Assembly (NCBI GenBank): GCA_904419285.1
Contig: CAJFQZ010000011.1
Span: 1 to 62,828, forward strand
DNA: 62,828 nt
Origin: Lachnospiraceae bacterium UBA1818
GTDB taxonomy: Bacteria; Bacillota; Clostridia; Lachnospirales; Lachnospiraceae
Reading direction: 5' to 3'
Below the pieces are notes generated by a model. The model searched no databases, was not told the DNA's origin, and saw only the letters and a program-made list of their open reading frames with translations. The position numbers were made by a program, and so were the translations under genes. Positions 1 through 62,828 of the stretch are shown piece by piece; position 1 is the first letter of the stretch, and each line of letters starts with the position of its first letter.

Positions 1-18
1 ATGGGAGTATGACATGAG

Positions 19-55
19 GACGGAAGAGGCCTATGCGGCACTTCCGTCTTTTTTT
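19..55 (+). terminator. Intrinsic terminator of an upstream gene
   Basis: An 8-bp perfect stem (GACGGAAG / CTTCCGTC) with a 14-base loop is followed by a run of seven T. It must end a plus-strand transcript that lies before the window. It stands directly before the truncated GH3 reading frame. Confidence 0.85.
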
Positions 56-190
56 GTGGAATAATGAGGCTTCTTTGAATTCATCACTTGACATTATGGC
101 AAAGAGGTAACATACACAGACAACTCAACAGAATACAAAGATTTCGAGGAAGGAGAACACTTCCTTCAGTTAAGCCAGACAGAGGAAGAT

Positions 191-2287
191 ATGCTCGACC
201 TGGTATGCTCCAACTTTGACAACGTGGTCGTTGTCTACAATGGCGCAAACGCGATGGAACTCGGATTCCTCAACGACTATGACCAGATCAAAGGCGCTCT
301 GTGGTGCCCGGGAACAGGTCAGTCCGGATTCAATGCGCTCGGCTCCATATTAAGCGGTGATGTAAATCCGCCCGGTAAGACAAGCGATACCTTCGTGGCA
401 GATCTTACCGCTACTCCGACAGCGAACAACTTCGGAAGCTTCTTCTATGACAACACAGAAGAATTCAACATGACACAGGTTGGTTTCACAGGCGAGGAAG
501 AAATTGTTGCCCCGAGCTTTGTAAACTATGTAGAAGGCATCTATGTGGGATACCGCTTCTGGGAGACAGCTGCCGACGAAGGCCTGATCAACTATGACGA
601 GTCTGTAGTCTATCCGTTTGGATATGGTCTTTCTTACACAACCTTCTCTCAGGAGATGGGCGAGATCACTGCAAACGACGGACAGATCACATTTGATGTA
701 ACAGTGACCAACACCGGCGACGTGGCAGGCAAGGATGTTGTAGAGGTATACTACAATCCTCCGTACACAAACGGCGGCATCGAGAAAGCTACCGCGAACC
801 TGATCGCATTCGAGAAAACAGACGTACTCGAGCCGGGCGCTTCCGAGACTGTGACGATCACATTCAACGAAGAGGACATGGCTTCCTATGATTATCAGAA
901 CGCTGAGGCTTATGTGCTGGAGTCTGGAGACTACCAGATCAGCATCAACAGCGATTCTCACAACGAGATCGACTCTCAGACATACAATGTTCCAGAGACG
1001 ATCACATACAGCGGAGACAACATGCGCTCCACAGACAAGACAGAGGTAACCAATCAGTTCGCTTCCGCTGAAGGCGACGTAACATATCTCTCACGTGCGG
1101 ACGGATTCGCAAACTATGATGAGGCAACAGCTGCTCCGGCTTCTCTTTCCATGACAGACGAGCAGAAGGAAACATTTCTCAACAACGGAAACTATGATCC
1201 GGCAGATTACAATGATGATGCAGATGAGATGCCGACAACAGGCGCTGACAACGGACTTGAGCTTGCAGATCTGCGCGGCGTCGACTATGACGACGCTCAG
1301 TGGGATGAGCTTCTGGATCAGATGTCCGTAAGCGATATGGATCAGCTCATCGCTCTCGGCGGATACCAGACCGTAGCTGTATCCAGCATCGGAAAAGTTC
1401 AGACCATCGACTGCGACGGCCCTGCATCCATCAACAACAACTTTACCGGAACAGGTTCTGTCGGATTCCCGTCAGCGGTCATGATCGCGAGCACATGGAA
1501 CAAAGACATTGCCACAGCGTTCGGCGAGAGCATCGGAAAGATGGCAGACGAAATGGGCGTATCCGGATGGTATGCTCCGGCTATGAACATCCACCGCTCC
1601 GCTTTCGCAGGACGTAACTTTGAGTACTACTCAGAGGACGGACTCCTCTCCGGAAAGATCGCATCAGCAGCGATCCAGGGTGCTGAGGAATACGGCGTAT
1701 ATGCATACATGAAGCACTTTGCCCTGAACGATCAGGAGACAAACAGAAACAGCATGCTCTGCACATGGTCCAACGAGCAGGCGATCCGTGAGATCTACCT
1801 GAAACCGTTTGAGATCTCCGTAAAAGAAGGCGGATGCGACGCTGTTATGTCCTCCTTCAACTACATCGGAACAGAGTGGGCAGGCGGATATGCACCGCTC
1901 TGCAACACAGTACTCCGCGGCGAGTGGGGATTCAAGGGATTCGTACTGACTGATTACTTCGGCGTATATGGATACATGAACTCTGATCAGGGTATCCGCA
2001 ACGGTACAGACTGTATGCTGGTCGCTTACGACACAGAGACGAACCACGTGAAGGATCAGGAGAGCGCGACAGGCGTTCAGGCAATGCGCCAGGCATGTAA
2101 GAACATCCTCTACACAGTAGTAAACAGCCGCGCATATGATCCTGCAAACCTTGAGACAGGACTTATGGGATGGCAGATCGCAGCGATCGTGATCGACGTC
2201 ATCTGCGCAGCAGTCATCATCGTACTTGAGGCTGTCGCTGTGAACAAGTTCATTAAGAGAAAATCCGGAAAGATCAAAATGAAATAA
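191..2287 (+). CDS. 5'-truncated GH3 beta-glucosidase with permuted domains
   Basis: This is a glycoside hydrolase family 3 protein with its domains in swapped order. The first ~100 residues are the end of the GH3 C-terminal sandwich domain. A fibronectin-III-like domain follows (about 130-270), then the catalytic TIM barrel (about 350-660), with the nucleophile Asp588 in GFVLTDYFG. A single C-terminal membrane helix with a basic tail (WQIAAIVIDVICAAVII) suggests an anchored enzyme facing out. Swapped GH3 enzymes are known from Ruminococcus albus and Butyrivibrio. The gene looks broken at its 5' end. GH3-like codons run in frame upstream from base 92 until a stop at 89-91, and the first part of the sandwich domain and any N-terminal anchor are missing. 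The ATG at 191 has an AGAGGAAG ribosome-like site and could still give a product, but with half a sandwich domain I doubt it is active. A deletion between tandem GH3 genes would explain it. Confidence 0.8.
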   Translation: MLDLVCSNFDNVVVVYNGANAMELGFLNDYDQIKGALWCPGTGQSGFNALGSILSGDVNPPGKTSDTFVADLTATPTANNFGSFFYDNTEEFNMTQVGFTGEEEIVAPSFVNYVEGIYVGYRFWETAADEGLINYDESVVYPFGYGLSYTTFSQEMGEITANDGQITFDVTVTNTGDVAGKDVVEVYYNPPYTNGGIEKATANLIAFEKTDVLEPGASETVTITFNEEDMASYDYQNAEAYVLESGDYQISINSDSHNEIDSQTYNVPETITYSGDNMRSTDKTEVTNQFASAEGDVTYLSRADGFANYDEATAAPASLSMTDEQKETFLNNGNYDPADYNDDADEMPTTGADNGLELADLRGVDYDDAQWDELLDQMSVSDMDQLIALGGYQTVAVSSIGKVQTIDCDGPASINNNFTGTGSVGFPSAVMIASTWNKDIATAFGESIGKMADEMGVSGWYAPAMNIHRSAFAGRNFEYYSEDGLLSGKIASAAIQGAEEYGVYAYMKHFALNDQETNRNSMLCTWSNEQAIREIYLKPFEISVKEGGCDAVMSSFNYIGTEWAGGYAPLCNTVLRGEWGFKGFVLTDYFGVYGYMNSDQGIRNGTDCMLVAYDTETNHVKDQESATGVQAMRQACKNILYTVVNSRAYDPANLETGLMGWQIAAIVIDVICAAVIIVLEAVAVNKFIKRKSGKIKMK

Positions 2288-2336
2288 TTCCGGCAGGAAA
2301 GCTCTTGAATAAAAAGTAAATACATCTGAAAAGATG

Positions 2337-2369
2337 ATCAGCCGGGCTCCCGGGAGCCCGGCTGATTTT
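2337..2369 (+). terminator. Terminator after the GH3 gene
   Basis: A 30-base perfect palindrome (ATCAGCCGGGCTCCC and its complement) is followed by TTTT. It ends the GH3 transcript. Confidence 0.85.
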
Positions 2370-2513
2370 GTATCCTCAAAATCTAAAATATCCGTCAGTA
2401 TTTTCACCTGATCACGGGATCCTGATTTTACTGTGGAAATTTCTTCGTATTCTTTATATGATAGTATCAGAAACATATTTCCGCCGCCGAACCGCGGCAG
2501 ACTGGAGAGGTTT

Positions 2514-2756
2514 ATGAACTTATCACAACTCGCCCGGCTGCAGAAACTGAAAAGCCAGCTGGATACATTTCACCGGAACCACCCAAAATTCGCCCCATTT
2601 TTAGATGCAGTCAATAAAAATGCCCTCGGGGAGGGAACGATCATTGAGATCAGTGTCACCTCGCCCGAAGGCAGACATTATGAGACAAATCTGAAAGTAA
2701 ATCAGGAGGATCTGGAGTTCCTCCATTCACTGCAGGGACTGAATTCTATCAAATAG
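2514..2756 (+). CDS. Small conserved hypothetical protein
   Basis: This 80-residue soluble protein has no signal peptide or membrane segment. It begins MNLSQLARLQKLKSQLDTF and is predicted to be a helix followed by a short beta region with the phrase IIEISVTSPEGRHYET. I chose the ATG at 2514 because GGAGAGG lies six bases upstream; the reading frame is open back to 2433 but has no ribosome site there. It lies alone between a terminator and the convergent MATE gene, whose stop codon is only one base away. I do not recognise a named function. Similar short proteins occur in Lachnospiraceae. Confidence 0.65.
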   Translation: MNLSQLARLQKLKSQLDTFHRNHPKFAPFLDAVNKNALGEGTIIEISVTSPEGRHYETNLKVNQEDLEFLHSLQGLNSIK

Positions 2757-2757
2757 A

Positions 2758-4071
2758 TCATTCTGTCCTCTTCCCGATACGAAAAAAGAGCCCTGCTCCG
2801 ATCAGGCTGACGATCAGCTCTGTCGCCGGGAACGCCGCCCAGACGCCCGTCAGCTCCGCTGCCGCGGACAGAAGGAAGGCCATCGGGATAATGACCACAA
2901 ATCCCCGCAGGATGGAGATAATGTGCGCCGGAAGGGCATTCTCCGTGGATGTAAAATAAACGGAAAGTATAATATTAAATCCTGCAAAAACACACGCCGT
3001 AAAGTAGATCTTCAGCCCTGTCACGGCAATGCTCTGCAGCGTGGCATTCTGCTCGCTGTTGAACACAGCGGCGATCGGGTCTGCGCCGAAGAATACACAG
3101 ACATAGACGACCACCGAGATGAGCACGGCTGAGACAAGCGCATATCTCAGAACACTCTGGGTCTTCTTCCGGTTTCCCGTTCCATAGCCGCTGCTCAGAA
3201 GCGGCTGTATTCCCTGGGAGATTCCCGTATAAATGGACATAACGACCAGAGACAGGTTGGCGATGACACCATATGCCGCGACTCCGATATTTCCCGCGAT
3301 CCCCAGGATGATCGTATTGAACACGATCATAACGATCCCGGATGAGACCTCCGTGATCAGCGAAGGAAGACCGCTGGAGAAGATTCCCAGCGCCAGTTTT
3401 CCTGATATCCTGCATTTTCTCAGGTGGAACTGGTTCTTCCTTCTGAAAAGATACGGTGAGAGAACCAATATGCTGATGACAGGAGCCATTCCTGTGGCGA
3501 GCACTGCCCCGAAGATGCCCATCCCGAAGGGGAACATGAACACATAGTCAAGCACCACATTTGAAAGGCTCCCTGTGATCATCGCGGCCATGGAAAGCTG
3601 AGGCGCGCCGTCATTTCGTATGAAACACAGCAGCAGATTATTCGTCATGAACATCGGGGCAAACAGCAGGATCACCTGAAGGTATGTTCTAGTCATCTCA
3701 TACACTGTACCGTCCGCGCCGAGCAGGAGCGCCAGCGATCCGGACGCAAGCAGCCCGGTCAGGAAAAAACATGCGGCGATGACCGCAGTCAGTACGGCCG
3801 AATTCGTAAAGGTCTGATCCGCCCTCTGCGCTGCTCCCTGGCTTTTCGCAATGGAATACTTGATCCCGCCGCCCATTCCGATCATCAGGCCGCTCCCGTT
3901 GATAAAGCTGTAAACCGGGATCGCCAGGTTCAGCGCCGCCAGCCCGTCGGCCCCCAGCGCCTTCGATACAAAGAAAGTATCCGCCAGGATGTAGCAGGAC
4001 AGTGCGATCATCCCCAGCACATTGAGGGAGGAATACTTGAGGAACTCCCTGAAATACAATTTATTTTCCAT
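2758..4071 (-). CDS. MATE family multidrug efflux transporter
   Basis: This protein of about 437 residues has roughly twelve hydrophobic segments and the two-fold repeated layout of MATE exporters, which expel drugs or metabolites in exchange for Na+ or H+. Typical MATE phrases are visible (ADTFFVSKALGADGLAALNL near the start, GISQGIQPLLSSGYGTGN in the second half). The start at MENKLYF is chosen because GGAGG lies nine bases upstream; an in-frame ATG six codons earlier lacks a site. It overlaps the upstream NimA-like gene by 11 bases, so the two are translated from one message. The pairing of an exporter with a nitroreductase-like flavin protein suggests joint detoxification. The substrate cannot be told from sequence. 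Confidence 0.9.
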   Translation of the reverse strand: MENKLYFREFLKYSSLNVLGMIALSCYILADTFFVSKALGADGLAALNLAIPVYSFINGSGLMIGMGGGIKYSIAKSQGAAQRADQTFTNSAVLTAVIAACFFLTGLLASGSLALLLGADGTVYEMTRTYLQVILLFAPMFMTNNLLLCFIRNDGAPQLSMAAMITGSLSNVVLDYVFMFPFGMGIFGAVLATGMAPVISILVLSPYLFRRKNQFHLRKCRISGKLALGIFSSGLPSLITEVSSGIVMIVFNTIILGIAGNIGVAAYGVIANLSLVVMSIYTGISQGIQPLLSSGYGTGNRKKTQSVLRYALVSAVLISVVVYVCVFFGADPIAAVFNSEQNATLQSIAVTGLKIYFTACVFAGFNIILSVYFTSTENALPAHIISILRGFVVIIPMAFLLSAAAELTGVWAAFPATELIVSLIGAGLFFRIGKRTE

Positions 4072-4579
4072 TATCCTGACCTCCCCCATCTTCCTTCTGC
4101 TTCACAAGCTCGATGGCTTCTTTTCCGCTGATATGCTCTGCTGAGAGTTCCAGCATGCACAGGGGCTTGTACTCCCTTTCTACTGCCTGCTCTCTTGATT
4201 CCGCGCTCTCCCCGGGAGCGTATTTCAGCGCCAGCTTCTCAATGGCAGTTCTCCTGGCGTCATCCTCTTCCATTACCCGGATCCTGCCGAAAACAATGAC
4301 ACTCCTAAAATATGTTGTATATTCTTCAGGCACGATCTGATCCTGGTCGATCACACAGAAGGACGCCTTCTCATTTCTGTGTATCGAATCAAGCTTGTGG
4401 CCCGTCTTCGCACAGTGAAAAAATATCTTTCCGTTTTCATACAGATAGCTCAGCGGGACAGCGTACGGATAGCCGTCGTCTCCGGAGACGGCAAGCACCC
4501 CGGAAGTCCCCCTGAACAGGATCTCTTCACATTCCTCTTTTGACAGTTTCTGGCGTTTTCTCCTCATTTCTCTGAACAT
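4061..4579 (-). CDS. Pyridoxamine 5'-phosphate oxidase-like (NimA-type) protein
   Basis: This 172-residue protein of the flavin-binding split-barrel fold resembles NimA-type nitroimidazole resistance proteins. The core shows VLAVSGDDGYPYAVPLSY, then the FFHCAKTGHKLDSI segment typical of the Nim group, in which a His is used for pyruvate or flavin binding. Start MFREMRRKRQ is supported by AGGAGG eight bases before it. It is the first gene of a two-gene operon with the MATE exporter. A TTGACT/TATTTT promoter and a hairpin with a T-run lie upstream. Not all family members give drug resistance, so a general redox or flavin role is equally possible. Confidence 0.85.
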   Translation of the reverse strand: MFREMRRKRQKLSKEECEEILFRGTSGVLAVSGDDGYPYAVPLSYLYENGKIFFHCAKTGHKLDSIHRNEKASFCVIDQDQIVPEEYTTYFRSVIVFGRIRVMEEDDARRTAIEKLALKYAPGESAESREQAVEREYKPLCMLELSAEHISGKEAIELVKQKEDGGGQDNGK

Positions 4580-4596
4580 ATCAAAACCTCCTAAAC

Positions 4597-4654
4597 AAAA
4601 AAATAAACGCCCTGCTTCACTCCTTCTAAGGCCTATCGGAGTGAAAAAGGCGTT
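4597..4654 (-). terminator. Attenuator-like hairpin in the nim-MATE leader
   Basis: On the minus strand the leader holds a hairpin with outer arms AACGCC/GGCGTT and inner arms TTCACTCC/GGAGTGAA (4606-4654). It is followed at once by TTTATTTTTTT and then the AGGAGG of the first gene. It lies about 25 bases after the predicted transcription start and before the first codon, so it would stop transcription unless relieved. Confidence 0.6.
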
Positions 4655-4686
4655 ACCCGGCGGCAATTCGTTATGATTACCGTGTC

Positions 4687-4715
4687 AAAATATCACAGAT
4701 AGGATAAAAAGTCAA
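4687..4715 (-). promoter_or_regulatory. SigA-type promoter of the nim-MATE operon
   Basis: The minus strand reads TTGACT, 17 bases, TATTTT. It is back to back with the pepT promoter, only six bases apart. Confidence 0.7.
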
Positions 4716-4721
4716 GATTCT

Positions 4722-4749
4722 TTGCATTCTGTCCGTAAAAAGGTATAAT
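4722..4749 (+). promoter_or_regulatory. SigA-type promoter of pepT
   Basis: TTGCAT, 16 bases, TATAAT. The ~140-base leader that follows contains two inverted repeats: ATGCTTCTCT/AGAAAGCAT (4754-4778) and CATCCTGCGCAGGATG (about 4811-4826). Their role is unknown. Confidence 0.7.
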
Positions 4750-4893
4750 AATAATGCTTCTCTAAAGTGAGAAAGCATATCTGTATAATTCTCCTGTTCA
4801 CATCGGCAGCATCCTGCGCAGGATGTGAGAACATGACAGGGAATGCTATTTCAAGGATAAAAATAGACCAGAAGATAAGGAGTATGATCTGCA

Positions 4894-6126
4894 ATGAAGC
4901 CATTTGAAAGATTACTAAAATATGCCGCCATAAGGACTCCCAGCGATGAAGAGAGCAGCACGGTCCCCTCGTCCGCCTGCCAGTTTGAGCTCGCCTGGCA
5001 TCTCCACCGGGAGCTGTTCACCATGGGGATCACGGACGTGAAGGTGGACACACAATGCTATCTCTACGCCCACATCCCGCCCACTCCGGGATATGAGGAC
5101 CGCCCGGCGCTCGGATTCATCGCCCACCTGGATACTGTGTCCGATTTCTGCAGCCATCGGATCACACCGGTTGTCCACGAAGACTATGACGGGCGAGAGC
5201 TTCCCCTCGGGCCGTGCGGGCGCGTCCTGTCTCCGGAGATGTTCCCTCATCTGAAATCACTGAAAGGCCGCACTCTGATCACAAGCGACGGGACCACCAT
5301 CCTGGGCGCGGACGACAAAGCCGGAATCGCCGAGATCATGACCATGGCGGAGCGGATCGTGGAGGAGGAGATTCCTCATGGACCGATCTGCATCGCGTTT
5401 ACTCCGGACGAGGAGATTGGAATGGGAGCCGCACACTTTGATCTCCAGGCATTCGGCGCTGACTTCGCCTATACTCTCGACGGCGATACAGAGGGTGAGA
5501 TCCAGTATGAGAATTTCAATGCAGCCAAAGCCGAGTTCCGGATCACCGGCGTGAACGTCCATCCCGGATCGTCCAAGGATGTCATGGTCAATGCCTCCCT
5601 TGTCGCCATGGAGATCAACAGCCTGCTGCCTGCCGGAGAAACTCCCCGGGATACAGACGGATATGAGGGCTTTTATCACCTCACTGATATGAAAGGGGAT
5701 GTGGGAGAGGCCGTTCTCCGGTATATTATCAGGGATCATGACACAGACAGTTTTGAGCAGAGGAAAGAGACTCTCCGCTCCATCGAGAAACAGATGAATG
5801 CCAAATGGGGGCGCGGCACTGTAACGCTCACAGTCACCGATCAGTACCGCAACATGGCGGAGATCATCTCCGGGTGCATGCATCTGATCAGAAACGCAGA
5901 GAAGGCCTGCCGTAACGCAGGAGTGGAGCCGCTCATTCTTCCCATCCGGGGCGGCACTGACGGCGCCCAGCTCAGCTTCAAAGGCCTTCCCTGCCCCAAC
6001 CTTGGCACCGGCGGGCATGGCTATCACGGTCCTTACGAGCACATCACTGCAGAAGGCATGGATGCGGCCTGCGAGGTGGCTCTGGAACTGGTTAAGATCT
6101 ATGCAGAAGGCCCGGACCCCAAGTAA
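4894..6126 (+). CDS. pepT: Peptidase T (tripeptide aminopeptidase, M20B)
   Basis: This cytoplasmic two-zinc exopeptidase removes the N-terminal residue from tripeptides. The 410-residue length matches the family. Metal and catalytic motifs are all present: GFIAHLDTV (His78, Asp80), GADDKAGIAEIM with the bridging Asp, TPDEEIGMGAAHF with the catalytic Glu, and the C-terminal GTGGHGYHGPYEH with the last metal His. The start has AAGGAG twelve bases upstream. It stands alone, with its own promoter upstream and a REP-like repeat between it and the convergent hemerythrin gene. Confidence 0.95.
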   Translation: MKPFERLLKYAAIRTPSDEESSTVPSSACQFELAWHLHRELFTMGITDVKVDTQCYLYAHIPPTPGYEDRPALGFIAHLDTVSDFCSHRITPVVHEDYDGRELPLGPCGRVLSPEMFPHLKSLKGRTLITSDGTTILGADDKAGIAEIMTMAERIVEEEIPHGPICIAFTPDEEIGMGAAHFDLQAFGADFAYTLDGDTEGEIQYENFNAAKAEFRITGVNVHPGSSKDVMVNASLVAMEINSLLPAGETPRDTDGYEGFYHLTDMKGDVGEAVLRYIIRDHDTDSFEQRKETLRSIEKQMNAKWGRGTVTLTVTDQYRNMAEIISGCMHLIRNAEKACRNAGVEPLILPIRGGTDGAQLSFKGLPCPNLGTGGHGYHGPYEHITAEGMDAACEVALELVKIYAEGPDPK

Positions 6127-6132
6127 ATTGTC

Positions 6133-6198
6133 AATTTGGGACACAGTGAAATGCAATTCGGGACGTAGTCAAATTGAATTTGACTACGTCCCGAATTG
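6133..6198. repeat. REP-like palindromic element, copy 1
   Basis: A lead segment with GGGACACAGTGAAATGCAATT precedes a 45-bp palindrome (6154-6198) whose arms start CAATTCGGGACGTAGTC. The lead is an imperfect direct copy of the palindrome's left arm. It lies between the convergent pepT and hemerythrin genes. Other copies are at 12609 and 41883. Confidence 0.85.
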
Positions 6199-6204
6199 AA
6201 ATTT

Positions 6205-6627
6205 TTACAGTCTCTCGCTGCTCTCATTCATGAATTTATACTCAGCCACAGACCGGTCAAAGCCCTTGATATGTCTATAGAGCCACTCGATCACGTTCTT
6301 ATTCACCTGCTCCACAAATGCAGCTGACGGTCCTTCCTCTTCCTCCAGCATATCATACAGATCCTGAACGACCTGGCGGAGCTTGTCGTGCTCTTTCTTA
6401 TGCTGCTCTATTCCCGGATATCCGATCGACTCCTGAAGCTTCTCTTCCTCGCCGAAATGGAATTCTGTATAATCCGCAAGGTAATCCAGTGTCTTCACGG
6501 CCACGATCTTATCCTTGCTTGTCTCACAGCTGTCCAGCAGCTTGTTGATCTTATCGATCAGCTCCTTATGCTGTCCGTCGATCATCTCATTTCCCGTAAC
6601 AAGGCTCTCATCAAATTCTGCTCTCAT
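6205..6627 (-). CDS. Bacteriohemerythrin
   Basis: This 140-residue four-helix non-haem di-iron protein binds O2 and is found in the cytoplasm of microaerobes and anaerobes. The iron ligands are visible in order: His in MIDGQHKELID, His and Glu in EFHFGEEE, the HKKEH pair in the third helix, and His/Asp in WLYRHIKGFD near the end. An AGGAGG site precedes the ATG. It begins 13 bases after the nudC stop, so the two probably share a message. In an anaerobe the likely role is O2 sensing or scavenging, which would fit the flavodiiron protein elsewhere in the window. Confidence 0.93.
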   Translation of the reverse strand: MRAEFDESLVTGNEMIDGQHKELIDKINKLLDSCETSKDKIVAVKTLDYLADYTEFHFGEEEKLQESIGYPGIEQHKKEHDKLRQVVQDLYDMLEEEEGPSAAFVEQVNKNVIEWLYRHIKGFDRSVAEYKFMNESSERL

Positions 6628-6640
6628 CGTCCGTTACCTC

Positions 6641-7477
6641 CTAAATCTCTCCGTTTTTAAATCTCATGATCATCTCATTTGTCAGACTCTCTGTTGACGT
6701 GACATCCGGGATCTCCTCCCGCTCAAACCATTCCGCCAGGGCCAGCTCCTCCCTGTCCAGGGTGACCGTGCCGTCTCCGTCCAGATCACAGTAGAATCCC
6801 ATCAGCAGCGTATCGCTGAAGGACCATGGCTGAGACTTATAATACCGGATATTCTTCACCTTCAGGCCGACTTCCTCCATGACCTCTCTCGCCACCGTCT
6901 CTTCCACTGTCTCACCGATCTCCGTAAACCCTGCAAGGAGAGCGTACTTTTTATACGATCTTCCGGCATATTTGGACATCAGGATCCGGTTCCCGTCTGT
7001 CAGTCCTATGATGACAGCCGGACAGATCTTGGGATATTCCATATTGCCGCACTCTCCGCACCGGAGCATCCGTTCTCTGCCGTCCCGCTCCATCAGACTG
7101 CCGCAGCGCCCGCAGTATTTATGATTCCGGTACCAGTTATGGAGCTGATATCCTGTGATCCCTGCAAATGACCGGTATCTCGGCTCCGCCGTACGAAAGA
7201 TCTCTGTATTCTCCATCGTAAACTCTGACAGCGGCTCCCGGCTGATCTCCTGCACCAGATAGTACCTCTCTTCATCGATCGTAAAAAGATAGATAGAATC
7301 CTCATAAATCTCTTCGTTGAGCCGTTCCAGATCCCGGAACCTCGGAAACTCAATCCCTGCCGCCGTCCTCTTCAGGAGAACACTGTGGTCCCCATAATAC
7401 AGCGCTGCGCTGCCGCTATCCGGCGGGATCTGCCTGTACTGATTATCGTAATGATGCGGCTGTATATCCTGTATCAT
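6641..7477 (-). CDS. nudC: NAD+ diphosphatase NudC (Nudix, zinc ribbon)
   Basis: This enzyme hydrolyses NAD(H) to NMN(H) and AMP, and in other bacteria removes NAD caps from RNA. The middle carries a zinc ribbon (CGRCG ... RCGECG). The Nudix box follows (GFTEIGETVEETVAREVMEE), and then the SQPWSFS signature that marks the NudC subgroup. The length of 278 is slightly above the usual 257-270. A TTACAC/TATGAT promoter lies about 40 bases upstream. It is the first gene of a pair with bacteriohemerythrin. Confidence 0.93.
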   Translation of the reverse strand: MIQDIQPHHYDNQYRQIPPDSGSAALYYGDHSVLLKRTAAGIEFPRFRDLERLNEEIYEDSIYLFTIDEERYYLVQEISREPLSEFTMENTEIFRTAEPRYRSFAGITGYQLHNWYRNHKYCGRCGSLMERDGRERMLRCGECGNMEYPKICPAVIIGLTDGNRILMSKYAGRSYKKYALLAGFTEIGETVEETVAREVMEEVGLKVKNIRYYKSQPWSFSDTLLMGFYCDLDGDGTVTLDREELALAEWFEREEIPDVTSTESLTNEMIMRFKNGEI

Positions 7478-7512
7478 CTGTCTCTCTCCTGTCTGAACTA
7501 AGATTCCTGTCT

Positions 7513-7540
7513 ATCATAGCACACTTTAAGTCAGGTGTAA
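7513..7540 (-). promoter_or_regulatory. Likely nudC promoter
   Basis: The minus strand has TTACAC, 16 bases, TATGAT, placed about 35 bases before the nudC ATG. The match is moderate. The rest of the 7478-7630 gap shows nothing further. Confidence 0.5.
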
Positions 7541-7630
7541 AATTATAACTGCCCCCTCATTGTCCTTCTCCCATCATTTTCCGCTGCTGCAGTGTCTAAA
7601 AGATACGCCCGCCGGACCAGCCTCTTCACA

Positions 7631-8815
7631 TCAGGATTCCTGGATCCTATACACATAATCCGGCATCCTCTCCAGAGCATCTCCCTCTACTTCATTTTTA
7701 AGGAATTCGATCCCGCCGCCGTCAGTAAAACGGACCGTGAGCCGATGAGTCAGCACCGCATCATCCATCATTCCTTCGCTCACCGCATCCACGGTCAGCG
7801 TCACCGTGCCGTCTTCATTTTCTTCAATGTCCACGACCTCCGGCTCCGAGAGATCCATCACGCTTTTTGTCCGGTTCCCTACCCCGAGGGCGATCCACTC
7901 ATAGATACCGCTGCGCGCATCGTAGGAAGCGTATTCTCTGAGCTGTTCCGGAGATACCGGCAGATATCGGGTCATCAGGCTTTCAAACTCCTCTGCCGGT
8001 ATCCCCTCCGTATACCGCGCTGAATCAAATATCTCTCCACTGTCCAGTTCATACAGATACTGGAACAGTCCGTTATAATCCAGATCATCCATATTTCCGG
8101 GGTCCCAGTCTGACCACAGCAGATTATTCCCCTCATAGGCAATAGGTTCCAGACAGGTCCTCGAGATTTCCGCACATTCCTCTTCATAAGGCTTTACCCG
8201 CAGCATGGCATTGGAGTAAAGTACCTCTGTCACTTCCGGATATCCCGGGGTGCACAGCTTATAGAAAAACCAGCCCCGGTCTGTATAATTCCACCGCTCC
8301 GCTCTTGTATAGGTCATTTCGCCGATGGACTGCTTCTCCCCTCTCCACGAGCAGGTCACTGACAGGACATACAGGTCTTCCCCGTCACAGATGAATTTCT
8401 TTCTTCCGATGCTCCCGTCCTTATATACTTCATATTCTGCCGCCTCGCCGCTTTTTCCGCCTTCACAGCCTTCAAGAAAATCATCCATCACTTCATAATT
8501 TTTCATATTCTGATAAAGATCAAAGGTGGTCACCGGATCCCCCTGCTCTGCGATCACGCCGGCCATCGCCTCTGCCTCCTCTGCAGTCAGCACTCCGCCT
8601 TCGTCCTGCGCGTCCTGCCAGAACTCTTTCGTAAGTTCCAGCACCGCAGCGCAGTCCTGCTCCGCTTCTTCCCGCTCTGTCCCATCCACAGGGAGATTAT
8701 ATCCCCTGTCATCGTCCTCCCGCACTTCTTCGCCCGGTTCCGTACTGCATCCTGCGAGCAGCAGCATTGCCGCAAGGATCATGCAGTATCGTATATATCT
8801 TCTATTTCTTTTCAT
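7631..8815 (-). CDS. Secreted lipoprotein of unknown function
   Basis: This 394-residue protein has an N-terminal lipoprotein signal (basic MKRNRRYIRY, hydrophobic stretch, lipobox LLAGC at about residue 22), so it should be tethered to the outer membrane face. After an acidic linker the mature part mixes alpha and beta segments rich in Glu, Trp and Tyr. I see no known catalytic motif. I recall similar Lachnospiraceae lipoproteins filed as DUF6070, but I am not sure. The start at MKRNRR is set by AGGAGAAAG; the open frame extends 11 codons further without a site. A 26-base palindrome overlaps its predicted promoter, which suggests dedicated repression. It is transcribed alone. Confidence 0.8.
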   Translation of the reverse strand: MKRNRRYIRYCMILAAMLLLAGCSTEPGEEVREDDDRGYNLPVDGTEREEAEQDCAAVLELTKEFWQDAQDEGGVLTAEEAEAMAGVIAEQGDPVTTFDLYQNMKNYEVMDDFLEGCEGGKSGEAAEYEVYKDGSIGRKKFICDGEDLYVLSVTCSWRGEKQSIGEMTYTRAERWNYTDRGWFFYKLCTPGYPEVTEVLYSNAMLRVKPYEEECAEISRTCLEPIAYEGNNLLWSDWDPGNMDDLDYNGLFQYLYELDSGEIFDSARYTEGIPAEEFESLMTRYLPVSPEQLREYASYDARSGIYEWIALGVGNRTKSVMDLSEPEVVDIEENEDGTVTLTVDAVSEGMMDDAVLTHRLTVRFTDGGGIEFLKNEVEGDALERMPDYVYRIQES

Positions 8816-8859
8816 TCTGCTTTCTCCTGACTCCAAATTCTTTTCCATTATTCAGACGC

Positions 8860-8885
8860 GTTATTCTTACATGTGTAAGAATAAC
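8860..8885. promoter_or_regulatory. Perfect 12-bp-arm palindrome, probable operator
   Basis: GTTATTCTTACA and its exact complement flank a TG centre. The core TTACA-N2-TGTAA resembles operators of BlaI/CopY-type repressors. It begins at the -10 of the minus-strand promoter for the lipoprotein gene and covers its start site. There is no T-run to make it a terminator. Confidence 0.65.
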
Positions 8886-8911
8886 TTATAATAAAAATAA
8901 GAAAATGTCAA
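8885..8911 (-). promoter_or_regulatory. Promoter of the lipoprotein gene
   Basis: The minus strand has a consensus TTGACA, then a very T-rich spacer of 15 bases to TATAAG (or 17 to TAAGTT). The palindrome at 8860-8885 directly adjoins it. Confidence 0.6.
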
Positions 8912-9008
8912 TCTCTGAACCCGAAAAACTCATCGCGCCTCTGAACACTTTTTCTCTTCCGAAAGAACCTTTCTGTCGGTTTTCCCGCAGCATCCCGCTC
9001 TTCTTTTG

Positions 9009-9037
9009 TTGTCATTCCGAAAAGATTTATTTATAAT
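9009..9037 (+). promoter_or_regulatory. Promoter of the frameshifted small membrane gene
   Basis: TTGTCA, 17 bases, TATAAT, a strong SigA-type match. It lies about 45 bases before an AAAGGAG ribosome site at 9076-9082. Confidence 0.7.
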
Positions 9038-9090
9038 AGAAGCTGACAGAATCTATGGAATACATCTATTTTTCGAAAGGAGATTATCAT

Positions 9091-9331
9091 ATGGGAAGAG
9101 GCGGAGACGATCTTCTGGAGCTATTTTGACCGAAACTACAACAACCTGGATCTGAGCATTGCAGAATTTCTCGGCCAGACTTTCCGTGAGACCGCGGACA
9201 ATATCATGCACACCGGATCCGGCACGCCCTCTCTGATGCAGGTGATCGTAATCTTCTCGATCGTATGCATCATCGTGATCATTGCGGCTGTCATTGTGGT
9301 GCGGAATCTGCGCAGTAAGAAAGAATTTTAA
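9091..9331 (+). pseudogene. Small membrane protein with an early frameshift
   Basis: A full expression unit surrounds this frame: promoter, AAAGGAG eight bases before the ATG at 9091, and a strong terminator at 9420. From that ATG, however, translation gives only MGRGGDDLLELF and a stop at 9127. The neighbouring frame is open from before the ATG to a stop at 9329. It reads as a plausible protein of about 79 residues: EAETIFWSYFDRNY, then an acidic amphipathic part, a membrane helix (MQVIVIFSIVCIIVIIAAV) and a basic tail RNLRSKKEF. Removing one base near GGGAAGAG (9093-9100) would join the two. It is thus a recent frameshift, a sequencing error, or a recoded gene. No family is recognised. Confidence 0.55.
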
Positions 9332-9419
9332 ATCACCGAAAGTGACAGAATATACATTTCCGGATTGCAAACAGCGGGACAGGAGCCGTATCTGCCAGCC
9401 CCCGTCTCGCCGCTTTCGC

Positions 9420-9458
9420 AAAAAGACGGCTTTTCCCGATGGGATCAGCCGTCTTTTT
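9420..9458. terminator. Bidirectional terminator
   Basis: AAAAAGACGGCT (9420-9431) pairs with AGCCGTCTTTTT (9447-9458). It serves the small membrane gene on the plus strand. On the minus strand it overlaps the stop codon of the LspA-like gene. Confidence 0.85.
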
Positions 9459-9978
9459 CCATTTTCTTCTCTTTTCTCTTCGGCCTGAATGCCGCCGCTG
9501 CCGCTGTGATCATGCTGCCCGCAGCCACAAAAAAATCTGCCAGATTATATGTGACTGCCTCTGCCTTTTCATTTCTGAACCGGAATCCGATATAATCCAC
9601 GACATATCCTTTCATACACCGGTCCAGCGTATTGCTCCATGCGCCCGCCGTGATGAGCGACAGGCCTTTCTTTATCCAGAATCCTTTTTCTCTGAACAGA
9701 GTCAGAAGATATACCCCGGTAAAGATCAGAGTTGAGACAAGGGACAGCCGTTTTACCAATGACGGCTTCTGGTCCAGCGCATTCAGACACATCCCTTTAT
9801 TGTGGACCTTTCGGAGGACGATCCGGTCTGTAAGAGGTCTTTCCTCTCCTTTTTCCAGATTCTGCTCCACATAGGACTTCATGATCTGATCTGCCGCGAA
9901 CAGCGCTGCTCCTCCGACAGGAAACAATATCTTTTTCATCTTTCCGTCCGCCTTATATGTGATCGCACACTGTATCAT
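9445..9978 (-). CDS. Signal peptidase II (LspA)-like membrane protein
   Basis: This protein of up to 177 residues has four hydrophobic segments and the layout of prolipoprotein signal peptidase, which cuts lipoproteins before the lipidated Cys. The two catalytic Asp motifs can be read: GAWSNTLDRCMKGYVVDYI and NLADFFVAAGS. Normal LspA has GAxGNxxDR in the first motif, so this copy is divergent and probably a paralogue. Its ATG overlaps the stop of the zinc-ribbon gene as ATGA (9975-9978), which points to coupled translation; an internal ATG at 9939 (MKKILF) is an alternative start. Whether it cleaves lipoproteins or has another role is open. Confidence 0.75.
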   Translation of the reverse strand: MIQCAITYKADGKMKKILFPVGGAALFAADQIMKSYVEQNLEKGEERPLTDRIVLRKVHNKGMCLNALDQKPSLVKRLSLVSTLIFTGVYLLTLFREKGFWIKKGLSLITAGAWSNTLDRCMKGYVVDYIGFRFRNEKAEAVTYNLADFFVAAGSMITAAAAAFRPKRKEKKMEKDG

Positions 9979-10646
9979 TCTTCAGTATTATCAGAGTCCT
10001 TTTTCAGGTTCTCCGCTGCATCGCTGAATTTATCTGCGGCTCTTCCCGCCGCCTCACTGACTTTCTGTGCTGCTTTTTCTGCCATATCGCCTGTCTTCTT
10101 TGCCGCCTTCTCCGCCATATCTCCGGTCTTCTGAGCAGCTTTCTCCGCCATGTCTCCGGCCTTCTTTGCCGCCTCATCCACCTTCTGCGCCGCATTTTCC
10201 GCCATATCAGCCGCCTTTTCCTTTACAGAATCAGCATAGCTTTCTTCTGACTCATCCTCAAAGACATCTCCGTCCTCTTTCTCATCGTCAGTCTTCTCAC
10301 CGCAGTATGGACAGTATGCCATGTCTCTTCCCACCATTCTGCCGCAGTTCCGGCACTCGGTTGCACCTTTGATCTTCGCGATCTTCCTGTCATATTCTTC
10401 CATCGTCTTTTCCCGTGACTGGATCGCCTCACAGAGCTCCTGCGCTGCTTCCTCCACGGTTTCACCGGATTTATAACGGTCATAGATCATCTTTCCAAGT
10501 TCCATCAGATCGACCGCATTTCCTCTCGCCAGACTCCTCGACTGACTCTTTAACCTCTGGATCTCAATGGCTTCTCCTGCCTTATTTGTCATCGTCTCCG
10601 CTGTCTCGCCAAGGCGTTTCCCCAAATCTTCAAAAAAATCTTTCAT
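9975..10646 (-). CDS. Zinc-ribbon protein with 11-residue helical repeats
   Basis: This is a 223-residue soluble protein. The N-terminal third is a predicted amphipathic helix (MKDFFEDLGKRLGETAETM). The middle carries a zinc ribbon CRNCGRMVGRDMAYCPYCG. The C-terminal third repeats an 11-residue unit close to DMAEKAAQKTG about seven times. Such 11-mers form long amphipathic helices, as in LEA proteins and apolipoproteins, which bind membranes or act as stress chaperones; that is inference here. The start is set by AAGGGAG before MKDFF, and the frame continues 32 codons upstream without a site. It is transcribed with the LspA-like gene from a TTGAAG/TATAAT promoter. Confidence 0.8.
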   Translation of the reverse strand: MKDFFEDLGKRLGETAETMTNKAGEAIEIQRLKSQSRSLARGNAVDLMELGKMIYDRYKSGETVEEAAQELCEAIQSREKTMEEYDRKIAKIKGATECRNCGRMVGRDMAYCPYCGEKTDDEKEDGDVFEDESEESYADSVKEKAADMAENAAQKVDEAAKKAGDMAEKAAQKTGDMAEKAAKKTGDMAEKAAQKVSEAAGRAADKFSDAAENLKKDSDNTEE

Positions 10647-10730
10647 CGTCTCGATCTCCCTTCTTCCGGCACTTCTCTCAGCCGGCTCTGTGTCTGCGGC
10701 ATTTTCTCCGCAACTTTCTGATTTACATCC

Positions 10731-10758
10731 ATTATACCCCATTGCCTGACAACTTCAA
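10731..10758 (-). promoter_or_regulatory. Promoter of the zinc-ribbon/LspA-like pair
   Basis: The minus strand reads TTGAAG, 16 bases, TATAAT, about 85 bases before the start codon. The remaining 10760-10890 stretch holds an AACCGGTT palindrome but no convincing plus-strand promoter. Confidence 0.55.
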
Positions 10759-10891
10759 CAGATTTGCTGCCGAATTTATACTTTTTTAACCGGTTCAGTA
10801 CACTGAAAATATGCGTTAGAGCCGCCCTGAACAGCACATACTTTCCGCCAGTCCCACATATATTTATCAAAAGCCTGATGTGGTGATTCAT

Positions 10892-12598
10892 ATGACTGAT
10901 CTTGAAACATGCCGGGAACATATCCTGTCCGAGGAGTACCGGGATTTCATCGGCAATCATGTCCGGACGCCTTTTTTTGACAGCATCATGAAGGATGACC
11001 TATGCGTACAGGACGCAGGATTTGACTATAAATGCTTCTACTTTCCCAAGGAGACCGTAGAGCCTGTCACCCTGTCAAAATTTTCCTACAATTCCATTCC
11101 AAAATGCTTTGCCCCGCTGAGCATGGAGACGCTGAACCAGACCGGTATACTCCCCATCCAGAACTATCCCACCCTGCAGCTGAAAGGGGAGGGCGTGCTG
11201 ATCGGTTTTCTGGACAGCGGGATTGATTATGAAAACGCAGTATTCCGCCGTCTTGACGGCTCCACTCGGATCGCCGCGATCTGGGACCAGACCGTGCAGA
11301 CGGGAACACCCCCGGAAGGGTTTTCCTACGGAAGTGAGTTTCCCCGTGAAATGATCGATGAAGCTCTCCGCTCCGACTCTCCCGGTTCCCTTGTCCCCTC
11401 TTTTGATGAAAGCGGACATGGCACCTACGCGGCCAGCCTTGCCGCCGGTTCAGCAGACCCGGAAGAGCAGTTTCTGGGCGCAGCGCCGGAGTCCGCACTT
11501 GCCGTCGTAAAGCTGAAGCAGGCAAAACAATATCTGCAGGATTATTATTTCATCCCCCGGGACACAGTATGCTATCAGGAGACTGATCTTATGCTCGGCC
11601 TGAGATATCTGAACGACCTGGCTGACCGTCTGCAGCTCCCGCTCGTCATCTGCATCACCGTCGGGACCAGCATGGGAGGACATATCGGCACTCTCCCATT
11701 TCCGTATCTGATCGAAGGCTACAGCACCAAAGCGAACCGCATCACTGTGATCGGCACGGGAAACGAGGCGGACAAACGGCACCACTATTACAACCGTATC
11801 GAAAATGAAAGAGATACAAAGACCGTAGAAGTGCGTGTAGGCGAGAATGTGACCGGATTTTTTCTTGAACTCTGGACCGAGATCCCCAATATTCTGTCCA
11901 TCTCCATGATCTCGCCCTCCGGCGAGAATACATCCCGCATCCCCTTCCGGGTCGGCGCCGGGGCTGAGATCGACTTCCTGTTCGAGCGGACCAAAGTCTC
12001 TGTGGATTACCGGCTGCTGGTGGAAAAGACCACCTCCGAACTGGTCTTTTTCCGTTTCGACGCGCCCGCTCCGGGGATCTGGAAGATTATCGTTGAACCG
12101 CTGACCGCCACGGACGGCAACTTCCATATGTGGCTGCCCCTGACCGAATTCTTAAGCGGAGAAGTCTACTTTCTGGAGTCCGATCCCTATTACACTCTGA
12201 CAAGCCCTGCCAATACCGACAGCCCCGTCATCGTCTCCTACTATGACGGAAAGACAGACGGAGTGGCCCAGGCATCGGGACGGGGATATACACGCACGCA
12301 GCGCATGAACCCGGACATCACTGCCCCCGGTATCAATGTCCGCGGAGCACTGCCCGGCGGGCGCTTCTCCTCCCGGTCCGGTTCCTGCGTCTCCGCCGCA
12401 GTGACCGCCGGCGCAGTGGCGCTCATGCTGGAATGGCTCATCTATATCCAGGAAGTCCCCGGCATCGATTCCTATCAGGTCAAGAGCCTGCTGATCCTCG
12501 GAGCGGTGCGCCCGAAGACGATGGAATACCCCAACAGAGAATGGGGCTACGGCCAGCTGAACCTGTATAACACCTTTGAGACCATGCGGCAGCTGTAA
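10892..12598 (+). CDS. Subtilisin-like (S8) protein with Ser-to-Cys change
   Basis: This protein of about 568 residues resembles the Csp-type subtilases of Clostridia. The catalytic Asp lies in IGFLDSGIDYEN (Asp108) and the His in ESGHGTYAASLAAG (His176). The motif that should read GTSxA reads SGSCVSAAVTAGAVAL, so Cys499 takes the place of the nucleophile Ser. The oxyanion Asn region also reads TVGTSMGGH instead of the usual GTNxGxH. It has no signal peptide and no N-terminal prodomain of ordinary size. It could be a thiol subtilase or a pseudoprotease, like the inactive Csp proteins that regulate spore germination. Start: GTG at 10880 or ATG at 10892, neither with a good ribosome site; I prefer the ATG by family resemblance. 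Confidence 0.88.
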   Translation: MTDLETCREHILSEEYRDFIGNHVRTPFFDSIMKDDLCVQDAGFDYKCFYFPKETVEPVTLSKFSYNSIPKCFAPLSMETLNQTGILPIQNYPTLQLKGEGVLIGFLDSGIDYENAVFRRLDGSTRIAAIWDQTVQTGTPPEGFSYGSEFPREMIDEALRSDSPGSLVPSFDESGHGTYAASLAAGSADPEEQFLGAAPESALAVVKLKQAKQYLQDYYFIPRDTVCYQETDLMLGLRYLNDLADRLQLPLVICITVGTSMGGHIGTLPFPYLIEGYSTKANRITVIGTGNEADKRHHYYNRIENERDTKTVEVRVGENVTGFFLELWTEIPNILSISMISPSGENTSRIPFRVGAGAEIDFLFERTKVSVDYRLLVEKTTSELVFFRFDAPAPGIWKIIVEPLTATDGNFHMWLPLTEFLSGEVYFLESDPYYTLTSPANTDSPVIVSYYDGKTDGVAQASGRGYTRTQRMNPDITAPGINVRGALPGGRFSSRSGSCVSAAVTAGAVALMLEWLIYIQEVPGIDSYQVKSLLILGAVRPKTMEYPNREWGYGQLNLYNTFETMRQL

Positions 12599-12608
12599 AA
12601 ATGTGCAG

Positions 12609-12672
12609 TTTGGGACACAGTAAAATGCAATTGGGGACGTAGTCAAATTCAATTTGACTACGTCCCCAATTG
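12609..12672. repeat. REP-like palindromic element, copy 2
   Basis: It has the same structure as at 6133, with the 45-bp palindrome at 12628-12672. Relative to copy 1, both arms change together from C/G to G/C next to the GGGAC core, so pairing is kept. It sits between the convergent S8 and clpX genes. Confidence 0.85.
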
Positions 12673-12678
12673 AAGTAT

Positions 12679-14148
12679 TTACCCCAGCCGTGGCACTTCC
12701 TGCCCCCGCAGCTGGATGATCGGTCCTCCCGTTCCCTCGATGTATTCGCGGGTGATCGTCACCTGGCCGATACTGTCATCCTTCGGGATCTCATACATGA
12801 TATCCAGCATGAACTCCTCGATAATGGCCCGCAGTGCCCGGGCGCCGGTATCCTTTTCCATCGCTTTCTCGGCGATCGCCTCAAGCGCTCCGTCGTCGAA
12901 GTCCAGCTTCACCTCATCCAGCGCCAGCAGCTTCTGATACTGCTTGAGGATCGCGTTCTTCGGCTCCTTCAGTATCTTTACGAGCATGTCCTTGTCCAGC
13001 CCTTTCAGGGTAAAGATGATCGGCAGACGTCCCAGAAATTCAGGGATCATACCGAACTTCCTCAGGTCCTCCACTGTCGCCTTGGACAGGATATCTTTAT
13101 CATGCTCGTACTTGTCCTTCAGCTCCGCGTTAAATCCCATAGAAGTCTTCTTCTGAAGTCTCTCCTTGATGATCTCCTCCAGATCCGGGAATGCGCCTCC
13201 GCAGATAAACAGAATATTCTTTGTATTTACAGTGGTCAGCGGAACCATCGCATTCTTGCTGTTCGCTCCTACCGGAACTTCCACTTCGCTGCCCTCCAGG
13301 AGCTTGAGCATCCCCTGCTGAACGGACTCGCCGCTCACATCCCGCTGGTTTGAATTCCTCTTCTTCGCGATCTTGTCGATCTCATCGATAAAGATAATGC
13401 CCTGCTCCGCGCGCTCCACGTCATTGTCTGCCGCTGCGAGCAGCTTGGATACCACGCTCTCAATATCGTCGCCTATGTATCCAGCTTCCGTGAGTGAAGT
13501 CGCATCCGTGATCGCCAGCGGCACATCCAGAAGCTTTGCGAGCGTCTTGACCAGATAGGTCTTGCCGCTTCCGGTCGGTCCGATCATAAGCATGTTGGAC
13601 TTCTCGATCTCAATGTCGTCCATCGTATCCGTCGCCACCCTCTTATAATGGTTATAGACCGCGACGGACATCGCCTTCTTGGCATATTCCTGTCCTACCA
13701 CATATTCGTCCAGACGCGCCTTGATCTTATGCGGCGCCGGAATATCCTTGATGTTCAGCTGATGGAATTCCTTCGGCTTCTCCTTTTTTTTCTTGATCTT
13801 CTGAGCATGTGGCTGCATATTCTCAAGATCAGACACGTTGAGGAACTGCACGCCCGGCATGTTCATCAGCCGGCTCAGGTCCACAGAACCGTTTGTCATA
13901 GCGTCAAAGCTCCGCTGCATGCAGTCCGGGCATACCGTGATATGGTTCGGCAGATCGATCATCTTCCCGGTCACACTTTCCGGCCGGTGGCAGATGAAAC
14001 AGATCTTCTCATATCCGTCATCCTGTCTGTCATCCTTCTCCTGTCCTTGAGCGGCCATCTCCTTTTTCCCGTTTCCGGCCGGATCCGTGCTGCCCTCATT
14101 CTCTTTTGTATCTTCTTCGTCTAATATGATAAAATCCTGATCTGACAT
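12679..14148 (-). CDS. clpX: ClpX-type AAA+ unfoldase
   Basis: This is the ATPase that unfolds proteins and feeds them to ClpP. It has a zinc finger of four Cys (50, 53, 73, 76), Walker A GPTGSGKT (190-197), pore loop GYIGDD, Walker B IIFIDEIDK, and the ClpP-docking tripeptide as MGF instead of the common IGF (KKTSMGFNAE). At 489 residues it is longer than the usual 410-430, owing to an acidic N-terminal tail of about 45 residues and a Lys-rich linker near 118-126. No clpP or tig lies beside it, unlike the standard locus. It may therefore be the main ClpX or a second one. A TTGTAT/TATAAT promoter lies upstream. Confidence 0.93.
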   Translation of the reverse strand: MSDQDFIILDEEDTKENEGSTDPAGNGKKEMAAQGQEKDDRQDDGYEKICFICHRPESVTGKMIDLPNHITVCPDCMQRSFDAMTNGSVDLSRLMNMPGVQFLNVSDLENMQPHAQKIKKKKEKPKEFHQLNIKDIPAPHKIKARLDEYVVGQEYAKKAMSVAVYNHYKRVATDTMDDIEIEKSNMLMIGPTGSGKTYLVKTLAKLLDVPLAITDATSLTEAGYIGDDIESVVSKLLAAADNDVERAEQGIIFIDEIDKIAKKRNSNQRDVSGESVQQGMLKLLEGSEVEVPVGANSKNAMVPLTTVNTKNILFICGGAFPDLEEIIKERLQKKTSMGFNAELKDKYEHDKDILSKATVEDLRKFGMIPEFLGRLPIIFTLKGLDKDMLVKILKEPKNAILKQYQKLLALDEVKLDFDDGALEAIAEKAMEKDTGARALRAIIEEFMLDIMYEIPKDDSIGQVTITREYIEGTGGPIIQLRGQEVPRLG

Positions 14149-14180
14149 AAATTCATCCCTTCTTCTTCGGCTTTTCCACT

Positions 14181-14209
14181 ATTATAGTACACGCGCACTG
14201 GTTATACAA
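14181..14209 (-). promoter_or_regulatory. Promoter of clpX
   Basis: The minus strand reads TTGTAT, 17 bases, TATAAT, about 30 bases before the start codon. No CIRCE or CtsR-like direct repeat is seen. Confidence 0.7.
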
Positions 14210-14321
14210 ATGAACTTTTTCTAAAGCATCCGTGCGCTTCCCTTCGATCCGCCTGATCCTTCCGCTCTTCCGCGCAGTTCCCGGTCCGCGCCTCAGTTCT
14301 CTGCTCCTGCAGCCGGAACGG

Positions 14322-15002
14322 TCACTGGATCTCCTGCAGCCGCAGTCCTGCCGTGTCTGTCACAGGAAGGGAAAATACAACCGATTTCGCCTTGCTGTTC
14401 ATTCCTGCGTTGTCCATGATCGACTTCATGATCGCATTCTTATCCACAGTCTTCGCCACGATATAGATGATCTCCTTCTCGTCCGCAATGGACACTCCCA
14501 GGAATTTTTCCGCCTTTTCCAGCCCGGTCCCCTTCGCATGGATCACCGTTCCGCCGCCTGCGCCCTTTTCCCGGGCTGCCTCCATCACCATTTCACTGTA
14601 ACCATGATTCGCTATCACAACGATCAGCTCATACTTTGTGTCTTTCATCACGCTCTCCTCCACTTTTTCACACAACTGTCCGTCCACGAGAAACTGAAGC
14701 ACTTTCTTTCCTCCGACGCTGGAGAGAGGCATCAGGAAAGCGATCCCCGTCCCCGGCACATCGATCTGGAACCTGTCTTCAAGTCCGTGCTTCACCTTCT
14801 TCCACGTATCGACCGTCACAACAGACACCATGACCATCTTCTCCGTGACCTCAAGGCCGAAGCAGTCCAGCATCTCACTGGTCGCTGTTCCTTTGGCCAG
14901 AGTGCAGAGGATGGCAGAAAGCCCGTTCTGCTCATAAAATGCCAGCATCCTGCGCCCCATAGAGCGCTTTGTAATTGTCATCATCAAATTAATTTCGCTC
15001 AT
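14322..15002 (-). CDS. Tandem PII-like regulatory protein
   Basis: This 226-residue cytoplasmic protein is built of two PII-type ferredoxin-like domains. The first runs from about 1 to 105 (EINLMMTITKRSMGRRMLAF). The second runs from about 115 to 226 (YELIVVIANHGYSEMVMEAA, then the nucleotide-loop-like GAGGGTVIHAKGTG). PII proteins read out energy or nitrogen signals by binding ATP, ADP or other small ligands, and control a partner by docking. It follows the DUF1538 transporter by 15 bases, the usual arrangement for a PII-like protein that gates the neighbouring membrane protein. The first domain has lost the Gly-rich loop, so the two halves probably do different jobs. It is the last gene of the run that starts at 23145. 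Confidence 0.85.
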   Translation of the reverse strand: MSEINLMMTITKRSMGRRMLAFYEQNGLSAILCTLAKGTATSEMLDCFGLEVTEKMVMVSVVTVDTWKKVKHGLEDRFQIDVPGTGIAFLMPLSSVGGKKVLQFLVDGQLCEKVEESVMKDTKYELIVVIANHGYSEMVMEAAREKGAGGGTVIHAKGTGLEKAEKFLGVSIADEKEIIYIVAKTVDKNAIMKSIMDNAGMNSKAKSVVFSLPVTDTAGLRLQEIQ

Positions 15003-15017
15003 ATATCGTACCCCGCA

Positions 15018-16565
15018 TTAAAGTTCTATGATGTCGTCATCCGGAAGCTGGGCAAACACAGCTGCCGCTTCCTCCGCCTCTCTCTTCTCCTGAGATCCGG
15101 TATTGATCTGGTACACCAGCCCCAGGATCTGGATCGTGATCAGCGGCGTCATGGCTACCATAGCGACCACTCCGAACGCATCTGTTACAATATCCCCGCC
15201 TATGCTCACACAGGCTCCCATGGCAAACGGGAGCAGGAACGTAGCCGTCATCGGACCCGAGGCGACGCCGCCCGAGTCGAATGCGATCGCAGTAAAGATC
15301 TTCGGTACAAAAAAGGAAAGGATAAGAGCCGCTGCATACCCCGGGATAATGAACCAGAAGATCGATATCCCGGTCAGCACACGGATCATTGCCAGTCCGA
15401 GAGAAACCGCAACACCGATGGAAAGACTCAGGCTCATCGCACGGGACGTGATCGTCCCCGAAGTGATGTCCTCGACCTGGCGGGTCAGCACAAACACTGC
15501 CGGCTCCGCGCGGACGATGAAATAGCCGATGAGCATCCCGACCGGCACGATGATCCATTTATAGGGATTGTCCGCAAGCACCTGCCCCAGGTAATTTCCC
15601 GCCGGCATAAACCCTACATTGACGCCTGTGAGGAAGAGGACAAGCCCCGCATAAGTATAAACCATTCCGACCGCGACCCTGATCAGCATCCTCTTCTGCA
15701 TCCTCCGGAAAATGATCTGGAAGATCACAAAGAATACAATGATCGGCAGGAGCGAGACCGCCATCTCCCTGATATAATCCGGGAAGCCCTCCGCAAAGAT
15801 CTCCCAGAGTTCAACAGAGTTTTCGATCTCCGGAATGCTGTCAGGAACATACTCCGTACTCTCCGGATGATAGATCAGGCTCAGCACAAGGACTGAGAGG
15901 ATCGGTCCGATCGACGACAGAGCTACAAGACCGAAGCTGTCGTCCTCCGCCCTCTCGTCGCTTCGGATGGCGGAGATACCGATACCCAGAGCCATGATAA
16001 ACGGCACGGTCATGGGACCCGTCGTCACGCCGCCCGCGTCAAATGCCACCGCAATAAAATCTCCCGGGACAAAGAATGCCAGTGCAAACGCGAAGACATA
16101 CAGCGCCAGGAGCATATGTGCCAGTGTGATATTGAACAGCATCCTAAGGAGCGCTGCGACAAGGAATAGCCCGACGCCAAACGCTACCGAAAGCACAAGA
16201 ACCATGTTCGGCACCGACGGCACCTGTTCTGCCAGCACCTGAAGATCCGGCTCTGATATGGTGACGATAAATCCGAGGATAAAACTCAGAAGGACCATCA
16301 GCCACAGTTTCTTCGTCTGGGTCATGCAGGTTCCGACATTCTCACCGATCGGCGTCATGGACATGTCTACTCCGAGCGTAAAGAACATCATCCCCACGAT
16401 CAGCAGCACCGCTCCGAGAAGGAACGCCAGGAGGATCCCCGGCTCCAGCGGCGCGATCGTGAAGCAGAGCACGAGCACGATCGCCAGGATCGGGAGCACC
16501 GCCTTTAACGTTTCATTTAATTTCTCCTGCAGTTTCTCTTTTAACTTCGCTATTTTAAAATTCAA
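15018..16565 (-). CDS. DUF1538 duplicated membrane transporter
   Basis: This 515-residue membrane protein contains two homologous halves of about 240 residues. Each half carries the signature FDxGGVxxGPMTxxF: FDAGGVTTGPMTVPF in the first and FDSGGVASGPMTATF in the second. That Gly-rich re-entrant-like motif within a two-fold repeat is typical of secondary transporters or channels, but the substrate of DUF1538 is not known to me. The start codon is TTG at 16565, with AGGGA a few bases upstream. It begins 20 bases after ligA and is followed by the PII-like gene. Confidence 0.87.
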   Translation of the reverse strand: MNFKIAKLKEKLQEKLNETLKAVLPILAIVLVLCFTIAPLEPGILLAFLLGAVLLIVGMMFFTLGVDMSMTPIGENVGTCMTQTKKLWLMVLLSFILGFIVTISEPDLQVLAEQVPSVPNMVLVLSVAFGVGLFLVAALLRMLFNITLAHMLLALYVFAFALAFFVPGDFIAVAFDAGGVTTGPMTVPFIMALGIGISAIRSDERAEDDSFGLVALSSIGPILSVLVLSLIYHPESTEYVPDSIPEIENSVELWEIFAEGFPDYIREMAVSLLPIIVFFVIFQIIFRRMQKRMLIRVAVGMVYTYAGLVLFLTGVNVGFMPAGNYLGQVLADNPYKWIIVPVGMLIGYFIVRAEPAVFVLTRQVEDITSGTITSRAMSLSLSIGVAVSLGLAMIRVLTGISIFWFIIPGYAAALILSFFVPKIFTAIAFDSGGVASGPMTATFLLPFAMGACVSIGGDIVTDAFGVVAMVAMTPLITIQILGLVYQINTGSQEKREAEEAAAVFAQLPDDDIIEL

Positions 16566-16585
16566 ACTTTCCCTGCCTTTCCGTA

Positions 16586-18541
16586 TCAGCTTAACATTTT
16601 CAGGAACTCTTCCTCCGATATGATCGGGATCCCGAGCTCCCTTGCCTTCCTGTTTTTGGACGAGGTCGAATTCACATCGTTATTGATAAGATAATTCGTC
16701 TTCGAAGTCACGCTTCCCGTGACCTTTCCGCCCCGTTTCTCGATCTCTTCTTTCACCTCCCCCCGGTTTGCAAAGTGATGGACGCTTCCCGTGATCACAA
16801 AATTCACACCCGCCAGATTCTGTCCGCCCTCCGGCTCTTCCTCCTTCGGGATCTCCACCTCGGCGAGCAGCTTCTGAAAGATCTCTCTGTGCTCTTCATC
16901 CGCAAAATACTGTACATAGGTCCCGGCAATGACGTCCCCCACCCCGGAGATCTGCGCCAGCTCATCCGCCGTCGCGTTCATCACCTTCTCGGGATCATTT
17001 CCCAGGGCACGGCAGATCATCTTTGCATTGGCGATCCCGATATTGGGGATCCCCAGACTGTATACCAGCCGCGGCAGCGTTGTCACTCTGGCATTCTGTA
17101 TGCCTGTCTGGAGGTTCAGATAGGACTTCTCTCCGAATCCGTCCATCGCCTTGATCTCATCCGCATACCGGTCAAGATGGAAAATATCAGTAAAATCTTT
17201 GATAAATCCGTTCATGATGAATTTCTCCAGCGTCGCCTCGGACAGCCCTTCGATATTCATCGCATCCCGGCTCACAAAAAGCGCGAAAGACTTGATATGC
17301 TTTGCCTGGCACCTGGGATTTGTGCAGACCAGCGTCTTCGTCTCATTTTCCATATTGATCCGTGTCTCACCGCCGCAGACCGGACAGACCTTCGGGATAT
17401 CCCGGACGCCGCTCCTGGTCAGGTTCTCCGCGATCTGCGGAATGATCATGTTGGCCTTGTACACCTGGATCCTGTCCCCCACACCCAGTTCCAGTTCTTC
17501 CATGATACTGATGTTGTGGACACTGGCGCGGCTCACGGTAGTTCCCTCCAGCTCTACCGGTTCGAATACAGCGACCGGATTGATCAGCCCTGTCCTTGAC
17601 GGGCTCCACTCAATCTCCAGCAGCGTTGTCTCTCGGATCTCATCCGCCCACTTGAAGGCAAAAGAGTCTCTGGGAAATTTCGCCGTAGTTCCCAGCGACT
17701 CGCCATATGCGATATCATCATAGACAAGCACAAGGCCATCCGACGGAATATCGTTTTTCTCGATATGGTCCGCGAACCACTTCACCTCATCCTCGATCGT
17801 ATCTCTGGTCACCGGATGGTGCTCCACTACATCGAATCCCTGGTCTCTCAGCCAGTCCATCTGGTACAGCCTGGAATTTTCAAAATCAACACCGTCTGCC
17901 CTCACCAGGGTAAAGGCATAAAATCTGACATTTCTCTGTGCAGTGATCTTGTTGTTGAGCTGACGCACAGAGCCGCTGCACAGATTTCGCGGATTCTTAT
18001 ACCTGGCATCCACATCCTCGATCTCATCGTTGATCTTTGCAAAGTCCTTATACCCGATGACCGCCTCGCCCCTCAGCACCAGCTCGCCTGTATAGGGAAT
18101 CCGGAGAGGAATGTTCTTGAATACTTTCGCGTTGTTGGTGATGACCTCTCCCACCTCGCCGTTTCCACGCGTGACTGCCTTCTCCAGTTCTCCGTTCCGA
18201 TATGTCAGAACGATCGTAAGCCCGTCCAGCTTCCATGAGATCATCGCCTTCTGATCCCCCAGGAACTCTTTCAGCCGTTCCACGTCCTTGGTCTTGTCCA
18301 GCGACAGCATGGGACGTTCATGCCGCTCCTTCGGCAGCTCGCTGAGCACCTCATATCCCACATTAATGGTAGGGCTGGAAGCAAGAGTCATATTCAGCTC
18401 CTGTTCCAGTCCCTGAAGTTCATCATACAGCTGATCATATTCATAGTTGCTCATGATCTCAGTATTTTCCTGCTCATATGCCCTGCGGGCCCGGTTCAGC
18501 AGTTCCACCAGCTCCCGCATCCGCTTCTTCTTATCTTCCAT
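16586..18541 (-). CDS. ligA: NAD-dependent DNA ligase
   Basis: It seals nicks in DNA using NAD+. The 651 residues carry all domains in order: Ia (RARRAYEQENTEIMSNYEYD), the adenylation domain with Lys104 in SWKLDGLTIVL, the OB fold, a four-Cys zinc finger (CPVCGG ... CTNPRCQ), helix-hairpin-helix repeats (LPRLVYSLGIPNIGIANA) and a C-terminal BRCT (VNFVITGSVHHFANRGEV). The active-site stretch is usually CEPKxDG, so WKLDGLT is a variant. This may be a second LigA rather than the only one. The start follows GGGAGG and overlaps the end of rluF by 11 bases. Confidence 0.93.
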   Translation of the reverse strand: MEDKKKRMRELVELLNRARRAYEQENTEIMSNYEYDQLYDELQGLEQELNMTLASSPTINVGYEVLSELPKERHERPMLSLDKTKDVERLKEFLGDQKAMISWKLDGLTIVLTYRNGELEKAVTRGNGEVGEVITNNAKVFKNIPLRIPYTGELVLRGEAVIGYKDFAKINDEIEDVDARYKNPRNLCSGSVRQLNNKITAQRNVRFYAFTLVRADGVDFENSRLYQMDWLRDQGFDVVEHHPVTRDTIEDEVKWFADHIEKNDIPSDGLVLVYDDIAYGESLGTTAKFPRDSFAFKWADEIRETTLLEIEWSPSRTGLINPVAVFEPVELEGTTVSRASVHNISIMEELELGVGDRIQVYKANMIIPQIAENLTRSGVRDIPKVCPVCGGETRINMENETKTLVCTNPRCQAKHIKSFALFVSRDAMNIEGLSEATLEKFIMNGFIKDFTDIFHLDRYADEIKAMDGFGEKSYLNLQTGIQNARVTTLPRLVYSLGIPNIGIANAKMICRALGNDPEKVMNATADELAQISGVGDVIAGTYVQYFADEEHREIFQKLLAEVEIPKEEEPEGGQNLAGVNFVITGSVHHFANRGEVKEEIEKRGGKVTGSVTSKTNYLINNDVNSTSSKNRKARELGIPIISEEEFLKMLS

Positions 18542-19304
18542 TTCGTCCTCCCGATGTCACACCGGATGAATCTGCAAGAAGTCCGTAAAGCTCTTCCAGC
18601 TCCTCATCCGTCACTTTTCTGTATTCACCTTCTCTCAGGCTTCCGAGCCTGATATTCATGACCCGGACACGCACCAGATCCTTTACCTGATACCCCAGCG
18701 CCTCGCACATCCGTCGTATCTGCCGGTTCAGCCCCTGCGTCAGGATAATGGAGAATGTATACTTTCCGATCTTCTCCACCCTGCACGGGCGGGTGACCGT
18801 ATCGAGGATCGGGACGCCCGAAGACATCTGCCGGATGAATTCCGGAGTGATCTCCTGATCCACTGTCACCTTATATTCCTTCTCATGGTAATTCGCCGCG
18901 CGCATCATCTTGTTTATGATATCGCCATTGTTCGTCATGAGCAGCAGTCCTCTGGAATCCTTGTCCAGCCTCCCCACATAGGTCACGCGCACAGGATAAT
19001 TCAGGAAACGCACGATACTGTTCCTCTCCCGCCGCTCCTCTGTACAGACGATCCCTCTTGGCTTATTCACCGCGAGAACGATCATCTCATCCTGTTTCGA
19101 GACGACCTTCCTGCCCACTTTCACCGTCTGTCCGGGTGTAACGCGCATTCCGGTCTGCGCGCGCACTCCATCCACGGTCACTTTTCCACTTTCAATGAGG
19201 CGGTCGGCCTCCCGCCTGGAGCAGACCCCCGCCTCACTCAGATACTTATTCAGCCTTACCGGCTCCTTCTTCTGTAAAAATTCTTCTCTGATCCGATTAC
19301 TCAC
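18531..19304 (-). CDS. rluF: 23S rRNA pseudouridine synthase RluF family
   Basis: It makes pseudouridine in 23S rRNA (U2604 in E. coli). An N-terminal S4 RNA-binding domain (RLNKYLSEAGVCSRREADRL) is followed by the catalytic domain with the Asp in VGRLDKDSRGLLLMT. RluF-specific stretches also appear (HEKEYKVTV, GLNRQIRRMCEALGY). The start is GTG, overlapping the last codons of the DHHW gene by eight bases, with a GGAG about nine bases before. It lies inside the O-acylation/ligA run, so expression is tied to those genes. Confidence 0.9.
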   Translation of the reverse strand: MSNRIREEFLQKKEPVRLNKYLSEAGVCSRREADRLIESGKVTVDGVRAQTGMRVTPGQTVKVGRKVVSKQDEMIVLAVNKPRGIVCTEERRERNSIVRFLNYPVRVTYVGRLDKDSRGLLLMTNNGDIINKMMRAANYHEKEYKVTVDQEITPEFIRQMSSGVPILDTVTRPCRVEKIGKYTFSIILTQGLNRQIRRMCEALGYQVKDLVRVRVMNIRLGSLREGEYRKVTDEELEELYGLLADSSGVTSGGRNGR

Positions 19305-20454
19305 CTGTAAACACTCCGCTTATACTGTTGTCTGTAAAAAAACTGTTTCCGCTGTAAAGGAACAGGGCGTCAGTGATCCTGTAGGAATCCATGATATCCT
19401 CAATCGTCCCGCTGTAATATCGCGGATCGACCACCACGATCTCCCTGTAGTACGGCGTCAGGAAAGGGATAAAGCAGTTGGCAAAGGAATCCTTCACCAC
19501 AAGCAGACGCTTCCGGCTTGTCGACACGGTCCTGATATCAAGCACCGAAGTATTTCCTCCCAGATAGACTCCGTACTGATCCTTTGTCTCCAGCTTGGAA
19601 GAATCATAGAGCGATGTCGTCCGCTTTGACGCATCCACATAGTTGACGATCACATCGTCGTCTCCCTCCCGCGGGACATAGATGTCGATCGTCTCCTTCT
19701 CACCGAGTTCCACACCGCTCTCTGAGGCAAGCACGCCGTTAAAACTGTCCGACACAGTGTACGAAATATATTTGTCCGACACATCCTCATTGATCCCCAG
19801 CGTCTGAGTGGCCTCCTGGAATGTGTAGAACGCTCCCAGCGCCGTCCAGTGATGATCCGTCAGATAATATAGCTTCTCCCGCTTATGCTTATTCAATACC
19901 GAAACCGCGTCGACCCATTTAACGGAATCCCCCAGTGTCTGCTCCGCCATGCTGATCATCTGCTTCTGATCCTCCACAGAAGCCAGCGCCGGAAGCCTGT
20001 CGTTTAAAATACACGCCGCGTCCGGCACAAGGATCATCGTCACCGGGATCTCTTTGTATGTCTCCGCGAAATTTTTGATCGCGTCCATATTTTCTGAGAG
20101 ATGTTCCTGATCCGGGACCTGGATATCCTGAAGGAGCTGCCCGTCCTTCCCGATATAGATCCCGTTTTCCATCCTGCTCCCACCGATCCGGTCGACAGCA
20201 ACCTTCAGCCTGTGCCAGAAATCACGCCCTGCGAACTGGTCGCTTAAATACTCCTCATACTGTTCCATAAAGTCTCCGCTCGCAAGGGCGGACAGCGTAA
20301 ACTTGGGCCTGGAGGCCAGCATGCGGTTCTCTTCCTCAGACATCTCTCTGTCGGGCACCAGCAGATTGACCAGCATCACACCGAAAAGGCACAGTATGAA
20401 TATTCCGCCCACAAGACGCTCAATGCGTCTCTTACTTTTCTTCCTGTTATCCAT
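19297..20454 (-). CDS. DHHW protein, AlgX/J-like O-acyltransferase partner
   Basis: This protein of about 385 residues has one N-terminal membrane anchor (GGIFILCLFGVMLVNLLV) and an extracellular SGNH-like domain. The naming motif YLTDHHWTALGAFY is present, with the Asp-His that forms part of the catalytic site in the AlgJ/AlgX family. Such proteins take acyl groups handed over by MBOAT proteins and place them on surface polymers. The start at MDNRKK is preferred, with AGGTGAG just before it; a GTG three codons earlier is possible. It lies ten bases after the MBOAT stop. Confidence 0.87.
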   Translation of the reverse strand: MDNRKKSKRRIERLVGGIFILCLFGVMLVNLLVPDREMSEEENRMLASRPKFTLSALASGDFMEQYEEYLSDQFAGRDFWHRLKVAVDRIGGSRMENGIYIGKDGQLLQDIQVPDQEHLSENMDAIKNFAETYKEIPVTMILVPDAACILNDRLPALASVEDQKQMISMAEQTLGDSVKWVDAVSVLNKHKREKLYYLTDHHWTALGAFYTFQEATQTLGINEDVSDKYISYTVSDSFNGVLASESGVELGEKETIDIYVPREGDDDVIVNYVDASKRTTSLYDSSKLETKDQYGVYLGGNTSVLDIRTVSTSRKRLLVVKDSFANCFIPFLTPYYREIVVVDPRYYSGTIEDIMDSYRITDALFLYSGNSFFTDNSISGVFTGE

Positions 20455-20463
20455 TCTTCTCAC

Positions 20464-21873
20464 CTAGAATCTAAAATACAAAAACGGGTTAAACGTATCC
20501 GTGACAAGAAATGCAACGGATATGAAGAACATGCCTGTGTAGATCACCGCCGCGGCAGCCATCCTCGGGCGTCCGTCAGCAAATATGCCGATCACACGGT
20601 TGATCAGTGCATATCCCACACGGGTCGATCCAAGCACTGCCAGCAGATACAGCAGCCAGTGCGTCAGAAGGATGAAGCAGGCGCCGGAATCTGCAAGCCC
20701 GGCTCCTCCGCCGAACATCGCCGCGAGATAACGGAGGGCGTAACCGATGCTGGGACTGAAGAAGAACACCCAGCCGATCATCACCAGGACAAGGGAATAA
20801 ATATGCCTCACCGCCCTGGGCGCTTCATCGAGAGACGCTCCCCACACATATTTCTCCAGCACGATGAGCACGCCGTAATAAATTCCCCATGCGATAAAGT
20901 TCCACGCCGCCCCATGCCACATTCCGGTCAGCGTCCACACGATCATGAGGTTGATGATATTCCTGACTGCAGAGCAGCGGTTGCCGCCCAGCGGTATGTA
21001 CACATACTCCCTGAACCAGGTGCTCAGTGAGATATGCCATCTCCTCCAGAATTCCGTGATACTCTTGGAGATATACGGATAATCAAAATTCTTCCTGAAT
21101 TCAAACCCGAACATCTTGCCCAGTCCGACCGCCATATCGGAATATCCGCTGAAATCAAAATAGATCTGAAATGCATAGGAGATACAGCCCAGCCATGCCA
21201 TCAGCACAGATAGGTTGCCTGCGGACATGGATGAGATCTGTTCAAAGATCTCCCCCGCCGTGTTGGCCAGGATGACTTTCTTTGCCAGTCCCCGGATAAA
21301 GAACATGGCGCCCTGCCCCAGCCTTGCCGCCGAGATCTTCCGGCTCACGAGCTGCTTTTCAATATCGATATATCTGACGATGGGTCCCGCGATCAGCTGT
21401 GGGAACATGCTGATATAGAGCGCGAAGTACAAAATATTTTTCTGCGGCTTAACCTTTTTCCAGTAGATGTCCAGAACATAGGAAAGGCTCTGGAACGTAT
21501 AGAAAGAGATTCCCACAGGAAGCGGCAGTTCTCTGTAGGGGATCTCCACCGGAAGTATGCTGTTGAGCATGTCCAGCAGAAAACCGTAGTACTTGAAAAA
21601 CATCAGAATCAGCACATTGACGACGACGGCAAAAAGAATGCTCCTCTTCGCCTTCACGGGGTCATCTGATTTTTCCTCGATATCCTGTCCGCAGAAATAA
21701 TTCAGAATGATGGAGAGGAGCATAAGCACGATATAGACCGGCTCCCCCCACGCATAGAACAGAATACTGGCGATAAGAAGTATGATATTCTTCGCCTTTT
21801 CTGGAACGATATAATATACTGCCAGAACAATCGGCAGAAATAGAAACAAAAATGTAATACTGCTGAATACCAT
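20464..21873 (-). CDS. MBOAT family O-acyltransferase (AlgI/DltB-like)
   Basis: This membrane protein of 469 residues has about ten helices. It moves acyl groups, probably acetyl, from the cytoplasmic donor across the membrane to a surface polymer. The catalytic His320 is in LTGMWHGAAWNF and the second conserved His280 in EFWRRWHISLSTWFR. The DFSGYSDMAVG motif of AlgI is also present. The start at MVFSSITF follows GGGGAGAGG. It sits between DUF4358 and the DHHW partner, so together with the SGNH protein it forms a complete O-acylation module. The acceptor glycan is unknown. Confidence 0.92.
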   Translation of the reverse strand: MVFSSITFLFLFLPIVLAVYYIVPEKAKNIILLIASILFYAWGEPVYIVLMLLSIILNYFCGQDIEEKSDDPVKAKRSILFAVVVNVLILMFFKYYGFLLDMLNSILPVEIPYRELPLPVGISFYTFQSLSYVLDIYWKKVKPQKNILYFALYISMFPQLIAGPIVRYIDIEKQLVSRKISAARLGQGAMFFIRGLAKKVILANTAGEIFEQISSMSAGNLSVLMAWLGCISYAFQIYFDFSGYSDMAVGLGKMFGFEFRKNFDYPYISKSITEFWRRWHISLSTWFREYVYIPLGGNRCSAVRNIINLMIVWTLTGMWHGAAWNFIAWGIYYGVLIVLEKYVWGASLDEAPRAVRHIYSLVLVMIGWVFFFSPSIGYALRYLAAMFGGGAGLADSGACFILLTHWLLYLLAVLGSTRVGYALINRVIGIFADGRPRMAAAAVIYTGMFFISVAFLVTDTFNPFLYFRF

Positions 21874-21895
21874 CCCTTGATTTCCTCTCCCCTGT

Positions 21896-22393
21896 CTACA
21901 GGCTGCTCTCAAACACAGCCCTGTACTCTTCCGCATCAGATGCGACAGCAAAGAAAATATATCTTCCTCTCACACTCTGCTGCGCATCCTCGAGCAGCTT
22001 CACCTGCTCCGGCGCATATCCTTCGAACGCATTGATCCTTGAATCGATCCGCTCATTGACCGCATCGGTGACTTCCTGCACCTGCTTGTCGCTGGACACC
22101 CGGATCAGAAGGACCTCCTCAGCTGACATGCTTGACTCGGAGGCATAGTACATCACCCCCGCATAGTCCGCGCTGTTCAGCCCGAAGTTTCTCTTCAGCA
22201 TCTGAGAATCCATCTCTTTCAGGCCGGAGTCCTTCAGAGCGCTGCTCACCGCTGCCTCGACCTCCTCAAAAGGCCTGCTGCTTCCGCTCGCATAGGCCAT
22301 TAGGACTGCAATATATACGAGAACAGCCGCAAATACAACATATTTCATGATCTGAGGTACTATCGATCTCCTCTTGTACGCTGTCTCTGTCAT
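21896..22393 (-). CDS. DUF4358 membrane-anchored protein
   Basis: This 165-residue protein has one N-terminal membrane helix (KYVVFAAVLVYIAVLMAYASG) and an outside domain. Its features match DUF4358 as I know it: LKRNFGLNSADYAGVMYY, SAEEVLLIRV and a long helix ending in the phrase EGYAPEQVKLLEDAQ. DUF4358 proteins are often found next to MBOAT/DHHW genes in Clostridia, but no biochemical role is known to me. Its ATG overlaps the SGNH stop (ATGA, 22390-22393), so it is translationally coupled. A role as an accessory subunit of the acylation complex is inference. Confidence 0.83.
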   Translation of the reverse strand: MTETAYKRRSIVPQIMKYVVFAAVLVYIAVLMAYASGSSRPFEEVEAAVSSALKDSGLKEMDSQMLKRNFGLNSADYAGVMYYASESSMSAEEVLLIRVSSDKQVQEVTDAVNERIDSRINAFEGYAPEQVKLLEDAQQSVRGRYIFFAVASDAEEYRAVFESSL

Positions 22394-23145
22394 AATGCTG
22401 CCACCTCCGCCATGCGTTCTGCCCAGATCGGATAGAACTCTGCCTTGAAATGCACGCCGTCCTCCTCATAATACTGGTCTTCTACAAGTTCTGTATTGTC
22501 AATAAATCCAACCTGCATCTCATCGCACATTCCCTTGAGCGCGGTATTATACTCCGAGATCTGTGCAAGTTCAGGCTCTTTCTTCACCGCACTGTCTGTC
22601 ACCGGGAAGATGGAATTCACATAGATATGTGCATTCGGGACTTCCTCACGGAGCTGATCTACAAGTGTCTCATACTCTTCCAGAAACTGGTCTGTATCCC
22701 CGGCTGTGGAAATAACGTCATTCATTCCATACGCCAGGAAAATGACCTGCGGATCCAGTTCCTTTACCTGCTGCACCTGTTCGTCAAGCTCGTTCAGATG
22801 TACGCCGATCTTGGACACCACGCTGGATGCATTGAGCACGTCATACTCGGAAAATCCTTCTGTGATAGAATCTCCCATTACAACGGAACTGGCAAACTTC
22901 TCCTTGCAGCTGCGGTCGGTGTCATCCCCTCCGTCCTGCTGTTCAAGCTGACTGATCTTCTGTTCGATAGTAGCGATATCATCTGATTCTGCCGCCTTGA
23001 TATACTCCAGCCCCTGCTCTGTGTCTGCCCGCGGGGCTGTCAGTCTCCGGATTCCATGGACCACAAGGATCACCAGCAGCAGAAGGACAAGCGCACAGGC
23101 CCCGATCACCAAAAGTCTTTTTTTCTTTCTGCTAATTCTTCTCAT
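22390..23145 (-). CDS. Membrane-anchored SGNH/GDSL hydrolase
   Basis: This 251-residue protein has an N-terminal anchor (LLVIGACALVLLLLVILVV) and an extracellular SGNH esterase domain. The family blocks are present: VVMGDSITEG with the nucleophile Ser93, GMND at 140-143, and Asp229-Gly-Val-His232 near the end. It probably transfers or removes acyl groups on surface glycans. It is the first gene of the run, behind a TTGACT/TATTAT promoter, and leads straight into DUF4358, MBOAT and DHHW. The SGNH and DHHW proteins may act on different positions or steps. Confidence 0.87.
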   Translation of the reverse strand: MRRISRKKKRLLVIGACALVLLLLVILVVHGIRRLTAPRADTEQGLEYIKAAESDDIATIEQKISQLEQQDGGDDTDRSCKEKFASSVVMGDSITEGFSEYDVLNASSVVSKIGVHLNELDEQVQQVKELDPQVIFLAYGMNDVISTAGDTDQFLEEYETLVDQLREEVPNAHIYVNSIFPVTDSAVKKEPELAQISEYNTALKGMCDEMQVGFIDNTELVEDQYYEEDGVHFKAEFYPIWAERMAEVAAL

Positions 23146-23229
23146 AAATTTATCTGAAACCTTCTATCAAATTCTCTCTTTTTATTCATGTGTGAAAACA
23201 GTAGATATAGTCTCCCACTGTACGTTCTA

Positions 23230-23258
23230 ATAATACTTTTTTTGCCTGCAAAAGTCAA
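23230..23258 (-). promoter_or_regulatory. Promoter of the O-acylation-ligA-PII run
   Basis: The minus strand has TTGACT, 17 bases, TATTAT. No clear terminator is visible inside the following eight genes, which mostly overlap or are spaced by 10-25 bases. The remainder of the gap to 23470 has no other clear signal. Confidence 0.65.
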
Positions 23259-23469
23259 TGGCGGCGTCAGTCTCCCGTTCTGAAGCTCCGGCAGTTTCCC
23301 CTGCCTTTCCCTCAGAATACAGAGCCGTTCGCGAATTCTTGAAAGGGCTGCTGTTCACAGTAACTTGAACGCGCGGTATTAAAAGATTTTCCTTAAAAAT
23401 ATTTCTTGTATTTTTAATCCATGGCCGTGGTTTTTTATGATATGATGGTAAGGCATGGAGGATATCAGA

Positions 23470-23952
23470 ATGATCGCATTGACAATGACAGGAATCAAAG
23501 ACTTTATGTCACAGCTTCTTCTCAAGGACACCTTCGACAGCTTCTGCTTCATCGAAGGCGAGATCGTGACGTTCAATACATTTACGATCGACGGATTTAT
23601 ACACAAGGACTTCTTTGACACAGACGCGGAACTGCCGGAGTATTCCTACTGGAAAAATATAAGGGAGCACTGCTTTGCACTCATACGTGGAAAGCGCACT
23701 CCCTTAAGTTTCCGTTTCGTCTTCAGTCTCTCACCTAAAAATATTGCCCGCCTCATCGAACAGAACGGACTCTCCCTGGATCCGGGCCAGGTGCAGGGGC
23801 TCTATCTGAACATCCGTTATGACGGCAGCTCCCTCGCCTGTGTGACGGGAAGCTCCTTTAAGACATTCACCATGGACAGGACACTGGAGCATGCGTGGGA
23901 CGAGATGGTGAAAAAATTTTTCCTGCAGAAGGGGATCGCATTTGAGAACTGA
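23470..23952 (+). CDS. DUF5721 family protein
   Basis: This 160-residue soluble protein has no signal peptide. It begins MIALTMTGIKDFMSQLLLKD and contains the phrases FNTFTIDGFIHKDFF and RFVFSLSP, which I associate with DUF5721 of Lachnospiraceae. No enzymatic motif is seen. The start has GGAGG nine bases upstream, and an earlier in-frame ATG at 23455 lies ahead of that site. It is a single gene, convergent with the CotH operon, whose last stop lies 25 bases after its own. There is no obvious terminator in the short gap. Confidence 0.8.
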   Translation: MIALTMTGIKDFMSQLLLKDTFDSFCFIEGEIVTFNTFTIDGFIHKDFFDTDAELPEYSYWKNIREHCFALIRGKRTPLSFRFVFSLSPKNIARLIEQNGLSLDPGQVQGLYLNIRYDGSSLACVTGSSFKTFTMDRTLEHAWDEMVKKFFLQKGIAFEN

Positions 23953-23977
23953 TACCTTTCCCATCCCAAAACGGTTA

Positions 23978-25375
23978 TCAGTCCCGCAGATCTGCAATTT
24001 CTCCCATGTCCGGCAGCCAGACGTCCGAGGCATCCACACGGCTCTGCTCATCTTCCTGCTGTCCCCGGATCGTGGAGGGGATCTCTCCGGAAAGCTGTCC
24101 CCTGACACTCTCCGCCCGCAGCAGGCAGAAGTCTGTGATCGTCCGGACAGCAGTAAGATAATCTTCATAGGAGCAGAAAGCGGTCGGATCTTTCTCCACA
24201 TAAGGCGCGATCATTTTCGTCGTCTCCGCCACCCTTCTCTCAAACAGCCCGCTCTCAAAATATTCCCCGATAAACTGATCAAAATATTCATGATACCTGG
24301 CAAAATACCTGTCGTTCTTCATAAGATTGTGATAAAGCGGACGGTTCCTCATGATTTCCCCTGCCGCCGGAGTATTGATCGGATAATTCACATAGAGCTC
24401 TGCATCATTGACCGGATCCGGCATCCCGAGAGAATAGGTCGCAAAGGCCAGATTGTAGTCCCACGGAAGGATGCTTAATATTCCGTCCTCTTCATAGAGG
24501 AAATAATTATGTCCGGTCCGGCCCAGATAGCTGTCCAGATTCACTGTAAACACCTGTACCGTAAAATATCTGAGCACTTCATCCACGTTCACTGCCTTCT
24601 CTAATCCCTCTCCTTCAGCAAGTATCTTCAGCGCGCTGATCAGTCTTTCCTGATCCTCGCTGTCGATATCAAACTTCGCATTTCTGAAAATATTATCATA
24701 ATCCGCGGGATCGTCAGAAGTATATTTCAGAGCCACATCGCTGTTCTCCGCCTCCAGCGAGCGGTAGTCCGGCTTGTACAGCTGCCCGTGATCTGCGCCG
24801 TAATTCCTGCGTGCGAACGACTCCTCAGGTTCCTCCACTGCCAGGAAGAGCCCCCAGTCCTCTCCGTTCACAGTGACCCACACATAACTGGTAAGAGGCG
24901 ACGGAACTCCCATATATTCCATCATGTCATAGGCAAGATAATTCTTGAGGTAACTGTTGTCCTGATAGGAGGAATCCAGGGACAGCTTATCCAGCCCGTA
25001 ATATGTACTGCCGTCCTGAAAGTGGTCAAATTCCAGCTTCAGGCTGTACCTCTTCAGCCCGAACTCTTGCACGAGCCGCAGAGAATTGTTCCCTTTCGCG
25101 CGCAGCCCGACAGAGGAAAACACCTCCCCATCAATTTCCACGTCGCATTCGGAATATTCTTCTTCCGAAGCATTCTCAAGGAATCCTTCCCAGTCCTCGA
25201 TCCTGATATCCACTGTGTGCACCCGGCCGTCGTCAAAAATCCGCGAGGCATACTCCGGATCCTCATAGGACGACCGGATCCCGAGCTTCTCGCCGTTCAT
25301 GAACCCGGCTGTCAGAACACATGCAAGCAGGATCACTGCAATGCAGATTTTATCTATGTGTCTGTGCTTCAGCAT
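23978..25375 (-). CDS. CotH-type extracellular protein kinase-like protein
   Basis: This 465-residue protein has an N-terminal signal anchor (ICIAVILLACVLTAGF), so the rest lies outside the cell. It carries the CotH kinase core: GLRAKGNNSLR, then KLSLDSSYQDNSYLKNYLAY, ending with the catalytic Asp in VFTVNLDSYLGRTGHNYFLY and the metal-binding Asp in LPWDYNLAF. CotH of Bacillus phosphorylates Ser-rich spore-coat repeat proteins, and the fold is related to Fam20 secreted kinases. It is the last gene of the operon lipoprotein, VTC, DUF4956, CotH. The first gene encodes a repeat protein that could be its substrate (inference). Confidence 0.88.
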   Translation of the reverse strand: MLKHRHIDKICIAVILLACVLTAGFMNGEKLGIRSSYEDPEYASRIFDDGRVHTVDIRIEDWEGFLENASEEEYSECDVEIDGEVFSSVGLRAKGNNSLRLVQEFGLKRYSLKLEFDHFQDGSTYYGLDKLSLDSSYQDNSYLKNYLAYDMMEYMGVPSPLTSYVWVTVNGEDWGLFLAVEEPEESFARRNYGADHGQLYKPDYRSLEAENSDVALKYTSDDPADYDNIFRNAKFDIDSEDQERLISALKILAEGEGLEKAVNVDEVLRYFTVQVFTVNLDSYLGRTGHNYFLYEEDGILSILPWDYNLAFATYSLGMPDPVNDAELYVNYPINTPAAGEIMRNRPLYHNLMKNDRYFARYHEYFDQFIGEYFESGLFERRVAETTKMIAPYVEKDPTAFCSYEDYLTAVRTITDFCLLRAESVRGQLSGEIPSTIRGQQEDEQSRVDASDVWLPDMGEIADLRD

Positions 25376-25406
25376 CTTCCGCTTCCCCCGTGATCTCAGT
25401 CAACCG

Positions 25407-26078
25407 CTACCCCATATAATCTCCATTATATGAAACAAGCACCGTGTGCGTCACGCCTTCCATCTCAGACAGTGCGTTAACAAATCCGGATTCGCCCTCC
25501 GGAAAGCGGACCTCATAATTCAGCTCGATGCACCCCGGCGATACACTCTTGCTCTTCAGTGAGAGCGCCTTCACCTGCATTTTGACATATTCCCTGACCG
25601 CCTTTTCCTGTTCCTCAGTTCCACAGTGGACTACAAGAATATACGGACGCTCCACATTCTTCCTTCCCGAGAATACCAGGAGCACCAGACCGATAAAGAG
25701 GCTTCCGAACACCGCCAGAGGGAGAAACCCTGCCGCGAGAACGATTCCCGCTGCTATACTCCAGAAAAGGAACGCAATGTCCATCGGTTCTTTGATCGCA
25801 GTCCTGAATCGGACGATGGACAGGGCGCCGACCATACCGAGAGAGAGAACGATATTGCTGGTCACCGCCAGGATCAGAAGCGTCGTGATCAGTGTGAGCG
25901 CCACCAGTGTCGCTCCGAACGCCGCCGAATACATCAGCCCGCAGTAGCTCTTTTTATATATAAAAAAAATAAACAATCCCAGCGCGAAAGCGAGGATGAG
26001 CGCCAGCGCCATATCCAGCACTGAGATCGCGCTTACATTTTCAAGAAAACTGGATTTAAATATATCCTGAAACGTCAT
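25407..26078 (-). CDS. DUF4956 membrane protein
   Basis: This 223-residue protein has four or five membrane helices in the first 140 residues, with the family signature LSLGMVGALSIVRFRTAIKE. A soluble ferredoxin-like C-terminal domain of about 80 residues follows (RPYILVVHCGTEEQEKAVRE). DUF4956 is commonly found next to VTC-domain polymerases and CotH kinases in bacteria. Its role is unproven; an export channel or activator for the polymerase would fit. The start follows AGGTGG. It begins 78 bases after the VTC stop and ends 31 bases before CotH. Confidence 0.88.
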   Translation of the reverse strand: MTFQDIFKSSFLENVSAISVLDMALALILAFALGLFIFFIYKKSYCGLMYSAAFGATLVALTLITTLLILAVTSNIVLSLGMVGALSIVRFRTAIKEPMDIAFLFWSIAAGIVLAAGFLPLAVFGSLFIGLVLLVFSGRKNVERPYILVVHCGTEEQEKAVREYVKMQVKALSLKSKSVSPGCIELNYEVRFPEGESGFVNALSEMEGVTHTVLVSYNGDYMG

Positions 26079-26156
26079 AATATTTCCACCTTTTTCTATG
26101 ATGTATGATTTTTGCAGTGCACGGTTTTCCCTAAAGGACCTGTCTTCAGACCGGAA

Positions 26157-26846
26157 TTATTCAAATCTTCTGCACACCGCATATTTGGAATATGCCCCTG
26201 TTTTCCGATCCGGAGTCTGTACCGCCATTCTGACGATATCCGGCAGGAACGCGTCGTACTTTACCTCAAGTACCGTGGTTTCCGCCGCAGCCATCCAGTT
26301 TCCGTGGTTCAGAAAGTCCGTGCTGCGAAGGCCTGTCCTGAGCCCCCGGTCCAGTGTCACCCTCACATTCCCCGGTGAATAGACAAACGCTTCCCGCTCA
26401 TAGCTTACGATCGTCCGGGGACTTAAAAGCTCCCCTTTTATCTTACAGTACAGTTCGATCAAAAGAGGATCTTCATTGTGCAGAAGAAAATCCGTCCTGC
26501 CATCGAGGAGCTGTTCTGCCTGTTCCACGGTAAGGCGGGCGCTGCGCTTCGCGCACAGCCCGCCCTGTTTTATCTTTTTCTCAAGACGGAGAAAAGAAGG
26601 ATCATTCCCATAATACCTCAGCCTGAATTTTTCCCGTCTGCTCACCCCGGCGATCTTCTGGTTCAGCGCTTTGTCGTCCGGGGTATCAAAATAGAGACTG
26701 TTCACCCTGTATACTCCTGTCGGACCGGCATGACTGTCATGCTCGAACAGCCTGCCGAGTCTTTCTGCAAGGATCCTGTCTTCAGCCTGTGTGATCAGCT
26801 GCTTCAGCTCATGCCGGAAAGAGACCGGCTTCCTCTCAATCATCAT
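26157..26846 (-). CDS. VTC-domain polyphosphate polymerase-like protein
   Basis: This protein of about 230 residues consists of just the VTC tunnel domain (CYTH-like fold) that in yeast Vtc4 makes polyphosphate from ATP. The basic and acidic residues expected in the tunnel are visible in order: RHELKQLI, YRVNSLYFDTP, KFRLRYYG, LRLEKKIKQGG, SYEREAFVY, VRVTLDRGL and the metal-binding LEVKYDAFLPDIVR. I start it at the ATG pair 26843-26846, which overlaps the stop of the upstream lipoprotein gene; the frame is open for 21 more codons inside that gene. Translational coupling is therefore likely. The true product has not been shown. Confidence 0.86.
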   Translation of the reverse strand: MMIERKPVSFRHELKQLITQAEDRILAERLGRLFEHDSHAGPTGVYRVNSLYFDTPDDKALNQKIAGVSRREKFRLRYYGNDPSFLRLEKKIKQGGLCAKRSARLTVEQAEQLLDGRTDFLLHNEDPLLIELYCKIKGELLSPRTIVSYEREAFVYSPGNVRVTLDRGLRTGLRSTDFLNHGNWMAAAETTVLEVKYDAFLPDIVRMAVQTPDRKTGAYSKYAVCRRFE

Positions 26847-27771
26847 AGTCTGTGCCGCCGTCGTCGTAGTCTGTACTGCCTTCGTCATAGTCTGTGTCCC
26901 CGTCGTCATAATCCGTACTTCCTCCGCTGTAAGCCGGCGCTGCAGGAGCCGCAGGAGCTGGAGCTGCAGGGGCGGGCGTGCTGTAATCTGTCACTCCATC
27001 ATTGTACGGACCGTAATCTGTGTCGTCATAATCCGTCACTCCGTCATTATTCGGACCGTAATCTGTGTCGTCATAGTCCGTCACGCCATCATTGTTCGGA
27101 CCGTAGTCTGTATCGTCATAGTCTGTCACACCATCATTATTCGGACCGTAGTCTGTATCGTCATAGTCTGTCACTCCGTCATTATTCGGGCCGTAATCTG
27201 TGTCATTGTAGTCTGTCACTCCGTCGTTGTCCGGGCCGTAATCTGTATCCCCGTAATTCGTCCATCCATAGTTACTCTCGCCGTCCACCGCTACCGATGT
27301 ATTCAGATTTTTGCTTCCTGTGTATTCCTGGATCCCCGCCACGATATTGCTGAGGAAGTTTTCACTCGGAAGGATAGAGCCTGCCTCGATCTCAAGTGTG
27401 ATCTGTCTGCCCTTCCCCTCTGTTTCCTCCACGAGATATCCCGCGCCATCGATCTTTGCGACCAGATCGCAGATTACCTGTCGGCACTCTTTTCCTTCAT
27501 ACTCTGTAAAATCAGCCGCGATCGTTTCGCCGTCGTCATTGCGTCCTTCGACCATCGTGACCAGCCCCTGCTCATCATAGGTTACAGCGATTTCCGGATT
27601 TACTCTGACGGAGATCACACCGCCTTCCGCCTGCTCCTGAACCTGGAGCGTCCCCTGTGCCGGGTTCATATTCCCGTCTGCGCTGCGGCTTCCGCATCCT
27701 GCCATCACTCCTGTGAAAAGAGAAAGTGTTAATACTGCCGCCAATGTTTTGATCAAATTTTTCTTCGTCAT
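26836..27771 (-). CDS. Repeat lipoprotein with an RsgI-like domain
   Basis: This 311-residue secreted lipoprotein has its lipobox at GVMAGC (Cys26). Residues 50-165 resemble the outer domain of the neighbouring RsgI: VRVNPEIAVTYDEQG and RNDDG here match MQINPDIEMTLSRSG and INDDG there, and both keep the Asn-Pro pair (Asn58-Pro59). Residues 175-264 are six copies of a 15-residue unit close to DTDYGPNNDGVTDYD. An Ala/Pro linker and an acidic tail with more TDYDD units follow. It is the first gene of the VTC-DUF4956-CotH operon, with a SigI-like promoter. Possible jobs are an acidic cation-binding surface protein, a CotH substrate, or a modulator of RsgI; all three are inference. Confidence 0.88.
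   Translation of the reverse strand: MTKKNLIKTLAAVLTLSLFTGVMAGCGSRSADGNMNPAQGTLQVQEQAEGGVISVRVNPEIAVTYDEQGLVTMVEGRNDDGETIAADFTEYEGKECRQVICDLVAKIDGAGYLVEETEGKGRQITLEIEAGSILPSENFLSNIVAGIQEYTGSKNLNTSVAVDGESNYGWTNYGDTDYGPDNDGVTDYNDTDYGPNNDGVTDYDDTDYGPNNDGVTDYDDTDYGPNNDGVTDYDDTDYGPNNDGVTDYDDTDYGPYNDGVTDYSTPAPAAPAPAAPAAPAYSGGSTDYDDGDTDYDEGSTDYDDGGTDYDD
26980..27249 (-). repeat. Six in-frame 45-bp tandem repeats
   Basis: Six 45-bp units encode the 15-residue repeat DTDYGPNNDGVTDYD with few changes. They are in frame inside the lipoprotein gene, so copy number could vary without breaking the reading frame. Confidence 0.9.
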
Positions 27772-27821
27772 AATTCATTCACTCCTTTGTTTATTTTATC
27801 TGTGCTTATTTAGCTTATGTT

Positions 27822-27857
27822 GTAGGATACGGACGAAGATCGTGGAAAACGGGGTCG
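27822..27857 (-). promoter_or_regulatory. SigI-type promoter of the lipoprotein-VTC-CotH operon
   Basis: The minus strand reads CGACCCCG, exactly 18 bases, CGTATCCTAC. The boxes and spacing are the same as in the divergent sigI promoter (one base differs in the second box). ACCCC at -35 and CGWA at -10 is the known SigI style. The start codon is about 45 bases downstream of the expected start site. Confidence 0.8.
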
Positions 27858-28040
27858 GCACATTATTTTTTTAATTTTTATTTCGTATTGAAATCTGAGA
27901 GTCTGTTTTCTATTATAAGGAAAGGACTCTGCCACCTTTCTTTGAGTCGGTCTGATTTTACCTGTATTTCACCTGTATTTTACGTATTTCTAATATGTTT
28001 TTAACATTTTCCCAATATACTGATAAAAATTTTTCACTCA

Positions 28041-28076
28041 CGACCCCGATAATACGATAACTCTTTCGTATTCTAC
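28041..28076 (+). promoter_or_regulatory. SigI-type promoter of sigI-rsgI (autoregulation)
   Basis: CGACCCCG, 18 bases, CGTATTCTAC. It mirrors the minus-strand promoter at 27822. The ribosome site AGGAGG follows at 28081, so the 5' leader would be very short. The 180 bases between the two promoters are AT-rich and show no other clear site. Confidence 0.8.
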
Positions 28077-28095
28077 TATCAGGAGGATAATGTTT

Positions 28096-28818
28096 ATGAG
28101 CGGTGGGCATGAACTGGTCGAACAGGTATATGCGGCGAAGACTGATTCTGATGCCGCGGACGCCCTGATTCGTCAATACATGGGATTTATTCGCGCAGAA
28201 GCAGCCAAGTTTCTTCACAGGGCGCCTGTAGAAGGCCAGGACGAAGAATTCAGCATCGTGCTTCTTGCATTCTACGAAGCTATACTCGGCTATGAAAAAC
28301 ACCGGGGCGCCTTTCTCGCCTATGCCTCGCGCGGAATCCGCAGCCGTCTGATCGATCATTACCGCCGGGAAAAAAAGCATTCGAAAGTCGTCTCTCTTCA
28401 CGAACCGATACAGGACGGTGAGGAAGATACTCTGAAGATCGATCATCTGGAAGATCCGAAAAATCCGATCGAGACGTCGCACCACAAAAGTGCGGCAAAG
28501 GAAGAGATCATGGAATTTGAGCTTTGTCTTAAGGGGTTCGGCATTTCCTTTCCCGATGTGGCGGACAACTGTCCCCGGCAGGAACGGACGCTCAGAGCAT
28601 GTCAGAAAGTTCTCTTAGAAGCGCGCAGACACCCTGAATACCTGGACGAACTTATCCAGACAAAAAAGCTTCCGATCACAGCGCTTTCAAAGCTTTCCGG
28701 CGTTGACAAAAAGACGCTTGAGCGCCATCGAAAATATCTGATCGCCGTCCTGCTCGCATTTACAAACGGATATGAGATCATACGCGGTCATCTTTATCAT
28801 TTATCCAAAAATTCATGA
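28096..28818 (+). CDS. sigI: RNA polymerase sigma factor SigI
   Basis: This 240-residue sigma factor belongs to the SigI group. Region 2 is seen as DEEFSIVLLAFYEAILGYEKHRGAFLAYASRGIRSRLIDHYRREK, read here in its key residues D-E-E-F, Y-E-K and R-x-R-L-I-D. The SigI C-terminal DNA-binding part is LPITALSKLSGVDKKTLERH. I start at the second ATG (28096), nine bases after AGGAGG; the ATG at 28090 is too close. Its stop overlaps the next frame (ATGA). SigI is normally held by the membrane protein RsgI and released on a surface signal. It should read the two CGACCCCG promoters here. Confidence 0.93.
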   Translation: MSGGHELVEQVYAAKTDSDAADALIRQYMGFIRAEAAKFLHRAPVEGQDEEFSIVLLAFYEAILGYEKHRGAFLAYASRGIRSRLIDHYRREKKHSKVVSLHEPIQDGEEDTLKIDHLEDPKNPIETSHHKSAAKEEIMEFELCLKGFGISFPDVADNCPRQERTLRACQKVLLEARRHPEYLDELIQTKKLPITALSKLSGVDKKTLERHRKYLIAVLLAFTNGYEIIRGHLYHLSKNS

Positions 28819-28853
28819 ACATCGCAGACTTATACATAGAAACGGAGCCGAAT

Positions 28854-29705
28854 ATGAAAGAGAATACGACGTATTTAGTAATGGAAGTGCATAGCGCCTA
28901 TGCCGTCCTCCTGGACAATGAAGGCCGTTTCATCAAAGCTGCCAATGTCGGCTATCAGATTGGCGAAGTTGTTGAAAAGGTCTTTCCATTGAAATATCCT
29001 GAGGACCGAAAGAAACAGATGAGCCGGGTGATCCGCTTTGCAGCCGGCCTGGCAGCCTGCCTCTGCGTCGCAGTCTTCGGTGTGTATGAATACCAGTATT
29101 TCTTCATCCCTTACGGCACGCTCCAGATGCAGATCAATCCGGATATTGAGATGACCCTGAGCCGTTCCGGCCGGGTGCTTGACCTCGACGGCATAAATGA
29201 CGACGGAAAAGTTCTGATCGACGACTATGAATACGGCGGGAAAAACCAGTATACCGTCATCGACGAGCTTACTGACCGCGCGATAGAACTTGGTTTTCTG
29301 ACTGACGGCGGTCAGGTTGCCCTCCTCGCCGATTCTAAGAACAGCGCCTGGGCAGAGACCCTTCAGAAGGACCTTGTAGATGAGCTGAACGAACATTTAA
29401 AGCAGTATGATCTTACGATCAGCGTCAATATCGGAACGATAGACGACGGCACCGACAGGCTGGAAGAGTCTCAGAGCATCACGATTCCGATTCCAGCTCC
29501 CGAGCCCGAACCGACCGCTGAACCAGAACCGACGGCTCCTGCCGAAAATGATTCCGGCTACGGCGACGACATGTACGATGATGATATCGGCGGCTCCTAC
29601 AGCGGCGGAAGCAACAGTTATGCGGATGATGACGACTGGGATGACGATCAGGACGACGACTGGGACGATAATGACGACGATGACGGAGACGATGATGACG
29701 ACTGA
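28854..29705 (+). CDS. rsgI: RsgI-type membrane anti-sigma factor
   Basis: This protein of about 283 residues has three parts. An N-terminal RsgI_N domain binds SigI (YLVMEVHSAYAVLLDNEGRF, GYQIGEVVEK). One membrane helix follows (RFAAGLAACLCVAVFGVY). The outer domain has the Asn95-Pro96 pair in QMQINPDIEM, the site where Clostridium thermocellum RsgI proteins cut themselves. Instead of a carbohydrate-binding sensor, the tail is PEPEPT followed by a stretch that is almost all Asp. An upstream ATG at 28815 overlaps sigI but lacks a ribosome site; 28854 follows CGGAG. The signal sensed is unknown; the acidic tail suggests cations. Confidence 0.88.
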   Translation: MKENTTYLVMEVHSAYAVLLDNEGRFIKAANVGYQIGEVVEKVFPLKYPEDRKKQMSRVIRFAAGLAACLCVAVFGVYEYQYFFIPYGTLQMQINPDIEMTLSRSGRVLDLDGINDDGKVLIDDYEYGGKNQYTVIDELTDRAIELGFLTDGGQVALLADSKNSAWAETLQKDLVDELNEHLKQYDLTISVNIGTIDDGTDRLEESQSITIPIPAPEPEPTAEPEPTAPAENDSGYGDDMYDDDIGGSYSGGSNSYADDDDWDDDQDDDWDDNDDDDGDDDDD

Positions 29706-29762
29706 CCAAGAGCACAGCTAATGAACTGGAATAAAACTAAAAACAGATAGAAACGTATATAA

Positions 29763-29815
29763 AAATCCTCACAGGAATCACTTGTGTCATTTTTGATTCC
29801 TGTGAGGATTTCTTT
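29763..29815. terminator. Bidirectional terminator between rsgI and htpG
   Basis: An 18-bp perfect stem (AAATCCTCACAGGAATCA and complement) with a 13-base loop and T-rich sides. It ends both convergent transcripts. Confidence 0.9.
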
Positions 29816-29855
29816 GTTTCTATTATACCCAAAATCTGTTTCTATTCGGAAACAC

Positions 29856-31961
29856 TTATTTTGTCAGCAGCATCATGATCTCGTTGCTCCGCTGTACGAA
29901 CGCCGTCATCTCTTCCGGGCTCAGCGGCTTATGAGCCAGCATCGCCAGATCGTAGAGCTGCTTACAGATGATCGGTACATTCTTGCTGCGCTTGTGCTCC
30001 ACAAGGAACTTGACGAGCGGATGATTTGCGTTCAGCACAAGTGTCGCCTGGCTTCCGAACACGGACGGATCCATGCCTCCCATGCCGTACATCCGCATCA
30101 TCTCCGCCATACGTCTCTCCTGCTCGGAAAGAACTGCCATAGAAGCCACCTTGTCGTCTTTGAGCTTCTCGACTTTTACATCCAGCTTGTCATTGTTCAG
30201 CTCTTTCCGGAAGATCTCGACAAGGCTGTCCGCAGTCTTCTGGAACTCTTCCTTCTCGTCCTCTGCGACCTCATCCTTCAATGAGTCATGCACGTCCGCG
30301 TCGATGCGCAGGAACTGGACGTCCTGGTGCTTCTGCTCAAGATATGTGATAAATGCAGAATCAATGTTATGGGTAAGAATGATCGCATCCTGTCCCTGAA
30401 CCTTGAACATATTGATGTACTGGCTCTGCTGAACCTCATCGGTCACATAGTAGATACGGACCTTTTCCTCTTCCTTGTTCTCTTCTTCTTTCTTCTCGTC
30501 CTCCGCCGGATTTTCCTCTGCTGTCTCAGCCTTGGCTCCTTCGGCTTCCTCTGTCTTCGTCTCTTCTGATGCCTGTCCTTCAGCCTGCTCTTCATCGGCT
30601 TTGTCGGGCTCTCCCTTACTCTCCTTGATCACGTCTTCAAGAGTCAGGTACTTATGGTCCAGATTCTTGTAGATCATGGAGTCCTTCATCTTCTCGCCGA
30701 ACTTCTCATCCTTGAGGCATCCGAACTTGATGAACGGGCTGATATCGTCCCAGTATTTCTCGTAGTTCTCACGGTCTGTCTTGAACATTCCGGTCAGCTT
30801 GTCAGCGACCTTCTTGGAAATATAGTCCGCCACTTTATTTACAAAACCATCGTTCTGCAGCGCGCTTCTGGATACGTTCAGCGGCAGATCCGGACAGTCA
30901 ATGACACCCTTGAGCACCATAAGGAATTCCGGAATCACTTCCTTGATATTGTCCGCGATAAATACCTGGTTGTTGTACAGCTTGATCGTTCCTTCGATTG
31001 AGTCATACTCTGTATTGATCTTCGGGAAATACAGGATTCCCTTTAAGTTGAACGGGTAGTCCATATTCAGGTGGATCCAGAACAGAGGCTCCTTATAATC
31101 CATAAATACTTTTCTGTAAAATGCAATGTACTCGTCTTTTGTGCACTCGCTCGGGTTCTTCGCCCACAGCGGATGAGTATCACTGATGGAGACCGGGCGC
31201 TTTACGATCTTGACCTTCTTCTTCGGCTCGCCCTCTTCTCCTTCCTTCTTCTCTTCCTCGATATGCTCTACGACCTCGTCTGTATCCAGCAGGTCCTCCT
31301 CGTCTATCGTCTCATATTCCGGCTCTGCATTCGCCTTGGACAGGAAGATCTCGACCGGCATAAAGGAACAGTACTTCTCCAGCACCTCTCGCGCGCGGTA
31401 CTCGTTGGCAAACTCCAGGCTGCCCTCGTTCAGGAACAGAGTAATCTCCGTACCTACAGTCGTCTTGTTTCCATCCTGCATCTCATACTCCGTGCCGCCC
31501 TGGCTTGCCCAGTGAACCGGAGCCGCGCCTTCCTTATAGGAAAGCGTATCGATCTGCACCTCGTCCGCCACCATAAATGCGGAGTAGAATCCGAGACCGA
31601 AGTGACCGATCATATCGTCCTCTGTCGTCTTATCTTTATATTTCTCAAGGAACTGCGTCGCACCGGAAAAGGCGATCTGTGTAATGTATTCTTCCACTTC
31701 TTCCGCAGTCATTCCAAGACCGTTGTCAATAAACTTCATCGTCTTCTCTTCCGGGTTGACGATGACCTCAATCTTCGGCTTATACCCTTCCGGGAGTTCA
31801 TATTCGCCCATCATGTCCAGTTTCTTCAGCTTAGTGATCGCATCGCATCCGTTGGAGATCATCTCGCGGACGAAAATGTCATGATCGGAATATACCCATT
31901 TTTTAATAATCGGGAATATATTCTCACTGTCGATCGATAAATTTCCTCTCTTTGCTTCCAT
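29856..31961 (-). CDS. htpG: Molecular chaperone HtpG (Hsp90)
   Basis: This ATP-driven chaperone has 701 residues, against 624 in E. coli. The GHKL ATP site is clear (REMISNGCDAITKL, FIDNGLGMT, GHFGLGFYSAFMVAD). The catalytic Arg of the middle domain lies in NVSRSALQND. Two charged inserts are unusual for a bacterial Hsp90: residues 212-255, rich in Glu and Lys, between the ATP and middle domains, as in the eukaryotic charged linker; and residues 447-500, strongly acidic, before VRIYYVTD. The start at MEAKRGN follows AAAGAGGTG. A perfect CIRCE lies upstream, so HrcA should control it. Confidence 0.95.
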   Translation of the reverse strand: MEAKRGNLSIDSENIFPIIKKWVYSDHDIFVREMISNGCDAITKLKKLDMMGEYELPEGYKPKIEVIVNPEEKTMKFIDNGLGMTAEEVEEYITQIAFSGATQFLEKYKDKTTEDDMIGHFGLGFYSAFMVADEVQIDTLSYKEGAAPVHWASQGGTEYEMQDGNKTTVGTEITLFLNEGSLEFANEYRAREVLEKYCSFMPVEIFLSKANAEPEYETIDEEDLLDTDEVVEHIEEEKKEGEEGEPKKKVKIVKRPVSISDTHPLWAKNPSECTKDEYIAFYRKVFMDYKEPLFWIHLNMDYPFNLKGILYFPKINTEYDSIEGTIKLYNNQVFIADNIKEVIPEFLMVLKGVIDCPDLPLNVSRSALQNDGFVNKVADYISKKVADKLTGMFKTDRENYEKYWDDISPFIKFGCLKDEKFGEKMKDSMIYKNLDHKYLTLEDVIKESKGEPDKADEEQAEGQASEETKTEEAEGAKAETAEENPAEDEKKEEENKEEEKVRIYYVTDEVQQSQYINMFKVQGQDAIILTHNIDSAFITYLEQKHQDVQFLRIDADVHDSLKDEVAEDEKEEFQKTADSLVEIFRKELNNDKLDVKVEKLKDDKVASMAVLSEQERRMAEMMRMYGMGGMDPSVFGSQATLVLNANHPLVKFLVEHKRSKNVPIICKQLYDLAMLAHKPLSPEEMTAFVQRSNEIMMLLTK

Positions 31962-32049
31962 GTCTAACACCTCTTTAAAAATATGGTAAATATTTGTATC
32001 AGCCTTTATTCCTTTCGCTGCTGCAGGCTGTGTTCTGTGCCTAAGTGAC

Positions 32050-32078
32050 ATTCTAGCTCAGAGAAATTTAAAAGTCAA
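32050..32078 (-). promoter_or_regulatory. Promoter of htpG
   Basis: The minus strand has TTGACT, 17 bases, TAGAAT. The CIRCE operator lies directly upstream of the -35 box, eight bases away. Confidence 0.75.
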
Positions 32079-32085
32079 TAGAAAA

Positions 32086-32112
32086 TTAGCACTCTTTTAA
32101 TGCGAGTGCTAA
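32086..32112. promoter_or_regulatory. CIRCE operator (HrcA binding site)
   Basis: TTAGCACTC, nine bases, GAGTGCTAA: an exact match to the consensus. It places htpG under HrcA heat-shock repression. hrcA, groEL and dnaK are not in the window. Confidence 0.97.
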
Positions 32113-32162
32113 TAATTCCATAAACTTTGTAAAATATTTATTATGCCTGTCTTTTCTGCCGA

Positions 32163-32681
32163 TCAGACCTTCTCCGGCTCTCCGTATTCCTCGCCGAAGG
32201 TCTCCATCGTCACCTTCTTCATCACCTGCTTCTCGAGCGGACGGTCACTGTAGTCTGTAGCTGTCTCCGCAATCTTGTTGACCACATCCATTCCCTCTGT
32301 GATCTTTCCGAACGCCGCGTATGCGCCGTCCAGATGAGGTGCTTTCTTGTGCATGATGAAAAACTGGCTTCCGGCAGAATCCGGATGCATTGCCCTCGCC
32401 ATGGAGAGAACACCCGCGTCATGAGCCAGATCATTGGCAAAGCCGTTCTGTGCGAACTCGCCTTTGATCGAGTATCCCGGGCCGCCCATACCTGTTCCGT
32501 CCGGGCATCCGCCCTGGATCATAAACCCGCTGATCACGCGGTGAAAGATCAGCCCGTCGTAGAATCCCTTATTCACGAGGGAGATAAAGTTTTTCACTGT
32601 GTTCGGCGCGATCTCCGGGTAGAGCTCCGCCTTCATGATATCCCCGTTTTCCATCTCAAAAGTAACAACTGGATTTGCCAT
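32163..32681 (-). CDS. Cyclophilin-type peptidyl-prolyl isomerase
   Basis: This 172-residue cytoplasmic cyclophilin speeds cis-trans change at proline bonds. The active-site stretch is complete: GLIFHRVISGFMIQGGCPDG with the catalytic Arg, then SAGSQFFIM and FGKITEGMDVV. No signal peptide is present. The start MANPVV follows AGAGGA; the frame is open 26 codons further upstream but without a ribosome site. It lies near htpG, and both are folding helpers, but it has its own spacing of about 50 bases from the CIRCE region and ends before it. Confidence 0.95.
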   Translation of the reverse strand: MANPVVTFEMENGDIMKAELYPEIAPNTVKNFISLVNKGFYDGLIFHRVISGFMIQGGCPDGTGMGGPGYSIKGEFAQNGFANDLAHDAGVLSMARAMHPDSAGSQFFIMHKKAPHLDGAYAAFGKITEGMDVVNKIAETATDYSDRPLEKQVMKKVTMETFGEEYGEPEKV

Positions 32682-32822
32682 ATTTGATTCCTCTTCTTTC
32701 TTCTTTATTAAAATGTTCAATGACAGTCCCATTGTAGCGGATTTATCCCCATCCGTCAACGCAGTGCGCCTGCGGGCGGTTTCCGATTGTAAACGGCATC
32801 CCTGGACAGGTGTTCTCTGTTC

Positions 32823-33455
32823 TCAGAAAGTCCCGGACTGATCTGCCGGATCCGTCCGGGATCTTATTCCGATCAGTCCTCCCCGCTCTTCATAACCTGT
32901 GTCCCACAGATCCTTGAGCAGGAACGTGGACAACTCCCCATACGTTGCCACGGTGATGTAAAAGCCGTCTTCTCTTTCCTCGTATCCGTAACAGAGGAAC
33001 CAGTGCCAGACAAAATCCTTGTAGCATGCCTTCCTGTGCCGCAGCATAAGATACGGGACCGGATAGCCGCTGTCGATCTGCCGCCTGATAAATGCTTCTG
33101 CCGCCTCGCAGCTCCGGGTCCCGGACAGTTCTTCCATAAAAAGATCTTTCTCCCCGGCTTCGGACAGATATTTTCCGAATCCGTCTGTGAACATATACAG
33201 TTTGTTCACCCCATTCACGCGTGGTCTTAAGCAGGGCTTCATTTTCATCGAAAACGCCACATAGTCCTCTCTTGTCAGATGTTCCACATCAAACGGATAC
33301 AGATGCTTCATCCCTTTACGCAGAGCCAGGTAGATGCAGCAGTCACATGCCGTCGCTGCCGCACATCCTCCGATATACATGACAACATTCTTAAACCACT
33401 CCTGGTTTCCGCCCACTGCGCCGTCGATCGTAAAATAATCCAGTATCCTTTTCAT
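32823..33455 (-). CDS. Papain/C39-like cysteine protease fold protein, unproven
   Basis: This 210-residue soluble protein has no signal peptide. It begins with MKRILDYFTIDGAVGGNQEW and then VVMYIGGCAAATACDCCIYL. A Gln-Trp ahead of a GGCAAATA block recalls the Gln...Cys site of papain-like and C39 peptidases. A His follows at the expected distance (DFVWHWFLCYGYEE, then FYITVATYG). I therefore propose a thiol hydrolase fold, but no full motif match is possible by eye. The GGGAGG site sets the start. Its leader carries a 45-bp tandem repeat and a long hairpin. No functional partner is evident nearby. Confidence 0.7.
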   Translation of the reverse strand: MKRILDYFTIDGAVGGNQEWFKNVVMYIGGCAAATACDCCIYLALRKGMKHLYPFDVEHLTREDYVAFSMKMKPCLRPRVNGVNKLYMFTDGFGKYLSEAGEKDLFMEELSGTRSCEAAEAFIRRQIDSGYPVPYLMLRHRKACYKDFVWHWFLCYGYEEREDGFYITVATYGELSTFLLKDLWDTGYEERGGLIGIRSRTDPADQSGTF

Positions 33456-33468
33456 CCGGTCTTCCTCC

Positions 33469-33551
33469 CTTCTCTGCTTCCAGACATGCCAGCTCGATTC
33501 CGGCGCTTTCCTTCTTCTCTGCTTCCAGACATGCCAGCTCGATTCCGGCGC
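33469..33551 (-). repeat. 45-bp tandem repeat of the CGGAATCGAGCT family
   Basis: Two copies, 45 bases apart (33469-33506 and 33514-33551), share 38 identical bases. On the minus strand each contains GCGCCGGAATCGAGCTGGCA. A related CGGAATCGAGCTTGCA occurs in the tuf-YitT gap at 62.5 kb. Confidence 0.8.
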
Positions 33552-33574
33552 GGCGCGCCTTCTTCTCGCTGCGG

Positions 33575-33652
33575 GCTTGCGCCCTATAGAATAAGATAGG
33601 AAGCCCCTTCTTTGTGAGCAAGCTCCCACGAAGGGGCTTCCTATCTTATTCT
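33575..33652. repeat. Long GGGGCTTC hairpin with GGGCGC tail
   Basis: A 23-bp perfect stem (33588-33610 with 33630-33652; arms contain GGAAGCCCCTTC) flanks a 19-base loop with AGCAAGCTC. On the minus strand the tail ATAGGGCGCAAGCCCG follows. No gene on either strand ends here, because it lies between divergent genes; it is a terminator-shaped repeat, not a normal terminator. Compare 62456-62661. Confidence 0.75.
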
Positions 33653-33722
33653 GCATGGCTTAATTATAATACATATGGTTGAAATGTACATTTTTTTCTT
33701 CTTTTTTTAGTCACTCGTAACA

Positions 33723-33751
33723 TTGTCCCTTTTTGCCTGCGGAGGTATACT
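33723..33751 (+). promoter_or_regulatory. Promoter of the msmK-like gene
   Basis: TTGTCC, 17 bases, TATACT, about 40 bases before the AAGGAGG site. The rest of 33653-33722 is T-rich without further signals. Confidence 0.65.
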
Positions 33752-33797
33752 GTTTCCAGAAACAAACGAAATACATATTTTAAGGAGGCTATTTAAA

Positions 33798-34910
33798 ATG
33801 GCAAGTTTATCATTAGAGGGAATCCAGAAAATTTATCCTAACGGATTTCATGCTGTAAAAGATTTCAACCTTGACATCAAGGACAAAGAGTTCATCATCT
33901 TCGTAGGACCTTCAGGATGTGGTAAATCTACTACACTCCGTATGATCGCTGGTCTGGAGGATATCTCCGGCGGTACATTCAAGATTGACGGAAAAGTTAT
34001 GAACGATGTAGAGCCGAAGGACCGTGATATCGCAATGGTATTCCAGAACTACGCTCTGTATCCGCACATGACAGTATATGATAACATGGCTTTCGCTCTG
34101 AAGCTTCGTAAAGTTCCGAAGGCTGAGATCGACAAGAAGGTTCGTGCAGCAGCTAAGATCCTGGATCTTGACAAACTGCTTGACCGTAAACCGAAGGCTC
34201 TTTCCGGTGGTCAGAGACAGCGTGTTGCCATGGGACGTGCTATCGTTCGTAATCCTAAGGTATTCCTTATGGATGAGCCTCTTTCCAACCTGGATGCAAA
34301 ACTGAGAGTCCAGATGCGTATCGAGATTTCCAAGCTTCATGAAAGCCTTGGCGCTACGATCATCTACGTAACACATGACCAGACAGAGGCTATGACTCTT
34401 GGTACAAGAATCGTCGTTATGAAGGATGGTGTTGTACAGCAGGTAGATACACCGCAGAACCTTTACAATACACCGTGCAACCTGTTCGTTGCAGGATTCA
34501 TCGGATCTCCGCAGATGAACTTCATGGATGCAAAATGTACAGTTAAGGGCGACGACGTAACACTGACAGTCGGAAAACATGTCCTGAAAGTTCCGGCTTC
34601 CAAGAAGAAAGCTCTCATCGACGGCGGCTACAACGGAAAGACAGTTGTCCTTGGTATCCGTCCGGAGGATGTACATGATTCACAGGCATTCATCAGCAAC
34701 TCACCGGACAGCGTGATCGAATCCACGATCAAAGTATACGAGCTGCTCGGCGCAGAAGTATTCCTGTACTTCGACGTAGAGGGAACTCAGATGACAGCAC
34801 GTGTAAATCCGCGTACAACTCTGAGAACAGGCGACAAGGCTGTATTCGCTCTGGATATGGAGAAGATTCACATATTCGACAAAGAAACTGAGTTGACGAT
34901 TACAAACTAA
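33798..34910 (+). CDS. MsmK/UgpC-type sugar ABC transporter ATPase
   Basis: This 370-residue ATP-binding subunit energises carbohydrate ABC importers. Walker A is GPSGCGKST (37-45), the signature LSGGQRQRVAMGRA and Walker B VFLMDEPLSNLD. The C-terminal regulatory OB-like domain (MNFMDAKCTV, GIRPEDVHD) is typical of MsmK, MsmX and UgpC. No permease or binding protein is near, so it is an orphan ATPase likely shared by several importers, as known for MsmK in streptococci and MsmX in Bacillus. The codon choice is even and biased like a highly expressed gene, similar to tuf. It has its own promoter and terminator. Confidence 0.93.
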   Translation: MASLSLEGIQKIYPNGFHAVKDFNLDIKDKEFIIFVGPSGCGKSTTLRMIAGLEDISGGTFKIDGKVMNDVEPKDRDIAMVFQNYALYPHMTVYDNMAFALKLRKVPKAEIDKKVRAAAKILDLDKLLDRKPKALSGGQRQRVAMGRAIVRNPKVFLMDEPLSNLDAKLRVQMRIEISKLHESLGATIIYVTHDQTEAMTLGTRIVVMKDGVVQQVDTPQNLYNTPCNLFVAGFIGSPQMNFMDAKCTVKGDDVTLTVGKHVLKVPASKKKALIDGGYNGKTVVLGIRPEDVHDSQAFISNSPDSVIESTIKVYELLGAEVFLYFDVEGTQMTARVNPRTTLRTGDKAVFALDMEKIHIFDKETELTITN

Positions 34911-35011
34911 TGTTTTAAAATTTGAATAGCAGCTTAGCGGTCCGCGAAGATGCTGTTCGCCGCTGATCGGTCTGACCGAACAGTTACCGCTTATAAAATG
35001 TATCATAGAGA

Positions 35012-35043
35012 GGGGCTGCACGATATCAGTGCAGTTCCTTTTT
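35012..35043 (+). terminator. Terminator after the msmK-like gene
   Basis: A 10-bp stem (GGGGCTGCAC / GTGCAGTTCC with G-U pairs) is followed by TTTTT. It stands only 17 bases before the next start codon, so some read-through into the PucR-like gene is possible. Confidence 0.8.
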
Positions 35044-35060
35044 ATTTCTGGAGAAGATTT

Positions 35061-35966
35061 ATGACGCATACACAGGAACTGGACAAAGCACTGAATGAAC
35101 TGAAACGCATAACCGGAGTTTCGCTCAACGTTTCCGCAGACACTCCGGAGGAGGAAGAGCAGGCTCTCACACAGGTCCGCTGTCTCTGTACGGCCTACCG
35201 GGAGAAGTATAACAAGAATGATTTTCTGCAGAGCCTTATGATGAACGGGATCCCCTCTTACGATATCTACGAGCGGGCGTCACGCCTTCATATCGCTCCG
35301 GAGGAGAAGCGCACCCTGTTTCTCCTCGAGACAAGGATCATCGATGATACCGTGATGGCGATCCTGAAAAATCTCTTTCCGTCTCAGACGAAAACTTATC
35401 TTGTCTCTGTCAACGAAAGTTCACTCGCCATCCTTCGCCCTGTAAAATCAGGGGAGACTCCTGCATCCATGCGTCAGGTCGCACGCATGATCGTTGACAC
35501 ACTGAACATGGAAGCGCTCACACAGGTTCACCTGTCTTACAGCTCTGTCATCGAAACACTGGCTGAATTGTCCGGAGCCTTCAAAGAGACGAGCCTGGCG
35601 CTCAAGGTCGGAAAGCTGTTCTATCCGGAACAGACGATCTTTCCTTATAATGAGCTTGGCATCGGCAGACTGATCTATCAGCTTCCCGTAACGCTGTGCG
35701 AGAACTTTCTGAAAGAGATCTTCGGCGAAGAGGTGCCCGAGACACTGGACGAAGAGACTTCATTGACTATCAGCCGTTTCTTTCAGAACAACCTCAATAT
35801 CGCGGAAACCTCCAGGCAGCTCCATATGCACAGGAACACACTGATCTACCGTCTGGAGCAGATACAGAAGCGGACCGGTCTGGATCTTCGCAATTTCGAA
35901 GATGCCATGACATTCAAGATTGCCACTATGGTAATGAACTATCTACACACAGAAAGGAATTCTTAA
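35061..35966 (+). CDS. PucR/CdaR-type transcriptional regulator
   Basis: This 301-residue protein has the C-terminal helix-turn-helix of the PucR/CdaR family (FFQNNLNIAETSRQLHMHRN, TLIYRLEQIQKRTGLDLRN). The N-terminal 200 residues carry no recognised ligand domain but match the spacing of GGDEF-like CdaR middle domains. The start MTHTQEL follows GGAG; the frame extends 37 codons upstream across the terminator. It follows the sugar ATPase and precedes a small membrane protein by three bases. A role in controlling sugar uptake is only suggested by position. Confidence 0.83.
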   Translation: MTHTQELDKALNELKRITGVSLNVSADTPEEEEQALTQVRCLCTAYREKYNKNDFLQSLMMNGIPSYDIYERASRLHIAPEEKRTLFLLETRIIDDTVMAILKNLFPSQTKTYLVSVNESSLAILRPVKSGETPASMRQVARMIVDTLNMEALTQVHLSYSSVIETLAELSGAFKETSLALKVGKLFYPEQTIFPYNELGIGRLIYQLPVTLCENFLKEIFGEEVPETLDEETSLTISRFFQNNLNIAETSRQLHMHRNTLIYRLEQIQKRTGLDLRNFEDAMTFKIATMVMNYLHTERNS

Positions 35967-35969
35967 CCC

Positions 35970-36470
35970 ATGAATGACGCATTATATGAACTGCTTGTAG
36001 CACGCCGGCCAAAACCGTACGATCTCCCGGTCAGGATCCTCGTTATCCTGCTGATCGTGGCGGTCATCTTCTTCGGGATGCCTTTTCTCGGTTTTCTCGC
36101 CGTCTTCATCGCAGTGCTCATTGCGCTTGCAGCTTACTATCTGATCTTCCCGCGGCTCAGCGTAGAGTTTGAATACACTCTGCTGAACCATGATATGCAG
36201 ATCGATGCCATCTACAACCGTGCAAAGCGTAAATCACGCATGAATTTTGACATTCAGAATGCCGAAATCATCGCACCGAAGAAGTCTCCCCGCCTGAATT
36301 CTTATCATGCGGAAAAAGTACACGACTTTTCTTCCGGGAGCGGCAGCGCAAAAGTATATGCCATCATGATCCCGATAGACAAGAAGAATGCCTGCATCTA
36401 TATCGAACCGGACGAGAAGATGCTGGATCACATGCAGCAGTGGATGGGATCCAAAATGTTCCGGGATTAA
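35970..36470 (+). CDS. DUF6106-like membrane protein
   Basis: This 166-residue protein has two close membrane helices at residues 22-60 (VRILVILLIVAVIFFG, FLAVFIAVLIALAAYYL) and a cytoplasmic beta-rich part. The soluble part reads FEYTLLNHDMQIDAIYNRAKRKSR, given here as FEYTLLNHDMQID, and resembles a PH-like membrane domain. I recall it as DUF6106 of Clostridia. It starts three bases after the PucR-like gene, so the two are co-transcribed. The function is unknown. Confidence 0.8.
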   Translation: MNDALYELLVARRPKPYDLPVRILVILLIVAVIFFGMPFLGFLAVFIAVLIALAAYYLIFPRLSVEFEYTLLNHDMQIDAIYNRAKRKSRMNFDIQNAEIIAPKKSPRLNSYHAEKVHDFSSGSGSAKVYAIMIPIDKKNACIYIEPDEKMLDHMQQWMGSKMFRD

Positions 36471-36488
36471 TCTTCTGCAAACAGGACA

Positions 36489-36545
36489 GGGCAGCACATT
36501 CAGCGGCTGAAAGCCGAAAGCCATTGAATGTGCTGCCCCTTTTTT
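36489..36545. terminator. Bidirectional terminator
   Basis: A 14-bp stem (GGGCAGCACATTCA and complement) with a 22-base loop and a run of T on the plus side. It separates the DUF6106-like gene from the convergent trxB. Confidence 0.85.
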
Positions 36546-36555
36546 GTTTGTTTTC

Positions 36556-37467
36556 TTACTGCTGCTCCGCAGCATATCTGCACGCTGCCAGTGCCGCGAC
36601 CGCACCGTCCGCTGCCGCGGTAGTGAGCTGGCGCACTTCCTTGGTCCTGCAGTCGCCTGCCGCAAAAATCCCTGGATGGGATGTCATACAGTCTTCCGAC
36701 GCAAGGATAAAGCCGGATGCATCAAGCTTGACAACATCCGCGAATATCTCATTCTGCGGGATCTGCCCTACTGCGATGAATACGCCTGACACATCGATCC
36801 TGAAATCTTTCCCTGTCTTTTTGTCTGTCAGGAGAAGCCCTTCCACAGCAGTATCTCCGAGAATCTCCTTTACTACTGTACTCAGGACGAATTCAATATT
36901 TTCTTTGCCGAGGAGTCTCTTTACAATGCTCTCCTCGCCACGGAACTCGTCCCTGCGGTGGATGAGATATACCTTTCTGCAGTAGTTGCACAGGAACTCA
37001 GCGTCCTGAAGCGCTGTACTTCCTCCCCCTACGACTGCCACATCTTTGCCCCGGAAGAATGCTCCGTCACAGGTAGCACAGTAGGATACTCCTGAGCCTG
37101 TCAGTTTCTCTTCATTTGGCACCCCCAGATGGCGGTGGGTAACTCCCGTGGCAAGTATAACGCTTCGGCAGGGGTACTCTTTTCCCGTGGTCTCTATCAC
37201 CTTGATCACGCCCTCGTCACGGATGCCTGTCACCCGCTCCACCTCAGCCTCAGCGCCAAGCTTCATTGCCTGATCCAGCAGGTTCATTGAGAACTCACTG
37301 CCGCTCACGCTTGCGATCCCTGGATAGTTTTCAACATTGGGTGATGCAGTGATCTGCCCGCCAAAGCTCGCGCCTTCTATGATGACAGTCCTCTTTCCCG
37401 CTCTCTGCCCGTAGATTGCGGCAGTCATTCCGGCAGTCCCTCCGCCGATGATTCCGATATCATACAT
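36556..37467 (-). CDS. trxB: Thioredoxin reductase
   Basis: This 303-residue FAD enzyme passes electrons from NADPH to thioredoxin. It has the N-terminal dinucleotide motif GIIGGGTAGMTAAIYG, the redox pair CATC (Cys130, Cys133), the NAD(P) motif VVGGGSTALQDA, and the C-terminal FAD motif GIFAAGDCR. The NADPH-binding HRRDEFR is the classic Arg set. The length is typical. AAGGAAGG precedes the ATG. proC lies 88 bases upstream on the same strand. A CCGCAG/CTGCGG hairpin without a T-run sits in the gap. Confidence 0.95.
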   Translation of the reverse strand: MYDIGIIGGGTAGMTAAIYGQRAGKRTVIIEGASFGGQITASPNVENYPGIASVSGSEFSMNLLDQAMKLGAEAEVERVTGIRDEGVIKVIETTGKEYPCRSVILATGVTHRHLGVPNEEKLTGSGVSYCATCDGAFFRGKDVAVVGGGSTALQDAEFLCNYCRKVYLIHRRDEFRGEESIVKRLLGKENIEFVLSTVVKEILGDTAVEGLLLTDKKTGKDFRIDVSGVFIAVGQIPQNEIFADVVKLDASGFILASEDCMTSHPGIFAAGDCRTKEVRQLTTAAADGAVAALAACRYAAEQQ

Positions 37468-37555
37468 AACTTTCAGCCTTCCTTTTCTGTTTTCTATTCC
37501 GGCGCCCTGCCCCGCAGGCCGCCGTCTGCGGTGTTTTCACGCACCTTTGATCATT

Positions 37556-38350
37556 TTACAGGTTTCTCGACACTTCGGCGCAGGCTTTCATCGCCTCGAT
37601 CACAGAGCTTCTGAATCCTTCTTTCTCCAGGATCCGTACTGCCTCTATGGTCGTTCCCGCCGGAGAGCATACCATATCCTTCAGTTCTCCAGGATGCTTT
37701 CCTGTCTCCAGGACCATCTTCGCGCTTCCGTAGACCGCCTGTGCGGCAAATTCATACGCCTGCGCCCTTGGCATTCCTTCCGCCACAGCCGCGTCCGCCA
37801 TGGCTTCAATGAGTATGAACACGTACGCCGGAGAACTTCCGCTGACCGCTACGACCGCATCGATCAGACGCTCCGGAACGATCTCCACCTTGCCGAAGGC
37901 GCCGAGGATCTTCAGCACGTAGTCCCTCTCTTCCTCTGTGACATACTGATTCGGGCATGCCGCAGTCATCCCCTCGCCTACCAGAGCCGGGGTATTCGGC
38001 ATGGTCCGCACGATCTTCACTTTTTTCCCGAACTGTGTCTCCAGCCAGTCAAGCGTTTTGCCCGGCGCAAGAGTCACGATGATCTTCTCCTCCGTGATGC
38101 AGTCTCTGATCTCCCGGATCGTCTCCTCGTAAAACTGCGGCTTTACGGAGAGGACAAGTACCTCTGATTTCTCCGCCGCCTCCCTGTTATCGGAAGTGAC
38201 ATTGATCCCGTATGTCTCCCTGATCCGCTCTCTTCCTTTTTCCAGGATATCCGATCCGATGATCTCTTCCGGAGCAATGAGCCCTTCTCTGATGATTCCT
38301 CCCATTATGGCTCCTGCCATGTTTCCTGTTCCGATAAATCCTAACTTCAT
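37556..38350 (-). CDS. proC: Pyrroline-5-carboxylate reductase
   Basis: This 264-residue enzyme makes proline from pyrroline-5-carboxylate with NAD(P)H. The Rossmann start is MKLGFIGTGNMAGAIMGG and the family end signature includes VCSPAGTTIEAVRILE. The start at MKLGF (38350) is nine bases after AGGAGG; an ATG three codons earlier sits too close to the site. The upstream acylphosphatase gene lies 99 bases away and may share the transcript. Confidence 0.95.
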   Translation of the reverse strand: MKLGFIGTGNMAGAIMGGIIREGLIAPEEIIGSDILEKGRERIRETYGINVTSDNREAAEKSEVLVLSVKPQFYEETIREIRDCITEEKIIVTLAPGKTLDWLETQFGKKVKIVRTMPNTPALVGEGMTAACPNQYVTEEERDYVLKILGAFGKVEIVPERLIDAVVAVSGSSPAYVFILIEAMADAAVAEGMPRAQAYEFAAQAVYGSAKMVLETGKHPGELKDMVCSPAGTTIEAVRILEKEGFRSSVIEAMKACAEVSRNL

Positions 38351-38449
38351 GATATGCATTCCTCCTGTATCTTTCTATATTTCGGGACAAAACGGCTCAA
38401 TGCCGCCGTACCCGCACCTGCTCTCTCACAAATGGATCTCCTCTTTACT

Positions 38450-38719
38450 TCACCGCACGGAAAAAGAACTCTCCTCTTTCAGCGGGATCTCTTTTGCATC
38501 CATCCACTCGATCGTGATAAACCGGTTATTGTTCAGTCCGACGAGCAGTTTATTGATCAGGATCTCGCTGCCCTGCACTTCCATCGTGACAGTTCCATCC
38601 CACTCGTTCTCCACCCAGCCGGTCAGATCCATAGACTGTGCCAGATATTTTGCAGTATATCTGAAGCCTACGCCCTGAACACGTCCGTAAAATGTTATAT
38701 GTTTTCTGACATCTGCCAT
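38450..38719 (-). CDS. Acylphosphatase
   Basis: This 89-residue enzyme hydrolyses acyl phosphates such as acetyl phosphate. The catalytic Arg is in GRVQGVGFRYTAKYLA and the Asn region in GWVENEWDGTVTMEVQG. The size is normal. The start MADVRKH follows GGAGGG. It is the first gene before proC and has its own promoter, divergent from the hydrogenase-maturation operon. Confidence 0.93.
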   Translation of the reverse strand: MADVRKHITFYGRVQGVGFRYTAKYLAQSMDLTGWVENEWDGTVTMEVQGSEILINKLLVGLNNNRFITIEWMDAKEIPLKEESSFSVR

Positions 38720-38762
38720 AAGCCTGCCCTCCAATGCTGAAATTTCAGTTTATCCGCCTTTT

Positions 38763-38791
38763 ATTGTAGCCTGAACGGGAGAGAAAATCAA
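38763..38791 (-). promoter_or_regulatory. Promoter of the acylphosphatase gene
   Basis: The minus strand has TTGATT, 17 bases, TACAAT. It lies 20 bases from the -35 of the divergent hydrogenase-maturation promoter. Confidence 0.65.
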
Positions 38792-38811
38792 TGAACTGTC
38801 CTGTTTTTCCG

Positions 38812-38840
38812 TTGAGGAATTTCAGACGCCATGGTATACT
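38812..38840 (+). promoter_or_regulatory. Promoter of the hydrogenase maturation operon
   Basis: TTGAGG, 17 bases, TATACT. Transcription should begin near 38848 and gives a leader of about 230 bases before the first codon. Confidence 0.7.
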
Positions 38841-38842
38841 GG

Positions 38843-39079
38843 ACTCAGACATACGTTCTGACTGCGAAGGTTTTTCCTGAGTAATAAGGCGCAAAATATT
38901 GAGAGACAAAGGAAGGGGGATATTTCCTTCCCAAGGGGGATCTGCCCCTTTCTTTTCGTATGCCTGCGCCTGCCCGGTGCAGGTTTTTATTTTGTCCGGC
39001 ACTTCACTGCCGCCGGAGGCTTCTTTTACATACCGTGCAGACAGAGCAGCGTCATTCTGCAAAATAAGGAGGATTTAAC
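38843..39079 (+). promoter_or_regulatory. Long structured 5' leader of the hyd operon
   Basis: The leader can form, in order, a long-range pair ACTCAG/CTGAGT (38843-38848 with 38877-38882), a hairpin GGAAGG/CCTTCC (38911-38931), a hairpin AAGGGG/CCCCTT (38933-38950), and the terminator at 38963-38988. This is a typical riboswitch or attenuator layout. I could not match it to a riboswitch class I know. The last 90 bases hold only the AAGGAGG site. Confidence 0.55.
38963..38988 (+). terminator. Intrinsic terminator inside the hyd leader
   Basis: CCTGCGCC pairs with GGTGCAGG around a five-base loop and is followed by TTTTTATTTT. It lies about 90 bases before the first gene of the operon, so it can only act as an attenuator. 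Confidence 0.7.
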
Positions 39080-39328
39080 ATGGAAACAAGGATCGCACTG
39101 ATCGGCCTCATCCTGGAGAGCAGGGAATCTGTGGATGAGCTGAACCACCTGCTCAGCGAATACGGGGACTATGTCATCGGCAGGATGGGGATCCCTTACC
39201 GCGAGAAAGGGATCCACGTCATCAGCGTGGCTCTGGACGCCCCGAACAATGTCATCAGCGCTCTCTCCGGCAAACTGGGGATGCTGCCCGGCGTGAGCAC
39301 GAAGACGATCTACGGGAAAAACATATGA
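39080..39328 (+). CDS. TM1266-type [FeFe]-hydrogenase system regulator
   Basis: This 82-residue protein has an ACT-like ferredoxin fold and belongs to the TM1266 family, which clusters with iron-only hydrogenase maturation genes. The family look is clear: TRIALIGLILESRESVDELN, then YGDYVIGRMGIPY and LSGKLGMLPGVSTKTIY. Related NikR-C-like domains bind metals, but no metal motif is evident here. AAGGAGG precedes the ATG. Its stop overlaps the start of hydE (ATGA). The structured leader upstream suggests that the whole operon is attenuated. Confidence 0.87.
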   Translation: METRIALIGLILESRESVDELNHLLSEYGDYVIGRMGIPYREKGIHVISVALDAPNNVISALSGKLGMLPGVSTKTIYGKNI

Positions 39329-40389
39329 TAAGCTTCAGACAAGGCTGCGGGCTGATCGACCGGCTTGCCGACACACAGTCCTTAGAGCGCCAGGAGTGGA
39401 TCCGGCTGATCCGGGGACGCACGCCGGAGCTTTCCGAGTATCTGTTTACCCGTGCCCGCGAAATCCGGATCCGGCACTACGGACACAGCATCTATATCCG
39501 CGGGCTCATCGAATTTACCAATTACTGCCGGAACGACTGCTATTACTGCGGCATACGCAGGAGCAACCGGAACGCGGTCCGCTACCGCCTCACAAAAGAG
39601 CAGATCCTCTCCTGCTGCGAAACAGGATACCGGCTGGGATTTCGGACCTTTGTCCTTCAGGGCGGAGAGGACGGATGGTTCACCGAAGAACGGATGACGG
39701 AGATCATTTCAGACATCCATGCTTCCTGGCCGGACTGCGCAGTCACCCTGTCCATCGGAGAACTGCCCCGGGAGGTATATCAGCGTTTCTTTAACGCAGG
39801 CGCAGACCGCTATCTCCTCCGGCACGAGACCTTCGATGCGTCCCACTACAGAATGCTCCATCCAGCGTCTTTAAGCGCCGCTCATCGGCAGCAATGCCTG
39901 TGGGACCTCAAGGAGATCGGTTACCAGGTGGGAACCGGATTCATGGTCGGCACCCCCTTTCAGACGGCAGAAAATCTGGCTGACGACATGCTGTTTCTGA
40001 AGCGTCTGGATCCCCAGATGGTCGGGATCGGACCTTTTATCCCCCATCACGATACGCCCTTTGCGGGCAGGGAAGCCGGCACGCTGGAACTGACACTGTT
40101 CCTTCTGGGACTGATCCGTCTCATGATTCCCAGGGTCCTGCTGCCCGCGACCACAGCGCTTGGCACTATTGCCGGAGACGGAAGGGAAAAGGGGATCCTT
40201 GCCGGAGCAAATGTCGTGATGCCCAACCTTTCTCCCCCGCAGGTACGGGAAAACTATCTGCTGTACGACAACAAGCTCTGTACCGGCGATGAGGCTGCAG
40301 AGAGCCTGCAGAACCTGGACAGAAGGATGCAGTCTATCGGATATCACATTGCCGTTTCAAGAGGAGACTCCCTGAACCTGCAGCCCTGA
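39325..40389 (+). CDS. hydE: [FeFe]-hydrogenase maturase HydE (radical SAM)
   Basis: HydE is a radical SAM enzyme that helps build the diiron subcluster of [FeFe]-hydrogenase, acting after HydG. The 354 residues include the CxxxCxxC motif (Cys68, 72, 75 in NYCRNDCYYCGI). The family pattern GFRTFVLQGGEDGWFTEE and the YLLRHET active-site stretch are also there. Translation is coupled to the TM1266-type regulator. HydF, the scaffold GTPase, and the hydrogenase are not in the window, so they are encoded elsewhere. Confidence 0.94.
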   Translation: MISFRQGCGLIDRLADTQSLERQEWIRLIRGRTPELSEYLFTRAREIRIRHYGHSIYIRGLIEFTNYCRNDCYYCGIRRSNRNAVRYRLTKEQILSCCETGYRLGFRTFVLQGGEDGWFTEERMTEIISDIHASWPDCAVTLSIGELPREVYQRFFNAGADRYLLRHETFDASHYRMLHPASLSAAHRQQCLWDLKEIGYQVGTGFMVGTPFQTAENLADDMLFLKRLDPQMVGIGPFIPHHDTPFAGREAGTLELTLFLLGLIRLMIPRVLLPATTALGTIAGDGREKGILAGANVVMPNLSPPQVRENYLLYDNKLCTGDEAAESLQNLDRRMQSIGYHIAVSRGDSLNLQP

Positions 40390-40430
40390 ACCATTTTATA
40401 CAATCAAATCATATCAGGAGGATATTTATT

Positions 40431-41852
40431 ATGTACGATGTCAATTCAAAACACGCGGATGATTTTATCAATCACGAAGAAATCCTGGAAACCCTCGCCT
40501 ATGCGGACGAGAACAAGGAAAACGTGGAACTGATCGATGCCATTATCGAAAAAGCAAAGAAAAGAAAGGGACTTACCCACAGGGAAGCTTCCGTCCTGCT
40601 CGCCTGTCCCATCGAAGAGAAAAATCAGGAGATCTATAAGCTGGCAGAACAGATCAAGAAAGACTTTTACGGGAACCGGATCGTCATGTTCGCCCCGCTC
40701 TACCTCTCCAACTACTGCATCAACGGATGCACCTACTGTCCGTATCACATGAAGAACAAACACATCCCCCGCAAACAGCTCTCCCAGGAGGATATCCGCC
40801 GGGAAGTGATCGCTCTTCAGGATATGGGACACAAGCGCCTGGCACTGGAAGCCGGAGAGGACCCGGTGCGCAACACCATGGACTATTATCTGCAATCCAT
40901 TGACACGATCTACAGTATCAAGCACAAGAACGGAGCCATCCGCCGCGTCAATATCAATATCGCAGCGACCACAGTGGACAACTACCGCCTTCTGAAGGAG
41001 GCAGGGATCGGGACCTACATCCTCTTCCAGGAAACCTATCACAAGGAGAGTTACCTCGAACTGCATCCCACTGGCCCGAAGCACGACTACAACTATCACA
41101 CCGAGGCAATGGACCGCGCCATGGAAGGCGGAATTGACGATGTCGGCCTGGGCGTGCTCTTCGGGCTAGACAAGTACCGCTATGAGTTTGCCGGACTGCT
41201 GATGCACGCCGAGCATCTCGAGGCGGCATTCGGCGTTGGTCCCCACACGATCAGCGTGCCACGTCTGAAGCATGCGGATGACATTAATCCCGAAGAATTC
41301 GACAACGGGATCGACGATGACACCTTCCTCAAGATCATCGCCTGCATCCGTATCGCCGTTCCGTACACCGGCATGATCATCTCCACCCGCGAGGGACGGA
41401 AATGCCGTGAGCGTGCCCTGCACCTGGGCATCTCCCAAATCAGCGGCGCCTCCCGCACAAGTGTGGGCGGCTACTATGAGCCGGAACCGGAAGACGAAAG
41501 CTCCGAACAGTTCGATGTCAGCGACAACCGTACACTGGACGAAGTCGTGCACTGGCTCATGGAGATGGGCTACATCCCCAGCTTCTGCACCGCTTGCTAC
41601 AGAGAAGGACGCACCGGCGACCGCTTTATGTCGCTTTGTAAGAGCGGACAGATCCAGAACTGCTGCCATCCGAACGCTCTGATGACCCTGAAAGAGTATC
41701 TGATGGACTACGCCTCACCGGAGACAAAGGCATTGGGAGATCGGTTGATCGAAAAAGAGGTGCTCAACGTGCCGAATGAGAAAGTACGAAAAGTAGTACT
41801 TGAGAATCTGCGGCTGATCGAACAGGATAACAGGAGAGATTTTCGTTTTTAA
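40431..41852 (+). CDS. hydG: [FeFe]-hydrogenase maturase HydG (radical SAM tyrosine lyase)
   Basis: HydG splits tyrosine to supply the CO and CN ligands of the H-cluster. The 473 residues carry the radical SAM motif CINGCTYC (Cys96, 100, 103). The C-terminal auxiliary cluster motif (FCTACYREGRTGDRF ... CKSGQIQNCC) separates it from the related ThiH. AGGAGG lies about nine bases before the ATG, and the gap to hydE is 41 bases. It ends the operon; a REP-like palindrome follows between it and the convergent GH36 gene. Confidence 0.95.
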   Translation: MYDVNSKHADDFINHEEILETLAYADENKENVELIDAIIEKAKKRKGLTHREASVLLACPIEEKNQEIYKLAEQIKKDFYGNRIVMFAPLYLSNYCINGCTYCPYHMKNKHIPRKQLSQEDIRREVIALQDMGHKRLALEAGEDPVRNTMDYYLQSIDTIYSIKHKNGAIRRVNINIAATTVDNYRLLKEAGIGTYILFQETYHKESYLELHPTGPKHDYNYHTEAMDRAMEGGIDDVGLGVLFGLDKYRYEFAGLLMHAEHLEAAFGVGPHTISVPRLKHADDINPEEFDNGIDDDTFLKIIACIRIAVPYTGMIISTREGRKCRERALHLGISQISGASRTSVGGYYEPEPEDESSEQFDVSDNRTLDEVVHWLMEMGYIPSFCTACYREGRTGDRFMSLCKSGQIQNCCHPNALMTLKEYLMDYASPETKALGDRLIEKEVLNVPNEKVRKVVLENLRLIEQDNRRDFRF

Positions 41853-41882
41853 TATACAGCTGAACGGTTGATCTTTTTCCAT

Positions 41883-41946
41883 TTAGGGACACAGTGAAAC
41901 GCAATTCGGGACGTAGTGAAATTGAATTTCACTACGTCCCGAATTG
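41883..41946. repeat. REP-like palindromic element, copy 3
   Basis: It has the same structure as at 6133, with the 45-bp palindrome at 41902-41946. Here the GTAGTC/GACTAC pair is changed to GTAGTG/CACTAC, again in both arms. It lies between the convergent hydG and GH36 genes, almost touching the GH36 stop. Confidence 0.85.
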
Positions 41947-41947
41947 A

Positions 41948-44176
41948 CTATTTTTCCAACACGAAGATCCTGGAATCGAAGTCGCAGCTCGGTCTCATTC
42001 CCGGCAGCAGCTCCCCCGAATCTGCATCACTGGTTACAAGTCCCACATTCATCAGCTCATCTCCATAGTATTCGCCCCGCAGGGCCCCGTCCTCGGATAC
42101 TCTGTAAACGCTGTCCGGCTCCAGTCCTCTCAGCTTCACTCTCGTATAACCCATATTGATACCGTTGAGTGTCCGATACCACCCAACGACTGCAGTCTTC
42201 CGGTCTCCGCTGACCGACATCCAGGCCGTAACATTGCCTTCAAACGGGCTTTCCAGACGGTAGAAACTGCCAAACTGCAGGACACTGCGGTATTTTTTCA
42301 TAAATGTGATCTGGCGCTTCACTTCTTCCTGTTCCTCCGCTGTCAGCCGGTTCAGATCCAGCTCATAGCCGAAGGTTCCGAAGCACGCCACATTTGCCCT
42401 CGTATAAAGCGGGGTGCTGCGCATGATCTGGTGATTCGGCGATGCGGACACGTGCGCCCCGATGCTGCTGATCGGATAACAGTAGGATGTGCCGTACTGG
42501 ATCTTCAGCCGTTCCGCGGCATCCGTATCGTCGCTTGCCCATCCCTGCGGTGCGTAATACAGAAGTCCCGGATCAAAACGGCCTCCGCCGCTTGCACAGG
42601 ACTCGAACAGTACCTCCGGGAACGCCGTGTTCAGCCTGTCATAGAGATCGTATACTCCCAGAATATACCGGTGGAACACTTCACCCTGCCGGTCCGCCGG
42701 GAGCGCTGCCGACCAGCACTCTGTGATGCTGCGGTTCATATCCCATTTCACATAGGACACCTTCCCGCTGCCGAGGATCTCCGCCATCCTGTCATAGATA
42801 TAGTCCACAACTTCTTTCCGCGAGAAATCAAGCACATACTGATAGCGTCCCTGGGACTGCCGGCGCTCCGGTACGGACAGGATCCAGTCCGGATGCTCCC
42901 GGTAAAGATCCGAATCCTTGTTCACCATCTCAGGTTCGAACCAGAGTCCGAACTTCATTCCAAGCGCCTCGATCTTCTGTGCCAGTCCCGTGATGCCTTC
43001 CGGCAGCCGTTCCGGATTTGCCTTCCAGTCCCCCAGCCCGGCCCGCTCACTGGTCCGCTTCCCGAACCAGCCGTCATCCAGCACAAAGAGTTCGATTCCC
43101 TGCTCCTTCGCCTTCTTAGCAATCTCCACGATCCGCTCTTCCGTGAAGTCAAAGTAAGTTGCCTCCCAGTTGTTGATCAGGATAGGCCTCTCCCGGTCTC
43201 GCCAGTATCCTCTCGCCAGTCTCTTCTGAAACAGGCGGTGGAAAGTCTGGCTCATGTCGTTCATTCCCCGGTCCGTATAGACCATGACTGCCTCGGGCGT
43301 CTGGAACTCCTCCCCCGGCTCCAGCTTCCAGTCAAACCATTCCGGATTGATCCCGAGGAGCACTCTCGTCGTATCATGTGTGTCTACTTCTGCCTGCGCG
43401 AGGAAATTTCCACTGTAGATCAGGCTGAATCCGATCACTTCTCCCTGAAACTCATCCGCAGTTGGACGCTTCAGGATGACAAACGGATTGTGCTCATGGG
43501 ATGAATGTCCCCTCATACTGCCCACAGACTGGATCCCCGTCTCCAGCCTCCGCTTCTTCGGATAGCGCTCCCTTGCCCAGGCGCCTGAAAACTGGATCCA
43601 GTCATAATCGTGATCCGGCAGATCCATGCAGAGGCTCATCGCCTTCAGCAGATGCACCGGCTTCTTCCCACAGTTTAAGAACCTGGCGCTGCGCGCGATG
43701 ATACCGCTGCCGGCAAACAATGTATACAACAGTTCCAGTTCGATCCCTGTCACCTTATCTTCCAGCACAAGCGTCAGCGTCTCCGCCTCACTGTCTGATT
43801 CCGTATAGGTAGCCGGAAGCCCCTTCAGCTTCGGCTTTCCTCCTGATACAGTGTGGCTCTTATAGCAGAAATCCGAGATCCTGCTGCCGTTCTCCTGAAG
43901 GATCTCCACCGCCGGACAGCGGTAATCCGTTGACCCGTACACGCCATATTCCTGCTTCACATGTTCCAGTGACAATGTTCTGTCATTTTCAAAAACATAG
44001 GATCCCATAGGGCGAGCCATCATTTCCAGAAGATAAGAATAGTCCTCCCTCTGGTGGATCCTTTTCCCGAAATAAAGCTGTCCCATCTGGCCGTTTGGAA
44101 GAACAGCCATGATATAGCTGATCTTATCGTTAAATAAATGGAACGTCCTGTTCTTCTCATGAAATACAATGCTCAT
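41948..44176 (-). CDS. GH36 alpha-galactosidase
   Basis: This 742-residue enzyme releases alpha-galactose from oligosaccharides such as raffinose and melibiose. It has no signal peptide, so it acts on imported sugars. GH36 motifs are present: FVLDDGWFGKR, the nucleophile Asp in VSYVKWDMNRSI, FESCASGGGRFDPG, and the acid/base Asp in WASDDTDAAERL. The start MSIVFHEK follows AAGGAGGAG. An AraC regulator and an AIM24 protein lie upstream on the same strand. The orphan MsmK ATPase 8 kb away could energise the uptake of its substrates. Confidence 0.94.
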   Translation of the reverse strand: MSIVFHEKNRTFHLFNDKISYIMAVLPNGQMGQLYFGKRIHQREDYSYLLEMMARPMGSYVFENDRTLSLEHVKQEYGVYGSTDYRCPAVEILQENGSRISDFCYKSHTVSGGKPKLKGLPATYTESDSEAETLTLVLEDKVTGIELELLYTLFAGSGIIARSARFLNCGKKPVHLLKAMSLCMDLPDHDYDWIQFSGAWARERYPKKRRLETGIQSVGSMRGHSSHEHNPFVILKRPTADEFQGEVIGFSLIYSGNFLAQAEVDTHDTTRVLLGINPEWFDWKLEPGEEFQTPEAVMVYTDRGMNDMSQTFHRLFQKRLARGYWRDRERPILINNWEATYFDFTEERIVEIAKKAKEQGIELFVLDDGWFGKRTSERAGLGDWKANPERLPEGITGLAQKIEALGMKFGLWFEPEMVNKDSDLYREHPDWILSVPERRQSQGRYQYVLDFSRKEVVDYIYDRMAEILGSGKVSYVKWDMNRSITECWSAALPADRQGEVFHRYILGVYDLYDRLNTAFPEVLFESCASGGGRFDPGLLYYAPQGWASDDTDAAERLKIQYGTSYCYPISSIGAHVSASPNHQIMRSTPLYTRANVACFGTFGYELDLNRLTAEEQEEVKRQITFMKKYRSVLQFGSFYRLESPFEGNVTAWMSVSGDRKTAVVGWYRTLNGINMGYTRVKLRGLEPDSVYRVSEDGALRGEYYGDELMNVGLVTSDADSGELLPGMRPSCDFDSRIFVLEK

Positions 44177-44271
44177 GTGTACTCCTCCTTGTCGTCTCAC
44201 AGATTGGTATCATCATATAAAAAAAGCGCGGAGAAGAACAGGCTGAAATGTTATATGAAACAGTCAAAATG

Positions 44272-45096
44272 TTAACTTCTGGTCTTTCTGTACTGGGTCG
44301 GCGTCACCCCGTTCTTCGCCTTGAACGACTTAGAAAACACAAGCGGATCGCTGTAACCGCAGGACAGCGCCACACTCTCCACAGAAAGATCCGTTATGAG
44401 CAGAAGCTCTGATGCCCGGGTCAGGCGGTAATTTGCCAGATACTCTTTCGGCGATACTGACAGTTCCCTCTGGAAAAGAGTGTACAGATAGCTTCTGTTG
44501 ATACACACATAATCCGCAATATCCGTGATATGGATCGGATTGCAGAAATTATCCTGAATAAACTCCACTGCCTTTCGGACATACAGACTTCCCATCTCCG
44601 CTTCACGGGCGGACATCACATCCAGCTCTTCCGAGAGCGCCCCGAAGAAAGAATACAGAAGCCCTTCCAGCACAAACTGATCCGCAGCTGTATAAGTATT
44701 GTGTCGGAGCATTTCACGAACAGCCATCTCCAGACTCTCCCCGCGGCTGCTCCGATAGATGAGCCGATTCTCCCCAAGCCCCATTCCTCTCAGATAGTCT
44801 GCGGCACGTTTCCCGTCAAATCCTACCCAGAGGTAAGTCCAGGGATCAGCCTGATCCGCCTGATAAAATGTCAGCGCGCCTGGCTCGATCAGGAACCCCT
44901 GGCCGGCTTCCAGCTCATATTTTGTCCCGCCGACACTGTAGCTTCCCTTTCCTTCCAGAATATAGTGGATGATGTAGTTTGGCCGGACGGCCGGTCCATA
45001 GCTGTGGAGAGACCTGCATCTGGCATATCCACAGTAGCACATGTACAGATCAGAAAACTGTCTCTCTCTTATCTCTAATACATACGAATCTTCCAT
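44272..45096 (-). CDS. AraC family regulator
   Basis: This 274-residue regulator has an N-terminal cupin-like sugar-sensing domain (IIHYILEGKGSYSVGGTKYE, ELEAGQGFLIEPG). Two helix-turn-helix units follow at about 175-270 (HITDIADYVCINRSYLYTLF; SVESVALSCGYSDPLVFSKS). The layout matches MsmR/RafR regulators of raffinose and melibiose genes, so control of the adjacent alpha-galactosidase is likely. It starts four bases after the AIM24 stop without a good ribosome site, so it is probably translationally coupled. A 95-base gap separates it from GH36. Confidence 0.92.
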   Translation of the reverse strand: MEDSYVLEIRERQFSDLYMCYCGYARCRSLHSYGPAVRPNYIIHYILEGKGSYSVGGTKYELEAGQGFLIEPGALTFYQADQADPWTYLWVGFDGKRAADYLRGMGLGENRLIYRSSRGESLEMAVREMLRHNTYTAADQFVLEGLLYSFFGALSEELDVMSAREAEMGSLYVRKAVEFIQDNFCNPIHITDIADYVCINRSYLYTLFQRELSVSPKEYLANYRLTRASELLLITDLSVESVALSCGYSDPLVFSKSFKAKNGVTPTQYRKTRS

Positions 45097-45100
45097 ATTA

Positions 45101-45781
45101 TCATGACTTCGGCGGCATGAAGCTCAAGATCAGCTGTGCCACATTTGAAATCGGCATAGTCTGAAGCCATACGCGCCCCGGTCCTGTCACAACCGTATTG
45201 AACAAGCCCTCGCCCCCGAATACCATATTCTTCAGCCCGGGCACTGTCCTGACCTCAATGCTGCAGGTGCCCTCCATTGCAGCCAGATAGCCTGTGTCCA
45301 CCACGATCTGCTGTCCCGGCTGAAGTTCATAGTCCACCACATGTCCGTCAAACTCAAGGAACGCCGTTCCCTGTCCGGAAAGCCGCTGCATGATGAATCC
45401 TTCTCCTCCGAAGAAGCCTGATCCCAGTTTTTTCTGAAAAAATACAGACAGCTCCACTCCTGACTCTGCTGCCAGGAATCCTGACTTCTGCACGATGATC
45501 TCCCTTCCCGGTCCGATCTCATATGCATTGATCTGCCCCGGGAAACTGGATGCAAATGCGATCAGGCCGTTTCCTCCCTGAGCTGTGTAGCGGTTCTGAA
45601 AGAGCGCCTCCCCTGCAAACATCCTTCCGATCGCCTTGCCGATCCCTCCCCCGGTAGTCGTCTCCATCTTCATATTGGGCGACATCCAGCTCATGGATCC
45701 CCGCTCTGTGATCATCTGTTCTCCGCCCTCCAGATAGCACACTACTACAGGGAGGGTCTCTCCTTTAATCTCATATCTCAT
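45101..45781 (-). CDS. AIM24/TIGR00266 family protein
   Basis: This 226-residue protein consists of tandem beta-rich repeats with many Gly and Phe residues, for example GGGIGKAIGRMFAGEALFQN, LGSGFFGGEGFIMQRLSG and MVFGGEGLFNTVVTGPGRVW. This matches the TIGR00266/AIM24 family, whose bacterial role is unknown. The start follows AAGGAGGAAGG. It is the first gene before the AraC regulator. No separate promoter is obvious, because the terminator of the histidine kinase gene lies directly upstream. Confidence 0.87.
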   Translation of the reverse strand: MRYEIKGETLPVVVCYLEGGEQMITERGSMSWMSPNMKMETTTGGGIGKAIGRMFAGEALFQNRYTAQGGNGLIAFASSFPGQINAYEIGPGREIIVQKSGFLAAESGVELSVFFQKKLGSGFFGGEGFIMQRLSGQGTAFLEFDGHVVDYELQPGQQIVVDTGYLAAMEGTCSIEVRTVPGLKNMVFGGEGLFNTVVTGPGRVWLQTMPISNVAQLILSFMPPKS

Positions 45782-45824
45782 GTTCCTTCCTCCTTACATA
45801 TCTTCCTGCCCCAGGCACAAAAAG

Positions 45825-45868
45825 CCCTGCACATGGTGTAATCTATTTCCATACTACCATATGCAGGG
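45825..45868 (-). terminator. Terminator of the histidine kinase operon
   Basis: On the minus strand CCCTGCATATGGT pairs with ACCATGTGCAGGG (one mismatch) and is followed by CTTTTTG. It sits between the kinase stop and the AIM24 gene. Confidence 0.7.
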
Positions 45869-45887
45869 ACTTATTTCATTATTTTTC

Positions 45888-48074
45888 TCACGCGGTGCTC
45901 CCGGCTCTTTCGCTCTCCGTCGTCTCCTCTTCCTCCGGGATCTCCGTCTTCGGCAGAGTGATCTCCGCCTTGAACAAATCCGCCTCCGTCGAGATCCTAA
46001 GAGTCCCGTGCTGCAGCTCCGTGAAGCTCTTCGCGATGGCGAGTCCGAGACCGGATCCTTCTGTGTTTCTGGAAGTATCACCGCGCACAAACCGGTCCGT
46101 GATCTCATCCACATTAAAGTCCAGTTCGGCGGCCGACACATTTTTCATAGAAATATGCACGTCATTTTCTGTCTCTGTCATCTCGACGTACACCCGCGTG
46201 TGCGGCATCGCATACTTCGTGATATTGACGATCAGATTCTCAAAGATCCGGTACGTCTTCTGGCTGTCCAGCCACATCACCAGCTTATGTTCCGGCAGTT
46301 TCCAGCGGAACTCCAGGTTCGCCTCCGCGATCTTCCTGTCATTCTCCAGCCCGACCTGCTTGAGCAGATCCACAATATCCACCTTCATATAATGCATGAC
46401 CACATTCTTGCTGGCCGCCTTGCTGATCTCGAACAGATCCTCTATCAGAACCTTCAGCCGCAGAGACTTTTTCTCCAGAACCTCAATATATTCTTTTCTC
46501 TTTTCCTCATCTTCCTCATTTTTCAGAAGATCCACATAGGTGATGATCGCGGTCAGAGGCGTCCGCAGATCATGGGAGACATTCGTCACCAGCTCTGTTT
46601 TCATCCTCTCATTCTTGACCTCTTCCTCCACCGCTTTCTTGAAGCCCTTCTGGATCTTCTTCAGCTCATCCTGGATCGGATTGAACAGGCCGATGTCGCC
46701 CTCAATGGGCACATCCAGATGACCTTCCGCGAGCTGATTGGTCGATCTCAGGAGCAGCTTATATTTCCCCTGCAGATCATTTGTATATTTCCTCAGGAAA
46801 AGGAACAGGATGACTGAGTATATGATCAGTGCAAATGTCCCGTAATACCAGAACAGGCACACAATAAACAGGATCGCGAAGTTGATCAGCACGATCTTCA
46901 GTATGGTCCGGTTTGTCTTATCCCGGAAATCCAGGTGAAGCAGAGCATCGTACTGTTTCGCCAGAAACTGCTTCATCCTCCGGAAGATTCCGCCGGCTTT
47001 CCGCTTCATAGCCCCTCCATATGCGTCACCTCCCTTTCTGATACGCCGGACGAGTTTCGCTGTCAGCGTCCTCTCACTCCAGTACGCACGCTTCATCCGG
47101 ATCATGGCGCGAAGAGACGTCACGGCCCAGAAGATCAGCCCGAATACAACTGCCCACATCACAAAATTGAGCACCATTGCAAGTACCTCTTCCGCTCTTC
47201 CATCCCCCGGCAGAAGTGTACCTTTGACCGTATGATATACCAGATACGCCGGTATATTGGCAAGGTCTGCAGACGCCAGCATAAGAAAGAGCATCGCAGC
47301 CGGGATCTCAAAAGGCACCCGGAAGATCTTCATCTCACTGATATCCAGCCTCTTGATGCAGGGCAGCAGGAGCGCCGCCGCTGCTGCCAGCAGCGTCATC
47401 ATCTCCAGTGTATCCTGATATGCCGGCGCATAGGTGAAATTATAGAAGCTCAGTTCCACCGGGCTCTGCACCTCACTGTATGCATTCAGGTTTGCCTCTG
47501 TCATTCCATAGATGATGCTGACATCTGACGGCGTGGAAATAATCCCCGAATAATTGTACTGCGCCTCCTCCTCATCATTGAGATACCTCTGCTCCATATT
47601 GTAGGCTGTCTCCGGATCGAGCGCCTCGCCGTCCACCTGGATATCCGTCAGCACGCCTTCCTCTCCGTACGAAAATTCCGCCCGGAATGCATAATACTCT
47701 CCATCCCGGTCAGTCAGCCGCCCCGCTTCCGTCTCACTGGTATCATCCAGCAGTGATCCGCCGTCCGCATCAAAAATCCCATAATCCATGTATCTTCTCG
47801 TCAGGTCAAAAGAACTCTGGCCGTATGATTCCAGCACTTCCGACAGCGCAGTCTCTTTTGAGTACTCATTATATAAGATATAGTTTCCTTCGCTCAGGTC
47901 ACTGCCCATCTCATAGAGCGTCTCCATCTGTCTCTCTCCGATATCCTCTGACGACTCCACCCAGGAAGCCAGCTCCGGATATCGGATCAGCATCACCGCT
48001 GAACAGATGCACAGAAGGAGCGCGGCTGCGATCAGTCCCGCTTTACGGCTGTTTGTCGATCTTGTATCCAACAC
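45888..48074 (-). CDS. Membrane sensor histidine kinase
   Basis: This 728-residue sensor has an N-terminal helix (AGLIAAALLLCICSAVMLI), an extracellular domain of about 200 residues, then roughly six further helices. HAMP-like and HisKA parts follow, with the phospho-His in VTNVSHDLRTPLTAI, and the ATP domain with N box NLIVNITKYAMPHT and G box GSGLGLAIAKSF. It starts with GTG inside the response regulator gene, overlapping by 32 bases. The signal is unknown. The upstream neighbours (DedA, glycosyltransferase, acyltransferase) suggest a membrane or envelope signal. Confidence 0.92.
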   Translation of the reverse strand: MLDTRSTNSRKAGLIAAALLLCICSAVMLIRYPELASWVESSEDIGERQMETLYEMGSDLSEGNYILYNEYSKETALSEVLESYGQSSFDLTRRYMDYGIFDADGGSLLDDTSETEAGRLTDRDGEYYAFRAEFSYGEEGVLTDIQVDGEALDPETAYNMEQRYLNDEEEAQYNYSGIISTPSDVSIIYGMTEANLNAYSEVQSPVELSFYNFTYAPAYQDTLEMMTLLAAAAALLLPCIKRLDISEMKIFRVPFEIPAAMLFLMLASADLANIPAYLVYHTVKGTLLPGDGRAEEVLAMVLNFVMWAVVFGLIFWAVTSLRAMIRMKRAYWSERTLTAKLVRRIRKGGDAYGGAMKRKAGGIFRRMKQFLAKQYDALLHLDFRDKTNRTILKIVLINFAILFIVCLFWYYGTFALIIYSVILFLFLRKYTNDLQGKYKLLLRSTNQLAEGHLDVPIEGDIGLFNPIQDELKKIQKGFKKAVEEEVKNERMKTELVTNVSHDLRTPLTAIITYVDLLKNEEDEEKRKEYIEVLEKKSLRLKVLIEDLFEISKAASKNVVMHYMKVDIVDLLKQVGLENDRKIAEANLEFRWKLPEHKLVMWLDSQKTYRIFENLIVNITKYAMPHTRVYVEMTETENDVHISMKNVSAAELDFNVDEITDRFVRGDTSRNTEGSGLGLAIAKSFTELQHGTLRISTEADLFKAEITLPKTEIPEEEETTESERAGSTA

Positions 48075-48741
48075 CCCACACCACCTTCAAATATTTCGGA
48101 TTCTTCGGATCCAGCTCAATCTTCTCCCGGATATTCCTCACATGGACCATGATCGTGTCCGTGTTGATCGCTTTCTCCTGCCATACCCTCTCGTAAATCT
48201 CTTCCGACGAGAACACTCTCCCCGGATTTTTCGCGAGAAGCAGGAGGATCTTGTACTCGATGGGAGTCATCTTCACCGGCACTCCGTCCACAGATACTTC
48301 CACCGTATCCTCATTGATCTCAAGTCCACCGATCACATGGACATTGTCTTTCGGCGTCAGTTTTTCAAGAAATTTCCTGTATCTTCTGAGCTGTGAGTTC
48401 ACTCTCGCCATCAGCTCCATGGGTGTGAACGGTTTCGTCACATAGTCGTCGGCGCCGATGTTAAGCCCCGTGATCTTATCTACTTCCTCCGACTTGGCGG
48501 ACAGCATGATCACCGGAAAATCGTACTTCTCCCTCAGCTTCATCGTCATGCGGATCCCGTCCATCCTCGGCATCATGATATCTACGATGGCAAGATGGAT
48601 CTCTTCCTTCTCGATGATCTCCAGGCCTTCTACTCCGTCCGCTGCCTGAAACACCTGATAGCCCTGGCTCTGCAGATAGATCTGAACACCTTCCCTGATC
48701 TCCTTGTCATCCTCAACGATCAAAATGTGATTAGTTTCCAT
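48043..48741 (-). CDS. OmpR/VanR-type response regulator
   Basis: This 232-residue regulator has a receiver domain (ILIVEDD, phospho-Asp in AIVDIMMPRMDG, Lys in VTKPFTPMEL) and a C-terminal winged helix (PIEYKILLLLAKNPGRVFSS, TIMVHVRNIREKIE, WGVGYKID). It pairs with the overlapping histidine kinase. It begins 40 bases after the acyltransferase gene with no terminator between, so it may also be read from the DedA promoter. The target genes are not shown. Confidence 0.93.
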   Translation of the reverse strand: METNHILIVEDDKEIREGVQIYLQSQGYQVFQAADGVEGLEIIEKEEIHLAIVDIMMPRMDGIRMTMKLREKYDFPVIMLSAKSEEVDKITGLNIGADDYVTKPFTPMELMARVNSQLRRYRKFLEKLTPKDNVHVIGGLEINEDTVEVSVDGVPVKMTPIEYKILLLLAKNPGRVFSSEEIYERVWQEKAINTDTIMVHVRNIREKIELDPKNPKYLKVVWGVGYKIDKQP

Positions 48742-48781
48742 GATAAGTCTCCTTTTCTTCTAAGTAATCCTGTAATGCCGT

Positions 48782-49441
48782 TTAAAGGGCTCCCATTCTT
48801 TTCACCGCAGCCTCCGTATCTTTCTCCGACGCAGCCTGTACGGCATGGTCCGCATTCACCGGGAGGTCCGGTATCTGATTCTTCTTCACTACTCCATAAT
48901 CTTTCACCGCCACAAAAGCTTTGGAAAAAGGCAGCGGTATGGCGTACTTATCCCATCTGCGGTTCAGTCGGACACAGGCGGAATAAGAGATGCTGATCCC
49001 TACAAATTCTTCCTCGCCATGCTCTGACAGATAGAATGCCAGCTTTTTCGGCTCATGTCTCGGCCCCAGCGGGCCGTCAAGAGCCACCGCGATAGAATGC
49101 TCTTTCTCATAAGTGTCCTGTACGATCTTCTTCAGTGCGGCAAAAGCCTTGTATCCGTCCGGCACCCGCAGGGCGTGGCCTCCGCACCGCTCTACCATAT
49201 GTTCTATATAATTTCCTCTCGTATCCGCCGTTACGATAACGTCAACCGGCCTTGTCCGGTGAGCCAGCTTCTCCAGGACCAGATTCATAAAGAAGCTGTC
49301 CTCATGCCAGAATCCGAAGATCTGGCTGTCCCCGAACTGTGTATCTTCTTCCCATTCAATGTGCATCGTTTTATCCAGGAGTGTCAGGTAATTAACGAAT
49401 AACCACTGCAGAATGCTCTCCCCGATTTTCTTCCTCTTCAT
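48782..49441 (-). CDS. DUF374 lysophospholipid acyltransferase-like protein
   Basis: This 219-residue protein resembles the DUF374 branch of lysophospholipid acyltransferases. It has the block GFWHEDSFF in place of the usual HxxxxD, the stretch TADTRGNYIEHMVERCGG, and DGPLGPRHEPKKL, the family's DGPRGP signature. The start MKRKKIGES follows AAGGAAGAGG and overlaps the end of the glycosyltransferase by 50 bases. Its place between a lipid-type glycosyltransferase and DedA suggests glycolipid or lipid-anchor synthesis at the inner membrane face. Confidence 0.83.
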   Translation of the reverse strand: MKRKKIGESILQWLFVNYLTLLDKTMHIEWEEDTQFGDSQIFGFWHEDSFFMNLVLEKLAHRTRPVDVIVTADTRGNYIEHMVERCGGHALRVPDGYKAFAALKKIVQDTYEKEHSIAVALDGPLGPRHEPKKLAFYLSEHGEEEFVGISISYSACVRLNRRWDKYAIPLPFSKAFVAVKDYGVVKKNQIPDLPVNADHAVQAASEKDTEAAVKRMGAL

Positions 49442-50699
49442 AAAGCGCCTCTTCCTTTCTGTCTGTATTGAGCACATGCTCCTGCATCCTTCTCTCTTCC
49501 CTCTTTCTGCAGATACATTGATTGTAGAGCATCTCCTCATATCTGGCAAGTCTGGATGACCGGTAATTCCCGGCGCTCAAAGCCGCCGCTGCCCCCATCT
49601 TTTCAAGCCTTTTTTCATCCAGTGCTTCGGTCACCCGGTCCGCCCAGGCGCTCTCGTCCTCTTCCGTCAGGAACCCATTCACACCGTCCTCTACGATGTC
49701 ATCAGATCCCACCGCGTGCACTGCAACGACCGGATCGCCGGCAGCCATGGCCTCCGCCAGCACGATTCCCTGTGTCTCAGACCTGGATGCAAAAAGAAAC
49801 AGATCCGACGCGTTCAGAAAATCCTTCACCTCCTGGTTGGGTACATTTCCCAGAAAAGTAACCAGATCACTGATCCCGAGATCCTCCGCCAGCATCTTCA
49901 GTTCCTCCATCCGGCTTCCGCCGCCGATGATGAGCACCTGGAAATCATTTCCCCTCTTCCGGCAAAGCTCTGCTATCCCCCGAAGGAGGAATTCATAGTT
50001 TTTCTCTTTTTCCAGCCTCGACACTGTGGCCAGAAGATATCTCTTCCCGTTTCCGAATTTACTTCTGAGCTCGGCCGCCCGTCCCTCATCCTTTCTGAAG
50101 AACGCCTCATCAAGCCCGGTGGGGAACACCTCCACTCTCGTGGAAGTCCCATAATCCTTTATGACCTGGCGCATGCCCGCCGACGGAGCCAGCACCATGT
50201 CGCACCGGTCGGCAAACCATCTCATATAGGCAGGGATCACTTTTCTGCGGATCCATCCAACAGTCCTTCTCCAGAGTACCGGTGTCTTCTCCCCGACCCG
50301 AAAGCAGAGGATATAATGGAGATATTCCTCGTAGCGTGTATGATATGTATAGATTACCGGAATCCCATACTTCTTTCCCAGATACAGCGCGCACGGTCCG
50401 ACGAACATGGGATGATGCACATGGATGCAGTCATATCGTTCTTTACGGAATTCCCTCAGGATCTCCAGAGGGATCACTCCCGGGTATACCATCCCGTTAT
50501 CCATCCTTTTCTTCTGTATATGATACCGGACGATCCTCTCCGGCGCGCCGGCGTCCTCCTCCGCTGTATCTCCGTACTCCGGTGCAAACACGGTCACTTC
50601 ATGCCCCAGCCGGATCAGTTCATGGGCCTGTCGTTCCACGGAGATCGGCACACCGCCTACGAACGGTCTGTAATTATTTGTCAGCATTGCTATCTTCAT
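49392..50699 (-). CDS. GT4 glycosyltransferase, probably for membrane glycolipid
   Basis: This 435-residue GT-B glycosyltransferase has the N-terminal donor-side pattern MKIAMLTNNYRPFVGGVPIS, HVHHPMFVG and YHTRYEEYLHY, followed by the GT4 motif with its EX7E (SRSETQGIVLAEAMAAG). This resembles diacylglycerol glucosyltransferases and other GT4 lipid enzymes of Gram-positives, but the acceptor cannot be read. The C-terminal 40 residues are a charged tail encoded over the start of the acyltransferase gene. It lies 66 bases after DedA. Confidence 0.9.
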   Translation of the reverse strand: MKIAMLTNNYRPFVGGVPISVERQAHELIRLGHEVTVFAPEYGDTAEEDAGAPERIVRYHIQKKRMDNGMVYPGVIPLEILREFRKERYDCIHVHHPMFVGPCALYLGKKYGIPVIYTYHTRYEEYLHYILCFRVGEKTPVLWRRTVGWIRRKVIPAYMRWFADRCDMVLAPSAGMRQVIKDYGTSTRVEVFPTGLDEAFFRKDEGRAAELRSKFGNGKRYLLATVSRLEKEKNYEFLLRGIAELCRKRGNDFQVLIIGGGSRMEELKMLAEDLGISDLVTFLGNVPNQEVKDFLNASDLFLFASRSETQGIVLAEAMAAGDPVVAVHAVGSDDIVEDGVNGFLTEEDESAWADRVTEALDEKRLEKMGAAAALSAGNYRSSRLARYEEMLYNQCICRKREERRMQEHVLNTDRKEEALYEEEENRGEHSAVVIR

Positions 50700-50765
50700 G
50701 TATAACTCCCCCTTTTCGGTCTTTCCTCTGCTGTCTGAGAACGGCTTCCCGCTGCGCTGCCCGCT

Positions 50766-51275
50766 CTATGACAAGAACCTGATCGCGGCTTCCCCAAAGA
50801 AATATCCTGCGCCTACAAACCCCAGGTTCCACAGGAAAATGCCGCACAGTGAACTCACGGTATACTTTACAAAATCCATCTTTACCATCCCAGCCGGGAT
50901 CGAGATAAGAGTCCTCACCATAGGAAGGAGCTTGCTCACGAACACTCCTATACTCCCCTTCTCCCTGAGGAACTCCATCTTCTCCTCGATCACCGCCTGA
51001 TGCTTCGGAAATTTTTTAAAATAGAATCCCATCACCCTCGGTCCGCCCAGGCGTCCCAGCAGATATAAGATCCAGCTTCCGGTCAGTCCCGCCAAAACCG
51101 TCAGGACCATGACGATGGGAAAACTGATCTCGCCCTTTGCCGCCCAGATCCCTGACAGCGGCATGATAACGCCCGCCGGGAACCCGGGAAGGTTCATGTA
51201 TTCCAGCAGCACGATCAGATAGATGAAAAAGGCTCCATATTGTATAAAATAGTCGGTTAATGTCTGGATATTCAT
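50766..51275 (-). CDS. DedA family membrane protein
   Basis: This 169-residue protein has about five membrane or re-entrant helices and the DedA pattern: EYMNLPGFPAGVIMPLSG, then FLREKGSIGVFVSKLLPMVRTLISIPAGMVKMD. DedA proteins act as lipid flippases or scramblases, for example for undecaprenyl phosphate. It is shorter than the usual ~200 residues. It leads the operon DedA, GT4, acyltransferase, response regulator, kinase. A stable leader hairpin covers its ribosome site, which suggests regulated translation. Confidence 0.9.
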   Translation of the reverse strand: MNIQTLTDYFIQYGAFFIYLIVLLEYMNLPGFPAGVIMPLSGIWAAKGEISFPIVMVLTVLAGLTGSWILYLLGRLGGPRVMGFYFKKFPKHQAVIEEKMEFLREKGSIGVFVSKLLPMVRTLISIPAGMVKMDFVKYTVSSLCGIFLWNLGFVGAGYFFGEAAIRFLS

Positions 51276-51279
51276 AGAT

Positions 51280-51331
51280 ACAGCCCCCTTTAACTGTTTA
51301 CAGGATATCCTGTAAATCTAAAGGAGGCTGT
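51280..51331 (-). promoter_or_regulatory. Leader hairpin covering the DedA ribosome site
   Basis: On the minus strand the outer arms ACAGCCTCCTTTA and TAAAGGGGGCTGT pair over 13 bases (one G-U). They enclose a second, perfect 20-base palindrome TTTACAGGATATCCTGTAAA. The right outer arm contains the AAAGGGGG ribosome site. The 20-base palindrome could also be a repressor operator. Confidence 0.65.
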
Positions 51332-51360
51332 TATAAGATTCAAAAGATTTTCTTAAGATT

Positions 51361-51954
51361 TCAGTTCTGTCCGTCCTGCGGACGAAAATCGATGTGTCCT
51401 GTCTCTGCGTCCATGCCGTCCACGATGGCAAGCGACTCCAGCTGGTATCCCAGGTTGCGGATGATCCTTCCGCCGGACTGGAACCCCTTCTCAATGGCGA
51501 TCCCTATTCCTTCCACCGTGGCGCCTGCCGCCTGCACGATCTGGATCAGTCCCTGCAGAGCGCAGCCGTTGGCAAGGAAATCATCAATGATCAGCACATG
51601 ATCCGCAGGAGTCAGGAACTTCTTCGACACGATCACATGATTCTTACACTTGTGAGTGAATGACTCCACCTCAGCCACATACATCTCTCCGTCCAGATTG
51701 ATGCTCTGAGATTTCTTCGCAAATACTACCGGCACGTCAAAGTGCTGTGCCGCAATACATGCGATCCCGATCCCGGACGCCTCGATCGTCAGGATCTTGT
51801 TGATCGGCTTATTCGCAAATCTGCGCTTGAATTCCGCTCCCATCTCATCCAGCAGCTTGATGTCCATCTGATGGTTCAGGAAGCTGTCCACCTTCAGTAC
51901 ATTTCCTTCCTTTACGATTCCGTCTTTTGCTATTCTTTCCTCTAAAAAGTTCAT
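51361..51954 (-). CDS. xpt: Xanthine phosphoribosyltransferase
   Basis: This 197-residue purine salvage enzyme joins xanthine with PRPP to make XMP. The PRPP loop is [17 protein letters not shown]. The N-terminus [14 protein letters not shown] and the substrate region [15 protein letters not shown] are typical of Xpt. It starts three bases after the YesL-like gene, so the two are co-transcribed. No purine riboswitch was found upstream, unlike the Bacillus xpt gene. Confidence 0.95.
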
Positions 51955-51957
51955 CCC

Positions 51958-52611
51958 CTAACCCTCTTCTTTCGTATTATCATTTTCATCGTTTTCTTCA
52001 AATATCACAAAGATCCGCCGCAGGATACAGGAATTGAGCCATGCGATCAGCGATCCGCCGAAAAAGAACCACATCGGCAGAGCGAACATCAGCGTTGTCG
52101 TCGTCCAGACCGATGCGACCACAGCCCCCGCAGTAATCACAACCATCACCAGCGTATACGGCAGTTTTGCGAGCGACAGGATCAGCGCATTTTTCAGAGT
52201 CGCACTGATCGGATTCACATAACGCGCTGTCAGCGGAAGTGCATAGATCAGCGCCGAGATCAAAATAAATCCGAACACTACAAAGACCACGCGCAGCAGG
52301 AAACCAATCTGGCCGCCCACAGCTCCTGCAAAATTGAAGTCGATCCACCATACCACGCTCAACACCGCAAAGAGCAGCCAGAGGATCGTGCTCTGGCGGA
52401 AATTCTCTTTAAACGCCTTAAAAAAACTTCTGAAGATATAACCTTCCTCGTTTTTCACCATCTTCAGCATGACAGAATAAAGAGCTGTTGTTGAAGCTCC
52501 GATGGTCACGATCGGGATACAGCAGATCAGCCAGACAATATTCAGGCAGATCATATCGCATATCTTTGCCAGCGCACGGGTCACAACATTGTCCATAAGA
52601 TTAAACTTCAT
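51958..52611 (-). CDS. YesL/DUF624 membrane protein
   Basis: This 217-residue protein has five to six helices. It shows the DUF624 start: NVVTRALAKICDMICLNIVW, then CCIPIVTIGASTTALYSVML. Family members often sit near sugar or purine uptake genes, and their role is unknown. The ATG at 52611 is preferred (AGAGAG nine bases upstream); a GTG three codons earlier is possible. It directly precedes xpt. Confidence 0.85.
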   Translation of the reverse strand: MKFNLMDNVVTRALAKICDMICLNIVWLICCIPIVTIGASTTALYSVMLKMVKNEEGYIFRSFFKAFKENFRQSTILWLLFAVLSVVWWIDFNFAGAVGGQIGFLLRVVFVVFGFILISALIYALPLTARYVNPISATLKNALILSLAKLPYTLVMVVITAGAVVASVWTTTTLMFALPMWFFFGGSLIAWLNSCILRRIFVIFEENDENDNTKEEG

Positions 52612-52858
52612 ATTATCCACACTCTCTTTTGTTGATTTTCCTCCCCTTTTCCCTATAAACTCAGCATCAGGATAAAACGGGACATTTTTTACAGTATATC
52701 ACAGTATTTCCTCCATTGCCATGTATTCCTGAATTGTTTATACTGTATTTGCATCAGCGCAGTTACCGTGAGCAGTAAAACATCCGATAATAATCAAAAA
52801 GAAAAGGGCGCACCGGCTACAGTGTGCAGGTCCCGGACTTCCTAAGACAATCTGAGAA
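52612..52858. other. Gene-free gap before the YesL-like gene
   Basis: The minus strand contains a weak promoter candidate (TGGCAA, 17 bases, TATACT; TATACT near 52692-52697) about 80 bases before the start codon. I see no ORF and no known riboswitch fold here. Confidence 0.4.
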
Positions 52859-52911
52859 TAAAAAAAGAATGGCAGATCATTCCTCAATGACCTGCTCTTC
52901 TCTTTTTTTGT
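52859..52911 (-). terminator. Terminator of the tRNA-Gly gene
   Basis: GCAGGTCATT pairs with AATGATCTGC (one G-U) around GAGG on the minus strand, with A-rich and T-rich flanks ending in seven T. It lies 30 bases after the tRNA. Confidence 0.8.
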
Positions 52912-52942
52912 TCCCCGCTGCCTCTGTCAGGGCAGTAAAAAA

Positions 52943-53013
52943 AGCGGGTGATGGGAATCGAACCCACGTATCCAGCTTGGAAGGCTGGTGTTCTACCATT
53001 GAACTACACCCGC
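52943..53013 (-). tRNA. tRNA-Gly (anticodon TCC)
   Basis: The minus strand folds into a full cloverleaf: acceptor GCGGGTG/CACCCGC, D-arm TAGTTCAATGGTA, anticodon stem CCAGC/GCTGG around CTTCCAA (anticodon TCC), and T-arm GTGGGTTCGATTCCCAT. The discriminator is T, and the CCA end is not encoded. A TTGCAT/TAATAT promoter and a terminator flank it, so it is a single-gene unit. Confidence 0.96.
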
Positions 53014-53034
53014 GTCATCTCTGACACGAGTGTT

Positions 53035-53063
53035 ATATTATCATACCTATAAACAAAATGCAA
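53035..53063 (-). promoter_or_regulatory. Promoter of tRNA-Gly
   Basis: The minus strand has TTGCAT, 17 bases, TAATAT, placed about 20 bases before the tRNA. Confidence 0.75.
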
Positions 53064-53141
53064 GCATTTTTTCTTTTATTTTTCATTTTTTCAATTTATT
53101 CTGCTTCTGCTCAGTTACATCCGGTTTTTCCTCTCCTTTTT

Positions 53142-53170
53142 TTGACTTCCGGACGCCAACGTTATATAAT
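53142..53170 (+). promoter_or_regulatory. Promoter of the DUF6465-like gene
   Basis: TTGACT, 17 bases, TATAAT, a near-consensus SigA promoter about 65 bases before the start codon. Confidence 0.8.
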
Positions 53171-53234
53171 GTTCTGAGGACAGTTCCCGCCGCGGGACAC
53201 TGCCCCACATCATGAAGAAAAGGGGTTAATCATT

Positions 53235-53663
53235 ATGAGCAGAAGAACGAACAAGAAAAGACTCAAAAAAATAAATCAGACGCAGACATCCGGAACCGCA
53301 GCTGCTGCTTCCGCACCGGCACAGCAGTCTGAAGAGGTACATACAGAGAGTGTTCCGGTGGAAGAGACTGTTACCGCAGCTGCATCTGCTGCCGTACAGC
53401 AGGAAACTGCTCCCGTACCGGAGGAAAGCGCTTCCGCTGTTCAGGAAACTGCTCCTGTACCGGCAGAATGCAAGGCTGCAGCATATGACATGTTTCTCCA
53501 GTACCAGAATCTGGAATTCGACATCACAGATCTCACAGCACGCATCCTTGACAAATGTGCTTCCGAAAACATGGATTCCTCAGACCTTAAAATCTATGTG
53601 AAGCCGGAAGACAGCAAAGCTTACTATGTATGCGCAGGCGGGAACAGCTTTATCGATTTGTGA
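53235..53663 (+). CDS. DUF6465-like protein with Ala/Pro/Glu-rich linker
   Basis: This 142-residue protein has three parts: a basic start (MSRRTNKKRLKKINQ), a low-complexity middle rich in Ala, Val, Pro and Glu with repeated ETAPVP units, and a small C-terminal domain (YQNLEFDITDLTARILDK, then LKIYVKPEDSKAYYVC). The C-terminal part matches DUF6465 as I remember it, a short family of Clostridia of unknown role. It has its own strong promoter and terminator. The Arg/Lys-rich tail with a long flexible linker suggests nucleic acid or ribosome contact, which is only a guess. Confidence 0.8.
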   Translation: MSRRTNKKRLKKINQTQTSGTAAAASAPAQQSEEVHTESVPVEETVTAAASAAVQQETAPVPEESASAVQETAPVPAECKAAAYDMFLQYQNLEFDITDLTARILDKCASENMDSSDLKIYVKPEDSKAYYVCAGGNSFIDL

Positions 53664-53719
53664 TTCCATACAGAATCAATGAAGACTATTTTTAAGTATT
53701 ATCTCTGACAGAAAAAATA

Positions 53720-53757
53720 TGCCGGGCAGGAATATTGATTCCGCCCGGCACATTTTT
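53720..53757. terminator. Bidirectional terminator
   Basis: TGCCGGGC pairs with GCCCGGCA around a 15-base loop, with A and T runs on both sides. It separates the DUF6465-like gene from the convergent flavodiiron gene. Confidence 0.9.
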
Positions 53758-53759
53758 TA

Positions 53760-56294
53760 CTATTTCATCACTTCTTCATAGGAGGCATGTTTTCCGAGAG
53801 CCTCCGTCATCTTCGCCATCTCAGACAGATCACCGATCAGGATCACTCCGCACAGCCTGTTATTGAGGAAATAATATTTTCTATACTGACCCTTGCCCAT
53901 ATCCTGGAATTCTACCGTCTTATACAGGAGGTTCGGATTCTTCCCGTTATCGCCGGCAGCAAAGAGCGCCGTATTCATTCCGTGGAATGTGAGCGCCGCT
54001 GCAGCCGGCTCATATTCCAGCTTTTCTCCAGCCGCATTGGCTCCTGCCGTCTTTCCCTGATCCACAGCTTCCGGCCAGATCGCGAAATTGGCCCCTCGGT
54101 ACTGGGCGCAGTCACCGCATGCATAGACGTCCTGAAGATTTGTCTCCATCCTCTCATTGACGATCACCGCCCGGTCTGTGTCCAGTCCGATGCTCTGCGC
54201 CAGTCCGATATTCGCACGCACGCCTGCTGACACAATGACCAGGTCTGCCGGGCACACTTCACCGCCTGCAAGGCGGACCCCGGTCACATGATCGGTTCCT
54301 TCCACCGCTTCGACCGTCACTCCGGTCCTGATCTCAACACCATTCTTCGCCGCAATGTTTTTGAGCAGCTCCGCAGAACCTGCATCAAGCTGACGTCCCA
54401 TGAGGACCGGAGCCACCTCCAGCACCTGTACATGCAGCCCTGCTTTTTTCAGTTCCCACGCAGCCTCAAGGCCAAGTACGCCACCGCCGATCACAACGGC
54501 ATTGGATGCTTCTTTCATAACTGCTTCCACTTTCTCTACATCCGCAAGTCTCCGGATTGCAATGACCTCCGGAAGATCCTTCCCATCCATAGGCGGGATG
54601 AAGCATTCGCTTCCCAGAGCATAGATCAGCTTAGTGAAATGAACTTTGGATCCATCGTCGAGAAGGACTTCTTTCGCCTTCATATCAACAGATACCGCCT
54701 CTTTTCCAAGGATCTGATAAACCTTGTTTTCCTCATACCAGTCCGGGTCCTCAATCGCGATCTGATCCGCCTGCAGGCCGGCAACGATCGATTTGGTCAG
54801 CATCGGACGGTTATATGCAGGATAGGGCTCATTTGAGATCAGAAGGACCGCGCCTGTCCGATCTCTCTCCCGGATTGCTTTTGCGGCATTGAAGCCCGCC
54901 GCTCCGTTTCCGAGGATCACATAATACTCTTCTGTATCGTTAGTAAATCCGGTCTCTTCCACCTCTACCGGCACAAAATTTTCCTTTCCTACGCCGCATA
55001 CCGGGCACACCTCAAGTGAAGAGTCAAAAATCTCACCGCAGACAAGGCATTTTACCAGGCTTCTGGCGCCTTTCTTCTTCGGCTTCACAGGCTCCTTCTC
55101 CTGTACTGTGCATCCGAACTGATAGCCGTACTCATAAGCACTCACAAGATCCGCCTCGGAAGGCTTGAATCTGACGCGGAAGCCCTCGGATACCTTCATC
55201 TTAAGCTGCTTGAGTCTCTGGGTGATATTCGGAACACCCTCGCCGCTCCAGCCATAGCTGCCGAACGCGCCCGCATACTTTCCTCCATGAGTCCCCGGGA
55301 ACATTCCCAGCGTCAGATCCCAGATCGGTTTCAGCGCCTCTCCCACGATCGTAGGCGTCCCGAGCAGGATCCCGTCCGCGAACAGGAGCTCTTCATTGAC
55401 CTTCGCAGCATCAGCTTCCACCATGTCATATGCACGCACATCGACATCCCCGCTGTCGCGGATTCCGTCCGCGATCTTATCCGCCAGCATTTTCGTATAT
55501 CCGTAGGCGCTCACATAGGCCATGATGACAGTCTTCTTTTTGTTTGGATTGACCACTGTGGACCACTCTCTGTACTGCTTCATGACCTCTTTGATCCGGT
55601 CGCCGACGAGCACCGGACCATGGCCTGTGCACACCATTGTGATATCCATATTCTCCACCCGGTCGAGAGCCTTGAGCATAAACGGCTTGAAAGGACCAAT
55701 GATACAGTCATAATAATATTTCAGGGCCTTCTGATAATCTTCCTCATTCTTGATCTCCGTGGAGACAACCTCCGGAAGACAGTAGTGGGACCCAAAAGAA
55801 TCACAGGTCACCAGGATCTGTTCCTCTTCGATAAACGTATACATCGTATCCGGCCAGTGCAGGTTCGGGACCACCATGAAGCGAAGAGTGCGGTTCCCGA
55901 TCTTCATTTTTTCCTCGTCACGCACGGCAATGCTGACAAAATCGCGGTTCACGATCTCCTTTAAGAATCCGATGGCACAGCCGGTCGCCAGGATCTTCAT
56001 CTGCGGGCTGTAATCCAGCAGTTTCTCTACACTCCCCGCGTGATCCGGTTCCGTATGGCTGACTACAAGATAATCAATCTTCGTCACATCAATAACTTCT
56101 TTTAACTTTTCCAGATACTCATTAAAAAATTTTGCCTTTGCTGTCTCAAACAGGATGATCTTGTCTCCCGCTTTCATCACGTAGGAATTATAGGTTGTCC
56201 CAAACTCAGTATACATAATGATATCAAATACTCTGAGCTGGTCGTCAATAATCCCCGTCCAGTAAAAATCATCCCGCAGTTTTATGCTTTTCAT
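53760..56294 (-). CDS. Class F flavodiiron protein (FDP-rubredoxin-reductase fusion)
   Basis: This 844-residue enzyme carries a whole electron chain in one chain, from NAD(P)H to O2 (or NO). The N-terminal lactamase-like domain has the full diiron ligand set: HTEPDH (His80, Glu82, Asp84), His146, Asp165 and His225. A flavodoxin domain follows (near 250-395), then a rubredoxin with CLVC ... CPVCG pairs (about 417-440), and finally an NADH:rubredoxin reductase with FAD and NAD motifs (VILGNGAAGFNAAKA, VIGGGVLGLEAAW, YACGDC). The class is known from Clostridia and Trichomonas as an O2 reductase. The start MKSIKLRDD follows GGAGG. It fits the bacteriohemerythrin in the window as oxygen defence. 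Confidence 0.95.
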   Translation of the reverse strand: MKSIKLRDDFYWTGIIDDQLRVFDIIMYTEFGTTYNSYVMKAGDKIILFETAKAKFFNEYLEKLKEVIDVTKIDYLVVSHTEPDHAGSVEKLLDYSPQMKILATGCAIGFLKEIVNRDFVSIAVRDEEKMKIGNRTLRFMVVPNLHWPDTMYTFIEEEQILVTCDSFGSHYCLPEVVSTEIKNEEDYQKALKYYYDCIIGPFKPFMLKALDRVENMDITMVCTGHGPVLVGDRIKEVMKQYREWSTVVNPNKKKTVIMAYVSAYGYTKMLADKIADGIRDSGDVDVRAYDMVEADAAKVNEELLFADGILLGTPTIVGEALKPIWDLTLGMFPGTHGGKYAGAFGSYGWSGEGVPNITQRLKQLKMKVSEGFRVRFKPSEADLVSAYEYGYQFGCTVQEKEPVKPKKKGARSLVKCLVCGEIFDSSLEVCPVCGVGKENFVPVEVEETGFTNDTEEYYVILGNGAAGFNAAKAIRERDRTGAVLLISNEPYPAYNRPMLTKSIVAGLQADQIAIEDPDWYEENKVYQILGKEAVSVDMKAKEVLLDDGSKVHFTKLIYALGSECFIPPMDGKDLPEVIAIRRLADVEKVEAVMKEASNAVVIGGGVLGLEAAWELKKAGLHVQVLEVAPVLMGRQLDAGSAELLKNIAAKNGVEIRTGVTVEAVEGTDHVTGVRLAGGEVCPADLVIVSAGVRANIGLAQSIGLDTDRAVIVNERMETNLQDVYACGDCAQYRGANFAIWPEAVDQGKTAGANAAGEKLEYEPAAAALTFHGMNTALFAAGDNGKNPNLLYKTVEFQDMGKGQYRKYYFLNNRLCGVILIGDLSEMAKMTEALGKHASYEEVMK

Positions 56295-56330
56295 TCTGTT
56301 CAAACCTCCTTCTCTGTCTTCAGACAAAGA

Positions 56331-56382
56331 AACTGCCGCAGCAGCGAGGGCTCTTGTCAAGTTCCCTGTTGCTGCGGCAGTT
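56331..56382 (-). terminator. Hairpin between the small membrane gene and the flavodiiron gene
   Basis: AACTGCCGCAGCA pairs with TGCTGCGGCAGTT (13 bp) and is followed on the minus strand by TTTCTTTG. It ends the 56401-56712 gene but also lies close before the flavodiiron start, so it may attenuate it. Confidence 0.6.
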
Positions 56383-56400
56383 CTCCGTATTATCCTTTAA

Positions 56401-56712
56401 TTACGGGCGCTGCTGACGCTGATTCGTTCTTCCTGCCAGACGGCTCTCTTCCTTTTTGTCTCTGCGCCTGATGCCAAAAAGAAATGTGGATTTATTTTTC
56501 TCCCGCAGTCTGTCCTGTCTGAAATCGCGGATACTGTCCAGTGCATTCCAGAATCTGTTCTGACCCACAGACATCCGCGATGCCATGTGCGGTTTTTTCA
56601 GTTCGTCGTTCATGCTGTGGCTGTCATTATAGATCTGAAATTCCGTAACGACCCAGCAGATAAGAAGAAACGTTACCATAAATAAAAATGCTGCTGTGTA
56701 AACATCTGGCAT
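56401..56712 (-). CDS. Small single-helix membrane protein
   Basis: This 103-residue protein has one N-terminal membrane helix (AAFLFMVTFLLICWVVTEF) and a basic cytoplasmic tail rich in Arg, Asp and Lys (SIRDFRQDRLREKNKS, RRRDKKEESRLAGR). GGGAGAGG precedes the ATG. No family is recognised. The hairpin downstream separates it from the flavodiiron gene. Confidence 0.7.
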   Translation of the reverse strand: MPDVYTAAFLFMVTFLLICWVVTEFQIYNDSHSMNDELKKPHMASRMSVGQNRFWNALDSIRDFRQDRLREKNKSTFLFGIRRRDKKEESRLAGRTNQRQQRP

Positions 56713-56815
56713 AATATCCTCTCCCTTCTGTTCTGCTTACAACAAGTTTAGAACTTTTTGGCATGGGAGTCAATATTTTCTGACATTTTTGTCTGCAATT
56801 ATTTATTATCTGGTA

Positions 56816-57451
56816 TTATACCCCGACTTTTTTACAAATATCCTCAAGGCAGCATTTCTCACAATGCGGTTTTGTTCTCGCTGTGCACACGTCTCTTCCA
56901 TGATAGACAAGCCTGTGGCAGAAGTCGCTTCCCTCTTCCGGCGGAATAATCTTCCAAAGCGCCATTTCCACCTTCTTCGGCTCCTTGATTCCGTCCACCA
57001 GTCCAATCCGGTTCACCAGACGGATACAGTGGGTGTCTGTCACGATCGCAGGTTTCCCGAATACGTCACCCATGATCAGATTCGCGCTCTTCCTCCCCAC
57101 TCCCGGAAGCTTCAGAAGGGCGTCGAAATCATCCGGCACCTTTCCACCATACTCATCTCTTAAGATCTTCATGCAGGCACTGATATCTCTCGCCTTGCTT
57201 TTCCCGAGGCCGCACGGCTTGACGATCTCTTCGATGTCACTGACATCCGCATCTGCCAGAGCGTTCACGTCCGGATATTTCTCATAAAGCCCCTCCACCA
57301 CAACATTGACTCTGGCGTCCGTGCACTGTGCCGCCAGCCTGACACTGACGAGCAGTTTCCACGCCTGATCATAGTCAAGGGTGCATCCGGCGTCCGGGTA
57401 TTCTTTTTTCAGTCTCTCGATCACTTCCAGAGCACGCTGCTTTTTTGTCAT
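56816..57451 (-). CDS. nth: Endonuclease III
   Basis: This 211-residue base-excision glycosylase removes oxidised pyrimidines and cuts the strand. The helix-hairpin-helix LPGVGRKSANLIMG holds the catalytic Lys121, the catalytic Asp139 is in VTDTHCIRLVNRIG, and the iron-sulfur cluster ligands are near the end. The spacing is C-x7-C-x2-C-x5-C, one residue longer than the common x6. Its start overlaps the stop of the CmpB-like gene (ATGA). It ends the rpiB operon. Confidence 0.95.
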   Translation of the reverse strand: MTKKQRALEVIERLKKEYPDAGCTLDYDQAWKLLVSVRLAAQCTDARVNVVVEGLYEKYPDVNALADADVSDIEEIVKPCGLGKSKARDISACMKILRDEYGGKVPDDFDALLKLPGVGRKSANLIMGDVFGKPAIVTDTHCIRLVNRIGLVDGIKEPKKVEMALWKIIPPEEGSDFCHRLVYHGRDVCTARTKPHCEKCCLEDICKKVGV

Positions 57452-58458
57452 TTGTCCTCTCCTTCATTCTGCCTTTTTCTGTCCTTCTTCTGTTCTGCAT
57501 CCATAAGACGCCTGAGTTCCTCTATCGTCTCTCTGAACCTCTCAGAGACAGCGCCGGGGTTCCGCTTCAAATGCCTTACAGCATGCAGATATCTTTTGTC
57601 TGTTCTTGTGCCCAGCTTCTGCAGCTCCTGCAGTATATCGTCCCTCAGGCCTGCAAGGTCCTCTCTCTTCATCCCGCTGATCAGTCTGTCCACTTTGGCA
57701 GGGATCTCCTCCCTCAGCAGGAGCTCCACTCTGTCAGACAGTTCTGTGAGCTGCCTTCTCTGCCACTCCCGCTTTTCCTGGATCTGTTCGATAAATGCAT
57801 TCCGCCGGGTAAGATTTTTCTGCTGCAGTTCTTCATAATATTTTCTGTAATCAGCCAGCACTTCTCCCTGAGTCACCTTCAGCTTCTCCTGGATCTGACG
57901 GATCTTCTCCCTGCTTTCTTCAAGCTGTACCAGGATATTCTTCATATCCATAGCCTCGTTGAATGACTGGGTAAAATCGACAGATGCCGCGACTGCAAGG
58001 ACCGTGGCAATGCTCTCACACACGGTCAGCGGAATCTTGAGGACCGCACTCTCCACAGGCACATGGACAAACCGCACCATCAGCACAGAGAAAAGCCCCC
58101 AGCACAGAGATGCCGCCGGACAGATATATCCTCGAATATTTCCCGGCTGCCCGCTGTAATCCCAGTACTTCACATGGAAAATCCGCTCCATGGCTGCTCC
58201 TGTTATATATTCCAGGATCGTAGCTCCGATCATCCCGCAGATAAACACGAGCGCGGTGTTCTCTCTCACCGGGATTGTTCCGATCAGGATGACAAGTGCA
58301 CCTGAACCGTAGAGCGGCAGGATGGGGCCGTGCATAAACCCGCGGTTTACCCATCTCCGCTTCCGGACCGAAACATAACAGCACTCCCAGACCCACCCGG
58401 CAAAACTGTAGATAAAGAAGAACAGGATCCACTGACACAGATAATATGCATGCATCAT
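57448..58458 (-). CDS. Putative CmpB-type membrane protein with coiled-coil tail
   Basis: This 336-residue protein has five N-terminal helices typical of the PF06541 family, often labelled ABC_trans_CmpB or putative ABC permease (FFFIYSFAGWVWECCYVSVR, FMHGPILPLYGSG). A long Glu/Lys/Arg-rich coiled coil follows from about residue 170 to the end. The label as a permease is not well founded; I see no ATPase partner nearby. It is translated in the chain rpiB, DUF7916, this gene, nth. Confidence 0.83.
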   Translation of the reverse strand: MMHAYYLCQWILFFFIYSFAGWVWECCYVSVRKRRWVNRGFMHGPILPLYGSGALVILIGTIPVRENTALVFICGMIGATILEYITGAAMERIFHVKYWDYSGQPGNIRGYICPAASLCWGLFSVLMVRFVHVPVESAVLKIPLTVCESIATVLAVAASVDFTQSFNEAMDMKNILVQLEESREKIRQIQEKLKVTQGEVLADYRKYYEELQQKNLTRRNAFIEQIQEKREWQRRQLTELSDRVELLLREEIPAKVDRLISGMKREDLAGLRDDILQELQKLGTRTDKRYLHAVRHLKRNPGAVSERFRETIEELRRLMDAEQKKDRKRQNEGEDK

Positions 58459-58485
58459 TGTTATGCTCTCCAGTCTCTCATCTTA

Positions 58486-59415
58486 TTACCGGTTGATCGA
58501 GGAAGCCATCCTGTGATATGTATGGCGCACTCCCCGGATCACCTTGCTGTATTCCAGAATATTTTCCGGGAGCGCCATCCCCACATATCCGGAATCCCCC
58601 AGATGATGGAGATCGGTCCCCGTCATCTTGCACATCAGAGCGATCTCCCGGATCGTGGCAGTATCCGCTCCTTCCTGGGAAGTACCGACTGCCGTGAGCG
58701 TCAGTCTGCCGAGCCCGTGAGCACAGGACACCAGCTTTCGGATGTACTCTGTTGTGATCCCCGGGACCGTCCCCGGCGCCGGCATGAGGATCACATCTGC
58801 CCCTGCTTCGGCAAACGCCTTTACATCCTCTTCTGTGATGATCTTCTCTCCGGCCTCAGAGAGGATCCCTGCCGCATGCATCTTACCTGCGATAAGAAGG
58901 ATCTGCTCTCCGAACCTTTCCCTGTACTCTCTCAGTGTACGTACAATCGCCCGGTTCGTCACGCCCACTCCCGGATTTCCCGTAAGGACGATAAAATCAA
59001 CTCCCATAGCGACAGCCTTCTCCGCATTCTCGAGAGTGGCCGCGCGGCCCGATGTCAGCTTCCACTCACTGTTTGTATCAACTGTGCTCTCTGTTCCCGC
59101 TTCCAGTGGTTCAAGATTGATTCCCACCACTCTTCCGGTCAGCCGCTTTACCTCCCGTATAATATTCTCGGGCGCTGTCTCCGGAAGTCCGTTGATCACC
59201 GGATGGTTCACGTCAAACAGATTCAGTATCAGCATATCCGCCCCCATGGCTGCAGCGAATTCCGCATTCGTCACATCCCCCAGCATGGGCGGTACTGCGC
59301 CGATCGTCTCACAGACAAGGATACGTCCCTCGCTTCCCGCGATGGCAGCTGCCAGCTCTTTTCCTGTCATCTTCGCGATCTCAGATGCAGTGCAGTCTAA
59401 AAATCTCTTTGCCAT
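58486..59415 (-). CDS. TIM-barrel DUF7916/PEP phosphonomutase-like protein
   Basis: This 309-residue soluble protein has a beta-alpha barrel pattern: ETIGAVPPMLGDVTNAEFAA, GADMLILNLFDVNHP, VVGINLEPLEAG, FIVLTGNPGVGVTN, GADVILMPAPGTVPGITTEY and DLHHLGDSGY. I associate it with the family now called DUF7916 (earlier HAD-like or PEP phosphonomutase-like), but no reaction is established. It lies 12 bases after rpiB, which suggests a role in pentose or sugar phosphate metabolism. The GGAGG start site is clear. Confidence 0.82.
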   Translation of the reverse strand: MAKRFLDCTASEIAKMTGKELAAAIAGSEGRILVCETIGAVPPMLGDVTNAEFAAAMGADMLILNLFDVNHPVINGLPETAPENIIREVKRLTGRVVGINLEPLEAGTESTVDTNSEWKLTSGRAATLENAEKAVAMGVDFIVLTGNPGVGVTNRAIVRTLREYRERFGEQILLIAGKMHAAGILSEAGEKIITEEDVKAFAEAGADVILMPAPGTVPGITTEYIRKLVSCAHGLGRLTLTAVGTSQEGADTATIREIALMCKMTGTDLHHLGDSGYVGMALPENILEYSKVIRGVRHTYHRMASSINR

Positions 59416-59427
59416 TTTTCCTCCGTC

Positions 59428-59871
59428 TCAGTCTTTATTTTCTATCTCCATGATCATATCCACTCTGCGCTGGTGACGTCCGCCTTCAAACTCTGTGTCA
59501 AGCCATGTCTCCACGATCATCTTCGCCAGCTCCGCGCCGACGACTCTCGCGCCGAAGGCCAGGATGTTGCAATTGTTGTGCGCTCTCGCCATCTTCGCAG
59601 TGTAAGGTTCACTGCAGACAGCCGCTCGGATTCCCTTCACCTTATTCGCCGCAAGAGAGATGCCGAGCCCGGTTCCGCAGATCAGGATCCCCTGTTCTAC
59701 TTCTCCTGATGCCACGGCCCGCGCCACAGCTTCTCCGTAGACCGGATAATCGCAGCTGTCCGCCGTATATGTCCCGTAATCGACAACCTCATGTCCTTTT
59801 TCCTTGAGCAGTTCGATGATCTCCGCCTTCAATTCCAACGCTGAATGGTCATTTCCGATTCCTATCTTCAT
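59428..59871 (-). CDS. rpiB: Ribose 5-phosphate isomerase B
   Basis: This 147-residue enzyme interconverts ribose 5-phosphate and ribulose 5-phosphate. Family motifs are present: IGNDHSALELKAEI, the catalytic Cys in GILICGTGLGISLAANKV, and GFEGGRHQRRVDMI read as FEGGRHQRRV. The start MKIGIGND follows GGAGAGG. It is the first gene of a four-gene operon ending in nth. A TTGCCT/TATTAT promoter and a short terminator-shaped hairpin lie upstream. Confidence 0.95.
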   Translation of the reverse strand: MKIGIGNDHSALELKAEIIELLKEKGHEVVDYGTYTADSCDYPVYGEAVARAVASGEVEQGILICGTGLGISLAANKVKGIRAAVCSEPYTAKMARAHNNCNILAFGARVVGAELAKMIVETWLDTEFEGGRHQRRVDMIMEIENKD

Positions 59872-59899
59872 ATTTCTTACCTCTCCTTCATCTAGTCTC

Positions 59900-59926
59900 A
59901 AAAAACCGCTGTCCGAACGGGACAGC
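59900..59926 (-). terminator. Promoter-proximal terminator-like hairpin before rpiB
   Basis: On the minus strand GCTGTCC pairs with GGACAGC around five bases and is followed by GG and six T. It begins almost at the predicted start site of the rpiB promoter. Confidence 0.5.
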
Positions 59927-59935
59927 CCTGCTACT

Positions 59936-59964
59936 ATAATAGCAAAGATCCGAATTGAAGGCAA
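59936..59964 (-). promoter_or_regulatory. Promoter of the rpiB operon
   Basis: The minus strand has TTGCCT, 17 bases, TATTAT. It adjoins the terminator of the DnaJ-like gene at 59968. Confidence 0.6.
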
Positions 59965-60001
59965 TAAAAAGGGACGGTCCGAAATCCCGGATCATCCCTT
60001 T
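59964..60001 (-). terminator. Terminator of the DnaJ-like gene
   Basis: On the minus strand AAAGGGATGATCCG pairs with CGGACCGTCCCTTT (one internal mismatch) and is followed by TTATT. The stretch 60002-60086 holds no further signal. Confidence 0.7.
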
Positions 60002-60086
60002 ATTTTCATCTTCCCGTTCAGACCGCCCGGATAGGTACATATGCCCCATGCACTGCTGCATTCCAGATCCGAACTTCTGTGACTGC

Positions 60087-61145
60087 TTATGCCGTCCTTG
60101 CCTTGCCTGAACATACTGCTTCATATTCTTTCAGTTTCTGTTTCGCCGCCGGGCTCAGATATCTGGGCACCTCGATCTGTACTGTCACATACTGATCTCC
60201 GTGTACGGACGGGTCTTTCATAGACACGATACCTTTGCCGCGGAGCCGGATCTTTGTTCCGGACTGTGTTCCCTCTTTGATCTTGCATAACACATTGCCA
60301 TACAGAGTGCTGACTACCGCCTCTCCGCCAAACACAGCTGTAGTAAACGGTACATTCACTGTCGTGTACACATCCATTCCTTTTCGTTCATATCCCGGCT
60401 TGGAAGCCACCTGGACTTTCAGCAGGAGATCTCCGTTCTCGCCGCCGTTCGCTCCCGGCATTCCTTTACCGCGCAGGCGCACACTCTTCCCGGAGTCGAT
60501 TCCCGCCGGAATATGCACTTTCAGAGACTGAACCGCGCCGTCTGCACTGCTGGGATCCTGGAGACGGATGATCTTATCACAGCCGAATGCCGCCTCATCA
60601 AAACTTACCGTAACTTCGGCTCTAAGATCTGAGCCTTTTGACTGAAAACTTCCGCCTCCAAATCCGCCGTAGAATCCGTTTCCACTGTTAAATCCGCTGT
60701 TCTGACGGCTCCCGCTCTGTCCGCCGAACCCTGCATTCTGGAAGCCGCCGCTTCTGAATCCTCCTGAAGAACCGTGATGGAAGATATCGCCGAAGATATC
60801 GTTAAACATATCATCCATGTTTCCGCCTTCAAAATGGTACTCCCGATAGCCGCCGCCCGGTCCGCCGTATGTCTGACGGTATGTTCCGCCATACGGATTG
60901 CCTCCTGCGCCTGCTTCGTCAAACGCCGCATGGCCAAACTGATCATACAGTTTCTTTTTCTCCGGATCACTCAGCACAGTATATGCCTCCGTGACCTCTT
61001 TAAATTTCTTCTCTGCTTCCGCGTCCCCCGGATTCATATCCGGATGATATTTTTTCGCGAGTTTCCTATATGCTTTTTTGATCGCTGCCGCGTCTGCCCC
61101 CTTGGTCAGTCCCAGCACTTCATAATAATCTCTCTTCATAGCCAT
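60087..61145 (-). CDS. DnaJ-like co-chaperone without zinc finger (CbpA type)
   Basis: This Hsp40 protein of about 352 residues has an N-terminal J domain ([31 protein letters not shown] with HPD). A long Gly/Phe/Ser-rich region (about 75-170) follows, then the C-terminal peptide-binding domains ([28 protein letters not shown]). The four CxxCxGxG zinc repeats of DnaJ are absent, so it belongs to the CbpA/DnaJ2 class. The start at MAMKRDYY follows AGAGGG; two earlier ATG codons lie closer to the site. A TTGACA/TATATT promoter with a leader of about 200 bases lies upstream. No CIRCE is seen. Confidence 0.92.
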
Positions 61146-61154
61146 ATCCATCAC

Positions 61155-61354
61155 CCTCTTATTTCTTCAACAAACTGCCATTCTGCGGACCAGCTGTCCT
61201 GCGCCTGTCCTCTGTCTATAACAAGACCCCGGGTACATCCCGGGGTCAGAAAATACTTACTTAAATTTTAATCTGCTGTATCGTCAATCTTCCTTCCCTT
61301 TCTCCGGAACGTCCATCGGCAGAACACTTCCTTATGTCAGACTCTCGGTGTTCT
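61155..61354 (-). promoter_or_regulatory. Leader of the DnaJ-like gene
   Basis: The leader contains a hairpin AGAACAC/GTGTTCT at the predicted start (61321-61354) and a strong GACCCCGGG/CCCGGGGTC hairpin (about 61225-61247) without a T-run. A ten-codon frame MDVPEKGKED lies between, without a ribosome site. I do not recognise a riboswitch. Confidence 0.45.
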
Positions 61355-61360
61355 ATATGT

Positions 61361-61389
61361 AATATAGCAGATATGTTTTTATGTGTCAA
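61361..61389 (-). promoter_or_regulatory. Promoter of the DnaJ-like gene
   Basis: The minus strand has a consensus TTGACA, 17 bases, TATATT. Confidence 0.8.
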
Positions 61390-61464
61390 GGAATACAGGC
61401 AGAAAAGCAGTGCAGAATGCAGACAGATAAAAATGCACCCGGAAGTCCTTTTCTGTCTTCCGGG

Positions 61465-62331
61465 TCAGATCTCTCTTCTTTTAAAGCCTTCTCCAAAGAT
61501 CTCACTTGTCTCTGTAAACATCAAAAACGCGCCTGCATCTGCATCCTGAACAGCACTTTTGACCAGAGCGGCCTCCGATTTAGAACAGGCACAGAGAAGT
61601 ACGTCCCTGTGCTTTCCGGTATACCCTCCTGAAGCAGGGAGCGATGTTACTCCCCTGCCTGCGGTTTCGCTGATTCGCTCAGCTATTGTCTTTCCCTTAT
61701 CCGTTATAATGATCGCAAGGGTGCCGGCCCCTGCGCCATACAGGATCTTATCGATCACGATCGTGGAAATGCCTGTGGATGCCACCCCGTAAAGGACCGC
61801 ATCGACATCGCCGAACACCGGCCATCCAAGAAATATCACAACAAGATCGATCAGAAGGGTGATCACCCCGATGGACATATAAGGGCGCTTTTTCTTGATC
61901 ACCAGTGCAAGAAAATCAATCCCGCCTGAAGAGGAACCTCTTATATAGAACATAGCCATCCCCGCGCCCAGAAAGACTCCCGAGTAGACCGCCGCCATCA
62001 TCCTGTTCCCCTCATACATGGGCGTAAACGGGAAAATGACATCCAGCAGAAGGGAAGAGATAAGCATGGTTTTCGCACTTTTTATGAGCAGCCTCTTTCC
62101 GACTGTCTTATAGCTGAAAACAACAAGAGGGATATTGAGGAGCAGGGTCACTGTTCCCACCGGCAGCCCCCAGATATGATTCAGGATGAGGGCAAGCCCT
62201 GAGATTCCCCCGGGAGCAAATCCGGCGCTGCCTGCAAACGTATAGATACCGGCGGCATAGAGGATGCCGCCGGCAAGGTCATATAATAAATCTCCTGCGA
62301 TCTGCCCTGCAGATTCTTTTTTTCTTCTCAT
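61465..62331 (-). CDS. YitT family membrane protein
   Basis: This 288-residue protein has five to six helices and a C-terminal DUF2179 domain. The signature parts are FAGSAGFAPGGISGLALIL, FYIRGSSSGGIDFLALVI and KILYGAGAGTLAIIITDKG, and the cytoplasmic end shows GKHRDVLLCACSKSEA. The role of YitT proteins is not known. AGGAG lies before the ATG. It has its own promoter, with the tuf terminator repeats upstream. Confidence 0.9.
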   Translation of the reverse strand: MRRKKESAGQIAGDLLYDLAGGILYAAGIYTFAGSAGFAPGGISGLALILNHIWGLPVGTVTLLLNIPLVVFSYKTVGKRLLIKSAKTMLISSLLLDVIFPFTPMYEGNRMMAAVYSGVFLGAGMAMFYIRGSSSGGIDFLALVIKKKRPYMSIGVITLLIDLVVIFLGWPVFGDVDAVLYGVASTGISTIVIDKILYGAGAGTLAIIITDKGKTIAERISETAGRGVTSLPASGGYTGKHRDVLLCACSKSEAALVKSAVQDADAGAFLMFTETSEIFGEGFKRREI

Positions 62332-62394
62332 TCAACCGCTCCTGCCTGCTTCGGATGCTCAGAATACAATTAGGATGCGCAGATTTGAAAATAA

Positions 62395-62423
62395 TATTTA
62401 TAAGAAATTTGATTTTTCTGCAA
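62395..62423 (-). promoter_or_regulatory. Promoter of yitT-like gene
   Basis: The minus strand has TTGCAG, 17 bases, TAAATA. An unrelated TTGACA a little upstream has no -10 at the right distance. Confidence 0.6.
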
Positions 62424-62455
62424 TATTCTTCTTAGTGTCAAAAGAGCGAACGTGT

Positions 62456-62635
62456 TCCATCTCGCTCACGGGCTGGCGCCCTATGATAAAATAAAAGAAG
62501 CCCCATGGGAAAATGCAAGCACTTCCGAATGAGTTTCTCCGCCGTGCAAGCTCGATTCCGCTTCGCTCCATCTCGCTCACGGGCTGGCGCCCTATGATAA
62601 AATAAAAGAAGCCCCATGGGAAAATGCAAGCACTT
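62456..62635 (-). repeat. 111-bp tandem duplication with terminator arm and shared tail
   Basis: The unit starting TCCATCTCGCTCAC at 62456 repeats at 62567, so the period is 111 bases. Each unit contains GGGCTGGCGCCCTATGATA and the left terminator arm GAAGCCCCATGGGAAA. Only the second copy completes the hairpin. The middle carries GCAAGCTCGATTCCGC, also found at 33.5 kb in related form. Confidence 0.85.
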
Positions 62636-62661
62636 TCCCATGGGGCTTCTTTTATTTTATC
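62596..62661 (-). terminator. Terminator of tuf
   Basis: A 28-bp perfect stem (arms contain AAAGAAGCCCCATGGGAAA) around a 10-base loop with GCAAGC, with A/T-rich ends. It lies 25 bases after the tuf stop. Confidence 0.9.
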
Positions 62662-62686
62662 GCACGGCTCAATGCCTACGCGAACA

Positions 62687-62828
62687 TTACTCGATGATTG
62701 TAGCTACTGTACCAGATCCTACTGTACGGCCACCCTCACGGATAGCGAATCTCAGACCTTCCTCCATAGCTACCGGATGGATCAGTTCAACTGTCATTGT
62801 AACGTGATCTCCAGGCATGCACATCTCT
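62687..62828 (-). CDS. tuf: Elongation factor Tu, C-terminal end (partial)
   Basis: The last 46 codons of tuf read on the minus strand from the window edge to TAA. The end [20 protein letters not shown], then [20 protein letters not shown], is the conserved beta-barrel 3 of EF-Tu, which brings aminoacyl-tRNA to the ribosome. The 5' part is outside the window. Confidence 0.97.

Follow-up and report, generated by a model that had tools for sequence, protein, structure and literature searches.

Two predicted SigI-type promoters join a sigI-rsgI pair to an operon for an RsgI-like lipoprotein and a CotH-family kinase in Lachnospiraceae bacterium UBA1818

The window, meaning the whole 62,828-nucleotide stretch of DNA that was analysed, belongs to a genome of 2.77 Mb that is 94% complete. 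Near its middle, two transcription units diverge from one intergenic gap, and the following features are found, listed by position:

23978..25375, minus strand: CotH-family kinase, predicted to be extracytoplasmic (Pfam CotH, E 1.3e-64)
25407..26078, minus strand: DUF4956 membrane protein with an ACT-like C-terminal domain (Pfam DUF4956, E 8e-9)
26157..26846, minus strand, likely start 26846: VTC-domain protein, putative polyphosphate polymerase (Pfam VTC, E 1.2e-34)
26836..27771, minus strand: lipoprotein with an RsgI_M/SEAL domain, an Asn-Pro (residues 58-59) and a tail of [ST]xY repeats (about 26839-27279)
27822..27857, minus strand: predicted SigI-type promoter of the lipoprotein operon, CGACCCCG (-35 region, then a T-rich stretch)-N18-CGTATCCTAC (-10 region)
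28041..28076, plus strand: predicted SigI-type promoter of sigI-rsgI, CGACCCCG (-35 region, then an A-rich stretch)-N18-CGTATTCTAC (-10 region)
28096..28818, plus strand: sigI, SigI-family alternative sigma factor (ten NCBIfam SigI models; PDB SigI6, 8i24)
28815..29705, plus strand: rsgI, anti-sigma factor (RsgI_N, a hydrophobic stretch read as a transmembrane helix, RsgI_M/SEAL and an acidic tail)

The sigma factor is matched by ten NCBIfam SigI models (E 1.9e-47 to 3.6e-28), all within their curated cut-offs, and a profile built from 15 relatives retrieves SigI6 from the PDB (8i24, E 1.7e-25), with SigI6 and SigI1 aligning to profile residues 17-232, which cover both domains. Its most likely start is 28096 rather than 28090; the AGGAGG at 28081-28086 is too near 28090, and Met3 is invariant in the relatives. 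The next gene, rsgI, adjoins sigI, and its product matches Pfam RsgI_M (E 1.5e-21, 77.8 bits) as well as, just below the cut-off, RsgI_N (E 9.5e-5, 22.6 bits against 25). RsgI_M is the periplasmic domain of RsgI proteins, which we take to be the one named SEAL. Within it, an Asn-Pro at residues 108-109 (29136-29141) recurs in all 36 RsgI proteins that are not cut off before it. In alignments with five RsgI chains of the PDB (E 3e-4 to 0.26), this Pro falls on the residue at which each chain begins, as would be expected if those proteins were cut there, and RsgI of C. thermocellum is described as having a self-cleaving periplasmic domain (PMC12203970).

The first gene on the other side of the gap had been labelled a lipoprotein. 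The label is borne out by an N-terminus that reads as a lipoprotein signal with the lipobox VMAGC, but the first reading missed the RsgI_M domain (Pfam E 8.3e-12) and the kinship with RsgI that comes with it. Pfam finds no anti-sigma domain in the protein, and the anti-sigma and transmembrane part of an RsgI is missing, RsgI_M alone being present. A structural model built from 30 sequences (pLDDT 84.5) has RsgI domains at ranks 1-5 of its Foldseek matches, led by the SEAL domain of B. subtilis RsgI (8t9n, E 4.9e-6) and followed by C. thermocellum; phmmer with the single lipoprotein sequence against the PDB gave nothing useful and did not retrieve RsgI. The Asn-Pro is found in 34/34 lipoproteins, between model strands 10-15 and 19-24. 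In the model, the domain thereby shows the periplasmic fold of RsgI with an Asn-Pro between strands 1 and 2, as expected of a SEAL domain, and on the sequence comparison the lipoprotein is paralogous to RsgI's outer half and not an RsgI itself. An invariant Cys occurs in 30/30 aligned lipoprotein SEAL domains (residue 96 in the window, about 27484-27486) and is not conserved in RsgI. A PepSY domain was also found by Pfam in the lipoproteins of loci L098 and L209, and other Oscillospiraceae lipoproteins look similar in sequence by eye.

To our knowledge, few substrates are known for the bacterial family of extracytoplasmic CotH kinases. The kinase of the window aligns with the CotH structure 5jd9 (E 1.9e-16) and retains the PWDY and N-x-D...HNY motifs with candidate Asp residues, motifs to which D228 and D251 of B. 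subtilis CotH presumably correspond. D228 and D251 are the catalytic residues of the B. subtilis kinase, which phosphorylates the serine repeats of CotB (PMC7821199). Given that activity, the repeat tail of the lipoprotein is a sensible candidate substrate for the CotH encoded beside it. The tails of the lipoprotein and of RsgI both consist of acidic repeats with Ser or Thr two residues before Tyr, an arrangement found for 95% of the 542 tyrosines in the lipoprotein tails (33 proteins) and for 84% of the 195 in the RsgI tails (36 proteins), against an overall Ser plus Thr background of about 18%, although the repeats inflate the tail percentages. Across loci, 10-26 [ST]xY motifs are present in the lipoprotein tail at 34/34 loci with CotH and zero at 3/3 loci lacking it (L092, L108 and L211), these being raw locus counts that ignore kinship and include just three loci without CotH. 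They cover 37 of 44 loci, after removal of L095, L102, L103 and L110 (no readable lipoprotein), L094 and L107 (cut tails) and L088 (contig ending before CotH); CotH in L086, L109 and L212 was called by tblastn, the motif search having missed it. In place of [ST]xY, the tails of L092 and L108 bear Asp/Trp-rich repeats, and a search of these two genomes, whose completeness is not stated, gave no CotH match genome-wide. The genome of L211 encodes one CotH elsewhere, without the motif and beside other VTC/DUF4956 relatives, and L209 has CotH, yet no [ST]xY in its RsgI tail.

The same properties could make the lipoprotein a structural or adhesion protein of the cell surface that is modified by CotH and uses its SEAL domain as an anchor, with no feedback on RsgI, a reading to which somewhat less than even odds are given here. 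Long repeat tails would suit such a role, spores contain repeats of the CotB/CotG type of which the serine-rich ones of CotB are CotH substrates (PMC7821199), and in the Pel locus of Streptococcus intermedius, mutation of the CotH gene or of the DUF4956-like gene reduces aggregation (PMC12345266). It accounts less readily for the fact that RsgI shares the SEAL fold and has a comparable tail motif. Furthermore, the lipoprotein and RsgI tails resemble each other more closely when both come from one genome (3-mer cosine 0.334) than when they come from different genomes of a family (0.246), a difference reached in 0/5000 permutations within families (30 genomes, with L094, L097, L107 and L109 left out and closer kinship inside families ignored), and this likeness suggests a common partner.

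The two remaining genes of the operon are more variable. A profile of 16 VTC sequences matches yeast Vtc4 (3g3q, E 5.9e-4), where a single sequence gives no match, and the motifs RLRYYG, EKK and YEREAF align with RLRWYG, ERK and YNRTAF of Vtc4, motifs which we take to hold its active-site residues. The model of the DUF4956 protein is of low confidence (pLDDT 65), with the C-terminal domain of MgtC as its top fold match (E 1.4e-3). Both VTC and DUF4956 are absent in L113 and L209, where the lipoprotein and CotH stay, and no VTC, DUF4956 or CotH was found at the loci L092, L108 and L211. A putative polyphosphate polymerase and an extracellular kinase had been named as the predicted target of SigI; genes for both putative proteins do lie in the operon, but its most constant member is the lipoprotein and the trio is sometimes absent, which weakens the case for the putative polymerase as the main target. 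Thirteen other DUF4956 loci of the genus (3 to 3.6 kb, 12 of them with a VTC neighbour) gave no match to the strict promoter box, SigI, RsgI or the lipoprotein. A link to Pel exopolysaccharide loci was also considered and set aside, no contiguous Pel genes being found: PelG, the sole Pel gene searched, has no match in 14/15 sigI-positive genomes of the genus, the window's included, and lies on another contig in the one genome that has it. The VTC-DUF4956-CotH trio thus seems to stand outside Pel loci here. A separate GDSL-DUF4358-MBOAT-DHHW/AlgX group at 19297-23145 looks like a polysaccharide acetylation cassette. It was rejected as a part of the operon, since a plus-strand DUF5721 gene (23455-23952) intervenes, and GDSL and MBOAT matches lie beside 4/39 loci only (L078, L085, L111 and L112), a count in which other loci may be cut short.

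Both boxes in the gap have the general form CGACCCCG-N18-CGTATNCTAC. Re-reading confirmed both as described and in place, 18 bases exactly separating CGACCCCG from CGTA, and CGACCCCG-N16-20-CGTA matches twice in the window with 0 matches expected from 100 shuffles. The spacers had been called unrelated, and their sequences do differ, but the four bases that follow CCCC plus one are A-rich on the sigI side and T-rich on the lipoprotein side. Attribution to the SigI promoter style (ACCCC with CGWA) agrees with published promoters in both elements and in the 24-base distance, which, counted from ACCCC to CGTA, is that of C. thermocellum sigI3 (PMC4711584). Sigma-70 promoters in the gap were rejected, the best consensus matches reaching just 9-10/12.

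In the window's genome, CGACCCCG-N16-20-CGTA has four matches (two at this locus and two with other spacers) against two for the reversed control, and GACCCC-N18-20-CGTANNCTA has two, both at this locus. The weak form ACCCC-N18-20-CGTA is not enriched there (15 against 34 in the reversed control), and the signal therefore resides in the longer motif. The genome-wide scan proposed in the first-pass annotation found the strict pattern at this locus only. Across 58 genomes of the genus the strict pattern matches 26 times and its reversed control 12 times, and 23 of the 26 matches fall in the orthologous intergenic region; among the 37 genus genomes searched for this SigI, strict sites occur in 10/10 with it and 0/27 without it. 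Close orthologues of the DUF4956 protein (84-100%) are found in exactly 15/58 genus genomes, and these are the 15 in which the strict-site locus contains sigI and the lipoprotein gene. With one mismatch allowed, 26/27 matches in these 15 locus-bearing genomes lie in this region (control 6). A spacer one base longer gives seven matches against 12 for the control, two of them exact and representing true sigI sites with a longer spacer and five carrying a mismatch. In 666 kb of collected loci, 58/60 strict matches are located before sigI or between rsgI/sigI and the lipoprotein gene, including one at a contig end where the lipoprotein gene is cut off.

Two promoters at one locus could still belong to a larger regulon whose degenerate promoters escape strict patterns, which is possible but on the whole unlikely. 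The SigI promoters of C. thermocellum are diverse (PMC4711584) and those elsewhere can be degenerate, and a strict off-locus site recurs in genomes G063 and G079, with a third in G006. The one-mismatch matches, nearly all of which fall in this region, and the lack of genome-wide enrichment of the weak form count against it. The recurring site has the form GACCCC-N18-20-CGTATACTA (L039 1533 and L046 1533, both on the minus strand); G063 and G079 are without a DUF4956 match, none of the window's genes surround the site, and a gene for a multi-transmembrane protein lies near it in L039.

The scan of named relatives comprises 39 loci, from which records very close to the window's genome may be missing. 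The closest SigI (93%) is that of Candidatus Mediterraneibacter vanvlietii, and other carriers are Sellimonas, Merdimonas, Claveliimonas, Flavonifractor, Pseudoflavonifractor, Oscillibacter and Lacrimispora, many of them probably from poultry gut, judging by some isolate names. One group of loci is divergent like the window. The remaining loci with enough sequence have sigI-rsgI-lipoprotein on one strand, usually with VTC-DUF4956-CotH next after the lipoprotein gene, and carry the second box in the gap between rsgI and the lipoprotein gene, where it is degenerate in L099, L100, L105, L108 and L113. Among the testable loci (L076-L113), CCCC-N18-20-CGTA is present upstream of sigI in 36/37 and upstream of the lipoprotein gene in 33/33, compared with 38/4000 random 115-base and 102/4000 random 360-base windows, respectively, which were drawn from the same loci and may include true sites. 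The strict GACCCC form is found in 28/37 sigI and 26/33 lipoprotein regions and so misses 9/37 and 7/33. As the search pattern was derived from these same loci, the counts measure conservation and not independent discovery. The lipoprotein motif filter left out L097, which has Arg before Val-Asn-Pro, and such counts used at most 33/34 lipoproteins; the lipoprotein-side site and the Asn-Pro are both present in L097.

In a SigI tree of 50 rows, all 19 divergent loci form one clade (100/98) among colinear ones, which fits a single rearrangement with both promoters retained, some inner branches being weak. L095, L102, L103 and L110 were labelled colinear in this tree, their contigs ending before the lipoprotein gene, and L211 is absent from it. 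The window's subfamily is set apart (100/99) from six other SigI factors of the class used as outgroup; the SigI factors of C. thermocellum are not placed by name. That the second site persists with the lipoprotein gene in colinear loci argues for two SigI promoters and not for a shared operator. Each of the two genes keeps its site in several families and under both gene arrangements, so that the proposal of one SigI-type promoter for sigI-rsgI and another for lipoprotein-VTC-DUF4956-CotH is strongly supported by sequence conservation.

The two promoters differ in flavour. Among the named loci, the four bases after CCCC plus one are A-rich in 37/37 sigI sites and T-rich in 53/53 lipoprotein sites, the latter count taking in tandem sites and single sites matched in shifted registers, and nearly all sites have CT after CGTANN. 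The distance from CCCC to CGTA is 19 bases in 30/37 sigI and 48/53 lipoprotein sites, where the pattern allowed 18-20. In further lineages the sigI sites seen are T-rich or mixed, so that the A-rich/T-rich split characterises the named loci. An A-tract is read by SigI through the minor groove (PMC10575876), so that either strand could serve.

It is improbable that the boxes are operators of another DNA-binding regulator instead of -35 and -10 elements of SigI. Two inverted copies, as in the window, could bind a dimer, but the colinear loci carry direct copies about 1.8 kb apart, on which ground an inverted-repeat operator was rejected. The prevailing 19-base distance at both kinds of site, the agreement of ACCCC, CGWA and the 24-base distance with published SigI promoters, and the co-occurrence of sites with sigI over the genus genomes (10/10 against 0/27) likewise favour promoters. 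Chance repetition or recent duplication of one promoter, the latter already discounted in the first-pass annotation, can practically be dismissed, with zero matches expected by shuffling, distinct A-rich and T-rich versions at every named site and a pair that is present across several families.

Beyond the named relatives, 291 genomes of the class were surveyed, and a SigI match at E <= 1e-20 was obtained in 68 of them. Apart from the window's own, six genomes carry the window's SigI subfamily (E <= 1e-75; next best E 4e-45). A SEAL lipoprotein is encoded in 5/6 of these loci, each with a site in the gap between rsgI and the lipoprotein gene, whereas CotH is found in 4/6 and VTC and DUF4956 in 3/6; a site precedes sigI in 5/6, one of them with CGAA (L210). 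No sigI site was found in L207 by the pattern used. Upstream of its lipoprotein gene (6406-6732), L207 carries a tandem array of four SigI-type boxes, spaced at about 105-115 bases, and tandem pairs also occur in L092, L098, L099 and L107. L210, the subfamily locus with no lipoprotein match, encodes a 1376-aa protein with lamin-tail and metallophosphatase domains directly downstream of rsgI (10145-14272). The sigI frame of L211 (8246-8971), a locus without CotH, has an in-frame stop, possibly reflecting a decaying system or a sequencing error. More distantly related SigI loci, of which 14 were covered over 5 to 18 kb each, gave no lipoprotein, VTC, DUF4956 or CotH match.

Several elements of the locus have precedents. 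C. thermocellum has sigI-rsgI pairs as found here (SigI1-SigI8/RsgI1-RsgI9), with promoters that likewise combine a CCC-rich or A-tract -35 with a CGWA -10, and its SigI6 recognises its own promoter (PMC4711584). The Bacillus SigI consensus, ACCCCC--AA-N15-CGAA, is also similar (PMC4711584), but its -10 is CGAA, where nearly all sites here have CGTA. The SigI factors of C. thermocellum control cellulosome genes, and SigI6, when placed in B. subtilis as host, switches on the cseP promoter, cseP being a CotH-dockerin gene (PMC4711584); here, in contrast, two predicted strict-pattern promoters would serve sigI-rsgI and an operon of an RsgI-like lipoprotein with VTC-DUF4956-CotH. The gene list of C. 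perfringens NELoc-2 comes close, with SigI (spelled SgiI), a 348-aa cell-wall protein, VTC, a 'tubulin/FtsZ' protein and CotH (PMC2879425). The 'tubulin/FtsZ' protein is probably DUF4956. Unlike here, VTC and 'tubulin' are duplicated around a resolvase in NELoc-2 and a glycosyltransferase gene comes next; the available text of that source mentions no promoters or SEAL domain, and the comparison is one of gene lists (PMC2879425). Gram-positive Pel clusters similarly hold CotH, PPP and DUF4956 accessory genes side by side (PMC7112168; PMC12345266), but the near-absence of PelG distinguishes the genomes studied here. The authors of PMC12345266 report that they found no such trio outside Pel loci, and a gene of the S. 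intermedius Pel locus shows a weak resemblance to MgtC, as DUF4956 does here; this gene is taken to be a DUF4956 relative.

The first-pass annotation knew of no description of the predicted target of this SigI. In the open-licence literature, outside which the key SEAL-domain papers lie, neither the RsgI-like lipoprotein nor this regulon was found described, but the activation of cseP by SigI6 and the NELoc-2 gene list were known earlier. As far as the literature searched shows, the SEAL lipoprotein, the small regulon and the association of tail and kinase are new, while the SigI promoter style, the activation of a CotH-dockerin gene by SigI6 and the C. perfringens sigI-VTC-CotH gene list are not.

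Taken together, the comparisons point to a SigI/RsgI unit of envelope signalling that is self-contained, its small regulon comprising two promoters by the patterns used and its output including an RsgI-like lipoprotein, a reading given a probability of about 0.78. Support is strongest for the pair of SigI promoters, for the conservation of their linkage and for the kinship of the lipoprotein with RsgI. By analogy with known RsgI proteins, RsgI would keep SigI at the membrane until its outer SEAL domain yields, whereupon intramembrane proteolysis would set SigI free. Free SigI would then fire its own promoter and the same-class promoter of the lipoprotein operon, which would produce a lipoprotein copying the outer half of RsgI (SEAL domain and acidic [ST]-x-Y tail), usually together with CotH and VTC-DUF4956. 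CotH may in turn phosphorylate the [ST]xY repeats in the lipoprotein tail, and those in the RsgI tail where they occur. Phosphorylated tails might build a charged surface polymer whose state is reported by the matching tail of RsgI, and the output would thereby feed back on the sensor. A more speculative version, for which the odds are long, holds the lipoprotein to be a self-cleaving, lipid-anchored double of RsgI, whose freed SEAL half re-caps cut RsgI by strand exchange and so shuts SigI off, while CotH sets the trigger by phosphorylating the [ST]-x-Y tails of both proteins. If this were true, the SEAL half would be released by force or exchange, and the locus would encode a force-sensing sigma switch with a kinase-tuned decoy from its own regulon.

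SigI factors are best known from cellulosomes and from Bacillus stress; the envelope-signalling unit proposed here belongs to a SigI clade of gut Clostridia in which the most constant output resembles the system's own sensor. It would offer a compact, testable system for studying how SEAL-domain signalling is tuned and would place the VTC-DUF4956-CotH trio in a setting other than Pel loci, and it provides [ST]-x-Y as a concrete candidate substrate motif for CotH kinases.
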